Part shown: piece after piece, positions 1 to 64,000 of the stretch
Layout of the letters: every line of letters starts with the position of its first letter
Numbering within the stretch: position 1 is the first letter of the stretch
From: Sulfuricurvum sp.
GTDB taxonomy: Bacteria; Campylobacterota; Campylobacteria; Campylobacterales; Sulfurimonadaceae
Assembly (NCBI GenBank): GCA_024637295.1
Contig: JAGXFL010000009.1
Location: 1 to 64,000, forward strand
Length of the DNA stretch: 64,000 nucleotides
Reading direction: 5' to 3'
Notes under the pieces: model-generated
What the model was told of the DNA's origin: nothing
Databases searched by the model: none
Seen by the model: the letters and a program-made list of their open reading frames with translations, nothing else
Translations under genes and position numbers: made by a program

Positions 1-141
1 AAAAATGTTGGTGCAGATCTATCGTTGATGTACGCAACAAGCCCATCAGTAACTGTTAATGCATCAACTGTTAATCTTGGTCAATTAACTGTTGATAATG
101 ACCAAATGGCTGCTTCTGCTAATCTTAACTACAAGTTCTAA
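1..141 (+). CDS. C-terminal end of an outer-membrane beta-barrel (porin-like) protein, partial
   Basis: The window opens inside a reading frame that runs from base 1 to a TAA at 139-141, giving 46 residues. They show alternating polar and hydrophobic residues and end in NLNYKF, a C-terminal phenylalanine preceded by alternating aromatic or hydrophobic residues. This is the typical last strand and BAM recognition signal of outer-membrane beta-barrel proteins. The 5' part lies outside the window, so the porin class cannot be named. About 175 bases separate it from the next gene, and the downstream genes appear to have their own promoter. Confidence 0.6.
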   Translation, partial: KNVGADLSLMYATSPSVTVNASTVNLGQLTVDNDQMAASANLNYKF

Positions 142-259
142 CTTCCTCTACCTGCACTTAGCAGGTATTTCATAAAGTAACACTCATTTACCAACTATAT
201 ACTGCTTTAGAGATAAAATAGTCCAATTCATTTCTTACAAGGAAGAATTGATACTCTTG

Positions 260-268
260 TGATAAAAT
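260..268 (+). promoter_or_regulatory. Probable extended -10 promoter for the first DUF302 operon
   Basis: TGATAAAAT matches an extended -10 (TGn followed by TAAAAT), about 50 bases before the start codon at 318. No clear -35 is visible, as is usual in Campylobacterota. A similar GATAAAAT lies near 211-218 and is an alternative. Inferred from sequence only. Confidence 0.35.
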
Positions 269-317
269 ACAGCGGAACACATTCACTTGTAGTAAGTGAA
301 CAATGAAAAGGAGAGTC

Positions 318-1328
318 ATGTTTAATCGATTATTGATAGGTGCCGCGGCACTATCATTAGCGGCATCAGCCGCATTTGGGATCCAAGGGGTGAAATTTTT
401 TGTCGGTCAAGGCGATAAAGAAGAAGCCTATATGAGTGTCGTAAATGAAAAACTTCAAGGAATCGGATTTGTTTTGTCTGATCCGCATGAGCACATTGAC
501 AATGCTTATAAGACTAAATGGGGAATGCCAACACAAACCATAAAAGGGGTAACAGGTCCACATCCTGATTTTGATCCAAGCTTCAAAGTCACATTGGATA
601 ATCTTGGATTTTTCTCTGTTACGAATGATGCAGTTGTCGGACCGTTGTTGATGAAAGAGCCATCATTGGGTGGTTTCTCTCCGTTTAATTTTCATATCTA
701 CAAAAAAAAGGGTGAAGATAAAACTTATGTAGGGCATGTTATGCCTGAAACAATGCTTGATATCGTTGGTATCAAAGACAAAGATGTACGTGCAAAATTT
801 GTAGCATCATTTACTGAACTGGATAAGTTGACAGAAAAAGAGATCGGTTCAACCGTTCAATTCGTTGACTATAAAGCATTACCGGCAAAGCCGATGATGA
901 CATTTGAAGTGCCATTTGATCGTACTGTCGACTTAGATACCTTTATTGGTGATTTCCAAGGTAAATTCGAAGAAAAATTCGAAGAGAACAAATACATCAT
1001 TGCCGGTTTTAAAAACATGAAAGAAGCAATGGACAATGGCGGCATTAAATTTGATCGTTTTGATGCATATTGGGTGTATTCATTGTGTCATTTCAGATTC
1101 TCTGAGGGAATTTTCAATCGTGGTCGTCCGGATGCCGGTACCTTCGCGCCTTGTTCTATGTATATGTACATCGATAAGGGGAGCAACAAGTTGATTGTAG
1201 GTATGCCGCGTTTAGAGAATTGGATTGCAGTTATGGGAATCAAAGACCCAAAAATGGTTGATTCAATTTACACACTGGACAAAGATATTGTCCGTATTAT
1301 GCAAGAATTGGGAGCGAAAGAATTATGA
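318..1328 (+). CDS. Exported protein with two DUF302-like domains
   Basis: A protein of about 336 aa with an N-terminal signal peptide (MFNRLLIGAAALSLAASAAFG). Two repeats resemble DUF302 (PF03625): one around residues 50-150 (GFVLSDPH followed by SLGGFSPFNFHIYKKK), the other in the C-terminal third (FAPCSMYMYIDKG followed by LIVGMPRLENW). An in-frame ATG exists at 303, but AAAGGAGA sits just before the ATG at 318 and the signal peptide begins there, so 318 is chosen. The stop overlaps the next start (ATGA), which suggests translational coupling. Close paralogues lie at 7325-8302 and 8398-9426, on the other side of the sox genes. No enzymatic function is established for the family; a periplasmic role linked to sulfur oxidation is inferred from context. 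Confidence 0.75.
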   Translation: MFNRLLIGAAALSLAASAAFGIQGVKFFVGQGDKEEAYMSVVNEKLQGIGFVLSDPHEHIDNAYKTKWGMPTQTIKGVTGPHPDFDPSFKVTLDNLGFFSVTNDAVVGPLLMKEPSLGGFSPFNFHIYKKKGEDKTYVGHVMPETMLDIVGIKDKDVRAKFVASFTELDKLTEKEIGSTVQFVDYKALPAKPMMTFEVPFDRTVDLDTFIGDFQGKFEEKFEENKYIIAGFKNMKEAMDNGGIKFDRFDAYWVYSLCHFRFSEGIFNRGRPDAGTFAPCSMYMYIDKGSNKLIVGMPRLENWIAVMGIKDPKMVDSIYTLDKDIVRIMQELGAKEL

Positions 1329-2158
1329 AAAAAACAGTATCATTTATCGTGTTGGCACTTGCCATTGCATTTACAGGATGTTCAACAGCTGTTGCACCGA
1401 AACTCGAAGGTGGCGTTAAAGTAGATAAGATGGTTAATGCCTATAGAACGGGTGCTTATGTCGATGTTGAAGCAGCTAAAGCTAAATTAACCGCTGCAGG
1501 ATTTGAAGTTGTCGGTACATTTAAGCCAGCTGAAAACGCAACGACTATTTTGTATACCAATGCAGCGATGAAAGCTGCCGCAAACAAACCAATGCGTGGT
1601 TTTGCAGCAGTAGGACGAATGTTGGTTGATGATGAGCGCAAGCAGGTTCATATTGCTAACCCGATTTATTTTAGTAAAGCATATTTACAAGATGAATATA
1701 ATCACGCTACTGCATCTGCAGTGTATGAGTCACTTGAAAAAGCATTTGGTCCGTTGAAGAACACTGAAGATCAGTGGGAGTTTGCAAAATTAGCGGAGTA
1801 TCATTTTATGATCGGTATGCCGTATTATAAAGATATGGGTGTCGTCGGTAAAGCTACAACAGCTGATTTGGTTGCTAAAGCAAAAGCAGCTAAAGGTATG
1901 GTTGTGCAGCTTGATGCTGATCGTTATATCGCATTTGTCGAATTGGATAAGCGTACAAGCTCATTTGTGAAAAAAATAGGAACAGACAAGGCTGAAGTTC
2001 TTCCATGGCCAGTTCTTATTGAGAATGGAGAAGCAAAAGCATTAAAAGCCGAATATCATATTGCTCTTAGTTATCCATTGCTAGACCTAGGCGGATTTGC
2101 GAACATTATGACTGCCCCTGCAGCCGTATTAAAAAGTCTCGAAAAAACGTTTAAATAA
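1325..2158 (+). CDS. Lipoprotein with DUF302-like fold
   Basis: A 277-aa protein starting with a lipoprotein signal peptide ending in the lipobox FTGC (Cys19). The rest resembles the DUF302 pattern more loosely: a helix with AAGFEVVGTF, then FAAVGRMLVDDERKQVHIANP, in which a short beta hairpin precedes a conserved NP. A second half around residues 155-260 repeats the hydrophobic pattern. It overlaps the preceding DUF302 gene by 4 bases, so the two are probably co-translated and may act as a pair in the periplasm, this one membrane-anchored. It ends at a strong terminator. Specific function unknown. Confidence 0.65.
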   Translation: MKKTVSFIVLALAIAFTGCSTAVAPKLEGGVKVDKMVNAYRTGAYVDVEAAKAKLTAAGFEVVGTFKPAENATTILYTNAAMKAAANKPMRGFAAVGRMLVDDERKQVHIANPIYFSKAYLQDEYNHATASAVYESLEKAFGPLKNTEDQWEFAKLAEYHFMIGMPYYKDMGVVGKATTADLVAKAKAAKGMVVQLDADRYIAFVELDKRTSSFVKKIGTDKAEVLPWPVLIENGEAKALKAEYHIALSYPLLDLGGFANIMTAPAAVLKSLEKTFK

Positions 2159-2168
2159 TCTCTCTTCT

Positions 2169-2191
2169 TTCCCCCTTTGCGGGGAATTTTT
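2169..2191 (+). terminator. Rho-independent terminator after the first DUF302 pair
   Basis: TTCCCC and GGGGAA arms enclose a short loop, followed by a run of T. It lies 11 bases after the stop codon at 2158. Confidence 0.7.
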
Positions 2192-2347
2192 ACAACTCTT
2201 TATTCTTTTTAATAGCAAGCAGATATAGTTACATAAGTAAATTTGATTTAGTGAGCCGAACGTTTACCAAATTGATAACTTTTAATGGTAGAATATTAGC
2301 GGTATGCATTTGCTAATAATGCGAATGCGTCACTTTTGAATTAGGTT

Positions 2348-2710
2348 ATGATGATGAAAATGAAGCTAGAACAAGAGCTAAGCCGTTACCTTGACTCAAA
2401 AGTAGAATTCACCCCATACTATAATGGGATGCATCAAATTGTTTGTGCACCTCTATTTGAAGAACAGCTTCATGCGATAATGGATGCTATGGAAAATGAA
2501 GTGAGTAGCAGTTCAAAAAGCTTTAAAGTCTATCTTGACGCAGTCATTGTAAATATGCAAAGCAAAATTGCTAAGTATAAACCGTCTGAGTATTTTGATG
2601 GCGAAAAAATCAAAGAGATAGAAAATCAAGGGTATTTAATCCCTTTTTACGTTGATGAGGCGGAGGAAATCTACGTTCTTCTTGGGATATACAAAAAAAG
2701 TTACCAATAA
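2348..2710 (+). CDS. Small cytoplasmic protein, possibly RelE/ParE-like
   Basis: A 120-aa protein, alpha-helical in its first two thirds, with no signal peptide. The C-terminus (GYLIPFYVDEAEEIYVLLGI, then YKK) resembles the last beta strands of RelE/ParE-superfamily toxins, where a YRIPFYID-like strand is followed by a hydrophobic strand and basic residues. No antitoxin-sized partner is visible next to it, so a toxin role is only a weak suggestion. The start could be any of the ATGs at 2348, 2351 or 2357. The 190 bases upstream hold the terminator of the previous operon and otherwise nothing recognised. The 256 bases downstream (2711-2966) contain no gene and probably carry the sox promoter. 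Confidence 0.55.
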   Translation: MMMKMKLEQELSRYLDSKVEFTPYYNGMHQIVCAPLFEEQLHAIMDAMENEVSSSSKSFKVYLDAVIVNMQSKIAKYKPSEYFDGEKIKEIENQGYLIPFYVDEAEEIYVLLGIYKKSYQ

Positions 2711-2966
2711 AAACAATATTTAATTGGACATGGTGCTATTTTAGAGCTTAAGTCTTTGAAATGTATCGCTGAGTAACACAGGTTCTTTAATATGGTAGGT
2801 AATGCTTACGTATGACATTTAAATTAGTGTAGTATTATGTTCGCAATTAAATTGGTGATAAAAATATATGCACATTTAAGAGATAATCTTGTATTGTGTT
2901 AGTCGCTTTATTAAATGGTGCCAACAAATATGAAGCCACTCTACTTAATCTGAAAAGGAAGAAAAG

Positions 2967-4259
2967 ATGAATAATAAAGATTCTTTGTCTAATGAAAAAA
3001 AATTAGACAGAAGAGATTTTTTCAAAAAAACAGCCGTTTTATCAGCAACAGCATTAGCTGGAACAAGTGTTTTTGCAGCTGATGATGATGCTATAATGAA
3101 AACCCCAGAATGGGCGACAAAATGGGGTGACCCAGTAACAACTAACTTGTATGGTGTACCATCACCGTATGAGCATAATGTTACCCGAAGAAGTACTGAG
3201 TTATTGTCCTCGGGTAATTTCAGAGCAAGTATCGCAGTAACTCCAATACATGAGTCTAAGGGTATTATTACGCCAAACGGTCTTTTCTTTAGCCGTTCTC
3301 ATGGCGGGACTGCTCATATTGATCCTGAAGAATATCGTTTGATGATTCACGGGTTGGTTGAAAAGCCTATCGTCCTTACGTTAGCAGAGCTAAAGCGTTA
3401 TCCTAGTGTTACGCGTATTCACTTTATCGAATGTCCTGCTAATGGTGGGCAAGAGTGGAGAGCAACACAATTTAATTCTGTTCAGTTTGCTAAAGGGTTT
3501 ATGGCTTCTGCTGAATGGACCGGTGTATATGTTAAAACTATTCTGGAAGATTTAGGTATCAAACCAGAAGCACAATGGATGCTTGCTGAGGGCGGTGATA
3601 GTTCTAAAATGGGTAGAACAGTTCCTATGGATAAAGTTCTCGATGATGCGATGATCGTTTGGGGGCAAAATGGTGAAGCGCTTCGTCCAGAGCAGGGTTA
3701 TCCAGTAAGATTACTTCTTCCAGGCTGGGAAGGCAACTTGTGTGTCAAGTGGTTACGACGTTTAGAGTTTGCTTCTGAGCCATGGTATTGTAAAGAAGAA
3801 ACATCTAAATATACTGCTCTTAAGCCAAGTGGTAAAGCAATTCAGCACTTTTATGCAAATGAAGTAAACTCAACAGTTACTTCTCCATCACCAGAAATTC
3901 CATGGACTGACCTTAAAGATGGTACAGTGATCGAGATTGAAGGTCTTGCCTGGTCAGGAATGGGTACGATTACCGGTGTTGATTTCTCACTAGATGGAGG
4001 AAGAACATATGTTCAAGCGGAACTAAAAGGTTTGGTGCTTCCAAAATCATGGACACGTTGGAGCTATATGCATACCTATAAAAAAGGTGAAAAACTCTTG
4101 CTTACATCTCGTGCTATGGATGATGCAGGATATGTTCAGCCGACAATCGATGAAGAAACGTCTGTCATGGGTGTTGAATCTGTATATCATAGAAATGCAG
4201 TTGAAACATGGGAAGTAACAGAAAATGGAGAGGTGAATCATGTTCAAATTAGATCGTAA
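2967..4259 (+). CDS. soxC: SoxC, molybdenum subunit of the Sox sulfane dehydrogenase SoxCD
   Basis: A 430-aa protein of the sulfite oxidase family. A twin-arginine signal is visible (DRRDFFKK, Arg15-Arg16), as expected for a folded Moco enzyme exported by Tat. The pterin-binding domain contains IHFIECPANGGQEW, whose Cys156 is the expected Mo ligand. A C-terminal Ig-like dimerisation domain follows (GLAWSGMG, VDFSLDGGRTY). With SoxD it oxidises the sulfane sulfur bound to SoxY, releasing electrons to cytochromes. AAAAGGAAG lies before the ATG. The gene overlaps soxD by 20 bases. soxA, soxX and soxB are not in the window, which fits the split sox clusters known in Campylobacterota. Moco synthesis genes occur at 10797-11870. 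Confidence 0.93.
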   Translation: MNNKDSLSNEKKLDRRDFFKKTAVLSATALAGTSVFAADDDAIMKTPEWATKWGDPVTTNLYGVPSPYEHNVTRRSTELLSSGNFRASIAVTPIHESKGIITPNGLFFSRSHGGTAHIDPEEYRLMIHGLVEKPIVLTLAELKRYPSVTRIHFIECPANGGQEWRATQFNSVQFAKGFMASAEWTGVYVKTILEDLGIKPEAQWMLAEGGDSSKMGRTVPMDKVLDDAMIVWGQNGEALRPEQGYPVRLLLPGWEGNLCVKWLRRLEFASEPWYCKEETSKYTALKPSGKAIQHFYANEVNSTVTSPSPEIPWTDLKDGTVIEIEGLAWSGMGTITGVDFSLDGGRTYVQAELKGLVLPKSWTRWSYMHTYKKGEKLLLTSRAMDDAGYVQPTIDEETSVMGVESVYHRNAVETWEVTENGEVNHVQIRS

Positions 4260-5391
4260 ATTAATCCTATCGGCTTCAGTATTTACGGCAGCAGCACTAT
4301 TTGTAGCGGGCTGTGCAGGCGGTGGTCTTGGGTTTTCAAATTCAAACACTACGCATGCAAAACCAAGTATTGATGGTGGTGTATATTATCCTGTAGTAAA
4401 CGGTAAAACAGGTCCGTATCTTGTAGATCGAGTAGCTATGCCTATGAAGATCAATAATGGTCGCGTTCCAACAGCTAATGAATTAAAAGCTTGGGACACT
4501 GATGTTATGGCTGATGGTACAGGCTTACCTGAGGGTCATGGTAACGCGTCAGATGGTTCAGATATCTATGATTCAAAATGTGTTTCATGTCATGGTGATT
4601 TTGGTGCTGGCGGAGCTGGATACCCATCATTGGCAAAAGGTAATGCATACAGCATGATGGAAACTTTGAAGAGTCAAAGAAGTGTTGATGGCGCAGATGG
4701 TCCAAATCGTGTATTTGGTGTTTATTGGCCACAAGTAAGTACGCTTTGGTGGTACATCAAAGACGCAATGCCTCATCAGGCGACTGGTACATTGACTGAG
4801 GATGAAGTGTATGCACTTACGGCATACATCTTAAAATTGAATGAGATCAAGATTGACGGTGTTCTGGTTGATGATGACTATGAACTTGATCGCGAAAAGT
4901 TTTTGAAGATCGTTATGCCTAACAGAGATGGATTCGAGCCAAATATTGCAGGTCCAAAATCTTTGCCTGGTGTGCGTGCTTACTATGCAAAACCAGAAAA
5001 CTTCGGTGGGAAAAAAGTTAAACCATCTGAGCGTTGTATGAAAGATTGTCAAAAACCGACAGTTAAAAATGTTTATGTAACCAATGGCGGTATCAAAGAT
5101 TTCGTTCCACCGATGGCTACCGCTAAAGACTTGCCAAAAGTAGAGTCTAAAGAGTTTAATGTTGCAAAAGCGTATGAAGAAAACTGTGCTGCATGTCATG
5201 CGAATAAAAGTATGGGTGCACCTGCAATCGGAGATGCTAAAGCGTGGGCAACTGTTAACAAAAAAGGTATGGATGCTGTTTATAAAAACGGTATTGAGGG
5301 TATCAATGGTATGCCTGCAAAAGGTGGAAGTAATCTCTCAGAAGCAGAGTTTAAGTTAGTCGTCGATTATATTGTTGGCTTAAGTAAATAA
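4240..5391 (+). CDS. soxD: SoxD-like diheme cytochrome c, electron-accepting subunit of SoxCD
   Basis: A 383-aa diheme c-type cytochrome. Haem-binding CXXCH motifs are CVSCH at residues 114-118 and CAACH at 316-320, one in each of two class I cytochrome domains; likely distal Met ligands lie in the downstream loops (DAMPHQ and GINGMPAKGG). The N-terminus has a lipobox (FVAGC, Cys25), so the protein may be anchored to a membrane as a lipoprotein. An extra cysteine pair (ERCMKDC, residues 265-270) lies between the domains. The start lies 20 bases inside soxC, preceded by GGAGAGG, indicating tight co-translation. It receives electrons from the SoxC Mo centre. Confidence 0.9.
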   Translation: MFKLDRKLILSASVFTAAALFVAGCAGGGLGFSNSNTTHAKPSIDGGVYYPVVNGKTGPYLVDRVAMPMKINNGRVPTANELKAWDTDVMADGTGLPEGHGNASDGSDIYDSKCVSCHGDFGAGGAGYPSLAKGNAYSMMETLKSQRSVDGADGPNRVFGVYWPQVSTLWWYIKDAMPHQATGTLTEDEVYALTAYILKLNEIKIDGVLVDDDYELDREKFLKIVMPNRDGFEPNIAGPKSLPGVRAYYAKPENFGGKKVKPSERCMKDCQKPTVKNVYVTNGGIKDFVPPMATAKDLPKVESKEFNVAKAYEENCAACHANKSMGAPAIGDAKAWATVNKKGMDAVYKNGIEGINGMPAKGGSNLSEAEFKLVVDYIVGLSK

Positions 5392-5407
5392 AACAAAAGG
5401 AATTACC

Positions 5408-5860
5408 ATGGAAAGAAGAAAATTTTTAGGTTTTGGAATCTTTGCAGCAGCAGCTGCTTTAGTTCCAGGAACTCTTAGTGCAGAAGATTATAGAAAAACT
5501 AAGCCTGCCGTTTGGACGGCTCACACGATGGAAGATGCAATCGCAAAAATGTATGGCACTAATGTAACTATCGAGCAAGGTGTTACTTTGACGGCTCCTG
5601 ATGTTGCGGCTAACGGCGGTGCGGTTCCTGTTGATTTCTCATCAGAAATCGCTGCAAAATCGGTAGCGGTATTCCAAAGTTCAAATCCTGAAGCTGCAGT
5701 TTGTGCGTTTACGCTCAATGAAAGCAGCATTATTGATTATTCAATTAAAATTAAATTGAAGCAAAGCGGGACGATTATCGTTGTTGTAGAAGGCAAAGAC
5801 GGTAAACTTTACTCAGCTAAAAAGAGTTTGAATGTTGCACTTGGTGGTTGTGAAGGCTGA
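5408..5860 (+). CDS. soxY: SoxY, sulfur-carrier protein of the Sox system
   Basis: A 150-aa protein with a Tat-type leader (ERRKFLGFG, then an alanine-rich segment) and an Ig-like SoxY fold. The C-terminus is GGCEG; the family's usual tail is GGCGG, whose cysteine carries the covalently bound sulfur intermediate. Cys148 is present, but the penultimate glycine is replaced by glutamate. A clear AAAAGGA precedes the ATG, 17 bases after the soxD stop. It works as a complex with SoxZ, encoded 48 bases downstream. This is the soxCD-linked SoxY; whether a second soxY exists elsewhere cannot be seen here. Confidence 0.92.
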   Translation: MERRKFLGFGIFAAAAALVPGTLSAEDYRKTKPAVWTAHTMEDAIAKMYGTNVTIEQGVTLTAPDVAANGGAVPVDFSSEIAAKSVAVFQSSNPEAAVCAFTLNESSIIDYSIKIKLKQSGTIIVVVEGKDGKLYSAKKSLNVALGGCEG

Positions 5861-5908
5861 TTTGTCTTCTACCCGTGTATAAAAAATAATCGTAATAAAG
5901 GAAAAATT

Positions 5909-6202
5909 ATGGAAATTAAAGCAAAACTAAAAGACGGTATTGTTGTTGTAAAGGCTATGGCTAAACACCCTATGCTTACGTATGATACAGCAAAAAAACA
6001 AGGTGTAGAAGCGAATTTCATTACGCATATTACTGGAACTGTTAACAACAAAGTTGTTCTTGATATGTCAACAAGTCAGTTTCTTTCAAAAAATCCTATC
6101 TTTAAATTTTCATTTAAAGGTGCTGCAGCAGGTGATAAACTTGTAATGACATGGGTTGATTTATTGGGTAATACAGAAACCTCTGATTCTGTAATTAAAT
6201 AA
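5909..6202 (+). CDS. soxZ: SoxZ, partner of SoxY
   Basis: A 97-aa protein with the SoxZ Ig-like fold: KAMAKHPMLTYDTAKKQG near the N-terminus, FITHITGTVNNK, and FKFSFKGAAAGDKL with TWVD near the end. It has no signal peptide, as is usual for SoxZ, which is co-exported with the Tat substrate SoxY. AATAAAGGA lies ahead of the ATG. A strong terminator follows 17 bases after the stop, closing the soxCDYZ unit. Confidence 0.93.
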   Translation: MEIKAKLKDGIVVVKAMAKHPMLTYDTAKKQGVEANFITHITGTVNNKVVLDMSTSQFLSKNPIFKFSFKGAAAGDKLVMTWVDLLGNTETSDSVIK

Positions 6203-6219
6203 TTCCAATTCATTCTCTA

Positions 6220-6251
6220 TGAGAAAATGGCTTAGCCGTTTTCTCACTTTT
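6220..6251 (+). terminator. Strong hairpin terminator after soxZ
   Basis: Arms TGAGAAAATGGC and GCCGTTTTCTCA pair over 12 base pairs (one G-T) around a TTA loop, followed by ACTTTT. The U-tract is short, but the stem is long and near perfect. Some read-through to the thioredoxin gene 17 bases further on is possible. Confidence 0.65.
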
Positions 6252-6268
6252 AAAATTGGATAATCATC

Positions 6269-6751
6269 ATGTATAAATTATTCGCACGCTTCTTTCTTTT
6301 TCTTATTGTGCTCAATATTTCCCTTTTTGCAAAAAATATAGACATTAACTCAATTGTAAAAAAATCAGTTGATAGCAATAAACACTTGTTTATATTTCTT
6401 CATAGGACGGATTGTGGGTATTGTGAGAGTATGTTGATGTTTACTCTTGATGACGATTCTGTGAAAGAGATTGTCACCAAAAATTTCGTTTTTCTTCATA
6501 TTAACATTAGTGAAGATGATCTTGTTAAGTACAATGATTTTAGCGGAAATGGGCGTGCATTTGCAAAATACGTGGGCTACAATATTTATCCATCATCTTT
6601 ATTTTTAAATGATAAGAAAGAGATTGTTTATGCTGTTCCTGGATATCAAGATAAAGATCAATTTTTGATGATATTAAAGTATGTAGAGAGTGGTGCGTAT
6701 AAAACAATGGGCTATTCATCATTTAAAAAAAAGATGGGTTCAGTAAAATAA
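6269..6751 (+). CDS. Periplasmic thioredoxin-like protein (SoxW-like)
   Basis: A 160-aa protein with an N-terminal signal peptide (residues 1-21, LFARFFLFLIVLNISLFA) and a thioredoxin fold of the SoxW/thioredoxin_7 type. The redox motif is CGYC (HRTDCGYCESM, about residue 50). The conserved cis-proline region is YNIYPSSLFLN. SoxW-type thioredoxins maintain the reduced state of periplasmic Sox proteins, notably the SoxY cysteine. Its place directly after soxZ supports that role, although the specific partner is inferred. Start: ATG after a weak ribosome-binding site in TTGGATAATCATC. Confidence 0.75.
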   Translation: MYKLFARFFLFLIVLNISLFAKNIDINSIVKKSVDSNKHLFIFLHRTDCGYCESMLMFTLDDDSVKEIVTKNFVFLHINISEDDLVKYNDFSGNGRAFAKYVGYNIYPSSLFLNDKKEIVYAVPGYQDKDQFLMILKYVESGAYKTMGYSSFKKKMGSVK

Positions 6752-6786
6752 CATTAGGTTAGTTGGACAATGAACAAGGCTATTAC

Positions 6787-7218
6787 ATGTCAATAAACCC
6801 TCGAGTTTTATCACTTTTCATATCAGTTAATGATGAAAATAAAAGAGTACAAAAAGAAAAGCTTGAGTTAGATGAGAATGGTGTAGTTGAGGATAAGTTT
6901 TATGCGAAAAATGCTAATCGTTTAATATTAATTACGTCAATCAATGCATATTCTATGGCTAAAGACAGTGGTGTAGATTTGGAATATGGCAGCCTTGGTG
7001 AAAATATTTTGATAGATAAGAATATCAATGATTTAATCATTGGCAGTCAGTTCAAAATAGGTGATTTGGTTTTAGAAATAACTCAAAACTGTACCTTATG
7101 TAAAGGTCTGTCAAGTATTGATCCAAAGTTACCTGATATCTTAAAACACGACAGGGGTATATTCGCAAAAGCTGTTAGTAATGGAGTTCTTAAAGTAGGT
7201 GATAGTGTTATTATCTGA
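6787..7218 (+). CDS. MOSC-domain protein
   Basis: A protein of about 143 aa matching the MOSC domain (C-terminal domain of molybdenum cofactor sulfurase): VLSLFISVND at the N-terminus, VVEDKFYAKN, LGENILIDKNI, and LEITQNCTLCKGLS containing the conserved cysteines. MOSC proteins handle Moco or metal-sulfur transfer. The frame can start at ATG 6763, but the ATG at 6787 has ACAAGG at the right distance and family members begin with the VLSLFIS strand, so 6787 is chosen. Proximity to the Mo enzyme SoxC suggests a role in cofactor maturation; this is inference. Confidence 0.75.
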   Translation: MSINPRVLSLFISVNDENKRVQKEKLELDENGVVEDKFYAKNANRLILITSINAYSMAKDSGVDLEYGSLGENILIDKNINDLIIGSQFKIGDLVLEITQNCTLCKGLSSIDPKLPDILKHDRGIFAKAVSNGVLKVGDSVII

Positions 7219-7284
7219 TTTTTAGAGGATTCATACTAAAATATGACAGTTTACCATTATTGAATAATCATTGATGGTCTCATT

Positions 7285-7302
7285 ATGTGATTTAGATCAC
7301 AT
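7285..7302. promoter_or_regulatory. Palindromic CRP/FNR-family operator
   Basis: ATGTGATTTAGATCACAT contains a perfect TGTGA-N6-TCACA palindrome with A/T at the ends, the classical site of CRP-type regulators in the CRP/FNR superfamily. It is centred about 31 bases before the ATG at 7325 and directly upstream of TTAAAATTA, which could be a -10. If that -10 is used, the site lies inside the promoter, favouring repression; otherwise it could activate a promoter further down. Confidence 0.55.
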
Positions 7303-7324
7303 TAAAATTAATAAAAGGACAAAC

Positions 7325-8302
7325 ATGAAAAACATCTACAATATTTTGGTTGTTGCTTTCCTAGCGTTAGTAACAGTAGGTTGTGCAGGAATCAGCCCGC
7401 AGGTTGGTGAACAGAATAACGAGCAAAGTGTTCAAGTTTATAGCGCGCCTAATGCGGATGGTGCTATTACAACAAAAACAATTGACGAAGCTTTTGAAAA
7501 AAACGGTCTAACCATGGGTGGGGACAATAATATGAACTCCCCTTTTGAGAAAAGATTTGGTAAGGTTCATTACAAAACATACAACTTAGCTATGTTTTCC
7601 AATACGGATTTAACGGTTAAGTTGATCAAAAAATATCCTAAATTTGGTTCATTAACTCCATTGACTATGTCTATTTGGTCGGATGATACAAAAAATACTA
7701 TGAATATAGCTACACTTACTTTAGTGGGTATGTCAAAAGCTGTTGGGATTCCAGTAAACGATCCGGACTTGGTTGCCTATGCAGCAATGGTCAAAACTGC
7801 GATCAAAGCAGCTTTGCCTAATGGTGCATTCCAAAAAACAAATTTCCCTGTAGTCGATGTTAACAAAGCATCATCATTTAAACAAGAGTTTACAGTTGAT
7901 ATGACAGAAACTGATCCTGATGCAATACAAGAGATCAAAGGAAACATTGAGGCAGCGTTTGAAGGTGAAATGGAGCCATTAGGCTTTTTATTACCAAACT
8001 ACATGAATCTGCAACAGGACATTTTTGACGGTGTTGGATTCAAAGAGTATGATATCTATGTAACGTATTCAATTTGTAAGTTTGATGTTATCTATCCTGT
8101 TTCTAAAGATTCTCCGGCAGCAGGTGCATGGGCTCCTTGTTCTATGTATATTTATCATAGAAAAGGCGAAGATAAAATCCATATTGGATACTTAGGTGTT
8201 GACAGCTGGATCACAAGTTTAGGCATGACGGATAAAGAGGGAATTGCAAAGCTTTATGAAGCTCAAGGTATGATTACAAAAATTCTGAAAGATTTAAACT
8301 AA
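7325..8302 (+). CDS. Lipoprotein with DUF302-like domains
   Basis: A 325-aa protein with a lipoprotein signal peptide ending in VTVGC. It is a paralogue of the 318-1328 and 8398-9426 proteins: the C-terminal repeat WAPCSMYIYHRKGEDKIHIGYLG and DSWITSLGM matches theirs, and a degenerate first repeat is seen at FGSLTPLTMSIW. The frame is open from 7271, but AAAAGGAC before the ATG at 7325 and the signal peptide fix the start there. A CRP/FNR-like palindrome sits in the leader, so it is probably regulated separately from soxCDYZ. It ends in a hairpin terminator. Function unknown; a periplasmic membrane-anchored partner of the Sox system is inferred. Confidence 0.72.
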   Translation: MKNIYNILVVAFLALVTVGCAGISPQVGEQNNEQSVQVYSAPNADGAITTKTIDEAFEKNGLTMGGDNNMNSPFEKRFGKVHYKTYNLAMFSNTDLTVKLIKKYPKFGSLTPLTMSIWSDDTKNTMNIATLTLVGMSKAVGIPVNDPDLVAYAAMVKTAIKAALPNGAFQKTNFPVVDVNKASSFKQEFTVDMTETDPDAIQEIKGNIEAAFEGEMEPLGFLLPNYMNLQQDIFDGVGFKEYDIYVTYSICKFDVIYPVSKDSPAAGAWAPCSMYIYHRKGEDKIHIGYLGVDSWITSLGMTDKEGIAKLYEAQGMITKILKDLN

Positions 8303-8317
8303 TCATTGTATCCAATT

Positions 8318-8341
8318 ACTTGCCCTTGGTTGGGCAAGTTT
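8318..8341 (+). terminator. Hairpin terminator after the DUF302 lipoprotein
   Basis: ACTTGCCC and GGGCAAGT form an 8-bp stem around TTGGTT, followed by TT and an A/T-rich tail. The U-tract is short, so efficiency is uncertain. Confidence 0.55.
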
Positions 8342-8397
8342 AAACAGTAAAGCAAATAATATGATTTGTTTTATCTTTAAACTTTAAAGGAAGATAT

Positions 8398-9426
8398 ATG
8401 AAATTATTGAAACAGATTGTTCCTGGCATACTCCTTGGAGCGACTTTATTAACATCATTAAGTGCGACTGATGAGTATGTTCCAAGTAATAATAAAAATC
8501 TTGCGGTCGAATATACTTTGGACAATAAAGATATTGCATTTGATAAAGCTTTTTTTGACTTTACGGTAAAGCCATTGGAGAAGATAGGTTTTTTTCTAAG
8601 CGATCCACATCACAATGTACATAGTGTGTATGAACAGATGCTGGGGCAAACCTCTTTGAGTCAGCTATCTTTTTCTTCTCTAGTGAATGATGAAAAGGCA
8701 AGAGTACTTTTCAATAAGGACCCACGTATAGGTGGATTTACGCCGTTTAACTTGGTGATATACAGAAAAAAATCAGATGAAAAGACTGTTATAACCCATA
8801 TAACTCCAGAAGCTGCATTGGATATTCTTCATATAACCGATCAGGATGTACGTAAGCAATATATAGCTATGTATAAGCCGCTTGATGATTTGATAGAAAA
8901 AGAATACGGTGCGAGTGCTAAAAAAAGTTATACACAGATTCAAGGCTATGCAAAATATAACATGATGAATTTTGAGATACCTTTTGAGCAACAAGACGAT
9001 ATCGATGATTTTTTTGATGCATTTCAAGAAAAGTTTGAATCTACCTTCCAATTTAAGGGCTATATCATTGCCGGTTTTTATAATATGAAATACAGCTTGA
9101 ACAGTGAAAATGATGTTCTTCCTGACTTTTCAAACTTTGTCGTTTGGTCTTTGTGCCATATACCTTTTTCATATACAATCTTTGATGGTCCAAACCCTTT
9201 GCCTCAAGCGGCGATGTTTGCACCATGTTCTATGTATGCCTATGTCAAAAAAGGTGAAAACAAGATTGTCATCGGAATGCCAACGCTAACTTCATGGGCG
9301 GCAGCATTAGGAATCACGGATAAAGAGAAATTGAAAAAGATTGAGGAACTCGACACGGAAATTCCGTCTATAATACATAGTCTTGGTGGGGTTGATGTTT
9401 CAAATAAGAATCCATTAGTCAACTAA
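8398..9426 (+). CDS. Exported protein with two DUF302-like domains
   Basis: A 342-aa protein with signal peptide (residues 1-23, ending LTSLSA) and two DUF302-like repeats. The first (KIGFFLSDPHH, DPRIGGFTPFNLVIYRKK) and second (MFAPCSMYAYVKKGENKIVIG) are clearly related to the 318-1328 protein, with which it shares layout and length. AAAGGAAG precedes the ATG. It is the last gene of the sulfur island and ends at a terminator shared with the convergent operon. Possibly co-regulated with the CRP-site gene upstream. No biochemical role is known for this subfamily. Confidence 0.73.
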   Translation: MKLLKQIVPGILLGATLLTSLSATDEYVPSNNKNLAVEYTLDNKDIAFDKAFFDFTVKPLEKIGFFLSDPHHNVHSVYEQMLGQTSLSQLSFSSLVNDEKARVLFNKDPRIGGFTPFNLVIYRKKSDEKTVITHITPEAALDILHITDQDVRKQYIAMYKPLDDLIEKEYGASAKKSYTQIQGYAKYNMMNFEIPFEQQDDIDDFFDAFQEKFESTFQFKGYIIAGFYNMKYSLNSENDVLPDFSNFVVWSLCHIPFSYTIFDGPNPLPQAAMFAPCSMYAYVKKGENKIVIGMPTLTSWAAALGITDKEKLKKIEELDTEIPSIIHSLGGVDVSNKNPLVN

Positions 9427-9451
9427 TCCAAGGGAGATATTTTTAAATTGC

Positions 9452-9479
9452 TAGGGGGTATAAATGCCCCCTATTTTTT
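9452..9479. terminator. Bidirectional terminator between convergent operons
   Basis: TAGGGGG and CCCCCTA form a 7-bp stem around TATAAATG, followed by six T on the + strand. On the other strand the stop codon of the 9471-10520 gene lies inside the right arm, so the element overlaps the end of that reading frame. Confidence 0.7.
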
Positions 9480-10520
9480 GTCTATAGCCTCTTTAGCGCC
9501 CTTGATGGCGTCGTTCATGGCAGCTTTAGCCACACTCCATGCCCGTGCACCCATTGCCTTGGCTTCTTGTGCCGATGAAGAGTTAAGCAATTTGTTTCTA
9601 CGATCACTCATCCCCTGTCTTAAACGACTTAATTTACTTCTCAATAATTCGACTGTCTCATGGGACAAGATAGCAAGTTCTTCGGTGTCAAATCGAATAT
9701 CAGTACCGATTTTCGTTAGTTTTTCAATCAGATCCGGAGAGTTATGTTTTGCCAGAGATTGGACAATCTGCCCAAATAGGGTGTGAATTTGTTCGAGCTC
9801 GTCTTCGATTAGCTGATACTCTTCACGATAAAGGGCTTTGACTTCCTCTGGAACGAAGAGCAGGTATTGACGAAACTTCTCGATCGACTTGTGCAGCGCT
9901 GAGCGAATACCCAGCATCGAGCCGCGTAAGATAGTATTGGCTTGATTGGGTGATGCTTGCGCTATATTGAGAGCACTTTGGAGTATGCTTGAAAGAATTC
10001 TACGGATACGCACTGCATTAAGGACATTGGCATTGAGTGTTTCAAAGGTGATTTCCTTGATGATCTCATGCAATGTCTCTTCGATATCGCTCCCTTTTTC
10101 AAGGGTTGTGATGATAGCGGATTCAACCATTTCCTCAAGAAGTTCAAGCAAATCAATGGATTGAAGTTTTATTTGATGCAGTTTTTCCAATTGAGCACTA
10201 TCATCCCCCATATGTTTTTCCAAGGCATTGAACAGTGTGTATTTGAGATGCTGAAGGTCATCACGTTTGCGTGAAATTTGACGCTCTATACGATCTTTTT
10301 GTGCCATTAAGTCTTCAAGCGTGTCTTGCAGCTCTGCAGTCTCTTCTTCGAGCAAAGCGTTACTGAGAACCCTGAGCTCTGCTAGACTTAGGGCATTGGG
10401 TTGTAAAGACCACTCTTCTTTGATAGAGGTGAGGACTGTTTCCAGTTTACGTTCCATTGAGGAAGATGAGAGGGATTTATAGCGTGTTTTGATGTCACGC
10501 TTAAAAATGTCGAGATCCAT
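9471..10520 (-). CDS. Alpha-helical coiled-coil protein of unknown function
   Basis: A 349-aa protein predicted as almost entirely helical, rich in Glu, Lys, Leu and Gln, with heptad-like stretches around residues 55-100 (LLEEETAELQDTLEDLM) and 225-270. No signal peptide or membrane segment. The last 40 residues are Ala-rich and amphipathic (AKAMGARAWSVAKAAMNDAI). A strong AAGGAGATAATC precedes the ATG. It is the last gene of the leuC-mobA-moaC-DUF493 operon, 29 bases after the DUF493 gene. I do not recognise the family. Its helical-bundle look resembles apolipoprotein-like or scaffold proteins, but that is only a description. Confidence 0.6.
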   Translation of the reverse strand: MDLDIFKRDIKTRYKSLSSSSMERKLETVLTSIKEEWSLQPNALSLAELRVLSNALLEEETAELQDTLEDLMAQKDRIERQISRKRDDLQHLKYTLFNALEKHMGDDSAQLEKLHQIKLQSIDLLELLEEMVESAIITTLEKGSDIEETLHEIIKEITFETLNANVLNAVRIRRILSSILQSALNIAQASPNQANTILRGSMLGIRSALHKSIEKFRQYLLFVPEEVKALYREEYQLIEDELEQIHTLFGQIVQSLAKHNSPDLIEKLTKIGTDIRFDTEELAILSHETVELLRSKLSRLRQGMSDRRNKLLNSSSAQEAKAMGARAWSVAKAAMNDAIKGAKEAIDKK

Positions 10521-10549
10521 GATTATCTCCTTGGGAAGATGTGTAAAAG

Positions 10550-10819
10550 CTATAAGACCATTTTTATATGGACATGTGCTTTGAGTGTTTCATAAAAATA
10601 GGTTCTTTCATCTTCATTATGAACTAAAAGTTCTAAGTTCATGCTGATGTATTTACCGCTTTTGCTGGTATTTGATGGAATCAAGGTATACGGGCGTTCG
10701 CTAAAAACCTCGATTGCCGCTATCTCTAAACCTGCACGTTCGTATCCAACTACTTTGTAGCACCATTTACATGGATATTCGAGCTGTAGTTTTTGCTCAG
10801 AGTCGTTTATAATCTCCAC
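10550..10819 (-). CDS. DUF493 (HP0495/YbeD-like) protein
   Basis: An 89-aa protein of the DUF493/UPF0250 family, with the typical N-terminal [14 protein letters not shown] and C-terminal [13 protein letters not shown]. Members such as Helicobacter HP0495 and E. coli YbeD have a ferredoxin-like, ACT-type fold and are thought to have a regulatory role. The start is GTG at 10817-10819, supported by CAGGAGGCAAAA at correct spacing. It overlaps the end of moaC by 23 bases, so translation is probably coupled. Confidence 0.85.
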
Positions 10820-11270
10820 TTTTGCCTCCTGATTTGGTTTCGAGCTGAATAGGACCTATGATCATGCTTTTGTCAATGGCCTTAAGCATGTCGTAGATCG
10901 TCAATAAGCCGATGCTGGTTCCGGTTAAAGCTTCCATTTCAACACCGGTCTGCCCGCTTAACTTAGCGGTTACGGTGAGTCTGAATCCTGGTAGTTCCGG
11001 TAGTTCATCGATATCACAATTGACACCGCTTAAATTTAGCGGATGGCACATCGGAATCAGATCAGATGTTTTTTTGGTCCCCATGATGGCTGCGATGACG
11101 GCAGTTTGTAGTACCGGCCCTTTTTTGGCTGTTTGTTGGATGACGGCATTATAGGCGTCAGCGCTCATCGTGATTAGTCCACTCGCAACAGCGACGCGAG
11201 AGGTAGTCGTCTTATCGGATACATCGACCATTTTTGGTCGGTCACGCTCATCTAAATGGGTTAATTGCAT
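10797..11270 (-). CDS. moaC: MoaC, cyclic pyranopterin monophosphate synthase
   Basis: A 157-aa protein matching MoaC throughout: [18 protein letters not shown] near the N-terminus, [19 protein letters not shown], the GVEMEALTG core, and [11 protein letters not shown] with the catalytic lysine. It converts the MoaA product to cyclic pyranopterin monophosphate, an early step of molybdopterin synthesis. It lies between mobA (6-base gap) and the DUF493 gene (overlap). Its product is needed by Mo enzymes including SoxC in this window. Full length. Confidence 0.95.
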
Positions 11271-11276
11271 AGATAG

Positions 11277-11870
11277 TCACTTTGATTCATTTTCATCATT
11301 ATAACGCGAAACAGCTTCTTCGTATTCATTGGGGTAGTTAAGGTTGCTAAAGAGCTCTTCGTGGGGGAAGTCGACATAATGTGTCTTTGCTGATGAAAGA
11401 AGCTTTCCTAGCCGATGATCATTTTCACGTAGCATCCGTTTGAATTGATCCAAAAGAGATCGATGATATATCCCTGCCATTGGGTGGGCTCCGGATGGCG
11501 TTTGCGCAATCACAGCGTCATAATAGGGTTTATCAGCATCTATGAGTCGTTGTATGACCTCTTGGGTGACAAAGGGGGTATCGACGCTTAGGACAAATAT
11601 ACGTTCACAGGAGATAGCATCTAAAGCCGCTACAAATCCTGCAGTTGGAGCATAGCCTGACGCTGTTGGATCTTCTATAACGTTTGGGTCAAAGTCAAAT
11701 TTATCACTGCTTTTAGCAGAGATATATGTAGAGGTAAACAGTTTAGATAGGCGTTCATATTGAAATTGTGCGAGTGTGGGATATGTCCCAAAAGGGAGCA
11801 ATGATTTGTCCTGCCCCATTCGGGAGCTTTTTCCACCTGCAAAGAGAATGCAGGGAAAATCGAATTTCAT
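11277..11870 (-). CDS. mobA: MobA, molybdenum cofactor guanylyltransferase
   Basis: A 197-aa nucleotidyltransferase with the MobA signature FAGGKSSRMGQDKSLLPFG at the N-terminus, SVDTPFVTQEVIQ (metal-binding Asp in VDTPF), and HPMAGIYH with the substrate loop. It adds GMP to Mo-molybdopterin to give the MGD form. SoxC-type enzymes use plain Mo-molybdopterin, so MobA points to further, DMSO-reductase-type Mo enzymes elsewhere in the genome. It starts 2 bases after the leuC stop. Confidence 0.92.
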   Translation of the reverse strand: MKFDFPCILFAGGKSSRMGQDKSLLPFGTYPTLAQFQYERLSKLFTSTYISAKSSDKFDFDPNVIEDPTASGYAPTAGFVAALDAISCERIFVLSVDTPFVTQEVIQRLIDADKPYYDAVIAQTPSGAHPMAGIYHRSLLDQFKRMLRENDHRLGKLLSSAKTHYVDFPHEELFSNLNYPNEYEEAVSRYNDENESK

Positions 11871-11871
11871 A

Positions 11872-13143
11872 TCAGTGGATGATTGTCTCAGGATCGGTGA
11901 TGTATCCTGTGATGGCCGAAGCGGCCGCGACGGCAGAGTTAGCCAAATAGACTTTTGAGCTACGGGAGCCCATGCGTCCTACGAAATTGCGATTGGTCGT
12001 TGCAATGGCGACTTCATCATCACCCAAGATACCCATATAGCCACCCAGACATGCACCACATGTCGGATTAGAGACAACACCGCCCGCATCGATGATGATG
12101 TCCATATAGCCCGCTTTGGTCGCTTCTCGTGCAATACGCTGTGTAGCAGGGGTTACGATGAGACGGACGTCAGGATGAACTCTTTTGCCCTTGAGAATCT
12201 CTGCTGCAATCTTGAGATCGCCTAATCGTCCGTTAGTACAGCTTCCGATGAAGGCCTGATCGACTTTAATCTTGTCTGAGACGGCTTGGCTTAGAGTGTG
12301 CCCGTTTGAGGGTAAAAATGGATAAGCGATTACCGGTTCCAGTTTTGCGACATCGATTTCAAGTATTTGAGTATACACGGCGTCTTCGTCGGAATAGTGA
12401 AGTTTTGCTTCACGGGCAAGAGGTTTGTCCGCTAAAAATTCGGCAGTGACATCATCGTACGCAACGATACCACTTTTAGCTCCTGCTTCGATCGCCATAT
12501 TACACATACTGAAACGGTCATCCATATTGAGATGAGTAATAGTGCTTCCTGTAAACTCTAACGTGCGATAAAGGGCACCGTCTACGCCGATCATACGAAT
12601 CACTTCGAGGATGATGTCTTTACCTGTGGTATATTTACCCGGTTTTCCACTCAAGACTACTTTGATGCTCTCAGGGACTTTGAACCAGTTGCCTCCGGTA
12701 ATCATGGCAAATGCCAAATCGGTCGATCCCATTCCTGTAGAGAACGCACCTAGTGCCCCGTGTGTACAGGTGTGTGAATCAGCACCGATGATCACATCAC
12801 CCGGTACAACGAGCCCTTTTTCAGGAAGAAGAGCATGTTCGATTCCCATGTCTTTTTCATCAAAAAAGTTTTTGAGAGCGTGTTTTTTGGCAAAATCACG
12901 GCTGATGCGTGCTTGATTGGCAGAAGCTATGTCTTTTGCTGGGATAAAATGATCCAAAACGAGTGAAAAGCCATCCGGATTAGCCAATGCGGTTGCGCCG
13001 GAATCTTCAAATGCCTTGATCGAGATAGGGGTCGTGATATCGTTTCCGATGACCATATCGATCGGACAGCGGATGATTTCGCCTGCATAAACCGGTTTCC
13101 CGACGTGTTGTGAAAATATTTTTTCAGTAATAGTTTGTCCCAT
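11872..13143 (-). CDS. leuC: LeuC, 3-isopropylmalate dehydratase large subunit
   Basis: A 423-aa aconitase-superfamily protein of the bacterial/archaeal LeuC type. Fe-S ligands lie in GSCTNGR (about residue 295) and NPTCGACLGG (about residue 355), and GADSHTCTHGA is the active-site segment. With LeuD (not in the window) it isomerises isopropylmalate in leucine synthesis. The frame opens at a TTG at 13158, but AAGG at the right distance supports the ATG at 13143. It heads an operon with mobA, moaC, DUF493 and the helical protein. A homoaconitase-family alternative substrate cannot be excluded by eye. Confidence 0.9.
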   Translation of the reverse strand: MGQTITEKIFSQHVGKPVYAGEIIRCPIDMVIGNDITTPISIKAFEDSGATALANPDGFSLVLDHFIPAKDIASANQARISRDFAKKHALKNFFDEKDMGIEHALLPEKGLVVPGDVIIGADSHTCTHGALGAFSTGMGSTDLAFAMITGGNWFKVPESIKVVLSGKPGKYTTGKDIILEVIRMIGVDGALYRTLEFTGSTITHLNMDDRFSMCNMAIEAGAKSGIVAYDDVTAEFLADKPLAREAKLHYSDEDAVYTQILEIDVAKLEPVIAYPFLPSNGHTLSQAVSDKIKVDQAFIGSCTNGRLGDLKIAAEILKGKRVHPDVRLIVTPATQRIAREATKAGYMDIIIDAGGVVSNPTCGACLGGYMGILGDDEVAIATTNRNFVGRMGSRSSKVYLANSAVAAASAITGYITDPETIIH

Positions 13144-13179
13144 AACGCATGCCTTCAAAAGGGGTTTAATAATAGTGGG

Positions 13180-13185
13180 ATTATA
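13180..13185 (-). promoter_or_regulatory. Probable -10 element of the leuC operon
   Basis: On the minus strand GCTATAATCC gives a perfect TATAAT 37 bases before the leuC ATG. No convincing -35 is seen. Confidence 0.5.
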
Positions 13186-13233
13186 GCATGCAAGGGTTTA
13201 AGGATACTTAGCAAAAAAAGTAAGTATAAGGAC

Positions 13234-14853
13234 TCAAATGGTGAATTGTTTGAGTTCGCTATTAAGTTTTACGGAGCTTTCATGGAGACTTTTGGTCGCT
13301 CCTGTGATTTTTTGAATGCTTTGTTCGTTTGATGAGGTGATATCGTTTAGGTGTGTTATTTTAGTAGATACCTGATTCATCCCATCAAGTACTTCTTGAA
13401 GTTGCTCATTGGAAGTATGGACACTTGATGCTGCCATAGAGATGAGTGAACTTGAAGATTGGATGACGGAAAGAATGGTATTTGAATCATTCGAAACATG
13501 CATAACAAGTGATGCTGATTTTTTCATTTTGGAACTGGTGGAGGTAATAGTATTGACAATGGTACCAATGGTAGCATTGATTTTGGAAAGACTTTCTTGC
13601 GTACGCTCGGCAAGTTTTCGTACTTCATCGGCAACTACAGCAAACCCGCGTCCGTGTTCACCGGCACGTGCGGCTTCAATTGCGGCATTTAAGGCCAAAA
13701 GATTTGTTTGATCGGCAATATCGCCTATCATCTCCAAAACCCCTTTGATCTCTTTGGTGTGTTCATTTAAGTGATTGAGTTCATCTGAGAGTTGCTGTTG
13801 ATCCTGGGCAACGGATTGAATATCGGTATTGATCTCAGCAATCTTTTCGCTTGCCGTGATGAGGTTGGTATTTGCTCCATCAATCTTTTTGTTGGTGTCT
13901 CGGGCGGAAGTGCTTGAACGTGTAACGATTGATTGCAATGCAATGATTTGGTTATGTGCTTGAGAAACATAGGTCGTGCTTGAATGAAGCTGATCACGTA
14001 TGAGCATCGATACGGTAGACATCTCTTCGGAGGCTAACAGCGTATTGGTCGAGGAAGATTGGATATTTCCCATCATGGTTTGAAGGGCTTCAAGTGAATT
14101 ATTAATGTCTTTTGCTGCGATAGAAAGTTCATCATTTCCAGCCGAATCAGCTCGATATTGAAGATTTCCTTCTTTGAGATGATGGGCTATTTGTGTGAGA
14201 TTTGCAATCTTTTTCAATAAATCATGGGTAATGGTTCGAAGAATCAAAAAGACAACAATAACACCAAGCGGAAGTGTAATCGCAATGAGCAGCAAAGTAT
14301 TTTTGAAATCATGTTGCGAAACTTCATAAAGATGATCGGCATTGGCAATCTGAAGTTCGATTAAAGTATCCAATGCAACGTTTGCCGGAATCAAAGTATA
14401 AGTGAAATCACTTTGTATTAAATCAAGAATGCTCATAAGTTCTTTTTTATCGATTGCCTCTTCCAAAAGTGTAATCGATCGGTCTGCTCTTTCCATAGCT
14501 ACTTTGATATCGGGAAGTTTTGCAAGTTCTTGTTTGGTTAATTTCCCTTTGCTGTATGCTGTCCATGTTTGATTGAGTTTTTTGTGCGCATTTGTAACGG
14601 TTTTGGAAGCTGTTTCGAAATCTCCAACCCCCTCTGAGAGATTGGTGGCATTTTGGAGAATATCTTTTTCAATAATATTCTTACATGTTCGCAGCTGTTG
14701 TAGCGGAGCTATGCTTTGGGAATGAATTCGATCAATCGATGCATTGGATAAAAACATTCCGATAACACCCAGGGCAATAGCAATCAATGCAAAAGCTTGA
14801 GACAAGATCACGATAAGCGCAATTTTTTTTCGAATAGAAAGATGATGAAACAT
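13234..14853 (-). CDS. Methyl-accepting chemotaxis protein
   Basis: A chemoreceptor of about 539 aa. Order: a first membrane helix (about residues 10-35), a periplasmic four-helix-bundle ligand domain of about 150 residues, a second membrane helix ([19 protein letters not shown]), HAMP, and a cytoplasmic signalling domain with the conserved hairpin tip ([20 protein letters not shown] and [15 protein letters not shown]). It passes ligand signals to CheW/CheA. The frame can start at a GTG at 14865, but the ATG at 14853 begins the usual short basic N-terminus ([10 protein letters not shown]) and is preferred. The ligand is not predictable. Transcribed alone, divergent from arsC. Confidence 0.93.
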
Positions 14854-14964
14854 GAGGATACCCACTACAAATAGAATAATGGCAGAAGTATAAATAGTGA
14901 CGATTACTCTAGGGTTACGTATGTCGTACTCATCCTATTATTAGTATTGTAGGGATGAAGAAGT

Positions 14965-14970
14965 TATAAT
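14965..14970 (+). promoter_or_regulatory. Probable -10 element of arsC
   Basis: A perfect TATAAT (AAGTTATAATAGG) lies 24 bases before the arsC ATG. TGGAG is the likely ribosome-binding site. Confidence 0.5.
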
Positions 14971-14994
14971 AGGGGCAAAAAAGTGGAGCTATAA

Positions 14995-15345
14995 ATGACA
15001 ATTATCTGGCACAATCCAAAATGTTCAAAATCACGCGAAGCATTAGCACTGCTAAACGATACGAATGCGAAGACACATGTGGTTAAATACCTAGAGACTG
15101 CCCCTTCACGTGATGAGATCGTGGGACTATTAAAAAAGTTGGGTGTAAGTGCGCGTGAGTTGATGCGTACGAAAGAAGATCTTTATAAAGATCTAGGTTT
15201 AGCAAAAGTGCAAGAGGAATCGGCGCTGATTGATGCGTTAGCACAGAATCCGAAATTGATTGAACGCCCTATTCTTATCCATGGCGACAAGGCGATTATT
15301 GGACGCCCTGTTGATAAAGTGCTGGAATTTTTGAAACACATTTAG
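14995..15345 (+). CDS. arsC: ArsC-family arsenate reductase (glutaredoxin type)
   Basis: A 116-aa protein of the ArsC/Spx thioredoxin-fold family: HNPKCSKSREAL with the catalytic Cys near residue 10, LMRTKEDLYKDL, and ERPILIHGDKAIIGRPVD containing the conserved arginines. It would reduce arsenate using glutathione/glutaredoxin-type thiols. YffB-like members of the same family lack proven arsenate activity, so the substrate is inferred. It is a single gene, with no arsenite pump or ArsR next to it. Its 3' end overlaps the convergent M15 peptidase gene by 50 bases. Confidence 0.82.
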   Translation: MTIIWHNPKCSKSREALALLNDTNAKTHVVKYLETAPSRDEIVGLLKKLGVSARELMRTKEDLYKDLGLAKVQEESALIDALAQNPKLIERPILIHGDKAIIGRPVDKVLEFLKHI

Positions 15346-16081
15346 GGGCAAAAAGCTCTGGACGATACTCAAAATGCATGGTGTCATAGTGATACCAGCG
15401 CCCCCCCCAAATAAATCCGTATTTTTCAAAAATTCGGACGATGGAGAGCGGCATGGTGTTTTTATAGCCGATTTTTGCGGTTTCACTTGGAGATTCGTCT
15501 TTCCAGTATTGGGTCTTTGTCGGAGCTAAATCAACAGCGATACCAAAACTGTGCATCGAGAGGCGATCGGTATCTTTGATAACGCGATATTCATAAGTGC
15601 ACACACCCTCCGCCCAAATTCGCTGAGATTTTGGAAGTTTAGCTATCTCTTGACCGATCAAAAATAGTTTTTTATCGACTCCCTGCATCCGATTGACGCG
15701 CAGTTTTGTACTTCCTTTGAGTGTTGGCCATTGGATGGTGACGAGATTGGCTTCGATCGCTTTTTTATCTTTTCCATAGAGTTTTTGAAAAAAAGGCTGA
15801 TACCGTAACCGACCCGGATCGAAGAGATATGCTGGCGGGGTGTCGATTCCACCTGCATCATAGCTTTGTGAAAGTTGTGTTGAGAGATCGGTATTATTGA
15901 TCCTTTCGTCCCAAGAAGCTTTAGGCGATGCCGTATGGTATGGGAATGTTGTCCCGTCGTTCAATGTGATTGACGTTTCATTTGCGAATCGGACCAAATC
16001 GGGATATCCCTGCTGAAAACATTCAGGGTTGGCGCTTAAGAGGGTTGTGTACGAGAGTAGCAGGGTCCATCGAAAATTCAT
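15296..16081 (-). CDS. Exported M15-family (VanY-like) peptidase
   Basis: A 261-aa protein with a short signal peptide (MNFRWTLLLSYTTLLSA). The C-terminal half matches D-Ala-D-Ala carboxypeptidase/endolysin-type M15 enzymes: YEYRVI, SMHSFGIAVDLAP with zinc-ligand His and Asp, and WGGRWYHYDTMHFEY with the catalytic and final zinc His. It probably trims peptidoglycan peptides in the periplasm. The catalytic set looks complete. Its end overlaps arsC by 50 bases on the opposite strand. It has its own TATAAT upstream. Confidence 0.85.
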   Translation of the reverse strand: MNFRWTLLLSYTTLLSANPECFQQGYPDLVRFANETSITLNDGTTFPYHTASPKASWDERINNTDLSTQLSQSYDAGGIDTPPAYLFDPGRLRYQPFFQKLYGKDKKAIEANLVTIQWPTLKGSTKLRVNRMQGVDKKLFLIGQEIAKLPKSQRIWAEGVCTYEYRVIKDTDRLSMHSFGIAVDLAPTKTQYWKDESPSETAKIGYKNTMPLSIVRIFEKYGFIWGGRWYHYDTMHFEYRPELFAPKCVSKIPALYQQGVQ

Positions 16082-16109
16082 GGTTCATTCCTTGTGATGT
16101 AAAAGGGTT

Positions 16110-16115
16110 ATTATA
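16110..16115 (-). promoter_or_regulatory. Probable -10 element of the M15 peptidase gene
   Basis: On the minus strand GCTATAATAAC gives TATAAT 29 bases before the ATG at 16081; AAGGAA is the ribosome-binding site. Confidence 0.45.
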
Positions 16116-16127
16116 GCGAAAGGGCAA

Positions 16128-17135
16128 CTACTGGGTAGGTGTATCAGGATACAGAGGAAGTTCTAGCGAGACGGGTGTTTTCTTTTTGCTGGTTGATTTG
16201 GGACGCGGTTTTTTCGGTATTGCTTTTTTTCGGACATACATGGCGCGGTCAGCGGCTTTTATCAGTGAATCGGAGTCTGTAGCATCATCGGGATAGAGGG
16301 CGAGCCCAATACTTGCTTTGGCGGTTAATGAGGTTTCTGAATCAATGGTAATTGGTTCACTGATCGCAAACTCTATGGCTGTTCGAACCGATTGTATGTG
16401 ATCATCACTTTCGATGTCTTCAACAATAATGACGAACTCATCTCCTCCAAAGCGGCTGATGGTATCACTGTTGCGTAAGCACATCCGTAATGCAGATGCG
16501 ATTCCAATAAGGATTTTATCACCGGCTTCATGTCCGTAGCGGTCATTGATGAGTTTGAAATCGTTGAGGTCAATAAAATAGAGGGCTATTTTGGATTTGG
16601 AACGTTGCGCGCGATCAATGGCATGATGAAGTCGATCATCCATTACTGCACGGTTTGTGACTCCCGTGAGGGGATCGTGGCATGCTTGATGGGTCAGTGT
16701 TGAGACATGGGTTGTCAGTTCAGTAATATCGTGTGCTGTGCAGAGGATGCCTGGATGATCATGATCGATTCGGCTGTTGTGCCATTCGCAAAATATCTCT
16801 TTTTTACCTTTAGTCAGATTGAAGTTTTTGGAGTCACTTTTTCCCTCTTGCATGGCATGAAGCAGGGCGTTATGAACATGAGGATGGTCCTTCATCGGGA
16901 CGAGAAACTCAATGATATGTTGACCTATTGCCTCGGACGCTTCCCATCCAAAGGTCGCTTGTGCATTTGCATTCCACCCAATAATATTCCATTTTTCATC
17001 GAGTTCAATGAGTGCCACTGGGGAAGACTGAAAAAGAGTGAGGTATCGGTCATTGTTGTTTGCCGAAGAACGTTTGATCAAATAGATGATCCAAGCTGCA
17101 ATGACTGTAAAGACAAGGGCAATAATAAGGGTCAT
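16128..17135 (-). CDS. Membrane-bound PAS-GGDEF diguanylate cyclase
   Basis: A 335-aa protein: one N-terminal membrane helix (residues 1-20), a PAS domain (about 28-150, LFQSSPVALIELDEKWNIIG), a GGDEF domain (about 155-300) with intact SRFGGDEF, and a basic Lys/Pro-rich tail. An RxxD inhibitory site is not obvious by eye. It makes c-di-GMP from GTP in response to a PAS signal. It is the first of three GGDEF genes within 5.5 kb and is transcribed away from the large CBS-PAS-GGDEF-EAL gene. Confidence 0.9.
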   Translation of the reverse strand: MTLIIALVFTVIAAWIIYLIKRSSANNNDRYLTLFQSSPVALIELDEKWNIIGWNANAQATFGWEASEAIGQHIIEFLVPMKDHPHVHNALLHAMQEGKSDSKNFNLTKGKKEIFCEWHNSRIDHDHPGILCTAHDITELTTHVSTLTHQACHDPLTGVTNRAVMDDRLHHAIDRAQRSKSKIALYFIDLNDFKLINDRYGHEAGDKILIGIASALRMCLRNSDTISRFGGDEFVIIVEDIESDDHIQSVRTAIEFAISEPITIDSETSLTAKASIGLALYPDDATDSDSLIKAADRAMYVRKKAIPKKPRPKSTSKKKTPVSLELPLYPDTPTQ

Positions 17136-17317
17136 AGAGAGACTATTCTAAGGAGTATACGCATGGTACGTACAATAGTAATCCTGATAGATAAAAAAAT
17201 ACACAAACAGGAACTCATAATAACAGTAATACCCTACTTCCAGCAATTTAATGGATTATATAACGTTAAAAATAATTTCTTCATTAAAAAAAGTAATTTG
17301 TTTAGGTGTATTGGCAG

Positions 17318-17323
17318 TATAAT
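17318..17323 (+). promoter_or_regulatory. Probable -10 element of the CBS-PAS-GGDEF-EAL gene
   Basis: A perfect TATAAT (GCAGTATAATTTG) lies 40 bases before the ATG at 17363. Its position inside the longer open frame argues against the upstream start at 17306. Confidence 0.5.
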
Positions 17324-17362
17324 TTGATTATTGAAAGAGTGCAGTACCGCGAAAGGAAAGTA

Positions 17363-20227
17363 ATGAATCATACCAAACTAAAATCGGTGATCAGCTCAAA
17401 GGTCGTTACTTTGGCTCCTGACACATCGTTGGGTCATGCGCTGGAAACGATGGCTAAAAAATCGGTCAGTTCTCTCGTAATAGTCGATGATGTGGCACGT
17501 CCAATCGGAATTTTTACGGAGCATGATGCGTTAAAATGCATTGCGAATGATTGCCCTAAAGAGACTTTGTTGTCATCACTTATGAGCGATGGGGTAGTTA
17601 CAGCTTCTCTGGATGAGGACGTGCATGACGTGTACGCACTGATGTCAGCGAGAGGGTTTCGACATATTATTGTTGTTGATGAAAACGGGATATTGGCAGG
17701 ACTTGCGAGTCAGGGTGATTTTTTGCGTCATATCGGTTTGGAAAAATTTGTGAGATATAAAGTCACCAAAGAGGTGATGAACAAATCTTTGCTCATGATT
17801 GAGCACACACTGACACTCGAGGAATCAGCAAGACGAATGAATGAGCATGGTGTTGATTATGCGATTGTGGTGGATAATGATTTTCCCTCAGGGCTTATTA
17901 CTGAGCGAGATATTATGCTATGTATTGCCAAGGGGGGTGATCCAAAGTGCTTGGTAACTACCTGTTGGCATACGGACTACTTGACTATTCACGAGAATAC
18001 ACCTTTGCAAGACGCCGCCTCGATGATGGAAGTACATGGAATTCATCAATTGATTGTAGTGGATGATAACGAAAAATTTGTTGGTTTGTTAGGGCGAGAA
18101 GATGTCCTTCATTCAATTCATGGGAGATATTTTGAATATTTAATTAAACTCGTTGATGAGAAGAGTGCTGCGATGCATGAATTGACGGTTCAACAAAAAG
18201 TCTATGAAGAACAAGCAGTTTTTTTGCGAACGTTGATTAATACGATTCCGGATCTCATTTGGTTAAAAGACATAGAGGGGAATTATCTTGCGTGTAATCC
18301 AATGTTTGAGCGCTTTTTTGGGGCAAAAGAGGCTGATATCTTGTGCAAAACCGATTTTGATTTTGTAGATGCACAGCTGGCTCAGTTTTTCCGTGATAAT
18401 GACAATCTGGCGATGCAATCAGGCGGAGCACGAAAAAATGAAGAGTTTTTGACCTTTGCAGATGGTAGTTATGAAGGACTTTTTGATACGCTCAAAGTGC
18501 CCATGAAAGATACGAATGGCAATGTGATCGGTGTATTGGGTATCGCACGAGATGTCAGTGAACGAAAAGCTAAAGAAGAAGAGATCCAACAAGTTCAAGA
18601 ACTTTCTCATGTAGGGACATGGGAATGGGACATCTTGCAGGATGTATTTAGCGGAAGCGATGAAACTTATCGCATATTTTCACTTTCTGCGGGAGAAACA
18701 ATCTCATTGGAAGAGTTGCTTTTGATGGTGGTCTCTGAAGACAAGGAAGTCTTTCAGCAAGAGATGCAAAAAATGCTTTCAGGTCAGGTCCCTGATTTTT
18801 CATATCGGATCATGGATAGATTTGGTAATCTAAAATGGATTGAATCGAGTGCAACCGCTTTTTTTGATGAGAACAATCAGCCCTATAAAGCTGCAGGGAT
18901 GACACGGGATATTACAGAACGTATGTTGCACGAGCAGAAGCTAGAAAAATTGGCCAATAACGATATCTTGACGGGGCTTGCAAACCGTCCTTTTTTGTTG
19001 TCACATTTGAAGCATTCGCTTGAAAAAGCATCGAGAGACAATCAGATGCTTGCTCTTTTGATGTTTGATCTGGATCGTTTTAAAGATGTCAATGACAGTT
19101 TTGGGCACAAAGCAGGAGACGAATTACTTATCAATGTTGCAGCGCGACTTACAGATCGTATGCGAGAGGGAGATTTGATCGCTCGATTAGGTGGGGATGA
19201 GTTTGCACTTGTCTTGGACAATCTAAAACATGTCGAGGATGCGGGACGTATTGCGGAAGAGATGATTGGTGCTTTGGGTGCTGAGTATCAATTGGAGGGT
19301 GGTGTCAGCGTGCATGTAGGTGCAAGTGTCGGAATCGTTATTTCACCCAATCATGGGAAAATGGCTGAGGAGTTGCTACAGTTTGCTGATGCAGCGTTGT
19401 ATCGGGCGAAAGATGAGGGGAGAGGGACCTTTCGTTATTATACCGATGAGCTTACTGAGGCCGCACGAAAGCGTGTGCAGTGTGAGACACAGCTGCGCCG
19501 TGCAATCCAAAACAATGAGTTTGAAGTGTATTACCAACCGCAAGTGCACATGGCGACCGGACGTATTGTGGGAGCAGAGGCTCTGGTGCGATGGAATGAT
19601 CCGGTGAGAGGGATTGTCTCTCCTACTCTTTTTATCCCTTTGGCGGAAGAGACGGGTTTGATCGGCGCTATTGGTGAATGGGTTTTAAATGAAACATGCC
19701 GTCAGGGAAAGATATGGATGGATGCCGGATATCGATTAACGTTGGCAGTCAATGTCTCAGCCCATCAAATGCGCCATCAGGATATTCCATATATGGTGGA
19801 TAATGCACTTAAGCGTAGTGGTTACAAGGCAGAACATTTGGAGTTGGAACTCACTGAGAGTGCCCTAATGGATCGGGAAGAGGAGCTTGTAGAAGTTTTG
19901 CATATACTCAGAGCACGAGGGATTCGTCTGGCGATCGATGATTTTGGAACGGGATACTCATCTCTTTCGTATTTGAAACGGTTTCCGATCGATGTATTGA
20001 AAATTGACAAGAGCTTCGTAGATGATATTCCCTTTGAAGAGGACGACATGGCGATCGTCACGGCAATCATCGCGATGGGGAAGGCGCTGGGATTTCAGAT
20101 CTTGGCTGAGGGGACTGAGCGACAAGAGCAGATTGATTTTCTTATGGAACGTGGATGTACGATGTATCAGGGGTTCTTTAAGAGTCGGCCTGTCCCAGCC
20201 GCAGAGTTTGAAAAACTGTTGAGTTAA
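17363..20227 (+). CDS. CBS-PAS-GGDEF-EAL c-di-GMP enzyme
   Basis: A multidomain protein of about 954 aa without membrane segments. Order: four CBS motifs as two Bateman modules (residues about 1-250; SLVIVDDVARPIGIFTEHD and DYAIVVDNDFPSGLITERD), two PAS/PAC domains (about 285-405 and 410-535), GGDEF (about 545-700) with intact ARLGGDEFAL, and EAL (about 715-950) with AEALVRW and DDFGTGYSSLSYLK. Both catalytic signatures look intact, so it could make or degrade c-di-GMP. CBS domains usually bind adenine nucleotides, suggesting an energy or nucleotide input. AAAGGAAAG precedes the ATG at 17363. Confidence 0.92.
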   Translation: MNHTKLKSVISSKVVTLAPDTSLGHALETMAKKSVSSLVIVDDVARPIGIFTEHDALKCIANDCPKETLLSSLMSDGVVTASLDEDVHDVYALMSARGFRHIIVVDENGILAGLASQGDFLRHIGLEKFVRYKVTKEVMNKSLLMIEHTLTLEESARRMNEHGVDYAIVVDNDFPSGLITERDIMLCIAKGGDPKCLVTTCWHTDYLTIHENTPLQDAASMMEVHGIHQLIVVDDNEKFVGLLGREDVLHSIHGRYFEYLIKLVDEKSAAMHELTVQQKVYEEQAVFLRTLINTIPDLIWLKDIEGNYLACNPMFERFFGAKEADILCKTDFDFVDAQLAQFFRDNDNLAMQSGGARKNEEFLTFADGSYEGLFDTLKVPMKDTNGNVIGVLGIARDVSERKAKEEEIQQVQELSHVGTWEWDILQDVFSGSDETYRIFSLSAGETISLEELLLMVVSEDKEVFQQEMQKMLSGQVPDFSYRIMDRFGNLKWIESSATAFFDENNQPYKAAGMTRDITERMLHEQKLEKLANNDILTGLANRPFLLSHLKHSLEKASRDNQMLALLMFDLDRFKDVNDSFGHKAGDELLINVAARLTDRMREGDLIARLGGDEFALVLDNLKHVEDAGRIAEEMIGALGAEYQLEGGVSVHVGASVGIVISPNHGKMAEELLQFADAALYRAKDEGRGTFRYYTDELTEAARKRVQCETQLRRAIQNNEFEVYYQPQVHMATGRIVGAEALVRWNDPVRGIVSPTLFIPLAEETGLIGAIGEWVLNETCRQGKIWMDAGYRLTLAVNVSAHQMRHQDIPYMVDNALKRSGYKAEHLELELTESALMDREEELVEVLHILRARGIRLAIDDFGTGYSSLSYLKRFPIDVLKIDKSFVDDIPFEEDDMAIVTAIIAMGKALGFQILAEGTERQEQIDFLMERGCTMYQGFFKSRPVPAAEFEKLLS

Positions 20228-20236
20228 GAAAGGGTT

Positions 20237-21514
20237 TTATTCTACTCGATTGCGACCATTGTTTTTTGCTGCATACATTTTCATGTCGGCAGAGGCAAGA
20301 TAGCCGTTGATACGCTCTTCGGTAAGGGGAACGGATGAATCGTGGGTTATAGTATAAACCCCTACGCTTAGCGTATAGTGGATGATATTATTTTCATAAA
20401 TAACTTCCTGTACTCTAGAGGCTTTGCATAATAGATTGCCTAGAGTATATGCAGAAGATTCGCTGGTGGATGGTAAAATAATCAAAAATTCTTCCCCGCC
20501 AAAACGGAAGAGATAGTCGGATTGACGAAAGGTCGTACGCAGTAGATCGGCAAAATTTTCCAATACGGCATCGCCGGCAAGATGGCCATAAGTGTCGTTG
20601 ATTTTTTTAAAGTAATCCAAATCACACATTATGAGAGAGAGCTCTTGCCCTGTAGTTTGAGAGATTTCAAGCTGATTGGTGAGTACTTTGTTGAGCAAAC
20701 GCCGTGAGAGTAGATCGGTGAGTGGATCTTTTGAGCTGACCTCTATCTCGTTGAGAATCGCGATCTCATTGCCAATTTCCAACGAGGTATAATCGATACG
20801 CTGCATAAAGTGGATGAGTGTGGCGGATTTGGTATCGTTTGCACGTAGGTAGTTGATGAGATTCGCCGCTAAATCGTGTAGGTTGACGTGGAGGTTTTCA
20901 ATCACTTTAAAGTGATCGTTGGAAATTAGATAGGTGAACGTTGTAGCATGGAGCCATTTTCCAAAATCACAGTGTGTATGGCGCAGTTCTGGGTAGTTTT
21001 CCTCTTTGACATGTTGGATAAAATCGATGAGCTTGAGCATCCATTTGAGATGACTTTCATAGTGAATCAGTAATTTTTTGTCAAAAAGTTCGGAGATACG
21101 TGCGAGACGATGGGTGACTTTTTGGTGTAGTTGATCCAAGTAATGGGCTAGATACAGAGATTCAATTTGTTTTTCATAGATGGAAAAATGGTGATCGACC
21201 ATAGCGAGATCGTCAAATTTTTTTTCTTTGATCAACGTCCCAAGCAGTTGACGCGTTACGGTGATGAGTTCTCCGTAAACGAATAAATAGGGAATATCAT
21301 GCTCGATGGTGTGGGCTATCATCGCGTTGACATTTTTCTGGATTTCTTGAGGAGAGCTAGACACGAGTAATGATGCGAAGAGCTTTTTGTGCTGTGCTAT
21401 CGCATCGGTATAGAGATAATGGTGTGTATCGGTCAGGTCGTAGTGGTCGATATTGATACAAAAGTTTTCAACACATTCTTGAATGGCAGGAAAATAATGT
21501 TCAATAGGATACAT
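20237..21514 (-). CDS. Diguanylate cyclase with CZB zinc-sensor domain
   Basis: A 425-aa soluble protein. Residues about 1-145 are helical and unassigned. A CZB-like domain follows (about 150-255), with HLKWML around His155 and the signature HTHCDFGKWLH containing Cys182; such domains bind zinc through three His and one Cys. A GGDEF domain (about 262-425) has an intact RFGGEEF and DLDYFKKINDTYGH. The combination resembles E. coli DgcZ (YdeH), in which zinc binding inhibits c-di-GMP synthesis. CTGGAG precedes the ATG. Zinc control here is inferred from the motif. Confidence 0.87.
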   Translation of the reverse strand: MYPIEHYFPAIQECVENFCINIDHYDLTDTHHYLYTDAIAQHKKLFASLLVSSSPQEIQKNVNAMIAHTIEHDIPYLFVYGELITVTRQLLGTLIKEKKFDDLAMVDHHFSIYEKQIESLYLAHYLDQLHQKVTHRLARISELFDKKLLIHYESHLKWMLKLIDFIQHVKEENYPELRHTHCDFGKWLHATTFTYLISNDHFKVIENLHVNLHDLAANLINYLRANDTKSATLIHFMQRIDYTSLEIGNEIAILNEIEVSSKDPLTDLLSRRLLNKVLTNQLEISQTTGQELSLIMCDLDYFKKINDTYGHLAGDAVLENFADLLRTTFRQSDYLFRFGGEEFLIILPSTSESSAYTLGNLLCKASRVQEVIYENNIIHYTLSVGVYTITHDSSVPLTEERINGYLASADMKMYAAKNNGRNRVE

Positions 21515-21552
21515 GCAACACTCCAGTCGTCGTGCGAATCTTTCTGCAGTTC

Positions 21553-21558
21553 ATTGTA
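21553..21558 (-). promoter_or_regulatory. Possible -10 element of the CZB-GGDEF gene
   Basis: On the minus strand GCTACAATG gives TACAAT, one mismatch to TATAAT, 39 bases before the ATG at 21514. Confidence 0.35.
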
Positions 21559-21577
21559 GCGAAAAAACAAGACAATA

Positions 21578-22354
21578 TTATTTAAACCACTCCATAATCC
21601 CCATAACGATTTCGACACCGATGAGGACGATGATGATCCACTCTAAAAATTCACTTCGCTTATGATTGATGAGGTCCATGACGAGTAGGACATCCTCTTT
21701 GATCTGAGAGAGTTTTGAGAGGGCGATCTCATGTCGATCATACAGCTCTAAGACAAATGCAAGACGGTTGTACAGTGCTTCTGCCTGAGCATCATCCCAT
21801 AAAATATTGGGCTTGTCTAATAGCAGCAGATTACTGACCATGTCGTGCCGTGTAAGGGCCAGCTGTTTGGTGAATTTGAGTAAATGGGAGCGTCGTGTCA
21901 TTGAAAAAGCGTGGATGGATTCTACAATACGGCGACTGCGAGAGAAAAGCATATCAAGGCGGTGTTCATACGTTTCGAGCCCGACACTTTGGGAGATGGC
22001 GAGGGCGATAATATTGAGACTGATGATGGAGGTCTCTTTGAGGGTGATCGCTTCATTCGTCACACTAAATGGGCTTGTTAAAGTGGGATCAATCAGGAGC
22101 GGATAATCTTGATAGGGATGAGAACGTTCATCATCCGTATGCAAGATAATCCCCAATTTATCCAAAGCATCCAATATCTCTTTTTTTTCTTCGCCGATCA
22201 GTGTCAGAACTTTGAAGGGTGAAAGAACAACATGCAGTTTGTGATTGAGACCGTAGTAGCCATTTTCAAATCCCTTGGTTAAAGCGATGTCAAGTGCGTA
22301 CTCGATTTTAGCATGGGAGAGGGGCTGATCAAGATAGAGGGCTAGAAGATTCAT
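21578..22354 (-). CDS. RMD1/YagE-family (DUF155) membrane protein
   Basis: A 258-aa protein with the DUF155/RMD1 C-terminal signature: a long amphipathic helix (FVLELYDRHEIALSKLSQIK) followed by a charged segment and one C-terminal membrane helix (FLEWIIIVLIGVEIVMGIME). Relatives occur in yeast mitochondria (RMD1, RMD8, RRG/RMND1) and many bacteria; the bacterial role is not defined. AAGGTCTCAC precedes the ATG. It is transcribed from its own TATAAT and not obviously tied to neighbours. Confidence 0.8.
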   Translation of the reverse strand: MNLLALYLDQPLSHAKIEYALDIALTKGFENGYYGLNHKLHVVLSPFKVLTLIGEEKKEILDALDKLGIILHTDDERSHPYQDYPLLIDPTLTSPFSVTNEAITLKETSIISLNIIALAISQSVGLETYEHRLDMLFSRSRRIVESIHAFSMTRRSHLLKFTKQLALTRHDMVSNLLLLDKPNILWDDAQAEALYNRLAFVLELYDRHEIALSKLSQIKEDVLLVMDLINHKRSEFLEWIIIVLIGVEIVMGIMEWFK

Positions 22355-22380
22355 GTGAGACCTTCAAATGTGTTTTGTTG

Positions 22381-22386
22381 ATTATA
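22381..22386 (-). promoter_or_regulatory. Probable -10 element of the RMD1-family gene
   Basis: On the minus strand GCTATAATCAAC gives a perfect TATAAT 27 bases before the ATG at 22354. Confidence 0.45.
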
Positions 22387-22412
22387 GCATGCGATGATTA
22401 CAAAAGGGGCGA

Positions 22413-23297
22413 TTATTTGCGTCCGATGATATCAAAAATATTGATCCCATCAGGGAGTTTAGCCGCACCGTCACGAAAGCTGCGCGTGTGGGCGATAAGA
22501 CGTTTGAAATGTTTGCGCAGATGAAAAGCATCAGGGACGTTGGGGCGAAACCAGTCTCCTTTGGCGCTAAAGAGCCAGTCGATTCCTGATTTGATGTCCA
22601 GTAGGGTGTAGTTGTCGGTTTGAATAAGGTACTGTATTTGACGGGCCCAGCTCATAACATCAAACGGTTCTTCAAATTGCGGATCCACAGATGCCAAACG
22701 GCGTATAAAATACTGTGCCATCTCAAATTGTTCTGATGAGGGCTTGCTCTCTTCGATTTGTGAAGCGCTGGCTAGGGCTGGAACATTGGAGGAGAGCGAT
22801 CGGCGAATCCAGCGTTCAAATTCGGCATGCCAGTCAAAAGAACGGCGGTTTTCACTGCGGTGATAAAGATTGAAGTCATCAAAAAGCTCACGGCGAAGAC
22901 CTTCACGGTCACATGCTTCCAGCGCGTAGACATGCAGCTCCTGAAAGGCTTCATTGGAAAGATTGAGATAATGGTTGTTATCGCTGTATTGGGTTGTGTT
23001 GGCAACTAAAACAGCGCTGCTTTGAAGGGTCTGGATCGGTTCCATCACATAAAGAATCATAACGCCCTCGGCTGTTTTTTCACGAATGGTTTTGAGTATT
23101 TTTTTGGCGACCAATGCATCGAGGGCATGGACCACCTCGGGGGTGCTATGGCGTAAAGATTGTGCTAAAAAAGAGGCGCTTAAAGGTTTGGATTTTTCTC
23201 CCCAACTAAAGCTGTGGCGAACGATCAGCGGAAGGAGCGCACGCTCCAAAAGTGTTAGGTCTTCACGATCAATTAGGCTAATGGGGAGGGTGATCAT
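22413..23297 (-). CDS. Winged-helix protein resembling phage replication protein O
   Basis: A 294-aa protein. Residues about 10-80 look like the N-terminal winged helix of phage O-type replication proteins (RALLPLIVRHSFSWGEKSKP, then LSASFLAQSLRHSTPEVVHA, then a LVAKKIL wing). A central segment (residues about 150-170, SFDWHAEFERWIRR) resembles the W-x-x-F-x-x-W-I pattern of DnaT-like ssDNA-binding domains. The C-terminal third is helical (DIKSGIDWLFSAKGDWFRP). It overlaps the upstream helical-protein gene by 4 bases and is probably co-expressed with it. No phage genes surround it, so a chromosomal replication or restart role is possible; this is inference. Confidence 0.55.
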   Translation of the reverse strand: MITLPISLIDREDLTLLERALLPLIVRHSFSWGEKSKPLSASFLAQSLRHSTPEVVHALDALVAKKILKTIREKTAEGVMILYVMEPIQTLQSSAVLVANTTQYSDNNHYLNLSNEAFQELHVYALEACDREGLRRELFDDFNLYHRSENRRSFDWHAEFERWIRRSLSSNVPALASASQIEESKPSSEQFEMAQYFIRRLASVDPQFEEPFDVMSWARQIQYLIQTDNYTLLDIKSGIDWLFSAKGDWFRPNVPDAFHLRKHFKRLIAHTRSFRDGAAKLPDGINIFDIIGRK

Positions 23298-23899
23298 AAC
23301 CGTTTCATCCCAAGGGCTGCTTGGGTATTGTGTGCAATTTTTTGGGTATTAAGGGCACGTTCTCTCTCAATCAAAAGATCGGCGTATTCACGCTCGATAC
23401 GTGCTTCAAACAATCCTCTATCCAGAGAAACGTAGTCATAAATCCATCGTTTTGTGACGTTGCGAATAACATCAATGTCAAGTGTGTCAAGCAATAGTTG
23501 TTGAGAATCTGCACGTTTGATGGAGGTAAATTTGACGTTTTCAAAACGTGTCAGGGCGCTGAGCTGTGCATCACGCTCTTCCGTAATGCTTCGACGAAGA
23601 TCATACATCAGATTATAGAGCTTTTGGGTTCTCTCTTGAGCCTCTTTGGCTAGAGGTGAGAGCTGCTCTTCTAGGAGCTCTTGGGCGATGAGCGCGATTT
23701 TTTCAATTCCCGTTTTGAAGGCAAGCGGACGCGTCGAGAGACGATTGAGAAAATCGCTATAGCGTGTAACACTGATGGGACGGATCAATTCATCAATATG
23801 AGAACGTAAAAAAACGTCCTCTTCTATTTTGAAATAATTCATCAATGAACTGACAAACTGTCCACGAATCTGGTCATCGGTAGGGGTAAAATGTTCCAT
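23294..23899 (-). CDS. Helical protein of unknown function, partner of the O-like protein
   Basis: A protein of about 201 aa, nearly all helical and charged, without membrane segments from the chosen start. The frame is open up to 23947, but the N-terminal extension is a hydrophobic stretch unlike the rest; the ATG at 23899 (MEHFTPTDDQIRG) gives a soluble protein. No clear ribosome-binding site precedes either. The middle (LLEEQLSPLAKEAQERTQKL) is likely coiled coil. Its stop overlaps the start of the replication-O-like gene, so the two probably act together. I do not recognise the family. Confidence 0.5.
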   Translation of the reverse strand: MEHFTPTDDQIRGQFVSSLMNYFKIEEDVFLRSHIDELIRPISVTRYSDFLNRLSTRPLAFKTGIEKIALIAQELLEEQLSPLAKEAQERTQKLYNLMYDLRRSITEERDAQLSALTRFENVKFTSIKRADSQQLLLDTLDIDVIRNVTKRWIYDYVSLDRGLFEARIEREYADLLIERERALNTQKIAHNTQAALGMKRL

Positions 23900-24015
23900 G
23901 AAAAAGTGTAACATGTTCAGGCAAAAGATGAGATTAAAAAGATACAAGCAAAATTGAGTTTTTTTAATTCAAAATTTCGCTAAAATACTATGGGCGTTAT
24001 GGATGATGCCTAGAT

Positions 24016-25155
24016 ATGCTCATAAAGAGGCTCCCTGTGTTAACCATAAATTCTACAGTAATCCCTCATGGAGACGAAGATCTCGGGGATAATCTCTTAT
24101 ATTACGATTACAATATCGATCATTTGCTCTCGCTTGGTACCAAAGGTCTCACAATGGAGGATGAAGCTTATGTGAGTGCTTTTCGTTCGTTTGAGGGTGA
24201 AGTGTATGAAAACTATATTTACGAAAAACTACTGCGTTATGCCGCAAATGAACCTCAGATCAAACAGTTTATTATCAAAGGCCCTCATAAGCAACGTACC
24301 CATGCACAAAGTGATGCGCTTTCGGTAAGCTGGAAAGGGCAGATTATCTATCGTGCCCGACACAAAGAGATCGGGGAGTTTGACGGACTGCTTTTTACCG
24401 ATAAGGAACTCTATTTTGTAGAGATGACATTGGTCAAATCGGTCAGTAATCTCAAAAAACGTCTTCGAAAAAAACGGGCATTACTTGAGGTCCTTTTTCC
24501 ACGCTACAACGTCAAGGCGTTATTGGTTCTTAATGAAGGGGCAACGGGAACATCGGAGCTGCCTGAGTATGCGAGTGTATGGATGACGCAACCTTACAGT
24601 GCGCGTCATATCTTGGAGAGTTTGAGCAGCAGAGCTCCACGGGCTGAGATGGTACGCATACAAAGTGACAAAATTGCCCATGCGGATGATCTGAAAGTCG
24701 CGGCATTTAAATATTACAGCACTTTGACATGGATGATGCGCTCCTTACGTAATGGCGGTAACCCTGTTAACTGGGATTTTTTTCGCAGAGCTGCGACACA
24801 ACGTTATCACGATATTTACACAAAGGTGTACGTCGGATACATGAGTATTGACGATTTTAAAATACTGGCCCCTGCGATCTCATTTGAGGGAAGTAATGCA
24901 AAACGAGCCATCGTTGCGATTGAAAAAGATCACTCAGGCGGTTATTTTCTCACCTATTTTGTACGTCATTCCGGAAAAAAACTGGACAATGTGACCATCA
25001 CAGAAGGGAATGCTCGAGCGATTAAGAAAGATCCGCTTGGGATCACTCTCACTGAGATGAATCATCTAGATAAAGCGATGGATGAGAGTTTTCATCTCAC
25101 ATTGGATCAATTGTATGAGATCCAAAAAACGCTCAGTACGATTACCCATAAATAA
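24016..25155 (+). CDS. Protein with a PD-(D/E)XK nuclease-like core
   Basis: A 379-aa soluble protein. Residues about 55-175 follow the order of a PD-(D/E)XK fold: a helix with acidic residues (FEGEVYENYIYEKLLR), then EIGEFDGLLFTDKELYFVEM with Asp and Glu, then TLVKS with Lys, then a long basic helix and a strand (NVKALLVL). The E-x-T-x-x-K spacing departs from the usual E-x-K. The second half (about 200-379) is unassigned. The start may instead be a GTG at 24037, which has AGAGG ahead of it. It is transcribed divergently from the replication-O-like pair. Nuclease activity is not established. Confidence 0.5.
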   Translation: MLIKRLPVLTINSTVIPHGDEDLGDNLLYYDYNIDHLLSLGTKGLTMEDEAYVSAFRSFEGEVYENYIYEKLLRYAANEPQIKQFIIKGPHKQRTHAQSDALSVSWKGQIIYRARHKEIGEFDGLLFTDKELYFVEMTLVKSVSNLKKRLRKKRALLEVLFPRYNVKALLVLNEGATGTSELPEYASVWMTQPYSARHILESLSSRAPRAEMVRIQSDKIAHADDLKVAAFKYYSTLTWMMRSLRNGGNPVNWDFFRRAATQRYHDIYTKVYVGYMSIDDFKILAPAISFEGSNAKRAIVAIEKDHSGGYFLTYFVRHSGKKLDNVTITEGNARAIKKDPLGITLTEMNHLDKAMDESFHLTLDQLYEIQKTLSTITHK

Positions 25156-25174
25156 CCGATTTATTACAGTACCA

Positions 25175-26089
25175 TTAATCATCTGTTGTTTCCGCTTCAA
25201 TTGAGAATTGGTAGACTTCGCCGATTTTTAATGGTTGTGCCGTGAGCCAAGAGATATCTTGCGTTGCACACTCTTTGAACCACTTAAGGGGCTCATCTAT
25301 CGGTTCATCGGAGAGATCAAATGTTCCATAGTGAATCGGGATGAGCGTCTGTGCTCCCAAGTCCAATGCTGCTTGAATCGCTTCTGGAGGGTTAAGATGA
25401 TTTTGGCTCATGATCCATTCTGGTCTATAAGCACCGATGGGTAAAAAAGCCTCGTCAATCTCAAAACGCTCCCCTATGAGTTTGAAGTGTTCTCCTGCTG
25501 CAGTGTCTCCACTATGATAGAGAGTATGTTTTTCATTTTGTATCACATACCCTCCCCACAATACTTTGTTTGTATCAAACAGTGTTCTGCGGCTCCAGTG
25601 TTTTGCCGGAACAAGTGTAATAAACAGTCCCCCCACCATGAGTGATTCCCACCATTGCATCTCAAAGCACTGTTCTCGATTAATCAGTTTTTTTACGTAG
25701 CGCCAAAATCCTTCGGGAGCGACGATGATCAAATCGGGATTTTGGGAGAGCATGTATTGGATAGTAGTTTTATCGTAATGGTCATAATGGGCATGGGTGA
25801 TGAGGACAACATCGGCGTGCAATTGCTCTTTTGGCAAAGGAAGCGGTGTTAAGCGATCGTGCATAGGGATGTTACCAAAAACAGGATCGATGGCAACTGT
25901 CGTGTCTCCAAGACGCAGCCATACAGAGGCATGTCCTGTCCACATGGCATATTCTCCTTGTGGCAAATGTGAATGGGTGACAACGGGAACGGAAGTGTTG
26001 GAGTGCTTTTTTTTGGAGAAGAACTTCTCTAATTGCCAGCGAAGGATTTTGACAAATGAGACTCGAGGAGAGGTTAAGTTTTCGGTCAT
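25175..26089 (-). CDS. Metallo-beta-lactamase-fold hydrolase (NAPE-PLD/UlaG-like)
   Basis: A 304-aa cytoplasmic protein of the beta-lactamase-B_2 type: WTGHASVWLRLG, the metal-binding THAHYDHYD (about residue 100), PAKHWSRRTLFD, YHSGDTAAG and IPIHYGTFDLSDEPIDEP. These match bacterial proteins related to N-acylphosphatidylethanolamine phospholipase D and UlaG. All metal ligands appear present. The substrate is unknown; a phospholipid or lactone role is only inferred from the family. Single gene with a TATAAT upstream. Confidence 0.82.
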   Translation of the reverse strand: MTENLTSPRVSFVKILRWQLEKFFSKKKHSNTSVPVVTHSHLPQGEYAMWTGHASVWLRLGDTTVAIDPVFGNIPMHDRLTPLPLPKEQLHADVVLITHAHYDHYDKTTIQYMLSQNPDLIIVAPEGFWRYVKKLINREQCFEMQWWESLMVGGLFITLVPAKHWSRRTLFDTNKVLWGGYVIQNEKHTLYHSGDTAAGEHFKLIGERFEIDEAFLPIGAYRPEWIMSQNHLNPPEAIQAALDLGAQTLIPIHYGTFDLSDEPIDEPLKWFKECATQDISWLTAQPLKIGEVYQFSIEAETTDD

Positions 26090-26122
26090 AAAAAGCCAAT
26101 AGTAAAATTATTATCTAAAGGG

Positions 26123-26128
26123 ATTATA
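26123..26128 (-). promoter_or_regulatory. Probable -10 element of the metallo-hydrolase gene
   Basis: On the minus strand AGTATAATCCC gives a perfect TATAAT 34 bases before the ATG at 26089. Confidence 0.45.
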
Positions 26129-26168
26129 CTTTATTATTGAATAAATAAGGAAGGGGATTTTTGTATGA

Positions 26169-26256
26169 TGGCGGGCCACCAAGGATTTGAACCTTGGGAG
26201 GTTTAACCCTCGCCGGTTTTCAAGACCGGTGCATTCGACCACTCTGCCAGTGACCC
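26169..26256 (-). tRNA. tRNA-Ser (anticodon TGA)
   Basis: Minus-strand cloverleaf: acceptor GGGTCAC pairs with GTGGCCC, discriminator G, encoded CCA. The anticodon arm CCGGTCTTGAAAACCGG holds TGA. A long variable arm (CGAGGGTTAAACCTC) is typical of serine tRNA, and the T-arm contains GGTTCAAATCC. Last gene of a four-tRNA array. Confidence 0.95.
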
Positions 26257-26283
26257 GCATAAAAATGAGCATATTTTACAATT

Positions 26284-26357
26284 TGGAGGTGGCACCCGGA
26301 TTCGAACCGGGGGTCAAGGTTTTGCAAACCAGCGCCTTACCACTTGGCCATGCCACC
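26284..26357 (-). tRNA. tRNA-Cys (anticodon GCA)
   Basis: Minus-strand cloverleaf: acceptor GGTGGCA with TGCCACC, discriminator T (expected for cysteine), encoded CCA. The anticodon arm GGTTTGCAAAACC gives GCA. The T-arm holds GGTTCGAATCC. It lies 10 bases from tRNA-Leu. Confidence 0.95.
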
Positions 26358-26367
26358 ACCCATGTAA

Positions 26368-26454
26368 TGGTGCCCGGAGCCGGACTTGAACCGGCACAGT
26401 GTTACCACCGAGGGATTTTAAGTCCCTTGCGTCTACCGATTTCGCCATCCGGGC
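26368..26454 (-). tRNA. tRNA-Leu (anticodon TAA)
   Basis: Minus-strand cloverleaf: acceptor GCCCGGA with TCCGGGC, discriminator A, encoded CCA. The anticodon arm GGGACTTAAAATCCC gives TAA. A long variable arm (CGGTGGTAACACTG) fits leucine. Confidence 0.95.
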
Positions 26455-26468
26455 AACGGTAACGAAAA

Positions 26469-26512
26469 ATACCTCAGTTAAAACATTGAAATCAATATTT
26501 CAGCTGAGGTAT
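26469..26512. repeat. Inverted repeat between tRNA-Gly and tRNA-Leu
   Basis: ATACCTCAG (26469-26477) and CTGAGGTAT (26504-26512) are exact inverted arms of 9 bases; a smaller ATTGA/TCAAT repeat lies inside. The hairpin sits in the 59-base spacer between the two tRNAs, and could be a processing signal or an attenuator. Confidence 0.5.
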
Positions 26513-26513
26513 A

Positions 26514-26588
<75 letters not shown>

Positions 26589-26606
26589 ATGTTTTCGTGG
26601 AGTGGA

Positions 26607-26612
26607 AGTATA
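26607..26612 (-). promoter_or_regulatory. Possible -10 element of the tRNA array
   Basis: On the minus strand GCTATACTTCC gives TATACT, 19 bases before tRNA-Gly, a usual distance for a tRNA leader. Confidence 0.4.
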
Positions 26613-26696
26613 GCAACTTTTTTTGTCTCTGTAAAGAGCTTTGCTTAATTTTACAGTTTTACAGCTTGATGAAAGTTTTTGAGAGTTCCTCTGCGC

Positions 26697-26702
26697 TATA
26701 AT
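26697..26702 (+). promoter_or_regulatory. Probable -10 element of ilvD
   Basis: GCGCTATAATCGC gives a perfect TATAAT 37 bases before the ilvD ATG; AAAGGAA is the ribosome-binding site. Confidence 0.5.
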
Positions 26703-26739
26703 CGCATTCAATTAATGTAGACTTATCCAAAGGAATTTC

Positions 26740-28428
26740 ATGCGCAGTGATACGATTAAAAAAGGGTTTGATAAGACCCCTCACCGAAGTTTATTACGGG
26801 CAACGGGACTTAAAGACGAAGATTTTAATAAGCCTTTTATTGGTGTGGCGAATTCCCATATTGACATTATCCCTGGACACTTTTTTCTCCAAGAATACGG
26901 CCGCATTGTCAAAGAAGCAATTCGTGAAGCAGGCGGTGTACCGTTTGAGTTTAATACGATCGGTGTTGACGATGGTATCGCTATGGGGCATGATGGGATG
27001 TTGTACTCACTTCCAAGCCGTGAGTTGATTGCAGACAGTATCGAAACGGTCATGAATGCTCACAAGCTTGACGGTCTTATCTGTATCCCTAACTGTGACA
27101 AGATCGTTCCGGGGATGCTTATGGGGGCGCTGCGCGTCAATGTCCCGACTATTTTTGTATCGGGTGGACCGATGAAGGCAGGACATAAAAAAGACGGTAC
27201 ACCCATCGATCTAGCAACTGCGTTTGAAGCGGTTGGTAAACACTCCGAGGGGAAGATGTCTGATGAAGAACTGTATGAGATCGAGTGTGAGGCATGTCCG
27301 AGCGGAGGATCATGTTCAGGGATGTTTACGGCCAATTCTATGAATACACTGTGTGAAGCGATGGGGGTTGCATTGCCGGGTAATGGTACAGTTTTAGCAA
27401 TGACACCGGAACGTATCGAAATGGTCAAACGTGCAGCAAAGCGTATTGTTGAGATGACATTAGATCAAAACAGTGAAAAATGGAATATGCGCAATATTCT
27501 AAACGATAAAGCGATCCATAATGCTTTTGTCATCGATATGGCGATGGGCGGATCAAGCAATACGGTCTTGCACCTTTTGAGCATTGCCAAAGAAGCGGAA
27601 GTAGATTTTGACATTACACAGATCAATACCATCAGTGAAAAAGTAGCCCATATCGCTAAGATTTCACCATCTTTGTCAACGGTTCATATGGATGACATCA
27701 ATCGTGCAGGGGGTGTCAATGCAGTTATGAAAGAGGTTAGCCGACGGGGCGGTATTTTGAATCTTGACGCGATGACGGTGACAGGAGAAACACTGGGTGA
27801 GCGTATCAAAGATGCGGTTATCAAAGATACCAATATCATCCACACCAATGAAAATGCATTTTCTCCGGTAGGAGGATTGTCAATTCTGTTTGGAAATCTT
27901 GCAGAAGAGGGTGCTGTTGTTAAAACCGCAGGGATCACGCCTAATATGCGCCAGTTTAAGGGAAATGCGATCTGTTTTAACTCACAGCAAGAGGCGATTA
28001 CAGGTATTATGGGTCATAAAGTCAAAGCAGGCCACGTAGTCGTCATCCGTTATGAGGGACCAAAAGGGGGCCCTGGAATGCAGGAGATGCTCGCTCCTAC
28101 TGCATTGATCATGGGTATGGGGTTGGGTGAGAGTGTAGCTCTTATCACTGATGGACGATTCAGTGGTGCTACACGCGGTGCATCTATCGGACATGTAAGC
28201 CCCGAAGCGGCAGAGGGCGGATTGATCGCTCTTATCGAAGATGGCGATGAGATTGAACTTGATGTCGATTCTCACCTTCTACAACTCAATGTGAGCTATG
28301 AACTCCTCGAACAGCGCCGCCTTCATTGGAAACCGATCAAAAAAGAGATCACTTCTAAATGGCTCAAACGGTATAGCCTCCTTGTCTCCAATGCATCAAA
28401 CGGTGCCGCACTTAAAACAGAGCTGTAG
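26740..28428 (+). CDS. ilvD: IlvD, dihydroxy-acid dehydratase
   Basis: A 562-aa protein, full length for the family. It shows the IlvD Fe-S cysteines in [12 protein letters not shown] (about residue 122) and [20 protein letters not shown] (about residue 190), and the C-terminal active-site segment [20 protein letters not shown]. It dehydrates dihydroxy-acids in isoleucine, valine and pantothenate synthesis. Single gene on the + strand with its own TATAAT, convergent with the glycan locus. No clear terminator is visible in the 29-base gap to pglF. Confidence 0.96.
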
Positions 28429-28457
28429 AGCTTTAGCCTCGTATGGGGCAATTTACG

Positions 28458-30248
28458 TTATACGCTTAAATCAGGGGTAAATTCCGGAACAATATTTTTA
28501 AGAAGTGGTATTGGATTACTGGTTTTTAAGAGAGATTCAATATCTTGATTGAGTTGTTCGATTGGATAGTGTGTTGAACCTGCAATCATGATGGATGCAT
28601 ACGAGGTTTTTTGTTCACTCTCATCGATTAGTAGTTCTTCGTAAAGCTTTTCCCCAGGGCGCAATCCTGTTGTTACGATTTGGACCTCACCAGGCGCGTA
28701 AAGCTTGATCATCGTTTTAGCTAAATCCATGATTTTAACAGGTTCTCCCATATCAAGAATAAAGAGCTCTTTGCCTTTCGCGATGGCTGCAGCTTGAAGA
28801 ACAAGTTGACAGGCTTCGCTAATGAGCATGAAATAGCGAGTAATATCGGGATGAGTCAAGGTGATGGGACCGCCTGCTTCTATTTGAGATTTGAACTTAG
28901 GAATCACACTGCCACTAGATCCTAAAACATTTCCAAAACGAACAGCCGCAATTTCACTGTTTTTTGGGTCAACATTTTGGGCGTAAAGTTCGACAATTCG
29001 CTTTGTTGTCCCCATTACGTTTGTCGGCCGTACAGCTTTATCGGTAGAAATAATAACAATCTTAGGAATATTATGTGCGATTGCACTATCGATAACATTA
29101 CAACTGCCTTGGATATTGTTCATGATGGCAGATTGTATATTGGCTTCGCATAGAGGTACATGTTTATAGGCCGCCGCATGAATGACGATATCCGGTTTTT
29201 CATTGGCGACAATGGCGTCTAATGTGGCACGATCAAGGATATTGCATAATCGAAGAGTTGCCTGCGTGAGTTGTTCACCGATTTGATAGAGATTGTACTC
29301 ACTGTGATCGATCAATATGAGTTTTTTAGCTCCAAAATATTCGCACTGAATAGAAATCTCGCTCCCAATGCTTCCTCCTGCACCAGTGATGAGGATTGTC
29401 TTGTCTTGGATGAATGTTTGAATGGTTTGCGTGTCAAGATCTTTTGGATGACGGGCTAGTAGATCTTCAATGGAAAACTTTTTTAGGGCAGTTGCATTGT
29501 TGGCAAGAATGACAGAGCGCTGTATGTCATGGACATTATAGGATGTAAGCTGTTTAACTAAGGCTTGTAGGATGTCTTGTGGCATATCGATGGTTATGGC
29601 GACACTTTCAACATTTAAAGACAGGCATAGTTGTTCCAATTGATTGGGAGGGTATATTTTTACTGAATCCATGTAGGAACCACATAGATGCAAGTTTGAT
29701 GTTTCCCATGCAACAATGGCAATGATAGAATAAGGAATGTCTCCGTTTTTGGCACTTTTAATTAAGGCAGCAGTCTTATGATTACTACCGATAATGATCA
29801 TAGACTTGCTTGCAGTTTTGGATTGCTGTTCTAAAATAAGACGTTTTGAAAGGCGCAGAGCACCTGTTAGTAAAAGAGATAAAACAAAATCTATAGCGAT
29901 TGTACTTCTTGGAAAGGGAGCAAAAAAATCTTGATTAAGTATAAAAATAAGGTATAAAAGGGCCATCGCGAGTGCATGGCCCATTACTATTTGTTTGACG
30001 TTATGAAGACTAAAATATCGCCATGTCAGATGATATACGCCAAAAACATATAAGCTTCCCCATTTTAAGAGTGTCAATAGAAAAAATATGAGATAAAAGT
30101 GTTTTAGATATTCATGAGGTATTGAAAAATCAAACCTCAAAGCATAGGCAAAATGGAGGGAAATAAAAAAAAGTAAAAAATCTGCACCTAAAAAAAAGAT
30201 CAAACGCTTTATAAAGCTAGGTGCTAATAAACCTTTTTTTTCTTGCAT
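28458..30248 (-). CDS. pglF: PglF-like UDP-GlcNAc 4,6-dehydratase (FlaA1/CapD family)
   Basis: A 596-aa membrane protein: four N-terminal membrane helices (residues about 10-130), a CoA-binding-like middle domain, and a C-terminal SDR domain with ITGAGGSIGSEI (NAD-binding), VIHAAAYKHVPLCE, IISTDKAVRPTNVMG and a PGEKLYEE segment. This is the layout and length of Campylobacter PglF, which makes the 4-keto-6-deoxy intermediate of bacillosamine. Last gene of the minus-strand glycan locus, 3 bases after pglB, supporting the pgl assignment. PglE and PglD, the usual next enzymes, are not obvious in the window. Confidence 0.88.
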   Translation of the reverse strand: MQEKKGLLAPSFIKRLIFFLGADFLLFFISLHFAYALRFDFSIPHEYLKHFYLIFFLLTLLKWGSLYVFGVYHLTWRYFSLHNVKQIVMGHALAMALLYLIFILNQDFFAPFPRSTIAIDFVLSLLLTGALRLSKRLILEQQSKTASKSMIIIGSNHKTAALIKSAKNGDIPYSIIAIVAWETSNLHLCGSYMDSVKIYPPNQLEQLCLSLNVESVAITIDMPQDILQALVKQLTSYNVHDIQRSVILANNATALKKFSIEDLLARHPKDLDTQTIQTFIQDKTILITGAGGSIGSEISIQCEYFGAKKLILIDHSEYNLYQIGEQLTQATLRLCNILDRATLDAIVANEKPDIVIHAAAYKHVPLCEANIQSAIMNNIQGSCNVIDSAIAHNIPKIVIISTDKAVRPTNVMGTTKRIVELYAQNVDPKNSEIAAVRFGNVLGSSGSVIPKFKSQIEAGGPITLTHPDITRYFMLISEACQLVLQAAAIAKGKELFILDMGEPVKIMDLAKTMIKLYAPGEVQIVTTGLRPGEKLYEELLIDESEQKTSYASIMIAGSTHYPIEQLNQDIESLLKTSNPIPLLKNIVPEFTPDLSV

Positions 30249-30251
30249 ATT

Positions 30252-32366
30252 TTAAATCTTGAGCTTAAATATTTTTGTCATTGGACTTAAGACTGCCGGT
30301 TCAAATAGATTTTTATCATAGTTTTCAAAGACAAACATTTGTATGTATTGTGACTGAAAATAGTAATCATCCATTACCAAAAATTGTCCGTAGCTTGCCA
30401 TAAAGATTACACTTAAACCTTCAGAAGCAAAGTTTTGCTGTGTAACTTGTATTTTTTGAGTCGCATCGTAGCCAACTTGATAAAAAGATTTTATAGGTAT
30501 GTTTTGCATCCCAATTTTGAGAGTGCTGGTTGCTTTTATTATTGATAATCCTTGCCCAAGTTCAAGTGTCTGTCCCGTATCTTGAGCCGATCTGCTTGAG
30601 TAAAAAAATGGTTGTTGAGGTTGGCTCTTACCTGTAAGATCAAGATTACTAAACAGCGCTACAGTAGGAAATATTTCCATCATACGAAGTGGCAGGTACA
30701 GATAGACATCACGTGTTTTTTTAGGAGTTTTATACTCTGGAAGGGCTAGTGCCGTAATAAAATCATTAGGGTCTTTAAATCCTTCTTTCTCCATCATGTA
30801 TTCAAAGTCATTTTTTGTTTTGTTGGTTTCGTAAAAACCTTTTTCGGTATATTCAGTAAATGAACGCATCATGTTAGCGGCAGAGAGAGGATTTTTAGTG
30901 GCCAATACAAAGGAAGCTGGATAATTCACATCACCGTTGTGTTTTCCTCCGTCTATCCATGTTTTTGTATTGCTGTAATAACGAATCGGGTATCCATAAT
31001 CCCACCAGCCGACGACATAATCTTCTTTAGAAGAGATTTTTTCTAATTGTTGCAGCGCTGCTACTTCAGGGGCTATCATAACTGTAGGCATTATATACTC
31101 TTTGATATGGGTATAGTTTGGATAGAGTGCTCCCAGTGTTAAAACTATCATTGTTGAATAGCGTACAGCAGTTATTTGGATAAATTGAGAAAGGTACACG
31201 ATGAGATATGCTAAACCTATTGCCATGACGGGTACAGCATAGATAGTGAAACGTAGTCCTGCAAACATAGCAATAAAGCCTAATCCAACCAGTGGTAGGG
31301 TTACCAAAAGTGGGCGATAGGCAATCAAAGATAGAATATAGCCGATACATGCCAGGATAAAGGTGACAGTATGTCCGCTAATACGCTCCGCAAAGAGAGT
31401 AAAAGGGATATGTCCTGCTTCTCTTACCGTAGAAATAACGTTGTAGTAGTTTAGCGAAGTTGATGTAGTGGTATTTTCGGTTGATCCGCGAAAGACGTAT
31501 GATTTTAAAAGTCCCACGATAAGATCCACCCCTCCACTAATGAAGTATATCCCTATTATAACGGCAAATAAAGGCCAAAATAATTTAAGTGAGAGTTCTT
31601 TTTGAAAGTGGAAGAAAGCAAATATAAGTAATGCTAAGCCTATTTTAGCCACGAGTGGTATCGCTAGAATCCCTAGAAGGACAAATAATGCAATCTTATA
31701 GTAAAAGATATTTTTTCGATCAAATAAGAGGGTATACCCTAAAATTGTAAGAAATAAAGCACTGTCCAATGCATACGCACCAGGATACCAAAATTGATAC
31801 ATAGCAATAGAAATCGTAATAGGAATAAGATAGCGATTGCGTTGATGAGTTAATGCTAGTATCAAAGAATATGTTTCTAAGACAGGTAAAACAATATTTA
31901 GCATATCGGTATCGTAATAACCGGACATAGTACGATTGTAATAGCTATTAGCAATGGAAGCGATAAGTGCGGCAATAAATCCAATTTTTGTCTGTCCAAG
32001 TGAGCGGCCAATCAAAATCAGAGGGATAACGATAAGTGAACCGATAAAAGAAGGCATATATAAGATAAGTGTTTCAAAGCTTACAGGGATTATTTTTGCA
32101 AGAAGCGCAGTGAGCTCAGCTAACGGTTCTTCGACTCCCGAGAGATCATTGGCCTCATGAGAACCATTTAATACGTCACGTGCACCTTCAGCATAGAGAT
32201 AGCCATCATTGGTGTTGATCATAAGCTCATTATTCCAATGAAATTGAGGCATGGCACTTACATCATTAACCCAGATAAATCGCATAGCGATAGAAAACAG
32301 ATAAGCAATGGCGATAAGAATAAATAAAGTGCGTAAGGAAGTATGTTCTTCGTCTAATTTTAGCAT
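30252..32366 (-). CDS. pglB: PglB, bacterial oligosaccharyltransferase (STT3 family)
   Basis: A protein of about 704 aa with a membrane N-terminal half (13 or so helices) and a soluble C-terminal domain. Catalytic features: NTNDGYLYAEG with the first acidic metal ligand (near residue 55), MSGYYDTDML, and WWDYGYPIRYYSNT, the acceptor-site WWDYG motif. It transfers lipid-linked oligosaccharide to Asn in D/E-X-N-X-S/T sequons of periplasmic proteins. The frame is open from 32408, but GGAGAAAC before the ATG at 32366 and homology in length to Campylobacter PglB (713 aa) favour the latter. It shows that the surrounding locus serves protein N-glycosylation. Confidence 0.93.
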   Translation of the reverse strand: MLKLDEEHTSLRTLFILIAIAYLFSIAMRFIWVNDVSAMPQFHWNNELMINTNDGYLYAEGARDVLNGSHEANDLSGVEEPLAELTALLAKIIPVSFETLILYMPSFIGSLIVIPLILIGRSLGQTKIGFIAALIASIANSYYNRTMSGYYDTDMLNIVLPVLETYSLILALTHQRNRYLIPITISIAMYQFWYPGAYALDSALFLTILGYTLLFDRKNIFYYKIALFVLLGILAIPLVAKIGLALLIFAFFHFQKELSLKLFWPLFAVIIGIYFISGGVDLIVGLLKSYVFRGSTENTTTSTSLNYYNVISTVREAGHIPFTLFAERISGHTVTFILACIGYILSLIAYRPLLVTLPLVGLGFIAMFAGLRFTIYAVPVMAIGLAYLIVYLSQFIQITAVRYSTMIVLTLGALYPNYTHIKEYIMPTVMIAPEVAALQQLEKISSKEDYVVGWWDYGYPIRYYSNTKTWIDGGKHNGDVNYPASFVLATKNPLSAANMMRSFTEYTEKGFYETNKTKNDFEYMMEKEGFKDPNDFITALALPEYKTPKKTRDVYLYLPLRMMEIFPTVALFSNLDLTGKSQPQQPFFYSSRSAQDTGQTLELGQGLSIIKATSTLKIGMQNIPIKSFYQVGYDATQKIQVTQQNFASEGLSVIFMASYGQFLVMDDYYFQSQYIQMFVFENYDKNLFEPAVLSPMTKIFKLKI

Positions 32367-32436
32367 TGGATTTGTTTCTCCGTGTTTTAGTGGGTGTATT
32401 TTAACCAAATGCTACGCTATTATCAATGTGAAAGGG

Positions 32437-33003
32437 TTAGTGAGTGATTCCATCTTTACGTAATACTTTTAAAAAAGTTAAAAAAATAATCTTGAGGTCA
32501 AATACAAAAGATTGTCGGTGCATATATTCGACATCGAGTAGCACCTTTTGAGGGATGGGCAATTCATCACGGCCATTGATCTGAGCCCATCCGGTAAGTC
32601 CTGGAGTTAGAAGATGAACCCCCTTGGCAGTACGCTGTGCAATAAGATCATCTTGATTAAATAATGCAGGGCGAGGACCTACAAAGCTCATGTCTCCTTT
32701 GAGGATATTCCACAGTTGAGGAAGTTCATCCAAACTGCTTTTCCGCAAAAAGGAGCCAATAGGTGTTAATAATGTTTCTGGATTATTTAATAAATGAGTA
32801 GCAACCGCGGGGGTGTCAACCCACATGCTACGAAATTTAGGCATCAAAAAAAGTTGATTATTTTTGCCTACTCGTTGAGACCAATACAATATTGGACCTT
32901 TTGATGTCAAGCGTACCATCAATGCTGTGCATAGAAATGGAATCACCAAGATTATGGCCGCGATGATTGCTAAAAGTATGTCAAAGTTTCGTTTTATGCT
33001 CAT
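32437..33003 (-). CDS. PglC-like initiating phosphoglycosyl transferase
   Basis: A 188-aa bacterial sugar transferase of the monotopic type. An N-terminal hydrophobic re-entrant helix (ILLAIIAAIILVIPFLCTAL) is followed by MPKFRSMW, SSLDELPQLWNILKGDMSFV and GPRPALF, the family's active-site segments, and a WAQINGR segment. It transfers a sugar phosphate to undecaprenyl phosphate and so starts the glycan. Length and context match PglC; the sugar donor could be UDP-diNAcBac or another UDP-sugar. It overlaps the epimerase gene by 4 bases (ATGA). Confidence 0.88.
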   Translation of the reverse strand: MSIKRNFDILLAIIAAIILVIPFLCTALMVRLTSKGPILYWSQRVGKNNQLFLMPKFRSMWVDTPAVATHLLNNPETLLTPIGSFLRKSSLDELPQLWNILKGDMSFVGPRPALFNQDDLIAQRTAKGVHLLTPGLTGWAQINGRDELPIPQKVLLDVEYMHRQSFVFDLKIIFLTFLKVLRKDGITH

Positions 33004-33860
33004 TTTAGTTCCCCCTGAACCATAATATAAATACCTTCTTCTGTTGTATATGGATTTTTGAGTCGCAACCTATCTTTTGTTAGAGTGTTATCTACTTGTA
33101 GGCTCTCAAAGAGTCTTTTGTGAAAGGATGGTTTGACAAGTTTGAGTATTTGTTCAAAAAATGGAAGATTGATAATAATAGTTCTTTTATTTAATGCTTT
33201 AGCTATGAGTCGGATCAATTCGATGGTCGAGATAGGGGTGTCATCACTGGCCAAAAAGATACCGGATGCTTGTTGTTGAATAATACTGTTAATCAAATGA
33301 GACAAATTTCCAATATAAACCATACTTCGTTTGTTATGTGCATTTTTAAAGGGTAAAACAGGGATCTTTTCGATGAGCTGGATGAGGTTTTTTATGTTAG
33401 CTTTGACCCCAACTCCGTAGACGATGGGTGTCCTGATGATGGAAATGATAAAATCGTCGCTGGCTAATGCTTGCAGTGCTAGTTCGGCTTTTAGTTTGCT
33501 TTTCCCATAGTCATCTTCAGGTACGCAAATACTGCTCTCATTATATGGAATCGTTGTTTCTTCTCCGTAAACCTTAATGGTACTCATAAACACAAAGTGC
33601 TTTACTCCATGCTCTTTGGCTTTTTTGGCCAATGCAAGGGTTTGATGGAGATTAATACGTTCGTAATCTTCTGCACTTGCTCCGTTCATCTGATGTACAA
33701 GGGCTGAGAGATGAACAACAGTATCCACTTCATGGCAGTCTAAAGATTCAAAATCATCCTTTAAAAAGCTAAATGTTGAGACATTATAATTCGTTTGGTA
33801 TTTATTGATAAAGTAGTTCCCAATGAAACCATTGGCTCCAGTGATTAAAAGCTTTGTCAT
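33000..33860 (-). CDS. NAD-dependent sugar epimerase/dehydratase
   Basis: A 286-aa extended SDR: ITGANGFIGNY (NAD-binding GxxGxxG), VVHLSALVHQMNGA, MSTIKVYGE and the catalytic YGKSK. The VVHLSALVHQM pattern resembles WbpV/WbjF-type 4-epimerases of O-antigen loci. It is probably a UDP-HexNAc 4-epimerase or 4-reductase supplying the initiating transferase. The gene starts inside the stop of the upstream glycosyltransferase (ATGA) and runs into pglC by the same arrangement. Confidence 0.8.
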   Translation of the reverse strand: MTKLLITGANGFIGNYFINKYQTNYNVSTFSFLKDDFESLDCHEVDTVVHLSALVHQMNGASAEDYERINLHQTLALAKKAKEHGVKHFVFMSTIKVYGEETTIPYNESSICVPEDDYGKSKLKAELALQALASDDFIISIIRTPIVYGVGVKANIKNLIQLIEKIPVLPFKNAHNKRSMVYIGNLSHLINSIIQQQASGIFLASDDTPISTIELIRLIAKALNKRTIIINLPFFEQILKLVKPSFHKRLFESLQVDNTLTKDRLRLKNPYTTEEGIYIMVQGELK

Positions 33861-34966
33861 TTGCCAGCTTCATAAATTTCAAAATGTTGTCGAATGATTT
33901 TTACTATATCAAATTCTCTTTCAGCTAATTCTCGTCCGGCTTTTCCCATACTTTTTCTTAGATCTGTGTCTAAAATAAGCTTTTCTATTTGTTCTGCTAG
34001 AGATTGAGCATCTTTCACGCAACATAATAAACCCGTAATGTTATCCTCGATTGCATCTCTGCATCCAGGTACATTGGTTGTGACGGTTGCTCTCCCACAT
34101 GCAGCAGCTTCTATGAGTACTTTTGGTAATCCTTCTCGATAGGATGGGAGCACGATAATATTGGCATTTGAAAAGATTGTGGCTATATTGTCACTAAATT
34201 CATGGATAGATATGAAGTTTTCTTTTTGAATCTTTTGTATATCTTGATTGGTCAAAGTTGCTGGATTATATATATCAGCATCACCATAAAGTTCAAATGC
34301 TGCATCAAGGCCTTTGTTTTTGAGAGTTTTTGCTGCCTCGATATACTCCAGCACCCCTTTATCTTTTAAAAGCCTGCATGCCATAACGATGGTTGTTTTT
34401 TCATTATTTTCTTGAATGTATGTATATTGTGCTAAATCGACTCCTGACCCTTTTATTGTAGCTATAGGTGCTTTTGTTATGGACATGATCACATTAGCAT
34501 CGTCAGGATTTTGAACGATAACATGTGAATTCTTTCCACCTAAAGCAAAGCCATACAGCACTTTTACGATCAATTTAAGAATGGACGCTTTGAATCCTTG
34601 CCTAATAAATATAAATCCAAGCCCAGAGATAGAAAATACTTTTTTAGGTATAGATAAAAATCGAGAGGCAATACCGCCATACAATACCGGCTTAATTGTC
34701 ACAAAGTGTGCAATATCGGGATTTATTTGTCTTAGAGCTTTATAAATGTCACTAAAAGCTTTTAGTTCACTTTTAATTCCCATACCACTTCTGGAGAGCT
34801 CTAGGGGATATACTTTTAGTCCTAAGCTCTCTAGGTACGCTTTTTTATCTGTAATGCCGCACGCTATATATACGTCATATCCTCTTTGTTGAGCTTCCAA
34901 AGCCAAAGGAAGTCTATGGGAAATAAAGAACCAGTCAACGTTGACGATGAATAATATCTTCGTCAT
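33857..34966 (-). CDS. PglA-like GT4 glycosyltransferase
   Basis: A glycosyltransferase of about 369 aa with a GT-B fold. N-terminal FIVNVDWFFISHRLPLALEA, a middle VFSISGLGFIFIRQGFKA like the corresponding stretch of Campylobacter PglA, and the C-terminal EGLPKVLIEAAACGRATV with the E-x7-E motif of GT4. It probably adds the second sugar to the lipid-linked primer, as PglA does. The frame opens at 35023, but the ATG at 34966 overlaps the asnB stop (ATGA) and begins the first beta strand, so it is chosen. Confidence 0.85.
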   Translation of the reverse strand: MTKILFIVNVDWFFISHRLPLALEAQQRGYDVYIACGITDKKAYLESLGLKVYPLELSRSGMGIKSELKAFSDIYKALRQINPDIAHFVTIKPVLYGGIASRFLSIPKKVFSISGLGFIFIRQGFKASILKLIVKVLYGFALGGKNSHVIVQNPDDANVIMSITKAPIATIKGSGVDLAQYTYIQENNEKTTIVMACRLLKDKGVLEYIEAAKTLKNKGLDAAFELYGDADIYNPATLTNQDIQKIQKENFISIHEFSDNIATIFSNANIIVLPSYREGLPKVLIEAAACGRATVTTNVPGCRDAIEDNITGLLCCVKDAQSLAEQIEKLILDTDLRKSMGKAGRELAEREFDIVKIIRQHFEIYEAGK

Positions 34967-36900
34967 CGGTTTTTTTCTAGCCATGCTTGAAACATCAAAA
35001 CGTTCCATAGGTGGTATTGCCAATTACGCTTTTTAGATAGATGTTCTTTCCATTTCTGACGTATTGGTTCCGGATTGAGAAATCCTTCCTTTTTGAGCCT
35101 GTCTTCGTCTAACAACTCTTCTGCCCATTCTTTCAAAGGGCCTCGAAGCCAACTGTCAATGGGAGCCCCAAAACCCATTTTTGGACGCTCAATCATCTCT
35201 TTAGGGACATATTTATAAAGGATTTGACGTAAAATCCATTTTCCTTGATTTTCCTTAATTTTCATTGAAAGCGGGAGCTTCCAAGCAGCTTCTACAACAC
35301 GATGATCCAGAAATGGGGCACGTGTTTCCAGAGAGACTCCCATTGAAGCACGATCGACTTTAGTAAGAATATCTCCAGACAGATAACTTACTGCATCTGC
35401 GTACATCATTTGGCTGATAAAGTCTAAATCCTGTTTTTCTAAGAGCCTATTTTGGACAGCTTTTGGCTCATTAGAACCGATAACAATATCTTGGGGGGAT
35501 TTCCAATGAGAAATCAATGATAAGTAGGTTTCTTCTTTTGAAGAAAGAGATAAAATCTCGGCTAGCTTATGAAGCTTATCGCCAAAGTTTTTATAACGCA
35601 GTCTTTTTGGTAAATAGGGACTGATTGAAGCAAATCGATCATTTAGTTTGTCGGGTGAGGGAAAAGTCAAAATATTGGATAGGTTATTTCGTACTTTATG
35701 CGGTAAAAAATCCATTTTATTCCAAATATTATCAGCCCAAAAATAGCGGTTATAACCTCCGAACAGCTCATCAGCACCATCTCCGCTTAAGGCCACGGTA
35801 ACCTTTTTTTTTGTCATCTGAGATACTAAAAAAGTAGGTATTTGAGATGAGTCTGAAAAAGGTTCGTCATATAGTGTAGCTAAAAGAGGGACAACATTCA
35901 GGGCATCTTGATTGCTTACATACAGTTCAGTGTGATCCGTTTTTAAATGCTGAGCTACGGTTTTCGCAAATTCGGCTTCGTTATAGCCTTGCTCGTGAAA
36001 TCCTATTGTGAATGTTTTGATAGGGGTGCTAGACTCAGATTGCATCAAAGCGGTAACCAATGAAGAATCAATACCACCACTTAAAAATGCTCCAAGCGGT
36101 ACATCAGAGATCATCTGTGATTGCACAGCCTCTTTTAAAACTTTTTCGATTTGGGAAATAGTGTCGATACTGTTTCCTTTGAACGGCTCGGACATTCCTT
36201 TCTTTACGGTTTCGTTTAATGTCCAGTAGGCAACTGTAGCTACTTCATTGGTATCAGCCGATAATTTTAAAAAATGGCCTGGAGTTAACTTGTATATACC
36301 TTCATATATCGAATGCGGCTCCGGTATGTAGCTATGTCGAAGTTGCAAAGTTATTGCATCACGATTGATTTTGGATTCAAAAGCGGGATGTGGCTTAAGT
36401 GCTTTTAGCTCTGATGCAAACATAAATACGCCATTTTGAAAGCCATAATAGAGTGGTTTTTCACCCATTCGATCACGAGCAAGATACAGATTGCGTTCTT
36501 TGGTATCCCATAAAGAAATAGCAAACATTCCGACTACTTTTTTTAGCATGGTTTCAAATCCCCAGAGTTCGAATCCGGCTAAGAGAGTCTCCGTATCGCT
36601 ATGCCCACGCCAAGAATAAAACTTTTGTTGCTCTAGTTCTTTTCGCAACTCCAAATGATTGTAGATTTCTCCGTTAAATGCAAGAACAAAACGTTTGCTA
36701 ACTGAGGCCATCGGTTGATGCCCGGCAGAGGTAAGATCAAGGATAGAAAGTCTGGCATGGCCTAGGGCAAGGTCAGCTTGTTTGTCAAGCCATATCCCCT
36801 GATCATCCGGCCCTCGGTGGTGCAGTGTAGAAGTCATTTGTCTAGCGATATTTTCTAAATCATGAGTTTTACTACCTAAAACACCGACTATTCCACACAT
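34963..36900 (-). CDS. asnB: Glutamine-hydrolysing asparagine synthase-like protein
   Basis: A 645-aa protein, full length for AsnB: N-terminal glutaminase domain starting MCGIVGVLG with catalytic Cys2, then the synthetase domain with SGGIDSSLVTAL (ATP-binding P-loop motif) and ALSGDGADELFGGY. In glycan loci such AsnB/WbpS-like proteins often amidate a uronic acid or other carboxylate sugar rather than aspartate. Which applies here is unclear. It overlaps the glycosyltransferase on either side by 4 and 13 bases, so it belongs to the locus. Confidence 0.88.
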   Translation of the reverse strand: MCGIVGVLGSKTHDLENIARQMTSTLHHRGPDDQGIWLDKQADLALGHARLSILDLTSAGHQPMASVSKRFVLAFNGEIYNHLELRKELEQQKFYSWRGHSDTETLLAGFELWGFETMLKKVVGMFAISLWDTKERNLYLARDRMGEKPLYYGFQNGVFMFASELKALKPHPAFESKINRDAITLQLRHSYIPEPHSIYEGIYKLTPGHFLKLSADTNEVATVAYWTLNETVKKGMSEPFKGNSIDTISQIEKVLKEAVQSQMISDVPLGAFLSGGIDSSLVTALMQSESSTPIKTFTIGFHEQGYNEAEFAKTVAQHLKTDHTELYVSNQDALNVVPLLATLYDEPFSDSSQIPTFLVSQMTKKKVTVALSGDGADELFGGYNRYFWADNIWNKMDFLPHKVRNNLSNILTFPSPDKLNDRFASISPYLPKRLRYKNFGDKLHKLAEILSLSSKEETYLSLISHWKSPQDIVIGSNEPKAVQNRLLEKQDLDFISQMMYADAVSYLSGDILTKVDRASMGVSLETRAPFLDHRVVEAAWKLPLSMKIKENQGKWILRQILYKYVPKEMIERPKMGFGAPIDSWLRGPLKEWAEELLDEDRLKKEGFLNPEPIRQKWKEHLSKKRNWQYHLWNVLMFQAWLEKNR

Positions 36901-38057
36901 CTTTTTCCTTTAAGCATATAATTTAAATTTTGAATACTGTTTATGAATTGCAGCGAAATCTTTTCTTTTGAAAAGTCTTGTGCCCTTTGTATGTTTCTTG
37001 TGCGGTAGCTATTACACATATCTTTATCTGTTATTATAGTATGCATTGCTTTTTTTAAGTTTTCGCTATCATTAATCGGTGTTAGAATAGCATATTGTGC
37101 TATTTCAATACCAGTTTTTAGATGGGTGTCTTGTGTGGTATCTGGGGCTAAAATTTCTCTTGGCCCACTTGGGCAATCTGTTGAGATAATTGGTAAAGCA
37201 CAGGCTAGTGCTTCTACAAGGACATTTGGAAATCCTTCGTGATTGGAGCTAAAAACAAAACAATCCGCTTTACTTAAATACTTAAAAGGGTTATCCTGCC
37301 TACCTAATAAATAAACGGAATCTTCAAGATGCAACTCTTTGATCTTTGCTTGAAGCGTATTTCGCAGTGGACCCTCTCCTATGATCCATAGCTCTGCATC
37401 AAGATCCTTTATGGCATCAATGATTATAGAGTGATTTTTCCCGGCGTCAAGTCTTCCAACGGTAACAAACGTGAATTTTTTTCGTGCTATCTCACAATAC
37501 TCCCGTGAAAGGATATGTATCTTTGCTAGGTCAAATGGGTTGTTGATAGTATAGACAGGATGGACATCAAACTTATTTTCAAGGTCTAAACTGTTTCCTA
37601 ATGAATTTGCAATGATCTTATCTGCTTTTGGGTACAAGAATTTAATCAAGATCCTATTGATAAAGCCCTGCATACCACGTTTGTGTTGAAGAGACGGCTG
37701 TGAACGTTCACTGATAATGATATTTGAGGCATTACCGAATATTTTTGAAAAAAGCGCGATATAATTGGGTCGGTTCATAAACGAGAGTGTTGTATCAATA
37801 TTGTTTTGTATGCAGATTTTTTTATATTTGAGTCCAAGCAGGGGTAGTTTAAATAGTTTCCAAAAACCTTGTTCATTAGGGCTTGAGTTTTCAAGATAAA
37901 TAATTTTTTGATTTTCTGGTAAAGAATAATGAATGGTATCGTTCATTAGTACCAAAGTGATGTCATAGGTATCTTTTAGCTCATCGAGCAAGATGGAGAC
38001 AACGCGTTCAGCCCCGCCACCTGCAAGTGAGTAAATCAAAATTGCTAGTTTAGTCAT
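36888..38057 (-). CDS. GT4 glycosyltransferase (PglJ/PglH-like)
   Basis: A 389-aa GT-B protein: LIYSLAGGGAERVVSILLDEL at the N-terminus (the GGAER pattern of PglH/PglJ), VGRLDAGKNHSIIIDAI, and the C-terminal EGFPNVLVEALACALPII with an E-x7-E motif. It probably extends the lipid-linked glycan, with a UDP-HexNAc donor by analogy. Its own TATAAT lies 20 bases upstream, suggesting an internal promoter. Confidence 0.84.
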   Translation of the reverse strand: MTKLAILIYSLAGGGAERVVSILLDELKDTYDITLVLMNDTIHYSLPENQKIIYLENSSPNEQGFWKLFKLPLLGLKYKKICIQNNIDTTLSFMNRPNYIALFSKIFGNASNIIISERSQPSLQHKRGMQGFINRILIKFLYPKADKIIANSLGNSLDLENKFDVHPVYTINNPFDLAKIHILSREYCEIARKKFTFVTVGRLDAGKNHSIIIDAIKDLDAELWIIGEGPLRNTLQAKIKELHLEDSVYLLGRQDNPFKYLSKADCFVFSSNHEGFPNVLVEALACALPIISTDCPSGPREILAPDTTQDTHLKTGIEIAQYAILTPINDSENLKKAMHTIITDKDMCNSYRTRNIQRAQDFSKEKISLQFINSIQNLNYMLKGKRCVE

Positions 38058-38076
38058 CGTGACATCAGTATTGGAT

Positions 38077-38082
38077 ATTATA
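38077..38082 (-). promoter_or_regulatory. Internal -10 element before the PglH-like gene
   Basis: On the minus strand CCTATAATATCC gives a perfect TATAAT, 20 bases before the ATG at 38057, leaving a very short leader. Confidence 0.35.
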
Positions 38083-38093
38083 GGAGCTGAACG

Positions 38094-38924
38094 TTACAGT
38101 TCTGTACACTTACATTTCCGAAATACAAATTCATTACAGCCCATTTTTCCGCCGACGGTTATCATCTTATCGAGAACAAATCCTTTGGATTTGTAAAAGT
38201 CCAATATTTCTTCAGGTTTTGCTGTTTCAAATGGATATCCGCCGATCCAATCTACAGCATCGTTATAGACCACCATCCCTCTGTTTAGGTCTGTATGGCG
38301 TCTTAAAGGGTTGATTCCACGCAGGACATCGGCAATAAACAAGCCAGTTGAAAAATAGATCATAAAGATAATGTTCAAAATATTTTGTATTAGTTTTGGG
38401 CTTGAAACGTAAGTTTTTTTAATGATCCGCCATATTGGCGTTTGAATCTGGGTATTGTAAATAGCAATGTATAGTTTTCCATTTTCTTTGACAGGTATGG
38501 ATGCTAAGTCCAATCCGTGCCACATTTGACCGGTATGGTGCAAAACTCCCCAGCTATAGACTACGTCAAATGTTCCTAAGGATTGAATGTATTGTTCCTC
38601 TAAGGCACTTCCTTGGGTTACCGTCCATTGGCCGTCATTTTTATAAAATGTATCTTTTAAATATTGTGTACAAGCAACGCTGTTAGAGTCATAATCAAAG
38701 GAAAAAACTTGTGCTCCCAATTTTTTTGCTGCCAGACTATGTAGACCGCTACCGGAACCAATGTCTAGAAAAGTCTTGCCTTCTAAATGGGGTTCATCCA
38801 ACATCGTTTTCAGCATATTTTCAGAGTGTTCTATTTTCTTTGGGTCTAATTTTTTTAAAAAATTTGACCAATTTTTTCCAAATTCAAATCGTTTATTTTC
38901 AGATATTTCTTCTTGCCAACTCAT
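38094..38924 (-). CDS. Class I SAM-dependent methyltransferase
   Basis: A 276-aa protein with the SAM-binding motif FLDIGSGSGLHSLAA (about residue 53), FSFDYDSNSVACTQ as motif II, and VVYSWGVLHHTGQMW as motif IV. The C-terminal part has a hydrophobic stretch (IFMIYFSTGLFIADVL) that could contact the membrane. AATGGAGG precedes the ATG. It probably methylates the glycan or its lipid-linked intermediate. The substrate is not predictable. Confidence 0.82.
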   Translation of the reverse strand: MSWQEEISENKRFEFGKNWSNFLKKLDPKKIEHSENMLKTMLDEPHLEGKTFLDIGSGSGLHSLAAKKLGAQVFSFDYDSNSVACTQYLKDTFYKNDGQWTVTQGSALEEQYIQSLGTFDVVYSWGVLHHTGQMWHGLDLASIPVKENGKLYIAIYNTQIQTPIWRIIKKTYVSSPKLIQNILNIIFMIYFSTGLFIADVLRGINPLRRHTDLNRGMVVYNDAVDWIGGYPFETAKPEEILDFYKSKGFVLDKMITVGGKMGCNEFVFRKCKCTEL

Positions 38925-38954
38925 TTCTGGCCTCCATTATTTAGCTTCATAATA

Positions 38955-39842
38955 TTAATAGTTAATAATTTTCTTCACAAGTTTTGAGAGAAATGTTCCC
39001 GTTAATTTTTTGTGTAACCATTTAATAGGCAGCCCAAAGAAACAGTATCGTAAAGGTTTTGTTTTTAACAATATAAATATTTTCAATGTATTTATTTTTG
39101 GCAATGTGACTTGATTGTTGATTTTACATACGATCAATATATTTGTAAGTTTATTCTCTTTTGAGACTATCTCATATCCGGCAAGTGCAAGTATGTAATC
39201 TATAGAATCGTAATTAGGATAAAAAGCTAGAGGATACCCTGGCCCTGCAACATTGGTATGTGCCAGCATATCAGCTATACTTAAGCACAGGTACCCATCG
39301 GGATTTAAATGATTTTGGATCTTTTTTAAGAAATGGACGGGGTTTTGTATAAAATAAAGTGAATTCGTTGAAAATACGACATCATATTTTTTTTTGAGAT
39401 CAAGATGCTCGACTTGTCCAATCTGGGTATCAAGTCCTAGGCGTTCATGAATCTCTTTAGTCTGGCTATCAATATCTATTCCAAATGTTTCAAATCCATT
39501 TTGTTTAAATTCAGATAATAAATAACCATGTCCGCATCCTATATCCAAAATGGATTTTTTATCTTTTAGGAAAGGGTAGAAGTAATTAAACAATCTTTTT
39601 GATGATGATGCTCTATTGTTGTCATCAGATGTGACATCTCCTTGTTCTATACGGTTCCAATGCTCTTCCAATACTCTATCGTCTTGTTTTGGAAATTGAT
39701 AACCATTGCCACACTCTTTGCATAGATACCAGTGATATACGGTTTGAATATTGTATTTTTTTAATATATCTAAGATGGAAGTACTAAATTTATAGGGGAT
39801 TTCAAGCTTTTCACTTGAGCTGCAGATTGGGCATACTACCAT
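38955..39842 (-). CDS. SAM-dependent methyltransferase with N-terminal zinc ribbon
   Basis: A 295-aa protein. Cys pairs at residues 4-7 (CPIC) and 43-46 (CKEC) form a zinc-ribbon-like N-terminus. The methyltransferase domain has ILDIGCGHGYLLSEF and DVVFSTNSLYFIQNP. The C-terminal 70 residues are basic and hydrophobic. Glycan-locus methyltransferases of this class modify nucleotide sugars or growing chains. A TATAAT about 70 bases upstream suggests that a promoter drives this and the following genes. Confidence 0.8.
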   Translation of the reverse strand: MVVCPICSSSEKLEIPYKFSTSILDILKKYNIQTVYHWYLCKECGNGYQFPKQDDRVLEEHWNRIEQGDVTSDDNNRASSSKRLFNYFYPFLKDKKSILDIGCGHGYLLSEFKQNGFETFGIDIDSQTKEIHERLGLDTQIGQVEHLDLKKKYDVVFSTNSLYFIQNPVHFLKKIQNHLNPDGYLCLSIADMLAHTNVAGPGYPLAFYPNYDSIDYILALAGYEIVSKENKLTNILIVCKINNQVTLPKINTLKIFILLKTKPLRYCFFGLPIKWLHKKLTGTFLSKLVKKIINY

Positions 39843-39911
39843 ATTTTTTTAAGCCTTTTTATTGCTTTGTTTTTCGAAGTCAAATACTCAATAAACTAGA
39901 GCTTTTGGGAT

Positions 39912-39917
39912 ATTATA
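39912..39917 (-). promoter_or_regulatory. Internal -10 element in the glycan locus
   Basis: On the minus strand GCGCTATAATATCC gives a perfect TATAAT inside the 116-base gap 39843-39958, one of the largest gaps in the locus, 70 bases before the methyltransferase ATG. Confidence 0.45.
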
Positions 39918-39958
39918 GCGCTTTAAATGTAAACATTGCTTGAACCAAGACGACAGGT

Positions 39959-41161
39959 TTAGGCCGGTTTATCACTGTAAAGTACCTCTTTCAAGAGTAA
40001 GAGTTGGTTTTCTTTTGAATAGTAAAGAACTTTTTCATGGTTAATCTTGAACTTATTGTTAATGATGTTTAAAAGAAAATTTTTACATTCGATATATGAA
40101 GCTACAATATTACCTATTCCTGAATCTTGTAATACATATCGAATATCTGATTCTGGATGACAGTATGTTAATATTGGTTTTTGTTCCAATAAATATTCAA
40201 ATACTTTTCCGGTAATATTTTCTTTACCTTCTTCGTTAATATCTTCTAATAAAAGAAATATGTCTGTTTCCAATTTTAAACTGTTTAACATTTCTTTATT
40301 TAAATATCCGAGCCAATTGATTGTAATGTTTTGGAGCCTTGTATCGGTAAAAAAATGATGCGGATTATCTTGACTTGCAAAGTTTATTTCTACAGTAAAT
40401 TCTGTATATTCAGAAAAAAACGCATATAACCATTCCAGAAGAACTTTTGGATTCCTTTTATTGCCCATTGTCCCTAGGTAAGAAAAGACTATTTTCTTCT
40501 TCTCTTTTATGTCATTGCGATATTCGATCGGAGTATAATTTTTATTTATGAAGCCATTGTAAATCAAGTGAACCGGACGTTTATAAAAAGCTTTGGCTTT
40601 TTCTTGAAGAGTTGGCCCTACAACAAGAATCTCATCGACATGCCGTAACCAAAACCTATCAAGCATTTGATCTAAGTGATGTATCAGTGGAATTCGTTTC
40701 TTTTGCCCTTGCAATGACATCATGTCACGCATATCTAATATATAGCGTGCATTAAATACTTCTTTGGCATAGCTGCCAAGTCTAATGGCATTAATCGGGG
40801 TATAGGATGCGATTATGATGTCATATGATTCGTCTTTATGCTTATCAATCCACTGTTTTCCTTCATCAAGCCATGAATCATAAAACATCATCCTGTCAAT
40901 GGAGCGTATGTAAATACTTGGGTGTTTAAGCATATCCATACAGGTGAAATCGTGATTTACTGACGTTACTGGACGATATTCGATCTCTTCGCCAATATAA
41001 TGAACTGCTTTGTTGTTCATCTTTTGACCTTTCCAATTTGCAGTCAATACGGTCACTTCATATTCACTTTGATCCAGCAAGGTAAAAAACTCACTCCACC
41101 GTTTTGCTCCAATAGCTTGGCAAGGCTCAAAACAATGGTTTATCATCAATATTTTTTTCAT
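39959..41161 (-). CDS. Glycosyltransferase (GT-B, GT4-like)
   Basis: A 400-aa protein beginning ILMINHCFEPCQAIGAKRW, a WbuB-like N-terminal domain for acceptor binding, with YILDMRDMMSLQGQ and FSYLGTMGNKRNPKVL. The C-terminal donor-binding part has ENITGKVFEYLLEQKPIL, in which the acidic E-x7-E-like pattern is present. It adds a sugar to the glycan; donor unknown. It follows wecB by 38 bases and is more A/T-rich than the genes near 10-25 kb, as is the whole 39-50 kb stretch by eye. Confidence 0.8.
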   Translation of the reverse strand: MKKILMINHCFEPCQAIGAKRWSEFFTLLDQSEYEVTVLTANWKGQKMNNKAVHYIGEEIEYRPVTSVNHDFTCMDMLKHPSIYIRSIDRMMFYDSWLDEGKQWIDKHKDESYDIIIASYTPINAIRLGSYAKEVFNARYILDMRDMMSLQGQKKRIPLIHHLDQMLDRFWLRHVDEILVVGPTLQEKAKAFYKRPVHLIYNGFINKNYTPIEYRNDIKEKKKIVFSYLGTMGNKRNPKVLLEWLYAFFSEYTEFTVEINFASQDNPHHFFTDTRLQNITINWLGYLNKEMLNSLKLETDIFLLLEDINEEGKENITGKVFEYLLEQKPILTYCHPESDIRYVLQDSGIGNIVASYIECKNFLLNIINNKFKINHEKVLYYSKENQLLLLKEVLYSDKPA

Positions 41162-41199
41162 TTCTTATCCAAGGGTAATAGATTTATCAAATGTGGTTT

Positions 41200-42270
41200 T
41201 TATAGGTTGTATTGTAATAAGCTTTTTATGATAAGTCCGCTGACATTGGAAGTACCATATAGATCAAGGTCATAGTTATGGGAAAACAGGTCTTCTTTTT
41301 TTTCATAGGACATTAAAATTTTTTCTTTATGCGCTCCGACAAGAACATTTAGTTTGTTCTCTACTAATTCTGTCCATTCGGTTTCATCTCGTAAGGTTAT
41401 GCATGGTTTATGAAAAAAATACGCTTCTTTTTGCAGCCCACCGCTATCCGTCATAACAAGAGTACAATGATCTATTAACCATACCATCTCTAGATACCCA
41501 ACAGGTTCTATTATAGTGATGTTTGATGCGGTGATATTTACATTTTCCAACATTTTTTTTGTTCTCGGATGGAGGGGGAGAATGATCTGTTGATGATGAG
41601 AAATCATTTCAAGTGCTTGAAAAATCTCTTGTAGATTGTTCGTATTATCTGTGTTTTCTGCTCTGTGTATAGTGCATAATATAAAGTTGTCTTTGATATC
41701 AAAAGTTGGTCTTGTTGCAAACTGTTTATAGAAGAGAGCACCGTCTTGCATAACATCCCCGGTTTTCATGACAGTACAGTTGAAATTCTCAAAACCTTCA
41801 TTTTGTAAGTTTTTAATAGCTGTGTCTGTAGGGCAAAATAAGATATTACTGATTCTATCTGTGAGAATCCGATTTACCTCTTCAGGCATTTTCATATTGA
41901 AGCTTCTTAATCCTGCTTCAACATGAGCTAGTTTTATATTGATCTTGCTAGCTACTAAGGCACCGGCTAATGTCGAGTTTGTGTCGCCATAGACCAATAT
42001 CCAGTCGGGCATCTCTTTTAAAGCGACCTCTTCTATTTTTTCGATCATCTGCCCCAGCATCGCTCCATGCGATTTACCCCCGATACCTAAAAAATAGTCA
42101 GGCTTTGGTATTTTCATCTCTTGAAAAAAAATGTCACTCATGTTCGCGTCATAGTGTTGTCCGGTATGGACAATTATTTCTTGTATGTTTGTATGTTGCG
42201 CTATTTCACGACTTATATTACCGGCTTTGATGAATTGTGGGCGCGCACCTAAGATTGTTAAGATTTTCAT
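41200..42270 (-). CDS. wecB: WecB, non-hydrolysing UDP-GlcNAc 2-epimerase
   Basis: A 356-aa protein matching the family: LGARPQFIKAGNISREI, IVHTGQHYDANMSDIFF, VYGDTNSTLAGALVASK, HVEAGLRSFNMKMPEEVNR, and the C-terminal MTDSGGLQKEAYF with HKPCITLRDETEWTE. It interconverts UDP-GlcNAc and UDP-ManNAc. The ManNAc derivative would then feed one of the glycosyltransferases nearby. GGTAAAGAC is a weak ribosome-binding site before the ATG. Confidence 0.93.
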   Translation of the reverse strand: MKILTILGARPQFIKAGNISREIAQHTNIQEIIVHTGQHYDANMSDIFFQEMKIPKPDYFLGIGGKSHGAMLGQMIEKIEEVALKEMPDWILVYGDTNSTLAGALVASKINIKLAHVEAGLRSFNMKMPEEVNRILTDRISNILFCPTDTAIKNLQNEGFENFNCTVMKTGDVMQDGALFYKQFATRPTFDIKDNFILCTIHRAENTDNTNNLQEIFQALEMISHHQQIILPLHPRTKKMLENVNITASNITIIEPVGYLEMVWLIDHCTLVMTDSGGLQKEAYFFHKPCITLRDETEWTELVENKLNVLVGAHKEKILMSYEKKEDLFSHNYDLDLYGTSNVSGLIIKSLLQYNL

Positions 42271-42274
42271 GTCT

Positions 42275-42877
42275 TTACCTTTGTAATATATTCAAATCAG
42301 TAGGTAATGGCGAAAGTCTATTTTTGAGCACTTTTGCTGGGTTCCCGGCTATAATAGAGTATTCAGGATAGATTCCAGATATTACTATTGTACCTGCTGC
42401 GACGATGCACCCTTTTTGTAAGTGCACACCGGCAAGCAGTGTACAATTAGAAGCTACCCACACATCGTCTTCTATGACAATATTATACGATTTATCATTG
42501 TATAGCACTTTTTTATCATCATACCCTTGCTGCATTATTGGTATATCAACGAGATCAAATAGGTGATTGGCTGAGGAGATGTATGAATTATGGGCGATAG
42601 ATACATTATTGCCAATATATACAGTGTGTTCTAAATGAATTTTTAAAAAAGCATTTCTCCCTAATGAAAAATTATGCCCGCATATTAGCCGTTCTGCTCC
42701 CATGATCTGACTTCCGAATTCAAAAACTCCTCCGGTATTTTTTAATTTTATGTTCCAATATTTAGTGCGAAGGAACATCCCACTTCTTGATTCTGGAAAA
42801 AAACATATAAAAAATTCAAAAATTTTAACAGAATCACTGATGATGTTTTTAAAGATTTTTGATATTAAGTTAGTCAT
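42275..42877 (-). CDS. Left-handed beta-helix acyltransferase
   Basis: A 200-aa protein with hexapeptide repeats (ICGHNFSLGRNAFLKIHLEHTV, with INNVSIAHNSYIS and IEDDVWVASNCTLLAGVHLQKGCIVAAGTIV) and the C-terminal SIIAGNPAKVLKNR typical of CAT/NodL-type O-acetyltransferases. It lacks the PglD N-terminal domain, so it is not an obvious PglD. It probably O- or N-acetylates a sugar. It overlaps the upstream gene by 8 bases. Confidence 0.83.
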   Translation of the reverse strand: MTNLISKIFKNIISDSVKIFEFFICFFPESRSGMFLRTKYWNIKLKNTGGVFEFGSQIMGAERLICGHNFSLGRNAFLKIHLEHTVYIGNNVSIAHNSYISSANHLFDLVDIPIMQQGYDDKKVLYNDKSYNIVIEDDVWVASNCTLLAGVHLQKGCIVAAGTIVISGIYPEYSIIAGNPAKVLKNRLSPLPTDLNILQR

Positions 42878-44297
42878 TGTTGATTCTTTGGATATGGTTT
42901 TTCACAGCATCTAAAAAATTAATGATATTGTTGACATGCATGATCTTAGGATGAAAAAGGGGGTCGTTCAAAACAAAATCATGAGATATATTATAGATTT
43001 TTGCAATATCGACTTTTATATCATTTTCACTTTTTTGTATGTCATTAAAAATAAGATTGCTAAGTATTTGTCTGAAGTTTAAATATGAATCAAACCTAGT
43101 GCACAAATGCGAAAAGAATGTTGGACCAAACATTAATGCTTTTTTATTTGTTAAATACGACTCAAGTCCGATTGTCCCAGTGACAGTGACAATCAGTTTC
43201 GATCTAGTTAACAATTCAGGTGTGCTCATCTGATAGTCAACGAGAATGACACCGGTTTTATTGGCGATTCTTTTGTAAAATGAAGTTTCTCTGAAGCCAA
43301 TCATCTTTGGGTGTTCTTTGACGAGTAGAAAAAAATTATGAGGCATATTAAGGCGAACCATGTCTATTAATTTTTCCTGGTCAATAAAATATTGTTCCAA
43401 GGTATTAATCGAAGACTCTGGGGTCATTTGCAATGGGAACAAGATGAAATTTTCAGGGATAGTGCTTTTTGTATTTTGGTTGATGTAAAAATATTTTTTT
43501 TGAAAAAAAGTATATTTCATATCCAAATAGAGTTGATGGACTTTGGGAAATAAAATCAAAAGCTTGGTGATGAATGTCACTTCAATGATGGCATTTTTTT
43601 CATATTTGTATTTATTATACAGCCCTTTAAAAAATCGGTATATAATATGAGGAAGCACAATTTTGTGGTAGTCGTCTCCATAATTTCTTATTTCAAAAGC
43701 TTTTGTCTGATTTTTACGGAGTTTTTCCAAAAATTCGTTTGATTTTTCGATGTCTATTTCTTCGTAATTGCCATAATATTTTGGGAATGTGTCATAGTAG
43801 TCTTGAGCAAAAAAACTTTCCCCAAATTGACGGGTATGGACATTATAAAGAATCTCTATGTTTAGTTCTTTACAGAGATTTAGTAAGATTAGACCATCAA
43901 CCACTTCCAAATCAGGAAATATGATGTAGTCGGGTCTAGCTTTTTGTAAATACTCTTTATATAACTTATAGATGATATTTGCATTTTTTTCTTGTACTTC
44001 GCGGGTGTGTTTTTTGTATCCATGTTTGGACCCCTCTATCATTCTGTGTATATTGTCGGAACTGCTATTGAACCCGTACTTCTCACAGGTATAAGCTGGA
44101 TTATTGTAATGTAAGTTGAAGTTTTCGTATAGATAAAAAATATTTTCTTTTTTGACAAGGTGGGTTGATGCCTCTTTGTAATTCGCAGTCGGAAAGATGA
44201 CCCCCCATTCGATAGAATCTTTTTCTTGTTGAGAATGTTTGATGACTTCATTAAAGAAAAGTGGTGTATTTGCAAATGCGTAAACAAATATTTTCAT
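42870..44297 (-). CDS. KpsS/Capsule_synth-like glycosyltransferase candidate
   Basis: A 475-aa protein, unusually rich in Lys, Asn, Ile and Tyr. The C-terminal third has FLLVKEHPKMIG, VDYQMSTPELLTRSKLIVTV and TGTIGLESYLTNKKALMFGP, the pattern of capsule polysaccharide proteins (KpsS/KpsC, PF05159-like), which are GT-B-type transferases. No signal peptide. It may be a glycosyltransferase of the glycan locus. Assignment rests on the C-terminal motifs only; the N-terminal half is not recognised. Confidence 0.65.
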   Translation of the reverse strand: MKIFVYAFANTPLFFNEVIKHSQQEKDSIEWGVIFPTANYKEASTHLVKKENIFYLYENFNLHYNNPAYTCEKYGFNSSSDNIHRMIEGSKHGYKKHTREVQEKNANIIYKLYKEYLQKARPDYIIFPDLEVVDGLILLNLCKELNIEILYNVHTRQFGESFFAQDYYDTFPKYYGNYEEIDIEKSNEFLEKLRKNQTKAFEIRNYGDDYHKIVLPHIIYRFFKGLYNKYKYEKNAIIEVTFITKLLILFPKVHQLYLDMKYTFFQKKYFYINQNTKSTIPENFILFPLQMTPESSINTLEQYFIDQEKLIDMVRLNMPHNFFLLVKEHPKMIGFRETSFYKRIANKTGVILVDYQMSTPELLTRSKLIVTVTGTIGLESYLTNKKALMFGPTFFSHLCTRFDSYLNFRQILSNLIFNDIQKSENDIKVDIAKIYNISHDFVLNDPLFHPKIMHVNNIINFLDAVKNHIQRINND

Positions 44298-45020
44298 TTA
44301 ATTTCTTACTATCAAGATATCTTCGCGAGTCTTATTCATAGGTAAACCATCTTTTTGCGGCAATAAGTAGGTTTCATAACCCATGCTTCTGTATCTTTGT
44401 AAGATTGAAAAAATAATACTGTCATCTATTTGAGATACGGTTAATTTATTCCAATGAACTTCTGGTATCGTATCAGATTTAGCCCAATTTTGATGAAACG
44501 ATATGCCATCATCAGAACTTAAAAATCTTTTCTTTTTCGTGTTATTAGGAATATCAGCTAATAGTAACTGACCATGCGGTTTCAGTAAAGAGACGGCATT
44601 GTCTAAAAAGTTAAAAATATTAGCATAATGAAATACGTGATGAAAGACAGAATAAATGACTATTGATTCTATGGTATTTTTATTAGTATTTATAAAATCT
44701 TCACAATTTGGAAATTCACAAGAAATTTTTTGATAATCACCATTTGGCAAATTATCAAGCATTTCTTGGCTATCCATTAAAATTAGGTTTCTTTGATTGT
44801 TTTCACAAAATTTTATTAAATCCAATACCGGTCCACTACAACCACAACCAATATCAAGAATCGTTCCTAGTTTGCTGGATAATGACAGTTTCTCTTGTAT
44901 ATCGGGAAAAATATGAATTTCTGAGCTTTTTCGGTAAACATCAGCAAAGCCAACCTTTTCATAAGGTTTTAGATTTTCATTTTTTGCTAATTTTTTAAAA
45001 TTTTCAAAACTAAGCACCAT
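44298..45020 (-). CDS. Class I SAM-dependent methyltransferase
   Basis: A 240-aa protein with ILDIGCGCSGPVLDLIKFC (motif I), LILMDSQEMLDNL (motif II) and VIYSVFHHVFHYANIFNF (motif IV). No cysteine-rich N-terminus. It overlaps the FemAB-like acetyltransferase gene by 11 bases and abuts the capsule-like gene, so it belongs to the glycan operon. Target unknown. Confidence 0.8.
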   Translation of the reverse strand: MVLSFENFKKLAKNENLKPYEKVGFADVYRKSSEIHIFPDIQEKLSLSSKLGTILDIGCGCSGPVLDLIKFCENNQRNLILMDSQEMLDNLPNGDYQKISCEFPNCEDFINTNKNTIESIVIYSVFHHVFHYANIFNFLDNAVSLLKPHGQLLLADIPNNTKKKRFLSSDDGISFHQNWAKSDTIPEVHWNKLTVSQIDDSIIFSILQRYRSMGYETYLLPQKDGLPMNKTREDILIVRN

Positions 45021-46083
45021 GTTTCTCCTGCAGTTTATTTTTTAAATTATCAATATCACGAATAAATAAAGCGTTGTCAAAATATTTAATTCCTCTGTAT
45101 AGAGTCAAAGCTTCTGCACCCATCCCCCGCTTGAAATCTGAAATATTGATTTGTTTTTTATCATAGTAATTGTTGAACCCGTCGATTATATTGAATCCGC
45201 ACGGTAAACCTAGATGAAGAAACTCATAGCCTATGTTTTTGTAATATTGTATGACATGCCAGAGTAATGTGTGTAATATAGCTTGATTGATAGGGGCATC
45301 TTCTTTTTTAGCTCCGCTGGCATACGAAACCGTTTTTTGACTATGTAAGCAGTAAATACCGCCAATTGGAGCATCATTTTCCAATAATACAAAGACGGAG
45401 CCTTTGTTGTCTTGCAGCATATTGTATTGCATATCATAGGTTGTATGGTTTTTTCTGCTATTGTTACTTTCTTTAATATGTAAATCAACGTACATGTCAT
45501 GGATGTTTTTATCGGGATTATTATGATCGCTCATCATGAGTTGATATTGATCTGACTTAAGGATTTTATTGATCAAATTTTTGTAACTGCTTCTTATATT
45601 TGTCCATAATTGTGACTCTGTCAAACTTAAATCAATAATGGAGTCATTGGAAGAACAATCAACATATCCATAGTCCAATAAATGGTTATGTTTGATATCA
45701 TAAGTCTTTAGCAGCGTGTCAATAAAGAATTTGACGATTTGAATGTCATTTGCTTGGCAAATCTCATCGATTTTATTAAATAGTATCTTTCCAAATTTAG
45801 CATCACTGAAAATTGGAGAGAGTGTATAATCACCATTTAATGTAATACTCTTGATGCCATCGATAACTTCAATAGGCAAAAAAACAGCTCCAGCGCATCT
45901 TCCATCCAGCATGACCATAAAAGACGCATCTCTTAGCAAATACCTTGACTGTTCGATACGGTAATCAAACATCTCAAGATAGTATCGATGAGTGATACGG
46001 TGTGTTTGAAGAAATGATGAATACTTTTCCCTAAATAAACTGGGATTTTCTTCTCTGGAAAGAAATGTGATATTATTTTTCAT
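45010..46083 (-). CDS. FemAB/GNAT-type acyltransferase
   Basis: A 357-aa protein with a double GNAT layout like FemAB and Acetyltransf_6 proteins. The N-terminal half has FMVMLDGRCAGAVFLP, the C-terminal half VFVLLENDAPIGGIYCLHS, LHLGLPCGFNIIDG and ISDFKRGMGAEALTL. In polysaccharide loci such proteins transfer aminoacyl or acyl groups to amino sugars. This is a second candidate N-acyltransferase in the locus besides the AAC(3)-fold one. It overlaps genes on both sides. Confidence 0.68.
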   Translation of the reverse strand: MKNNITFLSREENPSLFREKYSSFLQTHRITHRYYLEMFDYRIEQSRYLLRDASFMVMLDGRCAGAVFLPIEVIDGIKSITLNGDYTLSPIFSDAKFGKILFNKIDEICQANDIQIVKFFIDTLLKTYDIKHNHLLDYGYVDCSSNDSIIDLSLTESQLWTNIRSSYKNLINKILKSDQYQLMMSDHNNPDKNIHDMYVDLHIKESNNSRKNHTTYDMQYNMLQDNKGSVFVLLENDAPIGGIYCLHSQKTVSYASGAKKEDAPINQAILHTLLWHVIQYYKNIGYEFLHLGLPCGFNIIDGFNNYYDKKQINISDFKRGMGAEALTLYRGIKYFDNALFIRDIDNLKNKLQEKHGA

Positions 46084-47158
46084 TTTGATAGTTTTTCATG
46101 AACGCATTTATTTTTTTCAATTCACTATTTCTTGGAAGATTTAAATTAATGAGCTGAGTATTTGAAAAAGATGAAAAGATTAAATGATACAATTTTCTAA
46201 AAATAGTGAGCTTTTTTATGTAGCTTTGAACATTAAGCTTATTACAGTCATGTTCAGCATGTACTTTACGTTCATAGTATCTTGCGATAATATCACGAAC
46301 ATAAGCTGAATCGTCCGAGATCATGGAAGTAAAATGATTGATCATTCGTTGTATACTCGGCGCATAATTTTCATCACTTATCAAAAGATACGCTTTAGAA
46401 AACTTTCGTGTAAGCAAATCCCCATTTGAGCTTGTATTGGATTGGCGTATTAGATAAGGAACAGTAAGCCTCTTGACCTTGCCATTAAGCCAAAAGCTTA
46501 AATAGATGAATCGTTCATGTACTTCAAAATTAGTAAAATTATAGCTTACTATATCATTTAAAACTTTTTGGACAGGGTTTGTTCTATAAATATAATACCA
46601 GGATGTTGGTTCGTGGCTTTGATTGAAAAAACGGGCTATTTTTTCTCGTGAGTCAAGGGCTTGATCGTAGATAAAAGGGGTGTTTTCCAGAAAGATTTCA
46701 AAATTATCACCACTTAGGTGATCATTTGGATTGTGAGATTTTTCGTGTTCTCTTAATATACCGTAAAATACTTCACCACCACAGCCAAAGAAGTCATCAT
46801 TCTCTTCCAAGAATTGGAGGCTTTGTCTAATCCCATCCATACAAAAAAAGTCATCATTGTCCGCTTGCATGATCATATATTTTGTGGTTACTTTCGAAAC
46901 GATATCGGCATGTTTTCGAAAAAAATCGGATATTGTTTGATCATAGGGGTAGCGGATATATTCGTAATTTAAATTTGGGTAGTTACTATGGTCTTGGAGA
47001 TGTTTTTCCACTTCTGCATCTTCACCGCCATCCGCGATAAGGATTTTAAAAGGGCATTTATTCTCCTGCATCCATCGCATCCAGCGATACGTAAATGGAC
47101 TTCTGTCTTTGAGTGTTAAGACAATAGTTAATAATGGTGATACGTCTTTATGCTCCAC
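46073..47158 (-). CDS. Family 2 glycosyltransferase (TIGR00180-like)
   Basis: A protein of about 361 aa with LLTIVLTLKDRSPFTYRWMR at the N-terminus, then FKILIADGGED and IMQADNDDFF (the D-x-D-like metal site), typical of GT-A transferases of the TIGR00180 group. The frame is open up to 47248, well inside the upstream epimerase gene. GGAGA before the GTG at 47158 and the position of the first beta strand favour this start, giving an 11-base overlap with the epimerase stop. Donor sugar unknown. Confidence 0.8.
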   Translation of the reverse strand: MEHKDVSPLLTIVLTLKDRSPFTYRWMRWMQENKCPFKILIADGGEDAEVEKHLQDHSNYPNLNYEYIRYPYDQTISDFFRKHADIVSKVTTKYMIMQADNDDFFCMDGIRQSLQFLEENDDFFGCGGEVFYGILREHEKSHNPNDHLSGDNFEIFLENTPFIYDQALDSREKIARFFNQSHEPTSWYYIYRTNPVQKVLNDIVSYNFTNFEVHERFIYLSFWLNGKVKRLTVPYLIRQSNTSSNGDLLTRKFSKAYLLISDENYAPSIQRMINHFTSMISDDSAYVRDIIARYYERKVHAEHDCNKLNVQSYIKKLTIFRKLYHLIFSSFSNTQLINLNLPRNSELKKINAFMKNYQNEK

Positions 47159-48083
47159 TATTAGCTCTCCTGAGCATAGTAATGGTTTCTTTGATAGAGT
47201 TTTGTAGATCACCTGTATATTCAAAGCCAAGCTTTTTGAATTTTTCATTAGCGACGTTATAGGATAATTGGTTCATGATCTTAGTTTCTACAAAATTGAC
47301 TTGAATATCAGAGATTTCTTCTTTAATCATGTCGACTATCTCTGAAACAGTGCAGTTTTGTGTGAGGATATTGTAAATTTCACCATCAAACAGATCGTTT
47401 TTCAGGATATAAATCAAGGCATTTACTGCATCAACCAGATCTAAATAGGGTCTTTTTTGATGATACGCTGTTTTCCATACAGTGATGGGATCATCCATGA
47501 CCGCTTGCCAGCAAAACTTGTTAACAGCAGTGTGAAATCGCATTCCGATCGAAGAACCCGCAATCGTACCAAATCGTAAGATGATGTAATCCAATTGACC
47601 TTTTAGCGTTTTTAAATATTCTTCAGATTTAAACTTTGATTCGGCATATGGACTTTGAGGTTGAAGCTCTTCTTTGGAACAGTTTTCATCTACTATATCA
47701 TTTTGTGTTCCATAAACACTCGTGGTTGATAGAAAAATAAATTTAGCTCCAACACTCATACATGCATCAACAATTTTTTGTGTACCGATAAAATTGACTT
47801 CTTCTACTTCCTTCGCTTTATCAAAACTTCCCGCTGCATTGGTAATAGCTGCCAGATGGACAACTGCGTCAGCTCCTTGGAATATTTTGGTTAAATCAGC
47901 ATCCATGATATCTGCTTCTATAAACTTATAAGTACCATTTTTTGGTAAATTGAATAATGAACAGTAGCGTTGTGTCAGTAGATTGTCCAACATGACAATT
48001 TGACATTCAAATGCATTTGGCAATGCTCTGATAAGAGCTGATCCGATGTGACCAAGCGCACCGGTTACAATAATTTTTTTCAT
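47148..48083 (-). CDS. NAD-dependent sugar epimerase/dehydratase
   Basis: A 311-aa extended SDR: VTGALGHIGSALIRAL, VVHLAAITNAAGSF, LSTTSVYGTQND and the catalytic YAESK. Probably a sugar nucleotide epimerase, reductase or decarboxylase working on the dTDP- or UDP-sugars of the locus. One base from the FdtA-like gene upstream, indicating co-transcription. The substrate is not predictable from sequence. Confidence 0.82.
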   Translation of the reverse strand: MKKIIVTGALGHIGSALIRALPNAFECQIVMLDNLLTQRYCSLFNLPKNGTYKFIEADIMDADLTKIFQGADAVVHLAAITNAAGSFDKAKEVEEVNFIGTQKIVDACMSVGAKFIFLSTTSVYGTQNDIVDENCSKEELQPQSPYAESKFKSEEYLKTLKGQLDYIILRFGTIAGSSIGMRFHTAVNKFCWQAVMDDPITVWKTAYHQKRPYLDLVDAVNALIYILKNDLFDGEIYNILTQNCTVSEIVDMIKEEISDIQVNFVETKIMNQLSYNVANEKFKKLGFEYTGDLQNSIKETITMLRRANSGA

Positions 48084-48443
48084 TTAATACCCCTCATGTA
48101 TATAGTCATCTTTATCATAGTATTCAGAAGCCATGACCATGAGAACGGAACTAGGTTCTATTCCATCCATTGTATGCCAATCCTCAGGTTCTAGAATTAA
48201 ACATTTATTTGATCGATCGAGTAATACGGTTTTTGTCTCTTGTCCATTATTGATAAATATCTCACAACTGCCATTGATACATACAAGTGCCTGAATCGTT
48301 TTTTTATGACGGTGACCGCCTCTTTTGGCATTAAACTGGTAAACCCAGTAAGCACGTTTGATCTCAAAAGGCAAAACTTTTTCTACGATAGTAATAGAGC
48401 CTCTCTCATCAGTGACAGTGGTAAGATCGATTACATAAGACAT
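48084..48443 (-). CDS. FdtA/QdtA-like sugar 3,4-ketoisomerase (cupin)
   Basis: A 119-aa cupin: ITIVEKVLPFEIKRAYWVYQ, then the catalytic GGHRHKKTIQALVCINGSCEI and LEPEDWHTMDG. These match FdtA/QdtA/WxcM-type dTDP-4-keto-6-deoxyglucose 3,4-ketoisomerases, which feed 3-amino-3,6-dideoxyhexose (Fuc3N or Qui3N) synthesis. The expected partner aminotransferase lies at 50047-51129. Subtype (3,4-isomerase to galacto or gluco product) cannot be told by eye. Confidence 0.85.
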   Translation of the reverse strand: MSYVIDLTTVTDERGSITIVEKVLPFEIKRAYWVYQFNAKRGGHRHKKTIQALVCINGSCEIFINNGQETKTVLLDRSNKCLILEPEDWHTMDGIEPSSVLMVMASEYYDKDDYIHEGY

Positions 48444-48446
48444 GCG

Positions 48447-49055
48447 TTATTTTTTTCTCGCAATGACTTTGAGCATTATATCTCTATCGCCTTTCCATGC
48501 AAAACGGCTTAATTCGACAATTTCAAAACCCATATATTCCATCATTGATCTAATTTTTTCTTCAGTGTATGCATTCTTATGATACTGCCCCTCACCGTTT
48601 TGACTACCAAACAGCATAGCCATTAAGTATCCCCAACGATTTTCTGTAGAATAAGAATAATTTCCAAACCAGTGTTGTTGATTGATCGCTTCATCATCAC
48701 TTCTGTAAAACTCTTTCCATTCATCTTTAGCTGAAAGCCATTTTTTTACGGCATCTTCAAAGTCAGGTGTAGAAAATTCAAAAAGTCCATTTTGACTTAT
48801 TACCCGTTTTACTTCAAGAAAAAAGTTTTTTTCTTCATTAAAACTCAAATGCTCTATAAACCCATCAGCCTTGATCTCATCAACACTATTATCTCCAAAT
48901 GGCAAGTTGAATATATCATAATTATAGATTTCCAAGTCATCATCAAACTGTTGATTAGGATATCGTTTTTTCATTTCATCTAATGAGTCTTGATCAATAT
49001 TAATATATTCTTTTAAAGGGCGTCCACCGCACCCTATATTTAACTTTATTCCCAT
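48447..49055 (-). CDS. SAM-dependent methyltransferase-like protein
   Basis: A 202-aa protein with LNIGCGGRPLKEYINID (shortened SAM motif), YNYDIFNLPFGDNSVDEIKAD and FIEHLSFNEEKNFFLEVKRVI, the pattern of type 11 methyltransferases in glycan loci. GTGAGGAATAAAA precedes the ATG. It lies 3 bases from the FdtA-like gene. Substrate unknown. Confidence 0.75.
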   Translation of the reverse strand: MGIKLNIGCGGRPLKEYINIDQDSLDEMKKRYPNQQFDDDLEIYNYDIFNLPFGDNSVDEIKADGFIEHLSFNEEKNFFLEVKRVISQNGLFEFSTPDFEDAVKKWLSAKDEWKEFYRSDDEAINQQHWFGNYSYSTENRWGYLMAMLFGSQNGEGQYHKNAYTEEKIRSMMEYMGFEIVELSRFAWKGDRDIMLKVIARKK

Positions 49056-49057
49056 TT

Positions 49058-50041
49058 TTATTCCTCACTTTTTATTGATTTTTGTATATTCTGCATTATG
49101 CCCTCTTCAAAACTGATTTTTGGCTTCCACCCTGTCTGTTGACTAAAGAGAGAACTATCGCCTACAAAATTTCTTTTTTCTATCTTGTGCAAGGTAGATG
49201 GTTCATCTACATATTGTATCAGAACGTTTGTCATTGTCATTTTTTTAACGGTATTGGCAATGATTGAAAAAGCATCTTTTATAGTTATTGGAACACCGCT
49301 TGAAATGAGATAATTCTTATTAGCTATTGAGTCTATGTTTGACATTCCTTGTAAAAAAGCTTCAACAACATCATCTATATGGATGTAATCACGGGTATAG
49401 TTTCCATCTCCATAAATGGTCACTTCGCCATGGTTGATGGCTTTTAAAATCATTTTGTTTAGTATCCCTCTGTCATTGTTCTTTGGTAAATTTCCATCTC
49501 CAAATACATTGGCTAATCTCAAAGAAAAGTATCGTATGCAGTCTTTGTCAGCATAATATTTTAAATATTTTTCAGCGATTGATTTGTGCAAATCATAAAC
49601 AGTAATAGGATTTTCTGTGAAGCTGTCATTGACCGGTAGGTTGTCGGTGATTCCAAAAACAGTAGCAGAACTCGCAAACGCTATATCAATAATTTTATTG
49701 ATATTTTTTATTTCTTCTAAAATGGTTATTAAGGGGATGATATTGTTCTTAAAATCATTAACAGGGTCTGACTCTGCAACATAAATACTTGTCTGCCATG
49801 AGAGCCAAAAGATAACATCAACATTCGATAAATCAATTTTTTCTTTTATATCGATCAAATTGCATTCGATATCGATGATGGATGCTGTACTGTTAATGTG
49901 AGTCTGTAAGTTTGCTATTGTTCGTGTTTGTCTGTAAACGATGCAATCAGTATCTTTTAAAGTATGGACTAATTTCGACCCTATATAGCCATTCGCACCG
50001 ACAATCAGAATAGTTTTATTAGTAAAAGATTGGTATGTCAT
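49058..50041 (-). CDS. NAD-dependent epimerase/dehydratase
   Basis: A 327-aa extended SDR: ILIVGANGYIGSKLVHTL, FWLSWQTSIYVAESDP, ASSATVFGITD and the catalytic YDLHKSIAEKYL. RDYIHIDDVVEAFLQ is a typical C-terminal segment of GalE/RmlD-like enzymes. The frame extends to a TTG at 50050, but the ATG at 50041 is the first good start. It follows the aminotransferase stop by 5 bases. Possibly a 4-epimerase or 4-reductase of the deoxyamino-sugar pathway. Confidence 0.82.
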   Translation of the reverse strand: MTYQSFTNKTILIVGANGYIGSKLVHTLKDTDCIVYRQTRTIANLQTHINSTASIIDIECNLIDIKEKIDLSNVDVIFWLSWQTSIYVAESDPVNDFKNNIIPLITILEEIKNINKIIDIAFASSATVFGITDNLPVNDSFTENPITVYDLHKSIAEKYLKYYADKDCIRYFSLRLANVFGDGNLPKNNDRGILNKMILKAINHGEVTIYGDGNYTRDYIHIDDVVEAFLQGMSNIDSIANKNYLISSGVPITIKDAFSIIANTVKKMTMTNVLIQYVDEPSTLHKIEKRNFVGDSSLFSQQTGWKPKISFEEGIMQNIQKSIKSEE

Positions 50042-50046
50042 TGGAA

Positions 50047-51129
50047 TCAATTATTGATTATATTACATGTATAAGATATCTCTTTGAAACTTAATTCCGG
50101 ATACATAGGTAACGAAACTATGGAATGAACAATTCTCTCTGTGACGGGCAAACCACTTTTTGGAGCAAACGATTTAAAGCCTTCTTGCAAATGTACAGGT
50201 ACCGGATAGTGTATAAGAGCAAAGACATCTGCTTTTTTTAGCGTCTCTATGAATGCATCTCTCTCTTTGGTCTGTATAACGTATAAATGATAGGCGTGCT
50301 GACAGTTATCTCGCACTTTCGGCGTATCTACAGCACTGGTGAGTTGTTTATTATAGTCGTCAGCAATGGCTCTGCGTTTTTGGGTGTCCTCTTGCAAGTA
50401 TTTGAGTTTTACGCGCAATACGGCGGCTTGTAATTCATCAAGTCGGGAGTTAAAGCCGATGGTATAGCTGATTTTATCACCTATCCATCCATATTCTCTA
50501 AGTGCACGTACTTTTTGTGCTATTTCATCATTATTGGTCGCAACCGCTCCCCCATCACCTATGGCCCCAAGGTTCTTGGTGGGATAAAAGCTAAAGCAGC
50601 TTACATCACCAATGGAGCCTATTTTTTTTCCCTTGTACTCTGCCCCATGTGCTTGAGCACAATCTTCAATGAGCGGAATTTGATATTCTTTTGCGATAGA
50701 GAGCAGTGCGTCCATATTGCATGGCTGGCCATAAATATGGACGGCGATGATGGCTTTGGTCTTTGGAGTAATGGCTTCTCGCACTTTTACGGGGTCAATG
50801 GTGTAGTACTCTTCTTCTATATCTGCGAATACAGGAATACCTCCCGCTAAAACAATGGCGCTAGCCGTTGCTACGGCTGTATGTGCCGTAGTTATGACTT
50901 CATCACCGTAACACACTCCTACCGCCCGTAAAGCTAAATGCAAGGCATCTGTTCCATTAGCTACGCCAATGCATGTCTTTGTATCTGTAAAAGCTGCGAA
51001 TTCTTTTTCAAATTCAGTGACTTCATCACCCAAGATATAACGTTCGCCTTCAAGCACTTTTTTGATGGCTCCATCAATTTCATCTTTGTGTGCCAAGTAT
51101 TGTAATTTTGGATTGGCACAAAGGATCAT
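50047..51129 (-). CDS. DegT/DnrJ/EryC1-family sugar aminotransferase (FdtB/QdtB-like)
   Basis: A protein of about 360 aa, PLP fold type I: GVANGTDALHLALRAVGV, IEDCAQAHGAEYKGKKIG, and FYPTKNLGAIGDGGA with the PLP-binding Lys; RLDELQAAVLRVKL follows. The pattern is that of 3-aminotransferases such as FdtB, QdtB and DesV rather than PglE. With the FdtA-like cupin it would make a dTDP-3-amino-3,6-dideoxyhexose. The frame opens at 51168, but the ATG at 51129 overlaps the stop of the methyltransferase (ATGA) and is chosen. Confidence 0.88.
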   Translation of the reverse strand: MILCANPKLQYLAHKDEIDGAIKKVLEGERYILGDEVTEFEKEFAAFTDTKTCIGVANGTDALHLALRAVGVCYGDEVITTAHTAVATASAIVLAGGIPVFADIEEEYYTIDPVKVREAITPKTKAIIAVHIYGQPCNMDALLSIAKEYQIPLIEDCAQAHGAEYKGKKIGSIGDVSCFSFYPTKNLGAIGDGGAVATNNDEIAQKVRALREYGWIGDKISYTIGFNSRLDELQAAVLRVKLKYLQEDTQKRRAIADDYNKQLTSAVDTPKVRDNCQHAYHLYVIQTKERDAFIETLKKADVFALIHYPVPVHLQEGFKSFAPKSGLPVTERIVHSIVSLPMYPELSFKEISYTCNIINN

Positions 51130-52352
51130 GCTTCTACTATCTCTACTTGAGGGATATACATAATCCATTTAGCACCGCGGTTTTTCATATAAGCAGCTTC
51201 GTTTTCCATGATTTCTTTAGCATGATTCCAAGCAAAAAGTAACACATAGTCTGGCTCTGAAGCAACAAATGTTTCATGAGAAACGACAGGAATATGCATG
51301 CCAGGGGTATATTTTCCTTGTTTGATAGGGGTGGTGTCACTGACAAATTGCACAAGTTCAGGAGTGATGCCAAAATAATTTGCAGTTGTCGTACTTTTAG
51401 AAGTTGCTCCATAAGCAACAACTTTTTTACCTTCATTATGTAACTTTTGCAGAAGAGTAATAAGATCTGATTTTATTTTATCGATTTTTGCATTGAATGC
51501 GGTAAAGGTTTTCCCCTCATCGAGTCCGAGTTCTTTTTCAAATTGGAGCTGTTTGGATACATTTTGGCTGAGAGGTTTAGCATCTTTATGGGCGATATAA
51601 TAGCGCATAGAACCGCCGTGCGTTATCTGAGGCGCAATGTCAAATAGTTCAAGACCGTGCATATTTGCTAAATAGGAGACGCTATGAGCTGAGAAAAAGA
51701 AAACGTGTTCATCATAAATCTGATCAAACGATGTTTTTTGGATAATGTCTCCTAAATAAGGGTCTTCAAAAGCAAAAATACCGTTTTCGTCTAATAAAAT
51801 TTTGATCCCTTCGAAGACAGAATGCATATAAGGGATGTGGCACATTACATTTGCACTAAAAATGGCATCGGCCTTTTTGTAGTTTTTAATGGCGGTTTCT
51901 GCAAGAGCTTTGTCGAAAAACTCTGTAGTAACATTAACCCCTTTGCTGCGCGCGATTTCGGCAACGTTCTTGGAAGGTTCGACACCTAAATGCGGGATTC
52001 CTGCTTTGACAAAGTTTTGAGATAAGATGCCGTCATTACAACCTATTTCAACCGCAAAGCTATTGGTGCCAAGATTTTGGCGTGAAGTCATGTCTTCTAC
52101 AAATGCAGCAAAGTGTTTAACCATATAGTTAGAAGTGGAGGAGAAAAATGCATAATTTTCGTGAAACATTTTTTCTCTATCTGGCTGCTCTATGAGCTGT
52201 ACCATTGTACATTTCGGGCAAAAAGCCGTTTGCATATGAAAAAAGTATTCATCATCAAATTGTTCTTTTGTCACGAAACCGTTAGCTATGGGTTGTTGGC
52301 CAAAATCCATAAATACATCTATATTAGTTTGGCATATTAAACAATTTTTCAT
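51126..52352 (-). CDS. Sugar C-methyltransferase (TylC3/NovU type)
   Basis: A 408-aa three-domain protein: N-terminal zinc-binding region (CLICQTN, CPKCTMVQL), a SAM methyltransferase core (VEIGCNDGILSQNF), and a C-terminal domain with VAYGATSKSTTTANYFG, as in TylC3, NovU and related dTDP-4-keto-sugar C-methyltransferases. YDEHVFFFSAHSV contains the conserved Glu-His. It would add a methyl branch to a keto-sugar. Next to rfbC and the aminotransferase, it points to a branched, amino dideoxy sugar. Confidence 0.86.
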   Translation of the reverse strand: MKNCLICQTNIDVFMDFGQQPIANGFVTKEQFDDEYFFHMQTAFCPKCTMVQLIEQPDREKMFHENYAFFSSTSNYMVKHFAAFVEDMTSRQNLGTNSFAVEIGCNDGILSQNFVKAGIPHLGVEPSKNVAEIARSKGVNVTTEFFDKALAETAIKNYKKADAIFSANVMCHIPYMHSVFEGIKILLDENGIFAFEDPYLGDIIQKTSFDQIYDEHVFFFSAHSVSYLANMHGLELFDIAPQITHGGSMRYYIAHKDAKPLSQNVSKQLQFEKELGLDEGKTFTAFNAKIDKIKSDLITLLQKLHNEGKKVVAYGATSKSTTTANYFGITPELVQFVSDTTPIKQGKYTPGMHIPVVSHETFVASEPDYVLLFAWNHAKEIMENEAAYMKNRGAKWIMYIPQVEIVEA

Positions 52353-52376
52353 TTTTCTCCAATTTTTTTCACTTAA

Positions 52377-52949
52377 TTATCTGAAATTGTATCTAAAATT
52401 AATTTCAGATTCCATTTCTAACAATGTTTTTGCAGCCTGATCTTTATCGGACATAATTGGTGCATCGGTTATTCCCCAATCTATTGCCAAATCAGGATCG
52501 TTCCAAGCAATGGTTCTATCATGACCATGGGAGTAAAAATCATCCATTTTGTAGAGGATATTTACATGATCATTTAAGGTTAAAAACCCGTGTGCAAAGC
52601 CCTTTCCAAAAATCAGTATTCGTTTGTTCTCTGCCGAAAGTTCTGTTTTTATGTACTGTTTATAGGTAGGACTTCCTTTACGTAAGTCGACGATAATGTC
52701 CATAATGGCTCCAGATACAACACGCATACATGTTGTCTGAGACATCGGATCAAGCTGGTAATGTAAACCACGTACTGTATTCTTGTATTTAGAATAAGAA
52801 TGGTTGTCTTGAATAAAATTATAGGTTAATCCAAGATCATTAAACTTTTTTTGGTGATACGTTTCGAAGAAGAAGCCTCTATTGTCTTCAAAAACTGTTG
52901 GTTCAATAATAAAAGCTTCATCAAAAATTGTTTTTATAATTTCCATCAT
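52377..52949 (-). CDS. rfbC: RfbC/RmlC, dTDP-4-dehydrorhamnose 3,5-epimerase-like
   Basis: A 190-aa cupin with VFEDNRGFFFETYHQKKF, FIQDNHSYSKYKNTVRGLHY with the catalytic His, and GFAHGFLTL, full length for RmlC. It epimerises a dTDP-4-keto-6-deoxy sugar at C3 and C5 (or C5 alone). Its start shares a base with the upstream stop (TAATG). RmlA and RmlB, which would supply its substrate, are not in the window. Assignment to rhamnose itself is not certain. Confidence 0.9.
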   Translation of the reverse strand: MMEIIKTIFDEAFIIEPTVFEDNRGFFFETYHQKKFNDLGLTYNFIQDNHSYSKYKNTVRGLHYQLDPMSQTTCMRVVSGAIMDIIVDLRKGSPTYKQYIKTELSAENKRILIFGKGFAHGFLTLNDHVNILYKMDDFYSHGHDRTIAWNDPDLAIDWGITDAPIMSDKDQAAKTLLEMESEINFRYNFR

Positions 52950-54136
52950 TAACCTTGAGCATAGATATTGTTTTTATTTTCCTTGATCGCAATGACTGCA
53001 TGTTCTGCAAAAGCGAACGAACAGGTAAATGCCGGGCTTACTGCATTTAAAATATGGGTCGAATTGGACGTATGTTCGATGATGAAGTCTTGAACGAGCT
53101 CTTGGGTCCTGGTGTTGAGCAGTTGCGCTCTAATACCTGCTGGCATCGGTTTGAAGTTATCGCCAATATGATGTACCATATTTTTTGCTTTTTGGATAAA
53201 GATTCTAGAACTGTAGTTTTTCATTTCATTAAGTGCGAGTGTCCTAAAATTAAATGCATTGGAGATGAATAGTTTTATCTCATAATGGAGAATCTCTAGC
53301 ATCTCTAATAGATCAAAATTCTTTAGACCCTGATAGTTTTCGCGCCAAAAAGCAGGAATCGCAGTTGGGCCAATCTTGATAGACCCATCGGCGGTTATTG
53401 TATAGTGGACACCAAGAAATGGATTTGAAAGGTTTGGCACAGGATAAATATTGGTTTTTATCGCTGTTTTATCTTCCATGTATTTGAGATAGATACCTTT
53501 GAATGGGAGCATGGTATAGTGATGTGCTATGCCAAATTTATGAGCAATTTTATCAGCGTAAGCCCCGGCACAATTTATAAGATAAGTATATCTGAATTGA
53601 CAATCTTCGAATGAGGTGTTAAAGTGAAAGCTGACTCCACACTCTTGCAGCAGTGCTTTCAATGTATAACATACCTCTTTGGGATCTACGGAAGCTGTTG
53701 AAGGAGAAAAGAGGGCTTTCTTGTAAGTTTTCGCATTGGGATCAATCATAGAGAGCTCTATTTCATCTATAATATAGGTTTCGACACCATTGACTTGTGC
53801 TCGGCGATGAAGTTCAATAATACCTTGCACCTCTTGTTCGTTCGCAGCAATAACAACCTTTTGGGTTTTTTTAACAGGGATAGCATGTTCAAGACAAAAT
53901 TGTTTCATACGTCGATTTCCCTCGACCGTAAATTTAGCTTTTAAGCTATCTTCTGTGTAATAAAAGCCAGCATGTAAAACACCACTGTTACGTCCACTCG
54001 CATGTTTGGCAACGTCATCTTCTTTTTCGATAATAGCAATAGAAGCATCAGGCTCTTTAGCAATTAATTCATAGGCAATAGTCATACCGATGATGCCGCC
54101 TCCGACAATCAGATAATCATAAGACAGTTTATTCAT
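52949..54136 (-). CDS. LhgO-like FAD-dependent 2-hydroxyacid oxidoreductase
   Basis: A 395-aa protein of the DAO superfamily resembling L-2-hydroxyglutarate oxidase LhgO: YLIVGGGIIGMTIAYEL (FAD-binding), KHASGRNSGVLHAGFYY and MLPFKGIYLKYM, and a C-terminal MPAGIRAQL. Such enzymes oxidise an alpha-hydroxyacid. It sits between the PglK flippase and rfbC, with 4-base and 1-base overlaps, so it belongs to the glycan operon rather than central metabolism. A 2-hydroxyacid substrate is notable beside the ComA/ComB pair; any link is inferred. Confidence 0.8.
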   Translation of the reverse strand: MNKLSYDYLIVGGGIIGMTIAYELIAKEPDASIAIIEKEDDVAKHASGRNSGVLHAGFYYTEDSLKAKFTVEGNRRMKQFCLEHAIPVKKTQKVVIAANEQEVQGIIELHRRAQVNGVETYIIDEIELSMIDPNAKTYKKALFSPSTASVDPKEVCYTLKALLQECGVSFHFNTSFEDCQFRYTYLINCAGAYADKIAHKFGIAHHYTMLPFKGIYLKYMEDKTAIKTNIYPVPNLSNPFLGVHYTITADGSIKIGPTAIPAFWRENYQGLKNFDLLEMLEILHYEIKLFISNAFNFRTLALNEMKNYSSRIFIQKAKNMVHHIGDNFKPMPAGIRAQLLNTRTQELVQDFIIEHTSNSTHILNAVSPAFTCSFAFAEHAVIAIKENKNNIYAQG

Positions 54137-55812
54137 AATACTATCTTTCTATCGCATTTTTCTATCGTAGAGAGTCTGTGGGCAATGATTATCAAGGTCT
54201 TGTCAGCGGAGGCTTCATAGATTGCATCCATAATAAGGCTTTCAGTTTCATTGTCAAGCGCGGAAGTTGCTTCGTCAAGAACTAAAATTTCTGGATCTGC
54301 ATAGAGTGCTCTTGCTATTCCGATGCGTTGTTTTTGCCCTCCGCTTAACTGGATACCGCCTTCACCAACTCTCGTATCAACACCATCTTTCTTCATTAAA
54401 AATTCATATATATTCGCTTGCTGTAAAGCTTTTTTGATTTTTTCGGAGTTAAATTCATGTCCAAATGCAACGTTTTCTGCCACTGTTCCATCAAATAAAT
54501 AGATAGACTGAGGTATGTATCCAACTTTTGAACGCCAAGATTTTACATTATTGACAGTAAGTTCTTTGTTTCCAATTTTTATTGATCCACTGCATGGTTT
54601 GTAAATACCGATAATAATGTCGACCAACGTAGATTTTCCACTTCCGCTTTCTCCGGTAAAGGCGATTTTTTCCCCTTTTTTTATGACCAGGTTAACATTG
54701 TTTAACACATTGTGCTTTCCGTCATAACTGAAATTGATATTGTTTAGTTCAATATGCTCGTCAAAATCAATATTGTCTTCCCCTTCACTTTCTAAATCAT
54801 ACATTAAATCTGAATGTACAATATCCAAGGAGGTATGCAAAAATAAAATAGCGTTGTAGCTCGTTATCATACGATTGACAGCAGGTAGCATACGGTATAA
54901 GGCAAGTGCATACATTGATATCAAAGGTATAACAAACGCTGCGTTATTGTAGATGTATAAAATGTACATAACAACCGCGATAAGTGTAGAAAAGCCAATG
55001 GTTTCCAAGACGTTTCTTGGGATGGCTGCTACGGTTGTGTTTATTATATTGGCTTTTGAAAATCCTTGACTGGCTTCAGTAAAAGCATTAAAAATGATTT
55101 TTTCATTCCCAATGAGTTTGATCATTTTAAAGTTTCCAAAAGTCTCGCCAATAATTCGATAAAATTTTTCTTGTAACGTAGCTCTTTTCTCACCTTGAAG
55201 CCTGATGATTTTTGACAATGTTTTTGTCAGTAAAATGACTTTGACAGATAAAATAAGACTAAGCACTAAGGTCATTTTCCAATTGACGAAAAAAAGGATG
55301 ATATACAAAAAAAGGACGGTAAAAGATTCGGATAACAACATTAAAACATTTTGGATGATAGTAGTTAAATTATTTGCTTCGTTTATAATTGTTTTCGTCA
55401 GAGTCGCGGTATTTCGTTGGACAAACTCTTTATAGGGAAGACCAATATATCCTTGGAACAATTTATAAGCAAATTGATGATAACTTCCATATGAAAAACG
55501 GTTTAATATATATGAATACAAGATATTAAAGAGGGCCCTGAAAAGATAAAAGCAAATCAGAGATAATCCAAATGCAAGTACAAAGTTATTTTTTTCGTGA
55601 AATCCAAACAGATCATATGCCCGTTTATAATATCCGTTATCTATGAGATCTGGGTTGGATGCGATTGAAATAAAAGGCATAATTGCAGAGATACCGACTG
55701 TTTCAATAACGGACAAAAAAATGGTCAAAATAAAAAGAAATAAGAGAAATTTTTTATCTTTTAGGGTTAATAGAGCAGAGAGTTTACGAATAATCAATTT
55801 TACACCATCCAT
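54133..55812 (-). CDS. pglK: PglK-like ABC-type lipid-linked oligosaccharide flippase
   Basis: A 559-aa half-transporter: about six membrane helices (residues 20-310), then an ABC domain with Walker A GESGSGKSTL, signature LSGGQKQRIGIARAL and Walker B ILVLDEATSALD. The sequence follows Campylobacter PglK closely (IETVGISAIMPFI, ALYRMLPAVNRMITSY). It flips the undecaprenyl-linked glycan to the periplasm for PglB. The end is short: after RLSTIEKCDRKIVL the frame stops, so the usual dozen or so residues after the last strand are missing. Its stop overlaps the next gene. Confidence 0.9.
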   Translation of the reverse strand: MDGVKLIIRKLSALLTLKDKKFLLFLFILTIFLSVIETVGISAIMPFISIASNPDLIDNGYYKRAYDLFGFHEKNNFVLAFGLSLICFYLFRALFNILYSYILNRFSYGSYHQFAYKLFQGYIGLPYKEFVQRNTATLTKTIINEANNLTTIIQNVLMLLSESFTVLFLYIILFFVNWKMTLVLSLILSVKVILLTKTLSKIIRLQGEKRATLQEKFYRIIGETFGNFKMIKLIGNEKIIFNAFTEASQGFSKANIINTTVAAIPRNVLETIGFSTLIAVVMYILYIYNNAAFVIPLISMYALALYRMLPAVNRMITSYNAILFLHTSLDIVHSDLMYDLESEGEDNIDFDEHIELNNINFSYDGKHNVLNNVNLVIKKGEKIAFTGESGSGKSTLVDIIIGIYKPCSGSIKIGNKELTVNNVKSWRSKVGYIPQSIYLFDGTVAENVAFGHEFNSEKIKKALQQANIYEFLMKKDGVDTRVGEGGIQLSGGQKQRIGIARALYADPEILVLDEATSALDNETESLIMDAIYEASADKTLIIIAHRLSTIEKCDRKIVL

Positions 55813-55843
55813 AAAGGTTTAAATTGTATTTTTGTCTTGAATA

Positions 55844-56662
55844 TCATAGATTTCCTCTATTTTTTTGTATTTTAGTTTCCAGATCACATATAAAAAAAGT
55901 GTTGTCTTTTTTATAGAGATTAAACATCTCTTCTTCAAGAATATCTGTTCGGATTGCTTCGATTTTAAATCTATCGACTTCCCATGTTTCTACTAGTTTT
56001 TTTGCTTTGAGATGTTTTTCTAGATTGGAAAAGTCCGCTTCATAGGGAGTGTTTAGTTCTCTTCCATAAAAAGTGACTCGTTGAGGAGTTTTAATGGACA
56101 TGTTGTCGATAATACCTTCAAAGGTGAAGTTTTTCCGATATTCAACCGAGAGTTTTTTTTCTACATAGTGTGCTTCTGTCATTCTTCGTAGAACAGGACC
56201 AATTGAACATATATAGCCATGATGAGCGAAGAGTTCGTGTATTAAGGATGACTCTCCAAATGATTCGTAATCTTGTGAGCTAAAGTGATGAAATTTCTTA
56301 TTTTCACTAAATACAGTATATGAAAGCATCGGATCTACAGTCCGTTTGTCTGTATTTGATTTTCTGATGTATTCATTGACTTGGCCTACGGATGAAGGTG
56401 AACTTTCCATATTGTATTCACTGATTGAGCTGCGAGATGAAAAGCTATAGGAAAAAGATGGAATCAGTATTTGACCTCCATTGTCTTTTACGTTATTCAT
56501 CAAGGTATTAAAAGTATTTAATTTTGAGTTAATCAAATCATTAATATTCGTTCCGCTATTTAATCCAAAATGCATTAGACCTGTCATATCTATATGGATA
56601 ACAGCAGGATTTTCTTGAGTCTTAGTCACCAATGTGTCCAGGACTTTTTTATAGAAATCCAT
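55844..56662 (-). CDS. AAC(3)-fold N-acyltransferase
   Basis: A 272-aa protein of the antibiotic_NAT/AAC(3) family: IHIDMTGLMHFGL, GGQILIPSFSYSFSSR, SSVGQVNEYIRKSN, KRTVDPMLSYTVF and YESFGESSLIHELF. Family members acylate amino groups; some sit in glycan loci, where an amino sugar is the likely acceptor. It follows the ACP and AMP-ligase genes, so the acyl donor may be an acyl-ACP. An antibiotic-resistance role is unlikely from this context. Confidence 0.8.
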   Translation of the reverse strand: MDFYKKVLDTLVTKTQENPAVIHIDMTGLMHFGLNSGTNINDLINSKLNTFNTLMNNVKDNGGQILIPSFSYSFSSRSSISEYNMESSPSSVGQVNEYIRKSNTDKRTVDPMLSYTVFSENKKFHHFSSQDYESFGESSLIHELFAHHGYICSIGPVLRRMTEAHYVEKKLSVEYRKNFTFEGIIDNMSIKTPQRVTFYGRELNTPYEADFSNLEKHLKAKKLVETWEVDRFKIEAIRTDILEEEMFNLYKKDNTFFICDLETKIQKNRGNL

Positions 56663-56666
56663 AATG

Positions 56667-58022
56667 TTACTTTATCTCTTCATACGTTGATAAGTTTTGA
56701 GCGATTTTTTTTCTATCTATTTTAAACGTTTGAGTATACTCAATAGTCGTTATTTGGTAATATTTATGAGGGATTTCGTAGGGTCTTAACACTTTTCTGA
56801 GATTTTCCAATAGGAATCTTTTTGTCAATGTATCATTGCTTTGAATGCATAATGCGATAAGGGTACCAAAGGGTTCTTGCTTAAATGGGACGATAATGAC
56901 AATACTCTCTTTTAAAATATCGGATATTTTTCTTTCGATATTTTTGAGTGAAATCTTATTTCCACCTATTTTAATCTCATCATCCATACGACCCTCTATG
57001 ATAAAGCCATTGTCTACTATGACTTTATCCCCGGTAGGATGAGGACGAGAAGATGGAATAAATTGGTTATTGATAATGTATCCAAAAAATAAAAAGTCGG
57101 AATCAACGTACAGTTGATCTTCTTGTACAGTACAGGTGGTGCCGCCGATATTTTTACCAATTTTGAGGTATTCATTTTTTTCTGTATTTCGATCATATTT
57201 ATTAATGAAAAATCTTCCGGCTAATTCTGCTAACCCATATACATGAAAAAATAACGTGCTTGGGAAAGTTTTGATAATTTTCTCTATGACTGAAGGATAG
57301 ATCAAATCACCTGATGAGAAAAAATAGATTGGTTTTGCATCAGTGGCTAAGTAGTTTAATGTCATGAGCAGATGTACAGGCGAGCCAACAATTGCTAGGT
57401 TTTTATATAGCTGTGAGTATTTTTCTATCTCTATTTTATCTTCAATATCTGTGAATATTAAATGTGATTCTGTGCTTAGATGCACTAGAAAATGGCTTAA
57501 GGCACTGACTAGATATGGTTTTAGCATTGTAATAGAGACATAACCACTTAGTCCGATTTCATTGATCATGGACTGTGCATTTTTAAAAAAATGACTATGA
57601 TGATGCAAAATTCCTTTTGGCTTACCTGTACTTCCGGAAGAAAATAAAACAGTGTCTCCACGTTCGTCGTATGCAGTTTCCATGTAAGAGGTATTTAGCT
57701 CAGATTTTATATCGCTCCCATCATAGCGAAGGGTGTATTTGCAGTTTTCAAAAATACATGTTCCTTCTAAAAAATCTTTATTTGGAAAATATATTTTCAA
57801 TCCTTGACGCCAACATGCGAAAATAAGAGGGTATAGATGTAAAGGATTTTCACAGTGTAATGCAATAAATTCTTTGATAAGTGAAGTATTCGTTTTTGTG
57901 AGGATCTCTTCTATTTTTATTACATCATTGTAAAAATCATCTCTGGAAATCGAAGTACCCTTATAGCTTATTAGCAATGCAGAATTATTTTTAAGAGTGT
58001 CTATGATTGTATCGATTGTCAT
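56667..58022 (-). CDS. AMP-forming acid-ACP ligase (ANL superfamily)
   Basis: A 451-aa adenylate-forming enzyme, shorter than the usual 500-550 aa, missing much of the N-terminal region. Core motifs: LFSSGSTGKPKGILHHH (P-loop), HVYGLAELAGRFF, PTGDKVIVDNGFIIEGRMDD and EIKIGGNKISLKNIERKI, with C-terminal catalytic Lys in KIDRKK. The stop overlaps the AAC(3)-fold region by a short gap, and its start overlaps the ACP gene by 4 bases. It probably loads a carboxylic acid onto the ACP; the acid is unknown, with sulfolactate a candidate from the ComA/ComB neighbours. Confidence 0.82.
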   Translation of the reverse strand: MTIDTIIDTLKNNSALLISYKGTSISRDDFYNDVIKIEEILTKTNTSLIKEFIALHCENPLHLYPLIFACWRQGLKIYFPNKDFLEGTCIFENCKYTLRYDGSDIKSELNTSYMETAYDERGDTVLFSSGSTGKPKGILHHHSHFFKNAQSMINEIGLSGYVSITMLKPYLVSALSHFLVHLSTESHLIFTDIEDKIEIEKYSQLYKNLAIVGSPVHLLMTLNYLATDAKPIYFFSSGDLIYPSVIEKIIKTFPSTLFFHVYGLAELAGRFFINKYDRNTEKNEYLKIGKNIGGTTCTVQEDQLYVDSDFLFFGYIINNQFIPSSRPHPTGDKVIVDNGFIIEGRMDDEIKIGGNKISLKNIERKISDILKESIVIIVPFKQEPFGTLIALCIQSNDTLTKRFLLENLRKVLRPYEIPHKYYQITTIEYTQTFKIDRKKIAQNLSTYEEIK

Positions 58023-58261
58023 TTTGTATTTTCTAAGAGTTTATTATTCGTATATGTAATTATCTTATTGACGGTGCCAAAGCTTTCCAGTGATATCTCT
58101 TCGGGATTGATCTCTACGGAAAAATTCATCTGTATAAAAAGCATGATATGGAATATATTCATCGAGTCCATGAGTCCACTTTCCCCAAATATTTCGCCAT
58201 CTAAATCTAGAACTTTTTTACCTGAAAGTAGCTCGATTTCTTCAACTAATTCATTTAACAT
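58019..58261 (-). CDS. Acyl carrier protein
   Basis: An ACP of about 80 aa with the phosphopantetheine site in GLMDSMNIFHIMLFIQ (Ser in DSM), helical and acidic, full-length for a discrete carrier. AAAAAGG at good spacing supports the ATG at 58261 rather than the in-frame 58285. It is translationally coupled to the AMP-ligase. A TATAAT about 57 bases upstream marks the likely start of an ACP-ligase-acyltransferase transcript. This is a dedicated carrier, separate from the fatty-acid AcpP. Confidence 0.85.
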   Translation of the reverse strand: MLNELVEEIELLSGKKVLDLDGEIFGESGLMDSMNIFHIMLFIQMNFSVEINPEEISLESFGTVNKIITYTNNKLLENTK

Positions 58262-58317
58262 AGAAACCTTTTTAAATTTAATCATTTATTGCAATAAACT
58301 AATAGATATTAGGGGCG

Positions 58318-58323
58318 ATTATA
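58318..58323 (-). promoter_or_regulatory. Internal -10 element before the ACP gene
   Basis: On the minus strand TGTTATAATCGCC gives a perfect TATAAT in the 103-base gap between the VOC gene and the ACP gene, one of the larger gaps in the locus. Confidence 0.45.
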
Positions 58324-58364
58324 ACATATGCAATCTGTGAAGCTTTTAATAGAGCATAATTGTC

Positions 58365-58766
58365 TTAATACATCATCTGTGGGTTGTAGTAATATTTAAA
58401 CTCCAACAGATTGTTTGAAGGATCAATCAAAAAAAAGCTGATATGTTCTTCTGGTGTTCCAATAAAACGTGAAAAAACTTTTTCGTAAAATGGTAAATTT
58501 CGCATTTCAGCCAATTTTACCAGATCATCAAAATGTTGTTTTTCATAAAAAGTAATTCCGGCATGTCTAGGGTACATCTCCGGATGTTTATCAGTTTTTT
58601 CCGGATATTTATGACATACTAGTTGATCTCCAAAAAAATCTAATGTAATTCGGTCATCATAACGTCTAGCTAGTTTACATCCCAGCCCCGTGACATAAAA
58701 ACTATATGTCTCATCCAAATCGTTACAAGGTACCGCTAGATGAAATACATTTCGTGAATCGCGCAT
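58365..58766 (-). CDS. VOC-family (glyoxalase-like) protein
   Basis: A protein of about 133 aa with the VOC fold: FHLAVPCNDLDETYSFYVTG with the first metal His, ITLDFFGDQLVCH, RHAGITFYEKQHF, and FFLIDPSNNLLEFKYY with the final Glu. Such proteins bind a divalent metal and handle small acids or dicarbonyls. AAAAGGGGAG precedes the ATG at 58766, chosen over the in-frame upstream start at 58823. It directly follows comA, so a role in the same pathway is plausible; the reaction is unknown. Confidence 0.75.
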   Translation of the reverse strand: MRDSRNVFHLAVPCNDLDETYSFYVTGLGCKLARRYDDRITLDFFGDQLVCHKYPEKTDKHPEMYPRHAGITFYEKQHFDDLVKLAEMRNLPFYEKVFSRFIGTPEEHISFFLIDPSNNLLEFKYYYNPQMMY

Positions 58767-58779
58767 TTCACTCCCCTTT

Positions 58780-59544
58780 TTAGTGATTATCGAAAAGAAA
58801 AAAAGTATCTGAACGTAAACCAAGCCGTAACGTTTCTAAGGAAATAATGTCAGAAAATGCAATATTGGCTAAATTGCAATTTGTACCAAGTTTCTTGATG
58901 AAATGAGTTTGCAGCTTTTTATTTGGTGCTTCAAAAATCAGATCACTTAGAGATATTTCTGAATCCATGATTTCTTCGATCAATCCAATCCTAAGCTCTC
59001 CATTACTACGACAAATCCCACTTGTACCACTTTCTCGTGACTCTGTTATGACTTTGATTGCGCCGGCGGCTAAGTCTTCTTTTATGTATTCAATCCATTT
59101 TTTTGGAGACATCTCTTCAGATTTTTCTGAATCTTTTAATCCTACTTCACTAAAAACTTGATATTTTTTAGCAAAATCTGTAATGTATTTACACTTTTCT
59201 TGATTAGAAATATCTATAGTTCCATTGGAGACTTCGACAAAGCGACATTGATGTTCATCGAGAAATTTTTTATAATCTTCAATTTTGTTTTGATATAAAA
59301 ATATTTCAAAAAGAGTACCACCAAAAAAATAATCGATTTTATGACTCTGTAGAAACTCAATTTTCTTTTTAAGTTGAGGGGTGACTATTGAAGTCCCCCA
59401 GCCAAATTTAATAAAATCAATTTGTTCAATGCTACTTTCAACAACATCTTTAAAGTAGGCGAGCGGATATCCATTGTCAATTAAAAGATTTAATCCAGTA
59501 GCTCTTGGTTTTTGTTCCCTGTATGGAAGAGAAAGTTTATGCAT
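58780..59544 (-). CDS. comA: ComA-like phosphosulfolactate synthase
   Basis: A 254-aa TIM-barrel protein matching the family along its length: LNLLIDNGYPL, IDFIKFGWGTSIVTP, DYFFGGTLFEIFLY, FVEVSNGTIDI, AIKVITESRESGTSGI, LIFEAPNKKLQTHFIKKLG and LETLRLGLRSDTF. The family adds sulfite to phosphoenolpyruvate to give (R)-2-phospho-3-sulfolactate, the first step of coenzyme M synthesis in methanogens and of sulfolactate synthesis in Bacillus spores. It overlaps comB by 8 bases. Its occurrence in a protein-glycosylation locus is unusual. Confidence 0.92.
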   Translation of the reverse strand: MHKLSLPYREQKPRATGLNLLIDNGYPLAYFKDVVESSIEQIDFIKFGWGTSIVTPQLKKKIEFLQSHKIDYFFGGTLFEIFLYQNKIEDYKKFLDEHQCRFVEVSNGTIDISNQEKCKYITDFAKKYQVFSEVGLKDSEKSEEMSPKKWIEYIKEDLAAGAIKVITESRESGTSGICRSNGELRIGLIEEIMDSEISLSDLIFEAPNKKLQTHFIKKLGTNCNLANIAFSDIISLETLRLGLRSDTFFLFDNH

Positions 59545-60247
59545 TGATTAGCCTTTTTACAATTTTTGTGTGATTCCCATCATGGATAATTTGCATTATA
59601 AAGTTGCTTTTTTGCAGCGTCAAGCATTTTATCAAGTCAAGTACCGAAAAATCGGTATTACACGGATCTAAAAACTTTTCGGCTGCAGCCGAATGTATAA
59701 TCCTGGTTGCTGTTTCTTCTTGAAGAGTTTGTATATCATGATACTCATTTAATATTAAATTTTTCATATATTGTGCACATGATAGGTCGTCATCTCCATT
59801 GGGGTGCGAGGCAATAATATTGATGATGGCATTGTTGTCATAGGTGTCTTTTACCAATTTTTGAACCCAGAGGGATGTTTCATAGGCATTGACAAACCCT
59901 GTTACTAGAACATGCTCAGCCTCTAGGGAGTTTAATGTTACTTTCACTCCATTTGTAGTGCGTTGAACCAATGTTTTATCAGCGATATTGGCAGTTGAGA
60001 TTTCTTGCGGCGAATTGCCAAAATCAAATCCATCAATTTTATAACCACCTATTTCACCAGAGAGAAGATAGTCAGAATGATGATTTTTTAAAGCCAAAGC
60101 TTCATGCTCATCACTGATTAAAATGATCTCTTTGATCCCGTTTTCATACGCATAAAAAGACACTGTGAAAGCTCGGATAACGTCAATGATTATATTGATA
60201 TCGGAAGGCGGGGGAGATGTAACGCCTTGTATGATATTGATTGTCAT
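59537..60247 (-). CDS. comB: ComB-like 2-phosphosulfolactate phosphatase
   Basis: A 236-aa protein with the ComB hallmarks: NIIIDVIRAFT near the N-terminus, LLSGEIGGYKIDGFDFGNSP, LVQRTTNGVKV and a VTGFVNAYETSLWV segment. The family is an Mg-dependent acid phosphatase that removes phosphate from 2-phospho-3-sulfolactate. It is encoded directly upstream of comA with an 8-base overlap, so the two form a two-step pathway from PEP and sulfite to (R)-3-sulfolactate. ComC, ComD and ComE, needed to go on to coenzyme M, are not seen nearby. Confidence 0.92.
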   Translation of the reverse strand: MTINIIQGVTSPPPSDINIIIDVIRAFTVSFYAYENGIKEIILISDEHEALALKNHHSDYLLSGEIGGYKIDGFDFGNSPQEISTANIADKTLVQRTTNGVKVTLNSLEAEHVLVTGFVNAYETSLWVQKLVKDTYDNNAIINIIASHPNGDDDLSCAQYMKNLILNEYHDIQTLQEETATRIIHSAAAEKFLDPCNTDFSVLDLIKCLTLQKSNFIMQIIHDGNHTKIVKRLINA

Positions 60248-60285
60248 TAATTAACCTTCCTGTAGATCAAATATGCACTCATATC

Positions 60286-61605
60286 TTATTGCTTTTTAAC
60301 AGCATCACACTCGACTAGTTTATCGATAAAATCTTTTACTTTCCAATAGTCCATTTGCAATTCAAGCGCAATTTCCAATATAGACTGCTTTCCTTCGAGC
60401 ATGTAGACAATCTTATCCATAAAGATACCAGCATCCGGGTCATCGTAAAAAGAGGTATGCAACCCTAACCCAGATAAAAAGATGATCCCTCTCTCTTTTT
60501 GTTTTGGAATATAGTTTGTGCAGTATATCCGAACTGCTTCTTCAAAAATATCAACCGCTTCAAGCAGCTTTTTTTCACTTATAATATCAAGATTATCGGC
60601 AGATGTATGATATTCATCATATATCTTTGTTGAAAAATACGGTCTTGTTTCCCCTGTCAATGTCCCTTTTGAAATAAATGGGCAGGGAATATTGACCCCT
60701 GGCCCGTTTATATTTCCTTCGTCATTCCAGCGTTCAAAATTTCTGATGGAGAAACTTTTACCTTGTTTTTTCAAAACGTATTCAAATACATGATTGATCA
60801 AATCATCACTGTTTCTGGATAATTGCAGGATAAAGTTTTCATCATCTTTATGCCCTATCATCTCAGTGAAAAAGGCAGATGTCGTCTTATCGATAATCTG
60901 CTCATTATTGGCTAAATAGGAGATGCTACCAATCGTTTCGGGACAAACCAAAAAATTGATGTTTCTCGTAGGGTTTTTGATAGGGTTTTCATGCAGTCTG
61001 TTTAATAATTCTACACCTGCGACCAAACCACTGAGACTGTCATTTGTTTGATAGGGATGGCAAACATTAGTGCATAGTAATAAATCTTTTTCACAGCCGT
61101 AATCGAGATAGCTCGTCAATACTTTTAATCCCGGAGAATTTAAAAACTCTACATCTATGTCAACAAAATACTTTTTGTCCTGAGGCATTTTCAGATACTT
61201 GTTATGTTCCAAAGAGAATCCCCATGCTTTGTCATAAAACTTAAAGTACCATGGGATATGATCAGGTTTTCTTTGTGATGTATAAATATGTTTTGTCAAT
61301 TCCTGATAGCTAAGTTCCTTGTTGACAGCAATAGAATATGACCAAAGATACAATGGATTCCAAGCAAAATCAGCGTAAATAGTACCATCTTCATCTTTCA
61401 AAGTGGCATGATTGACTTTGTAGCGTTGAGGGATTGTCCAAGTCCAAACTTTCGAACCACAGGGGTATTCATGAATGTTCGTTTTTAATTCAGAGGATAA
61501 ATAAGATTTTGTGATCTCTAATGCTTTGTCGGTGTCATCTGAAATTAAGGTTCTGTGTAAAGGGTAAATTTTTTGTAATAATTCCATCATTGTCGTTTTT
61601 TTCAT
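60286..61605 (-). CDS. DUF4910 aminopeptidase-like protein
   Basis: A protein of about 439 aa of the DUF4910/DUF2172 type: an M28-like zinc peptidase fold with NVCHPYQTNDSLSGLVAGVE, FLVCPETIGSISYL and YDEYHTSADNLDII, in which His, Asp and Glu form the metal site. A winged-helix-like C-terminal domain follows (QSILEIALELQMDYWKVKDFIDKL). Members are common in surface-glycan loci; their reaction is not established, but an amide-cleaving (deacylase) role is possible. The frame opens at a GTG at 61620; GGAG before the ATG at 61605 supports the latter. Confidence 0.83.
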   Translation of the reverse strand: MKKTTMMELLQKIYPLHRTLISDDTDKALEITKSYLSSELKTNIHEYPCGSKVWTWTIPQRYKVNHATLKDEDGTIYADFAWNPLYLWSYSIAVNKELSYQELTKHIYTSQRKPDHIPWYFKFYDKAWGFSLEHNKYLKMPQDKKYFVDIDVEFLNSPGLKVLTSYLDYGCEKDLLLCTNVCHPYQTNDSLSGLVAGVELLNRLHENPIKNPTRNINFLVCPETIGSISYLANNEQIIDKTTSAFFTEMIGHKDDENFILQLSRNSDDLINHVFEYVLKKQGKSFSIRNFERWNDEGNINGPGVNIPCPFISKGTLTGETRPYFSTKIYDEYHTSADNLDIISEKKLLEAVDIFEEAVRIYCTNYIPKQKERGIIFLSGLGLHTSFYDDPDAGIFMDKIVYMLEGKQSILEIALELQMDYWKVKDFIDKLVECDAVKKQ

Positions 61606-61607
61606 AT

Positions 61608-62378
61608 TTACAAGCTCCACCCATCATCGACTATAAAATTTTGTCCGTTTACAAATTTTGACATATCTGAAAGTAAGTATATCAAAGTTCCATTAAGGTC
61701 AGATGGGTCAAGCATCCCTTTTGAAGAAGCGTATGCATTGTATTTTTCTAAAAAAGTATTGTCTTGATTGTTCAAGATACCTCCCGGGCTGAGAGCATTT
61801 ACCCGAATATTAGTCCCTTTAAAATATTTAGCCATGTATTTTGTCAGTTGGATTAGAGCAGATTTAATGGCAGCGTATTCGACAGGCATACTCATGGTGG
61901 TCCCCTCGTAGAGTTCAAACCGTGGAGCTATGACACCATAAATTGAAGAGATATTGATGATATTTCCGTAGCTTTGTTTTTGGAAGTATTGCGCTATTTG
62001 TTGGCTTGCTAAAAAATAACCACCGAGGTTTAGATTGAGGTTTTCACAAAAATCTTCATACTCTACCTCAAAAAAATTACGACCGTAATTTTTGTTACGA
62101 GGATACGCGTTATTGACGAGTGCATCAATACGACCGTATTGGTTATGAAGGGTATCGATCATCGCATTGATAGAGGATTTGGAGGTTATATCCAATGCAA
62201 TGACCTCGATTTTTGCATTTGGATAGATAGATAAGATAGCATCTTTTGCTGTCATACCCGCTTCATGGCTGATGTCTGCAATCACGGCGATGCCATTGTG
62301 CTTAACAACGGTTTTAATAAATTCACGCCCTAGAAGCCCTGCACCACCTGTTACAATAACAACCTTGCTCTCTAACAT
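61608..62378 (-). CDS. PtmA-like short-chain dehydrogenase
   Basis: A 256-aa classical SDR: VIVTGGAGLLGREFIKTV (NAD-binding TGxxxGxG), LVNNAYPRN, IINISSIYGVIAPRFE and the catalytic YAAIKSALIQL, plus NALSPGGI and a C-terminal FIVDDGWSL. Length and sequence resemble PtmA of Campylobacter flagellin glycosylation. It may reduce or oxidise a sugar intermediate. It starts 9 bases after the aminotransferase stop and runs up to the DUF4910 gene. Confidence 0.84.
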   Translation of the reverse strand: MLESKVVIVTGGAGLLGREFIKTVVKHNGIAVIADISHEAGMTAKDAILSIYPNAKIEVIALDITSKSSINAMIDTLHNQYGRIDALVNNAYPRNKNYGRNFFEVEYEDFCENLNLNLGGYFLASQQIAQYFQKQSYGNIINISSIYGVIAPRFELYEGTTMSMPVEYAAIKSALIQLTKYMAKYFKGTNIRVNALSPGGILNNQDNTFLEKYNAYASSKGMLDPSDLNGTLIYLLSDMSKFVNGQNFIVDDGWSL

Positions 62379-62387
62379 CTCGTACCT

Positions 62388-63704
62388 TTAATTGTATTTT
62401 CTAAAAACCGGTTTTACGGGAGGACCTATGAGCAGTGATCCGACTTGATTGGTCTCGATGGCATAGTGTAATGTCTTTAACGCTTTTTCAAATCCTTCGA
62501 TGGTTTGAGCAATTTCTGAGGCACCATGAGAAAAAGAGGGGTTGAATCCTTGCAGTAAAACACCATATTGAATCATCTCTTGCATAAACAACGTTCGCAA
62601 GATGTTATCAGGTTTTCCATCGATATCAAGGAATACCAAATAGGGACGACAGTCAATTCCGTCAATATAGGTTAGTTTATCTAGCGCGTATTGTTTTGCA
62701 ATTCGATTGTAGGCTTCTTTGATCGTTTTGCCTACTTGCCAGATATGTTTGGTCACTTCATAGTCGTTGGCCAATAAGATTTCGATTGTTTTTTGGGCTG
62801 CTCTGAGATGATGCGTTTCTCCGCCGTAGGTGGTGGACAATAAAAAAACTCTCTCTTTATCGTGATCGATGCCGCCAAGCTCCATAATCTCTTTTTGGCC
62901 GACAAGAGCTGAAACGGAGTACCCATTTGCAATGGCTTTTCCCAGAGTAGAGAGATGGGGAGTGACGCCGTAAAGAGACTGCGCCCCTTTTGGATGAAAG
63001 CGAAAACCGGAGACGACTTCATCAAAAATGAGGACTATGCCATTGCGCTCACAGAGTGCTTTTACCCCTTCAAGAAAGCCTGGTGCAGGTTCATGGGTAG
63101 CAGCGGGTTCGATAATGACACAGGCTATTTTATTGTGATGCTCGGCAATTTTTGTCTCAAGATTGTTTAGGTCATTGTATCGGAAGTGATCCGTATGTTG
63201 CTTATCTGCCTCCGGAATTCCGGCATCGACAACGGTATTTCCCATGAACCAGTCGTCAATACTGAAAAAGGGTTGATCATAACATCGTAAAACCATGTTT
63301 CTTCCGGTGTATGCCCGGGAAACTTTGACTGCTGAAGTTGTAGCATTGGAACCATTTTTACTAAACTTAACCATTTGGGCACTGGGGATGGTATTAGAAA
63401 TGAGTTCAGCAACTTCGGCTTCAATATATGAGGGGCGAATAAAATTACAGCCATTATCGAGTTCACTTTTGATGGCTTCTACTACCGGTTCGTATGCATG
63501 ACCGAGGATAACGGAAGTGAGCCCCATACCCCAATCGATAAATTCATTTCCATCAACATCCCAAATCCTCGCACCTTTGCCTCTAACTATTGAATGAGGG
63601 GACAAAAGAGGAAACTGATCGTCGCCTTTGCTGTAAGTATGCGCACCACCTGGGATTAATCGTTTTGCTTTGAGTCTTAGCTCATTTGATCGGTCAAAAT
63701 TCAT
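62388..63704 (-). CDS. Class III (glutamate-1-semialdehyde aminomutase-like) aminotransferase
   Basis: A 438-aa PLP enzyme: LIPGGAHTYSKGDDQFP, FSKNGSNATTSAVKVSRAYTG, IFDEVVSGFRF and STLGKAIANG with the PLP-binding Lys. It belongs to the HemL-like group but carries a long C-terminal extension and sits in a glycan locus, so it more likely transaminates a sugar or small-acid intermediate than a heme precursor. Its ATG overlaps the stop of the nucleotidyltransferase gene (ATGA). Confidence 0.85.
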   Translation of the reverse strand: MNFDRSNELRLKAKRLIPGGAHTYSKGDDQFPLLSPHSIVRGKGARIWDVDGNEFIDWGMGLTSVILGHAYEPVVEAIKSELDNGCNFIRPSYIEAEVAELISNTIPSAQMVKFSKNGSNATTSAVKVSRAYTGRNMVLRCYDQPFFSIDDWFMGNTVVDAGIPEADKQHTDHFRYNDLNNLETKIAEHHNKIACVIIEPAATHEPAPGFLEGVKALCERNGIVLIFDEVVSGFRFHPKGAQSLYGVTPHLSTLGKAIANGYSVSALVGQKEIMELGGIDHDKERVFLLSTTYGGETHHLRAAQKTIEILLANDYEVTKHIWQVGKTIKEAYNRIAKQYALDKLTYIDGIDCRPYLVFLDIDGKPDNILRTLFMQEMIQYGVLLQGFNPSFSHGASEIAQTIEGFEKALKTLHYAIETNQVGSLLIGPPVKPVFRKYN

Positions 63705-64000
63705 TGTTTGTCTCCAAAATATTCTAGATAGTCATGATTCGCTTTTTGGAAGTCTTCCGGGTGACCTATATCCATCCAGTAGTCTTTGAGTTGGAACATT
63801 CCGACTTTGTCTCCCTGATTTATCAGTAAACGTAACAATTGAGGCATGTCAAACACTTCATCTTGAGGGATGTGCTTGATTACAGAAGGATTTAAGAGGT
63901 AGATTCCTGCGCTGATTTGGTATTTTTTGGTCGGTTTTTCATGAATCGCAGTGATGGTGTTTTCCTGTGTCTCAAGAACTCCATAGGGGATATCGACCCC
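63701..64000 (-). CDS. Sugar nucleotidyltransferase (PtmE-like), partial
   Basis: An open frame running from the right edge to a TGA at 63701-63703, giving the last 99 residues. The segments GVDIPYGVLETQENTI, EKPTKKYQISAGIYLLNPSV and DYWMDIGHPEDFQKANHDYL are typical of NTP-transferase proteins such as glucose-1-phosphate or GlcN-1-P nucleotidyltransferases (PtmE, RfbF). It activates a sugar phosphate. The N-terminal part and any CBS domains lie outside the window. It is coupled to the aminotransferase by a 4-base overlap. Confidence 0.85.
   Translation of the reverse strand, partial: GVDIPYGVLETQENTITAIHEKPTKKYQISAGIYLLNPSVIKHIPQDEVFDMPQLLRLLINQGDKVGMFQLKDYWMDIGHPEDFQKANHDYLEYFGDKQ

Follow-up and report, generated by a model that had tools for sequence, protein, structure and literature searches.

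What would a bacterium do with sulfolactate when the genes that make it lie among genes for building protein glycans? The question is raised by the window, i.e., the whole stretch of 64,000 nucleotides of Sulfuricurvum sp. DNA analyzed here, in which genes for ComA and ComB, the predicted enzymes of sulfolactate synthesis, are followed by genes of acyl activation and glycan export. The features on which the argument draws are the following:

28458-30248, minus strand: PglF-type dehydratase, at the distal end of the one-strand run (PF02719, 356 bits)
30252-32408, minus strand: PglB oligosaccharyltransferase (STT3/PglB core, 163 bits; WWDYG present)
32437-33003, minus strand: PglC-type phosphoglycosyltransferase (PF02397, 199 bits)
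54133-55812, minus strand: PglK-type flippase (NCBIfam PglK model, 608 bits, below its cut-off)
55844-56662, minus strand: AAC(3)-family N-acyltransferase (PF02522, 57 bits; motif MTEAHYVE)
56667-58022, minus strand: AMP-forming carrier-protein ligase, DltA-like (PF00501; 7VHV, 73 bits and alignment; 47% identical to the ligase of genome G102)
58019-58285, minus strand: acyl carrier protein (ACP), DltC-like, with a DSM phosphopantetheine site (NCBIfam DltC, E 1e-7; GLMDSMN)
58365-58766, minus strand: VOC/glyoxalase-fold protein, conserved partner of ComA (133 aa; His9, His52, His68 and Glu122 conserved; 3RRI)
58780-59544, minus strand: ComA, (2R)-phospho-3-sulfolactate synthase of the B. subtilis YitD type (254 aa; PF02679, 1U83, invariant columns, tree)
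59537-60247, minus strand: ComB, 2-phosphosulfolactate phosphatase (236 aa; PF04029, 11/11 invariant columns)
60286-61620, minus strand: DUF2172/DUF4910 aminopeptidase-like protein, candidate sugar N-deacylase (PF16254, 155 bits; PF09940, 77 bits; 3K9T, 158 bits)
61608-62378, minus strand: PtmA-like SDR (NCBIfam PRK09186, 369 bits, above cut-off; PtmA, 287 bits, below cut-off)
62388-63704, minus strand: class III aminotransferase, GSAM-like (PRK06209, 567 bits, above cut-off)

ComA, ComB and the glycan locus

The first-pass annotation of this DNA had described adjacent, overlapping ComA and ComB genes with clear family motifs; its coordinates are exact, and the motifs that it named are present. 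ComA scores 279.8 bits against PF02679 (Pfam gathering cut-off 25.2) and, in a PDB comparison, 309 bits over 248 aa against 1U83 (B. subtilis YitD), and it departs at none of the 36 positions at which 24 other ComAs, those of M. jannaschii and B. subtilis included, are invariant. The cut-off of the archaeal ComA equivalog TIGR03849 (NCBIfam) was missed (229 vs 280 bits), as expected, because this ComA belongs to the Bacillus-type clade. For ComB, the score against PF04029 is 124.4 bits (gathering cut-off 26.4) and that against the structure 1VR0 is 70 bits, and every one of the columns invariant in 19 other ComBs is retained; its C-terminal quarter is divergent, and no cut-off of an NCBIfam equivalog was reached (best, 91 vs 235 bits). 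A chance match or a pseudogene was ruled out, since both proteins are full-length and keep their invariant residues. The predicted identities of the two enzymes are thus well supported, and Sulfuricurvum sp. is likely to produce sulfolactate with them. Both open reading frames are intact and overlap by 8 bp, which suggests translational coupling.

All substantial genes from 28458 to the right edge of the window lie on the minus strand, and the run continues for 12 kb beyond that edge, so that it spans ~47.5 kb (28458 to C13:76014). The pgl-type locus reported at first reading is therefore real (PglB, PglC, PglF and PglK), and its size, given then as ~35 kb, had to be revised. PglB with its WWDYG motif, PglK and PglC together identify an N-glycosylation locus of the Pgl kind; PglB and PglK miss the cut-offs of their NCBIfam equivalogs. 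Several sugar-modifying enzymes are also encoded within the run. In transcript order, the central genes are aminotransferase, PtmA-like SDR, DUF4910, ComB, ComA, VOC, ACP, ligase, AAC(3) and PglK, and from DUF4910 to PglK they are separated by short gaps or overlap. Beyond the window edge, we found a LegC-family aminotransferase (562 bits, above cut-off), a NeuB-family synthase, NeuD, a cytidylyltransferase and a CBS-nucleotidyltransferase, a set that reads as a legionaminic-acid-type pathway. The earlier gene set was right for ComA and ComB, and had overlooked the VOC protein, the DUF4910/DUF2172 protein and these nonulosonic acid genes past the window. The glycan locus also encodes a 391-aa protein with no Pfam match (46073-47248).

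Distribution and origin of ComA

ComA is rare among the relatives of this bacterium. Of 399 sampled Campylobacterales genomes, two (that of the window and G197) were found to encode it, and of 36 relatives from the same genus, none, compared to 125 of 300 Bacilli and 19 of 296 genomes of one Actinomycetota class; weak matches of 18-21 bits in three Campylobacterales genomes fell under the cut-off. A Sulfurimonas MAG (locus L008) encodes a ComA 75% identical to that of the window, in the same order ComB-ComA-VOC; the immediate upstream neighbors are an ATP-grasp gene and a hexapeptide-type gene, of which the end is seen. In a quick tree, these two ComAs nest with 1U83 of B. subtilis and other Bacilli (SH-aLRT 99), and their nearest relatives outside Sulfurimonadaceae are from Bacillota. 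comA has a GC content of 32%, lower than that of the island (36%) and that of the first 26 kb of the window (41%). ComA was probably acquired horizontally, and Bacillota as the source is the simplest reading. Carriage by phages or other viruses was considered and rejected, with ComA absent from phage records and viral contigs, and relatives of ComA on plasmids are at most 41% identical to that of the window. On a Legionella lytica plasmid (L224, 7847-10759), ComA is contained in a 970-aa fusion protein that is followed by ComB. In a separate ComA clade from Bacilli (L162, L170, L173, L177 and L190), ComA-ComB is followed by a conserved gene of ~151 aa, and a gene of ~424 aa usually precedes ComA.

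The VOC gene directly follows comA. Within the clade of the window ComA, a homologue stands beside ComA in 20 of 27 loci (window included), whereas ComB is nearby in 8 of these 27; outside the clade, none of 75 ComA loci has a VOC homologue beside ComA.

A possible route from sulfolactate to a glycan

We propose that ComA would combine PEP and sulfite into (2R)-phosphosulfolactate, which ComB would dephosphorylate to (R)-3-sulfolactate; the DltA-like ligase would activate sulfolactate with ATP and load it on the ACP, the DUF2172/DUF4910 enzyme would remove an N-acetyl group from the sugar before acyl transfer, and the AAC(3)-like enzyme would pass the sulfolactyl group to the sugar amine. The acceptor would most likely be a legionaminic-type nonulosonic acid from the genes just upstream, or else a different amino sugar within the PglB/PglK glycan; the former is favored because nonulosonic acid genes lie past the window edge. 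Substrates, acyl transfer and acceptor are what we infer from gene content and order. We assign a probability of about 0.5 to the whole route, in which sulfolactate is made, is loaded on the ACP by the ligase and then becomes the N-acyl group of an amino sugar, which is probably a nonulosonic acid; for the use of sulfolactate on a glycan as such, the balance is in favor. That sulfolactate is made here for a glycan had been suggested before, and genuine ComA and ComB in a glycan locus, in a genome without ComC, partly support this, with the N-glycan as a putative destination.

Sulfite for ComA could plausibly come from sulfur oxidation, as the first-pass annotation had assumed. The genome encodes SoxB (809 bits, above cut-off), and positions 2967-5391 of the window (plus strand) encode a SoxC-like molybdopterin oxidoreductase and a SoxD-like cytochrome c, which makes a sulfur oxidizer plausible. 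CysH is absent from the genome by a search that was positive in 14 of 14 controls. Near the SoxCD-like genes are three genes for DUF302-domain proteins (303-1328, 7271-8302 and 8398-9426).

Sulfolactate is glycerate with a sulfonate in place of the 3-hydroxyl. Where the D-alanine ligase 7VHV has the Asp of its FDLS motif, which we take to be the amine-binding residue of DltA, the window ligase has Ala, as read from one pairwise alignment; an acid without an alpha-amino group would therefore fit. Acyl-activating genes also accompany ComA elsewhere. In Actinomycetota, genes for an AMP ligase (PF00501) and a membrane acyltransferase (PF01757, Acyl_transf_3) come after ComA-VOC; in another lineage (L156), the order is ligase-acyltransferase-ComA-VOC, and in a Bacilli genome (L193), an acyltransferase precedes ComA-VOC. 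Altogether, 10 of 19 VOC-linked loci have a ligase or acyltransferase in the vicinity of ComA, versus 1 of 82 others, with related loci counted as if independent. A point against the proposed route is that the Actinomycetota ligase is only 22% identical to that of the window. Judged by its predicted proteins, the window shares the acyl-activation logic of Actinomycetota with different parts, namely a DltC-like ACP, a DltA-like ligase and an AAC(3)-like transferase. More tentatively, and at less than even odds, ComA-VOC, ligase and acyltransferase may form a mobile system that recurs across several phyla and decorates surface glycans with sulfolactyl groups, with a membrane O-acyltransferase in Actinomycetota and ACP plus AAC(3) here, where the product would be a sulfolactylated nonulosonic acid or N-glycan.

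The best-surviving alternative, which we consider rather unlikely, is that sulfolactate is made, but the ACP-ligase-AAC(3) trio attaches another acid, e.g., a glycerate derivative as on the pseudaminic acid of C. jejuni, and sulfolactate is attached by another enzyme or at another glycan site. Genome G102, from another family, supports it: a 45-47% identical ligase, with a pocket segment near-identical to that of the window, is encoded with ACP, AAC(3) and DUF4910 directly beside PseG, PseH and PseI, and no ComA was found there in the search of the Campylobacterales sample. This position ties the block to nonulosonic acids, but the lack of ComA leaves the trio without such a tie to sulfolactate. 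Conversely, G433 (a MAG) and G197 have ComA and no homologue of the window-type ligase; the contig of G433 stops just past VOC, and the ligase was sought across its whole genome. Both have an ATP-grasp gene close to ComA instead, which would be another way of activating a carboxylate. The co-occurrence of ComA and ComB with Pgl proteins and the trio, proposed at first reading as a check, consequently gives a mixed answer: ComA lies in glycan clusters here and in G197 (ComA-PseG-ATPgrasp-PseI), while G102 has the trio and no ComA, and G433 and G197 have ComA and no such ligase. Against a different acid for the trio, however, ComB-ComA-VOC is inserted directly between DUF4910 and ACP in the window, and ComA and the window-type ligase, each rare, are found together in this genome.

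Two described systems resemble parts of the N-acylation by sulfolactate that we favor. In C. jejuni, pseudaminic acid carries a 2,3-di-O-methylglyceroyl group that depends on the aminopeptidase-like glycan protein Cj1295; in the proposal of the authors, Cj1295 removes the acetyl group to make way for a different acyl group (PMC3068675). The window likewise has an aminopeptidase-like DUF2172/DUF4910 protein within a nonulosonic acid locus, as would suit an N-acyl exchange of this kind; the C. jejuni system, likened here by family description, also has the adjoining N-acetyltransferase-family Cj1296/7 (PMC3068675), but no ComA or ComB is known there, and the glycan is O-linked to flagellin. Type B flagellin of C. 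difficile bears a sulfonated peptidylamido-glycan (PMC5207245), in which, as proposed here, an amino sugar of the protein glycan is capped by a sulfonated group, although the cap is taurine-Ala-Gly rather than sulfolactate, and the glycan is O-linked. Since taurine on this flagellin has been described, sulfonated glycans are a known kind, and the sulfolactyl substituent would be new; we found no sulfolactate-bearing glycan in the open-access papers searched. If the proposed route is true, sulfolactate, known as a coenzyme M precursor and a spore solute, would also serve bacteria as an acyl substituent of their surface sugars, which would be its third use; the glycan would gain a strong permanent negative charge, and sulfur oxidation would be linked to glycan chemistry.

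Free sulfolactate, the VOC protein and coenzyme M

Sulfolactate could also remain free, as a solute like that of Bacillus spores, or be excreted, in which case its genes would have come to lie in a glycan locus by an accident of horizontal transfer into a variable island. In B. subtilis, the yitCD operon has been assigned to phosphosulfolactate synthesis, and sulfolactate makes up ~5% of spore dry weight (PMC517825). This operon (ComB-ComA) shares with the window the two families, their order and the ComA clade, and the affiliation of the closest ComA relatives with Bacillota fits such a use. Its surroundings differ, with CysH neighbors, a sporulation context and no glycan or acyl-transfer genes, and no VOC gene is present in a sampled close relative (L187). 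The embedding of comAB in a tight one-strand run, and the location of the one other sampled Campylobacterales ComA (G197) in a glycan cluster as well, make a free solute unlikely.

Another alternative concerns the VOC protein, which might alter the acid before use, by epimerization or another step on phosphosulfolactate, so that the attached group would be a derivative of sulfolactate. The closer tie of VOC than of ComB to the ComA clade (20 vs 8 of 27 loci) is in line with this, as is Sediminibacillus G437, which has ComA and VOC and no ComB anywhere in its genome. The closest structure is 3RRI, from Alicyclobacillus and of no known function (67% identical, Z 22.2), followed, at tied Z, by folds of fosfomycin-resistance and bleomycin-binding proteins; the substrate of the former is a small phosphonate. 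The VOC protein keeps several arginines besides its conserved histidines and Glu122, and is perhaps an enzyme or binder of a three-carbon sulfonate. However, function cannot be read from a fold for which bleomycin-binding proteins score alike, and some loci carry ComA and ComB without VOC, so that we regard a modified acid as improbable. Under the proposed glycan route, the conserved VOC protein would gain a function, its structure 3RRI having been released in 2011 with no known role. In Sediminibacillus, a PAPS reductase gene is divergent from ComA-VOC (L015 and L017, 8980-9695), and the genome of L015 yielded no ComB.

Archaeal and bacterial coenzyme M pathways alike begin with ComA, but a coenzyme M route, whether of the archaeal kind (with ComC/D/E) or of the bacterial kind (with a phosphosulfolactate lyase), is highly improbable here and was rejected, since ComC (Ldh_2), noted at first reading as missing from the locus together with ComD/E, has no match in the whole genome, the aspartase/fumarase-type lyase signature is absent from the window and from 18 kb at and beyond its edge (L007), and ComB is present. 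Bacterial coenzyme M clusters, as on plasmids of Xanthobacter and Methylocystis, share the ComA step with the window, whereas they have aspartase/fumarase-type lyases and a PLP enzyme instead of ComB. The lyase signature was detected at L221 and L225; it is present in the ComA cluster of the Methylocystis plasmid, which looks like one for bacterial coenzyme M biosynthesis. At L221 (7343-12655), which belongs to G197, a genome from a different family of Campylobacterales, consecutive genes encode an ArgH-like lyase, ComA, a PseG-like protein, an ATP-grasp protein and pseudaminic acid synthase; this putative cluster may represent a second design for placing a sulfonate in a glycan, via a lyase. 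The lyase of G197 is 33% identical to the one adjoining ComA in the Methylocystis plasmid cluster.
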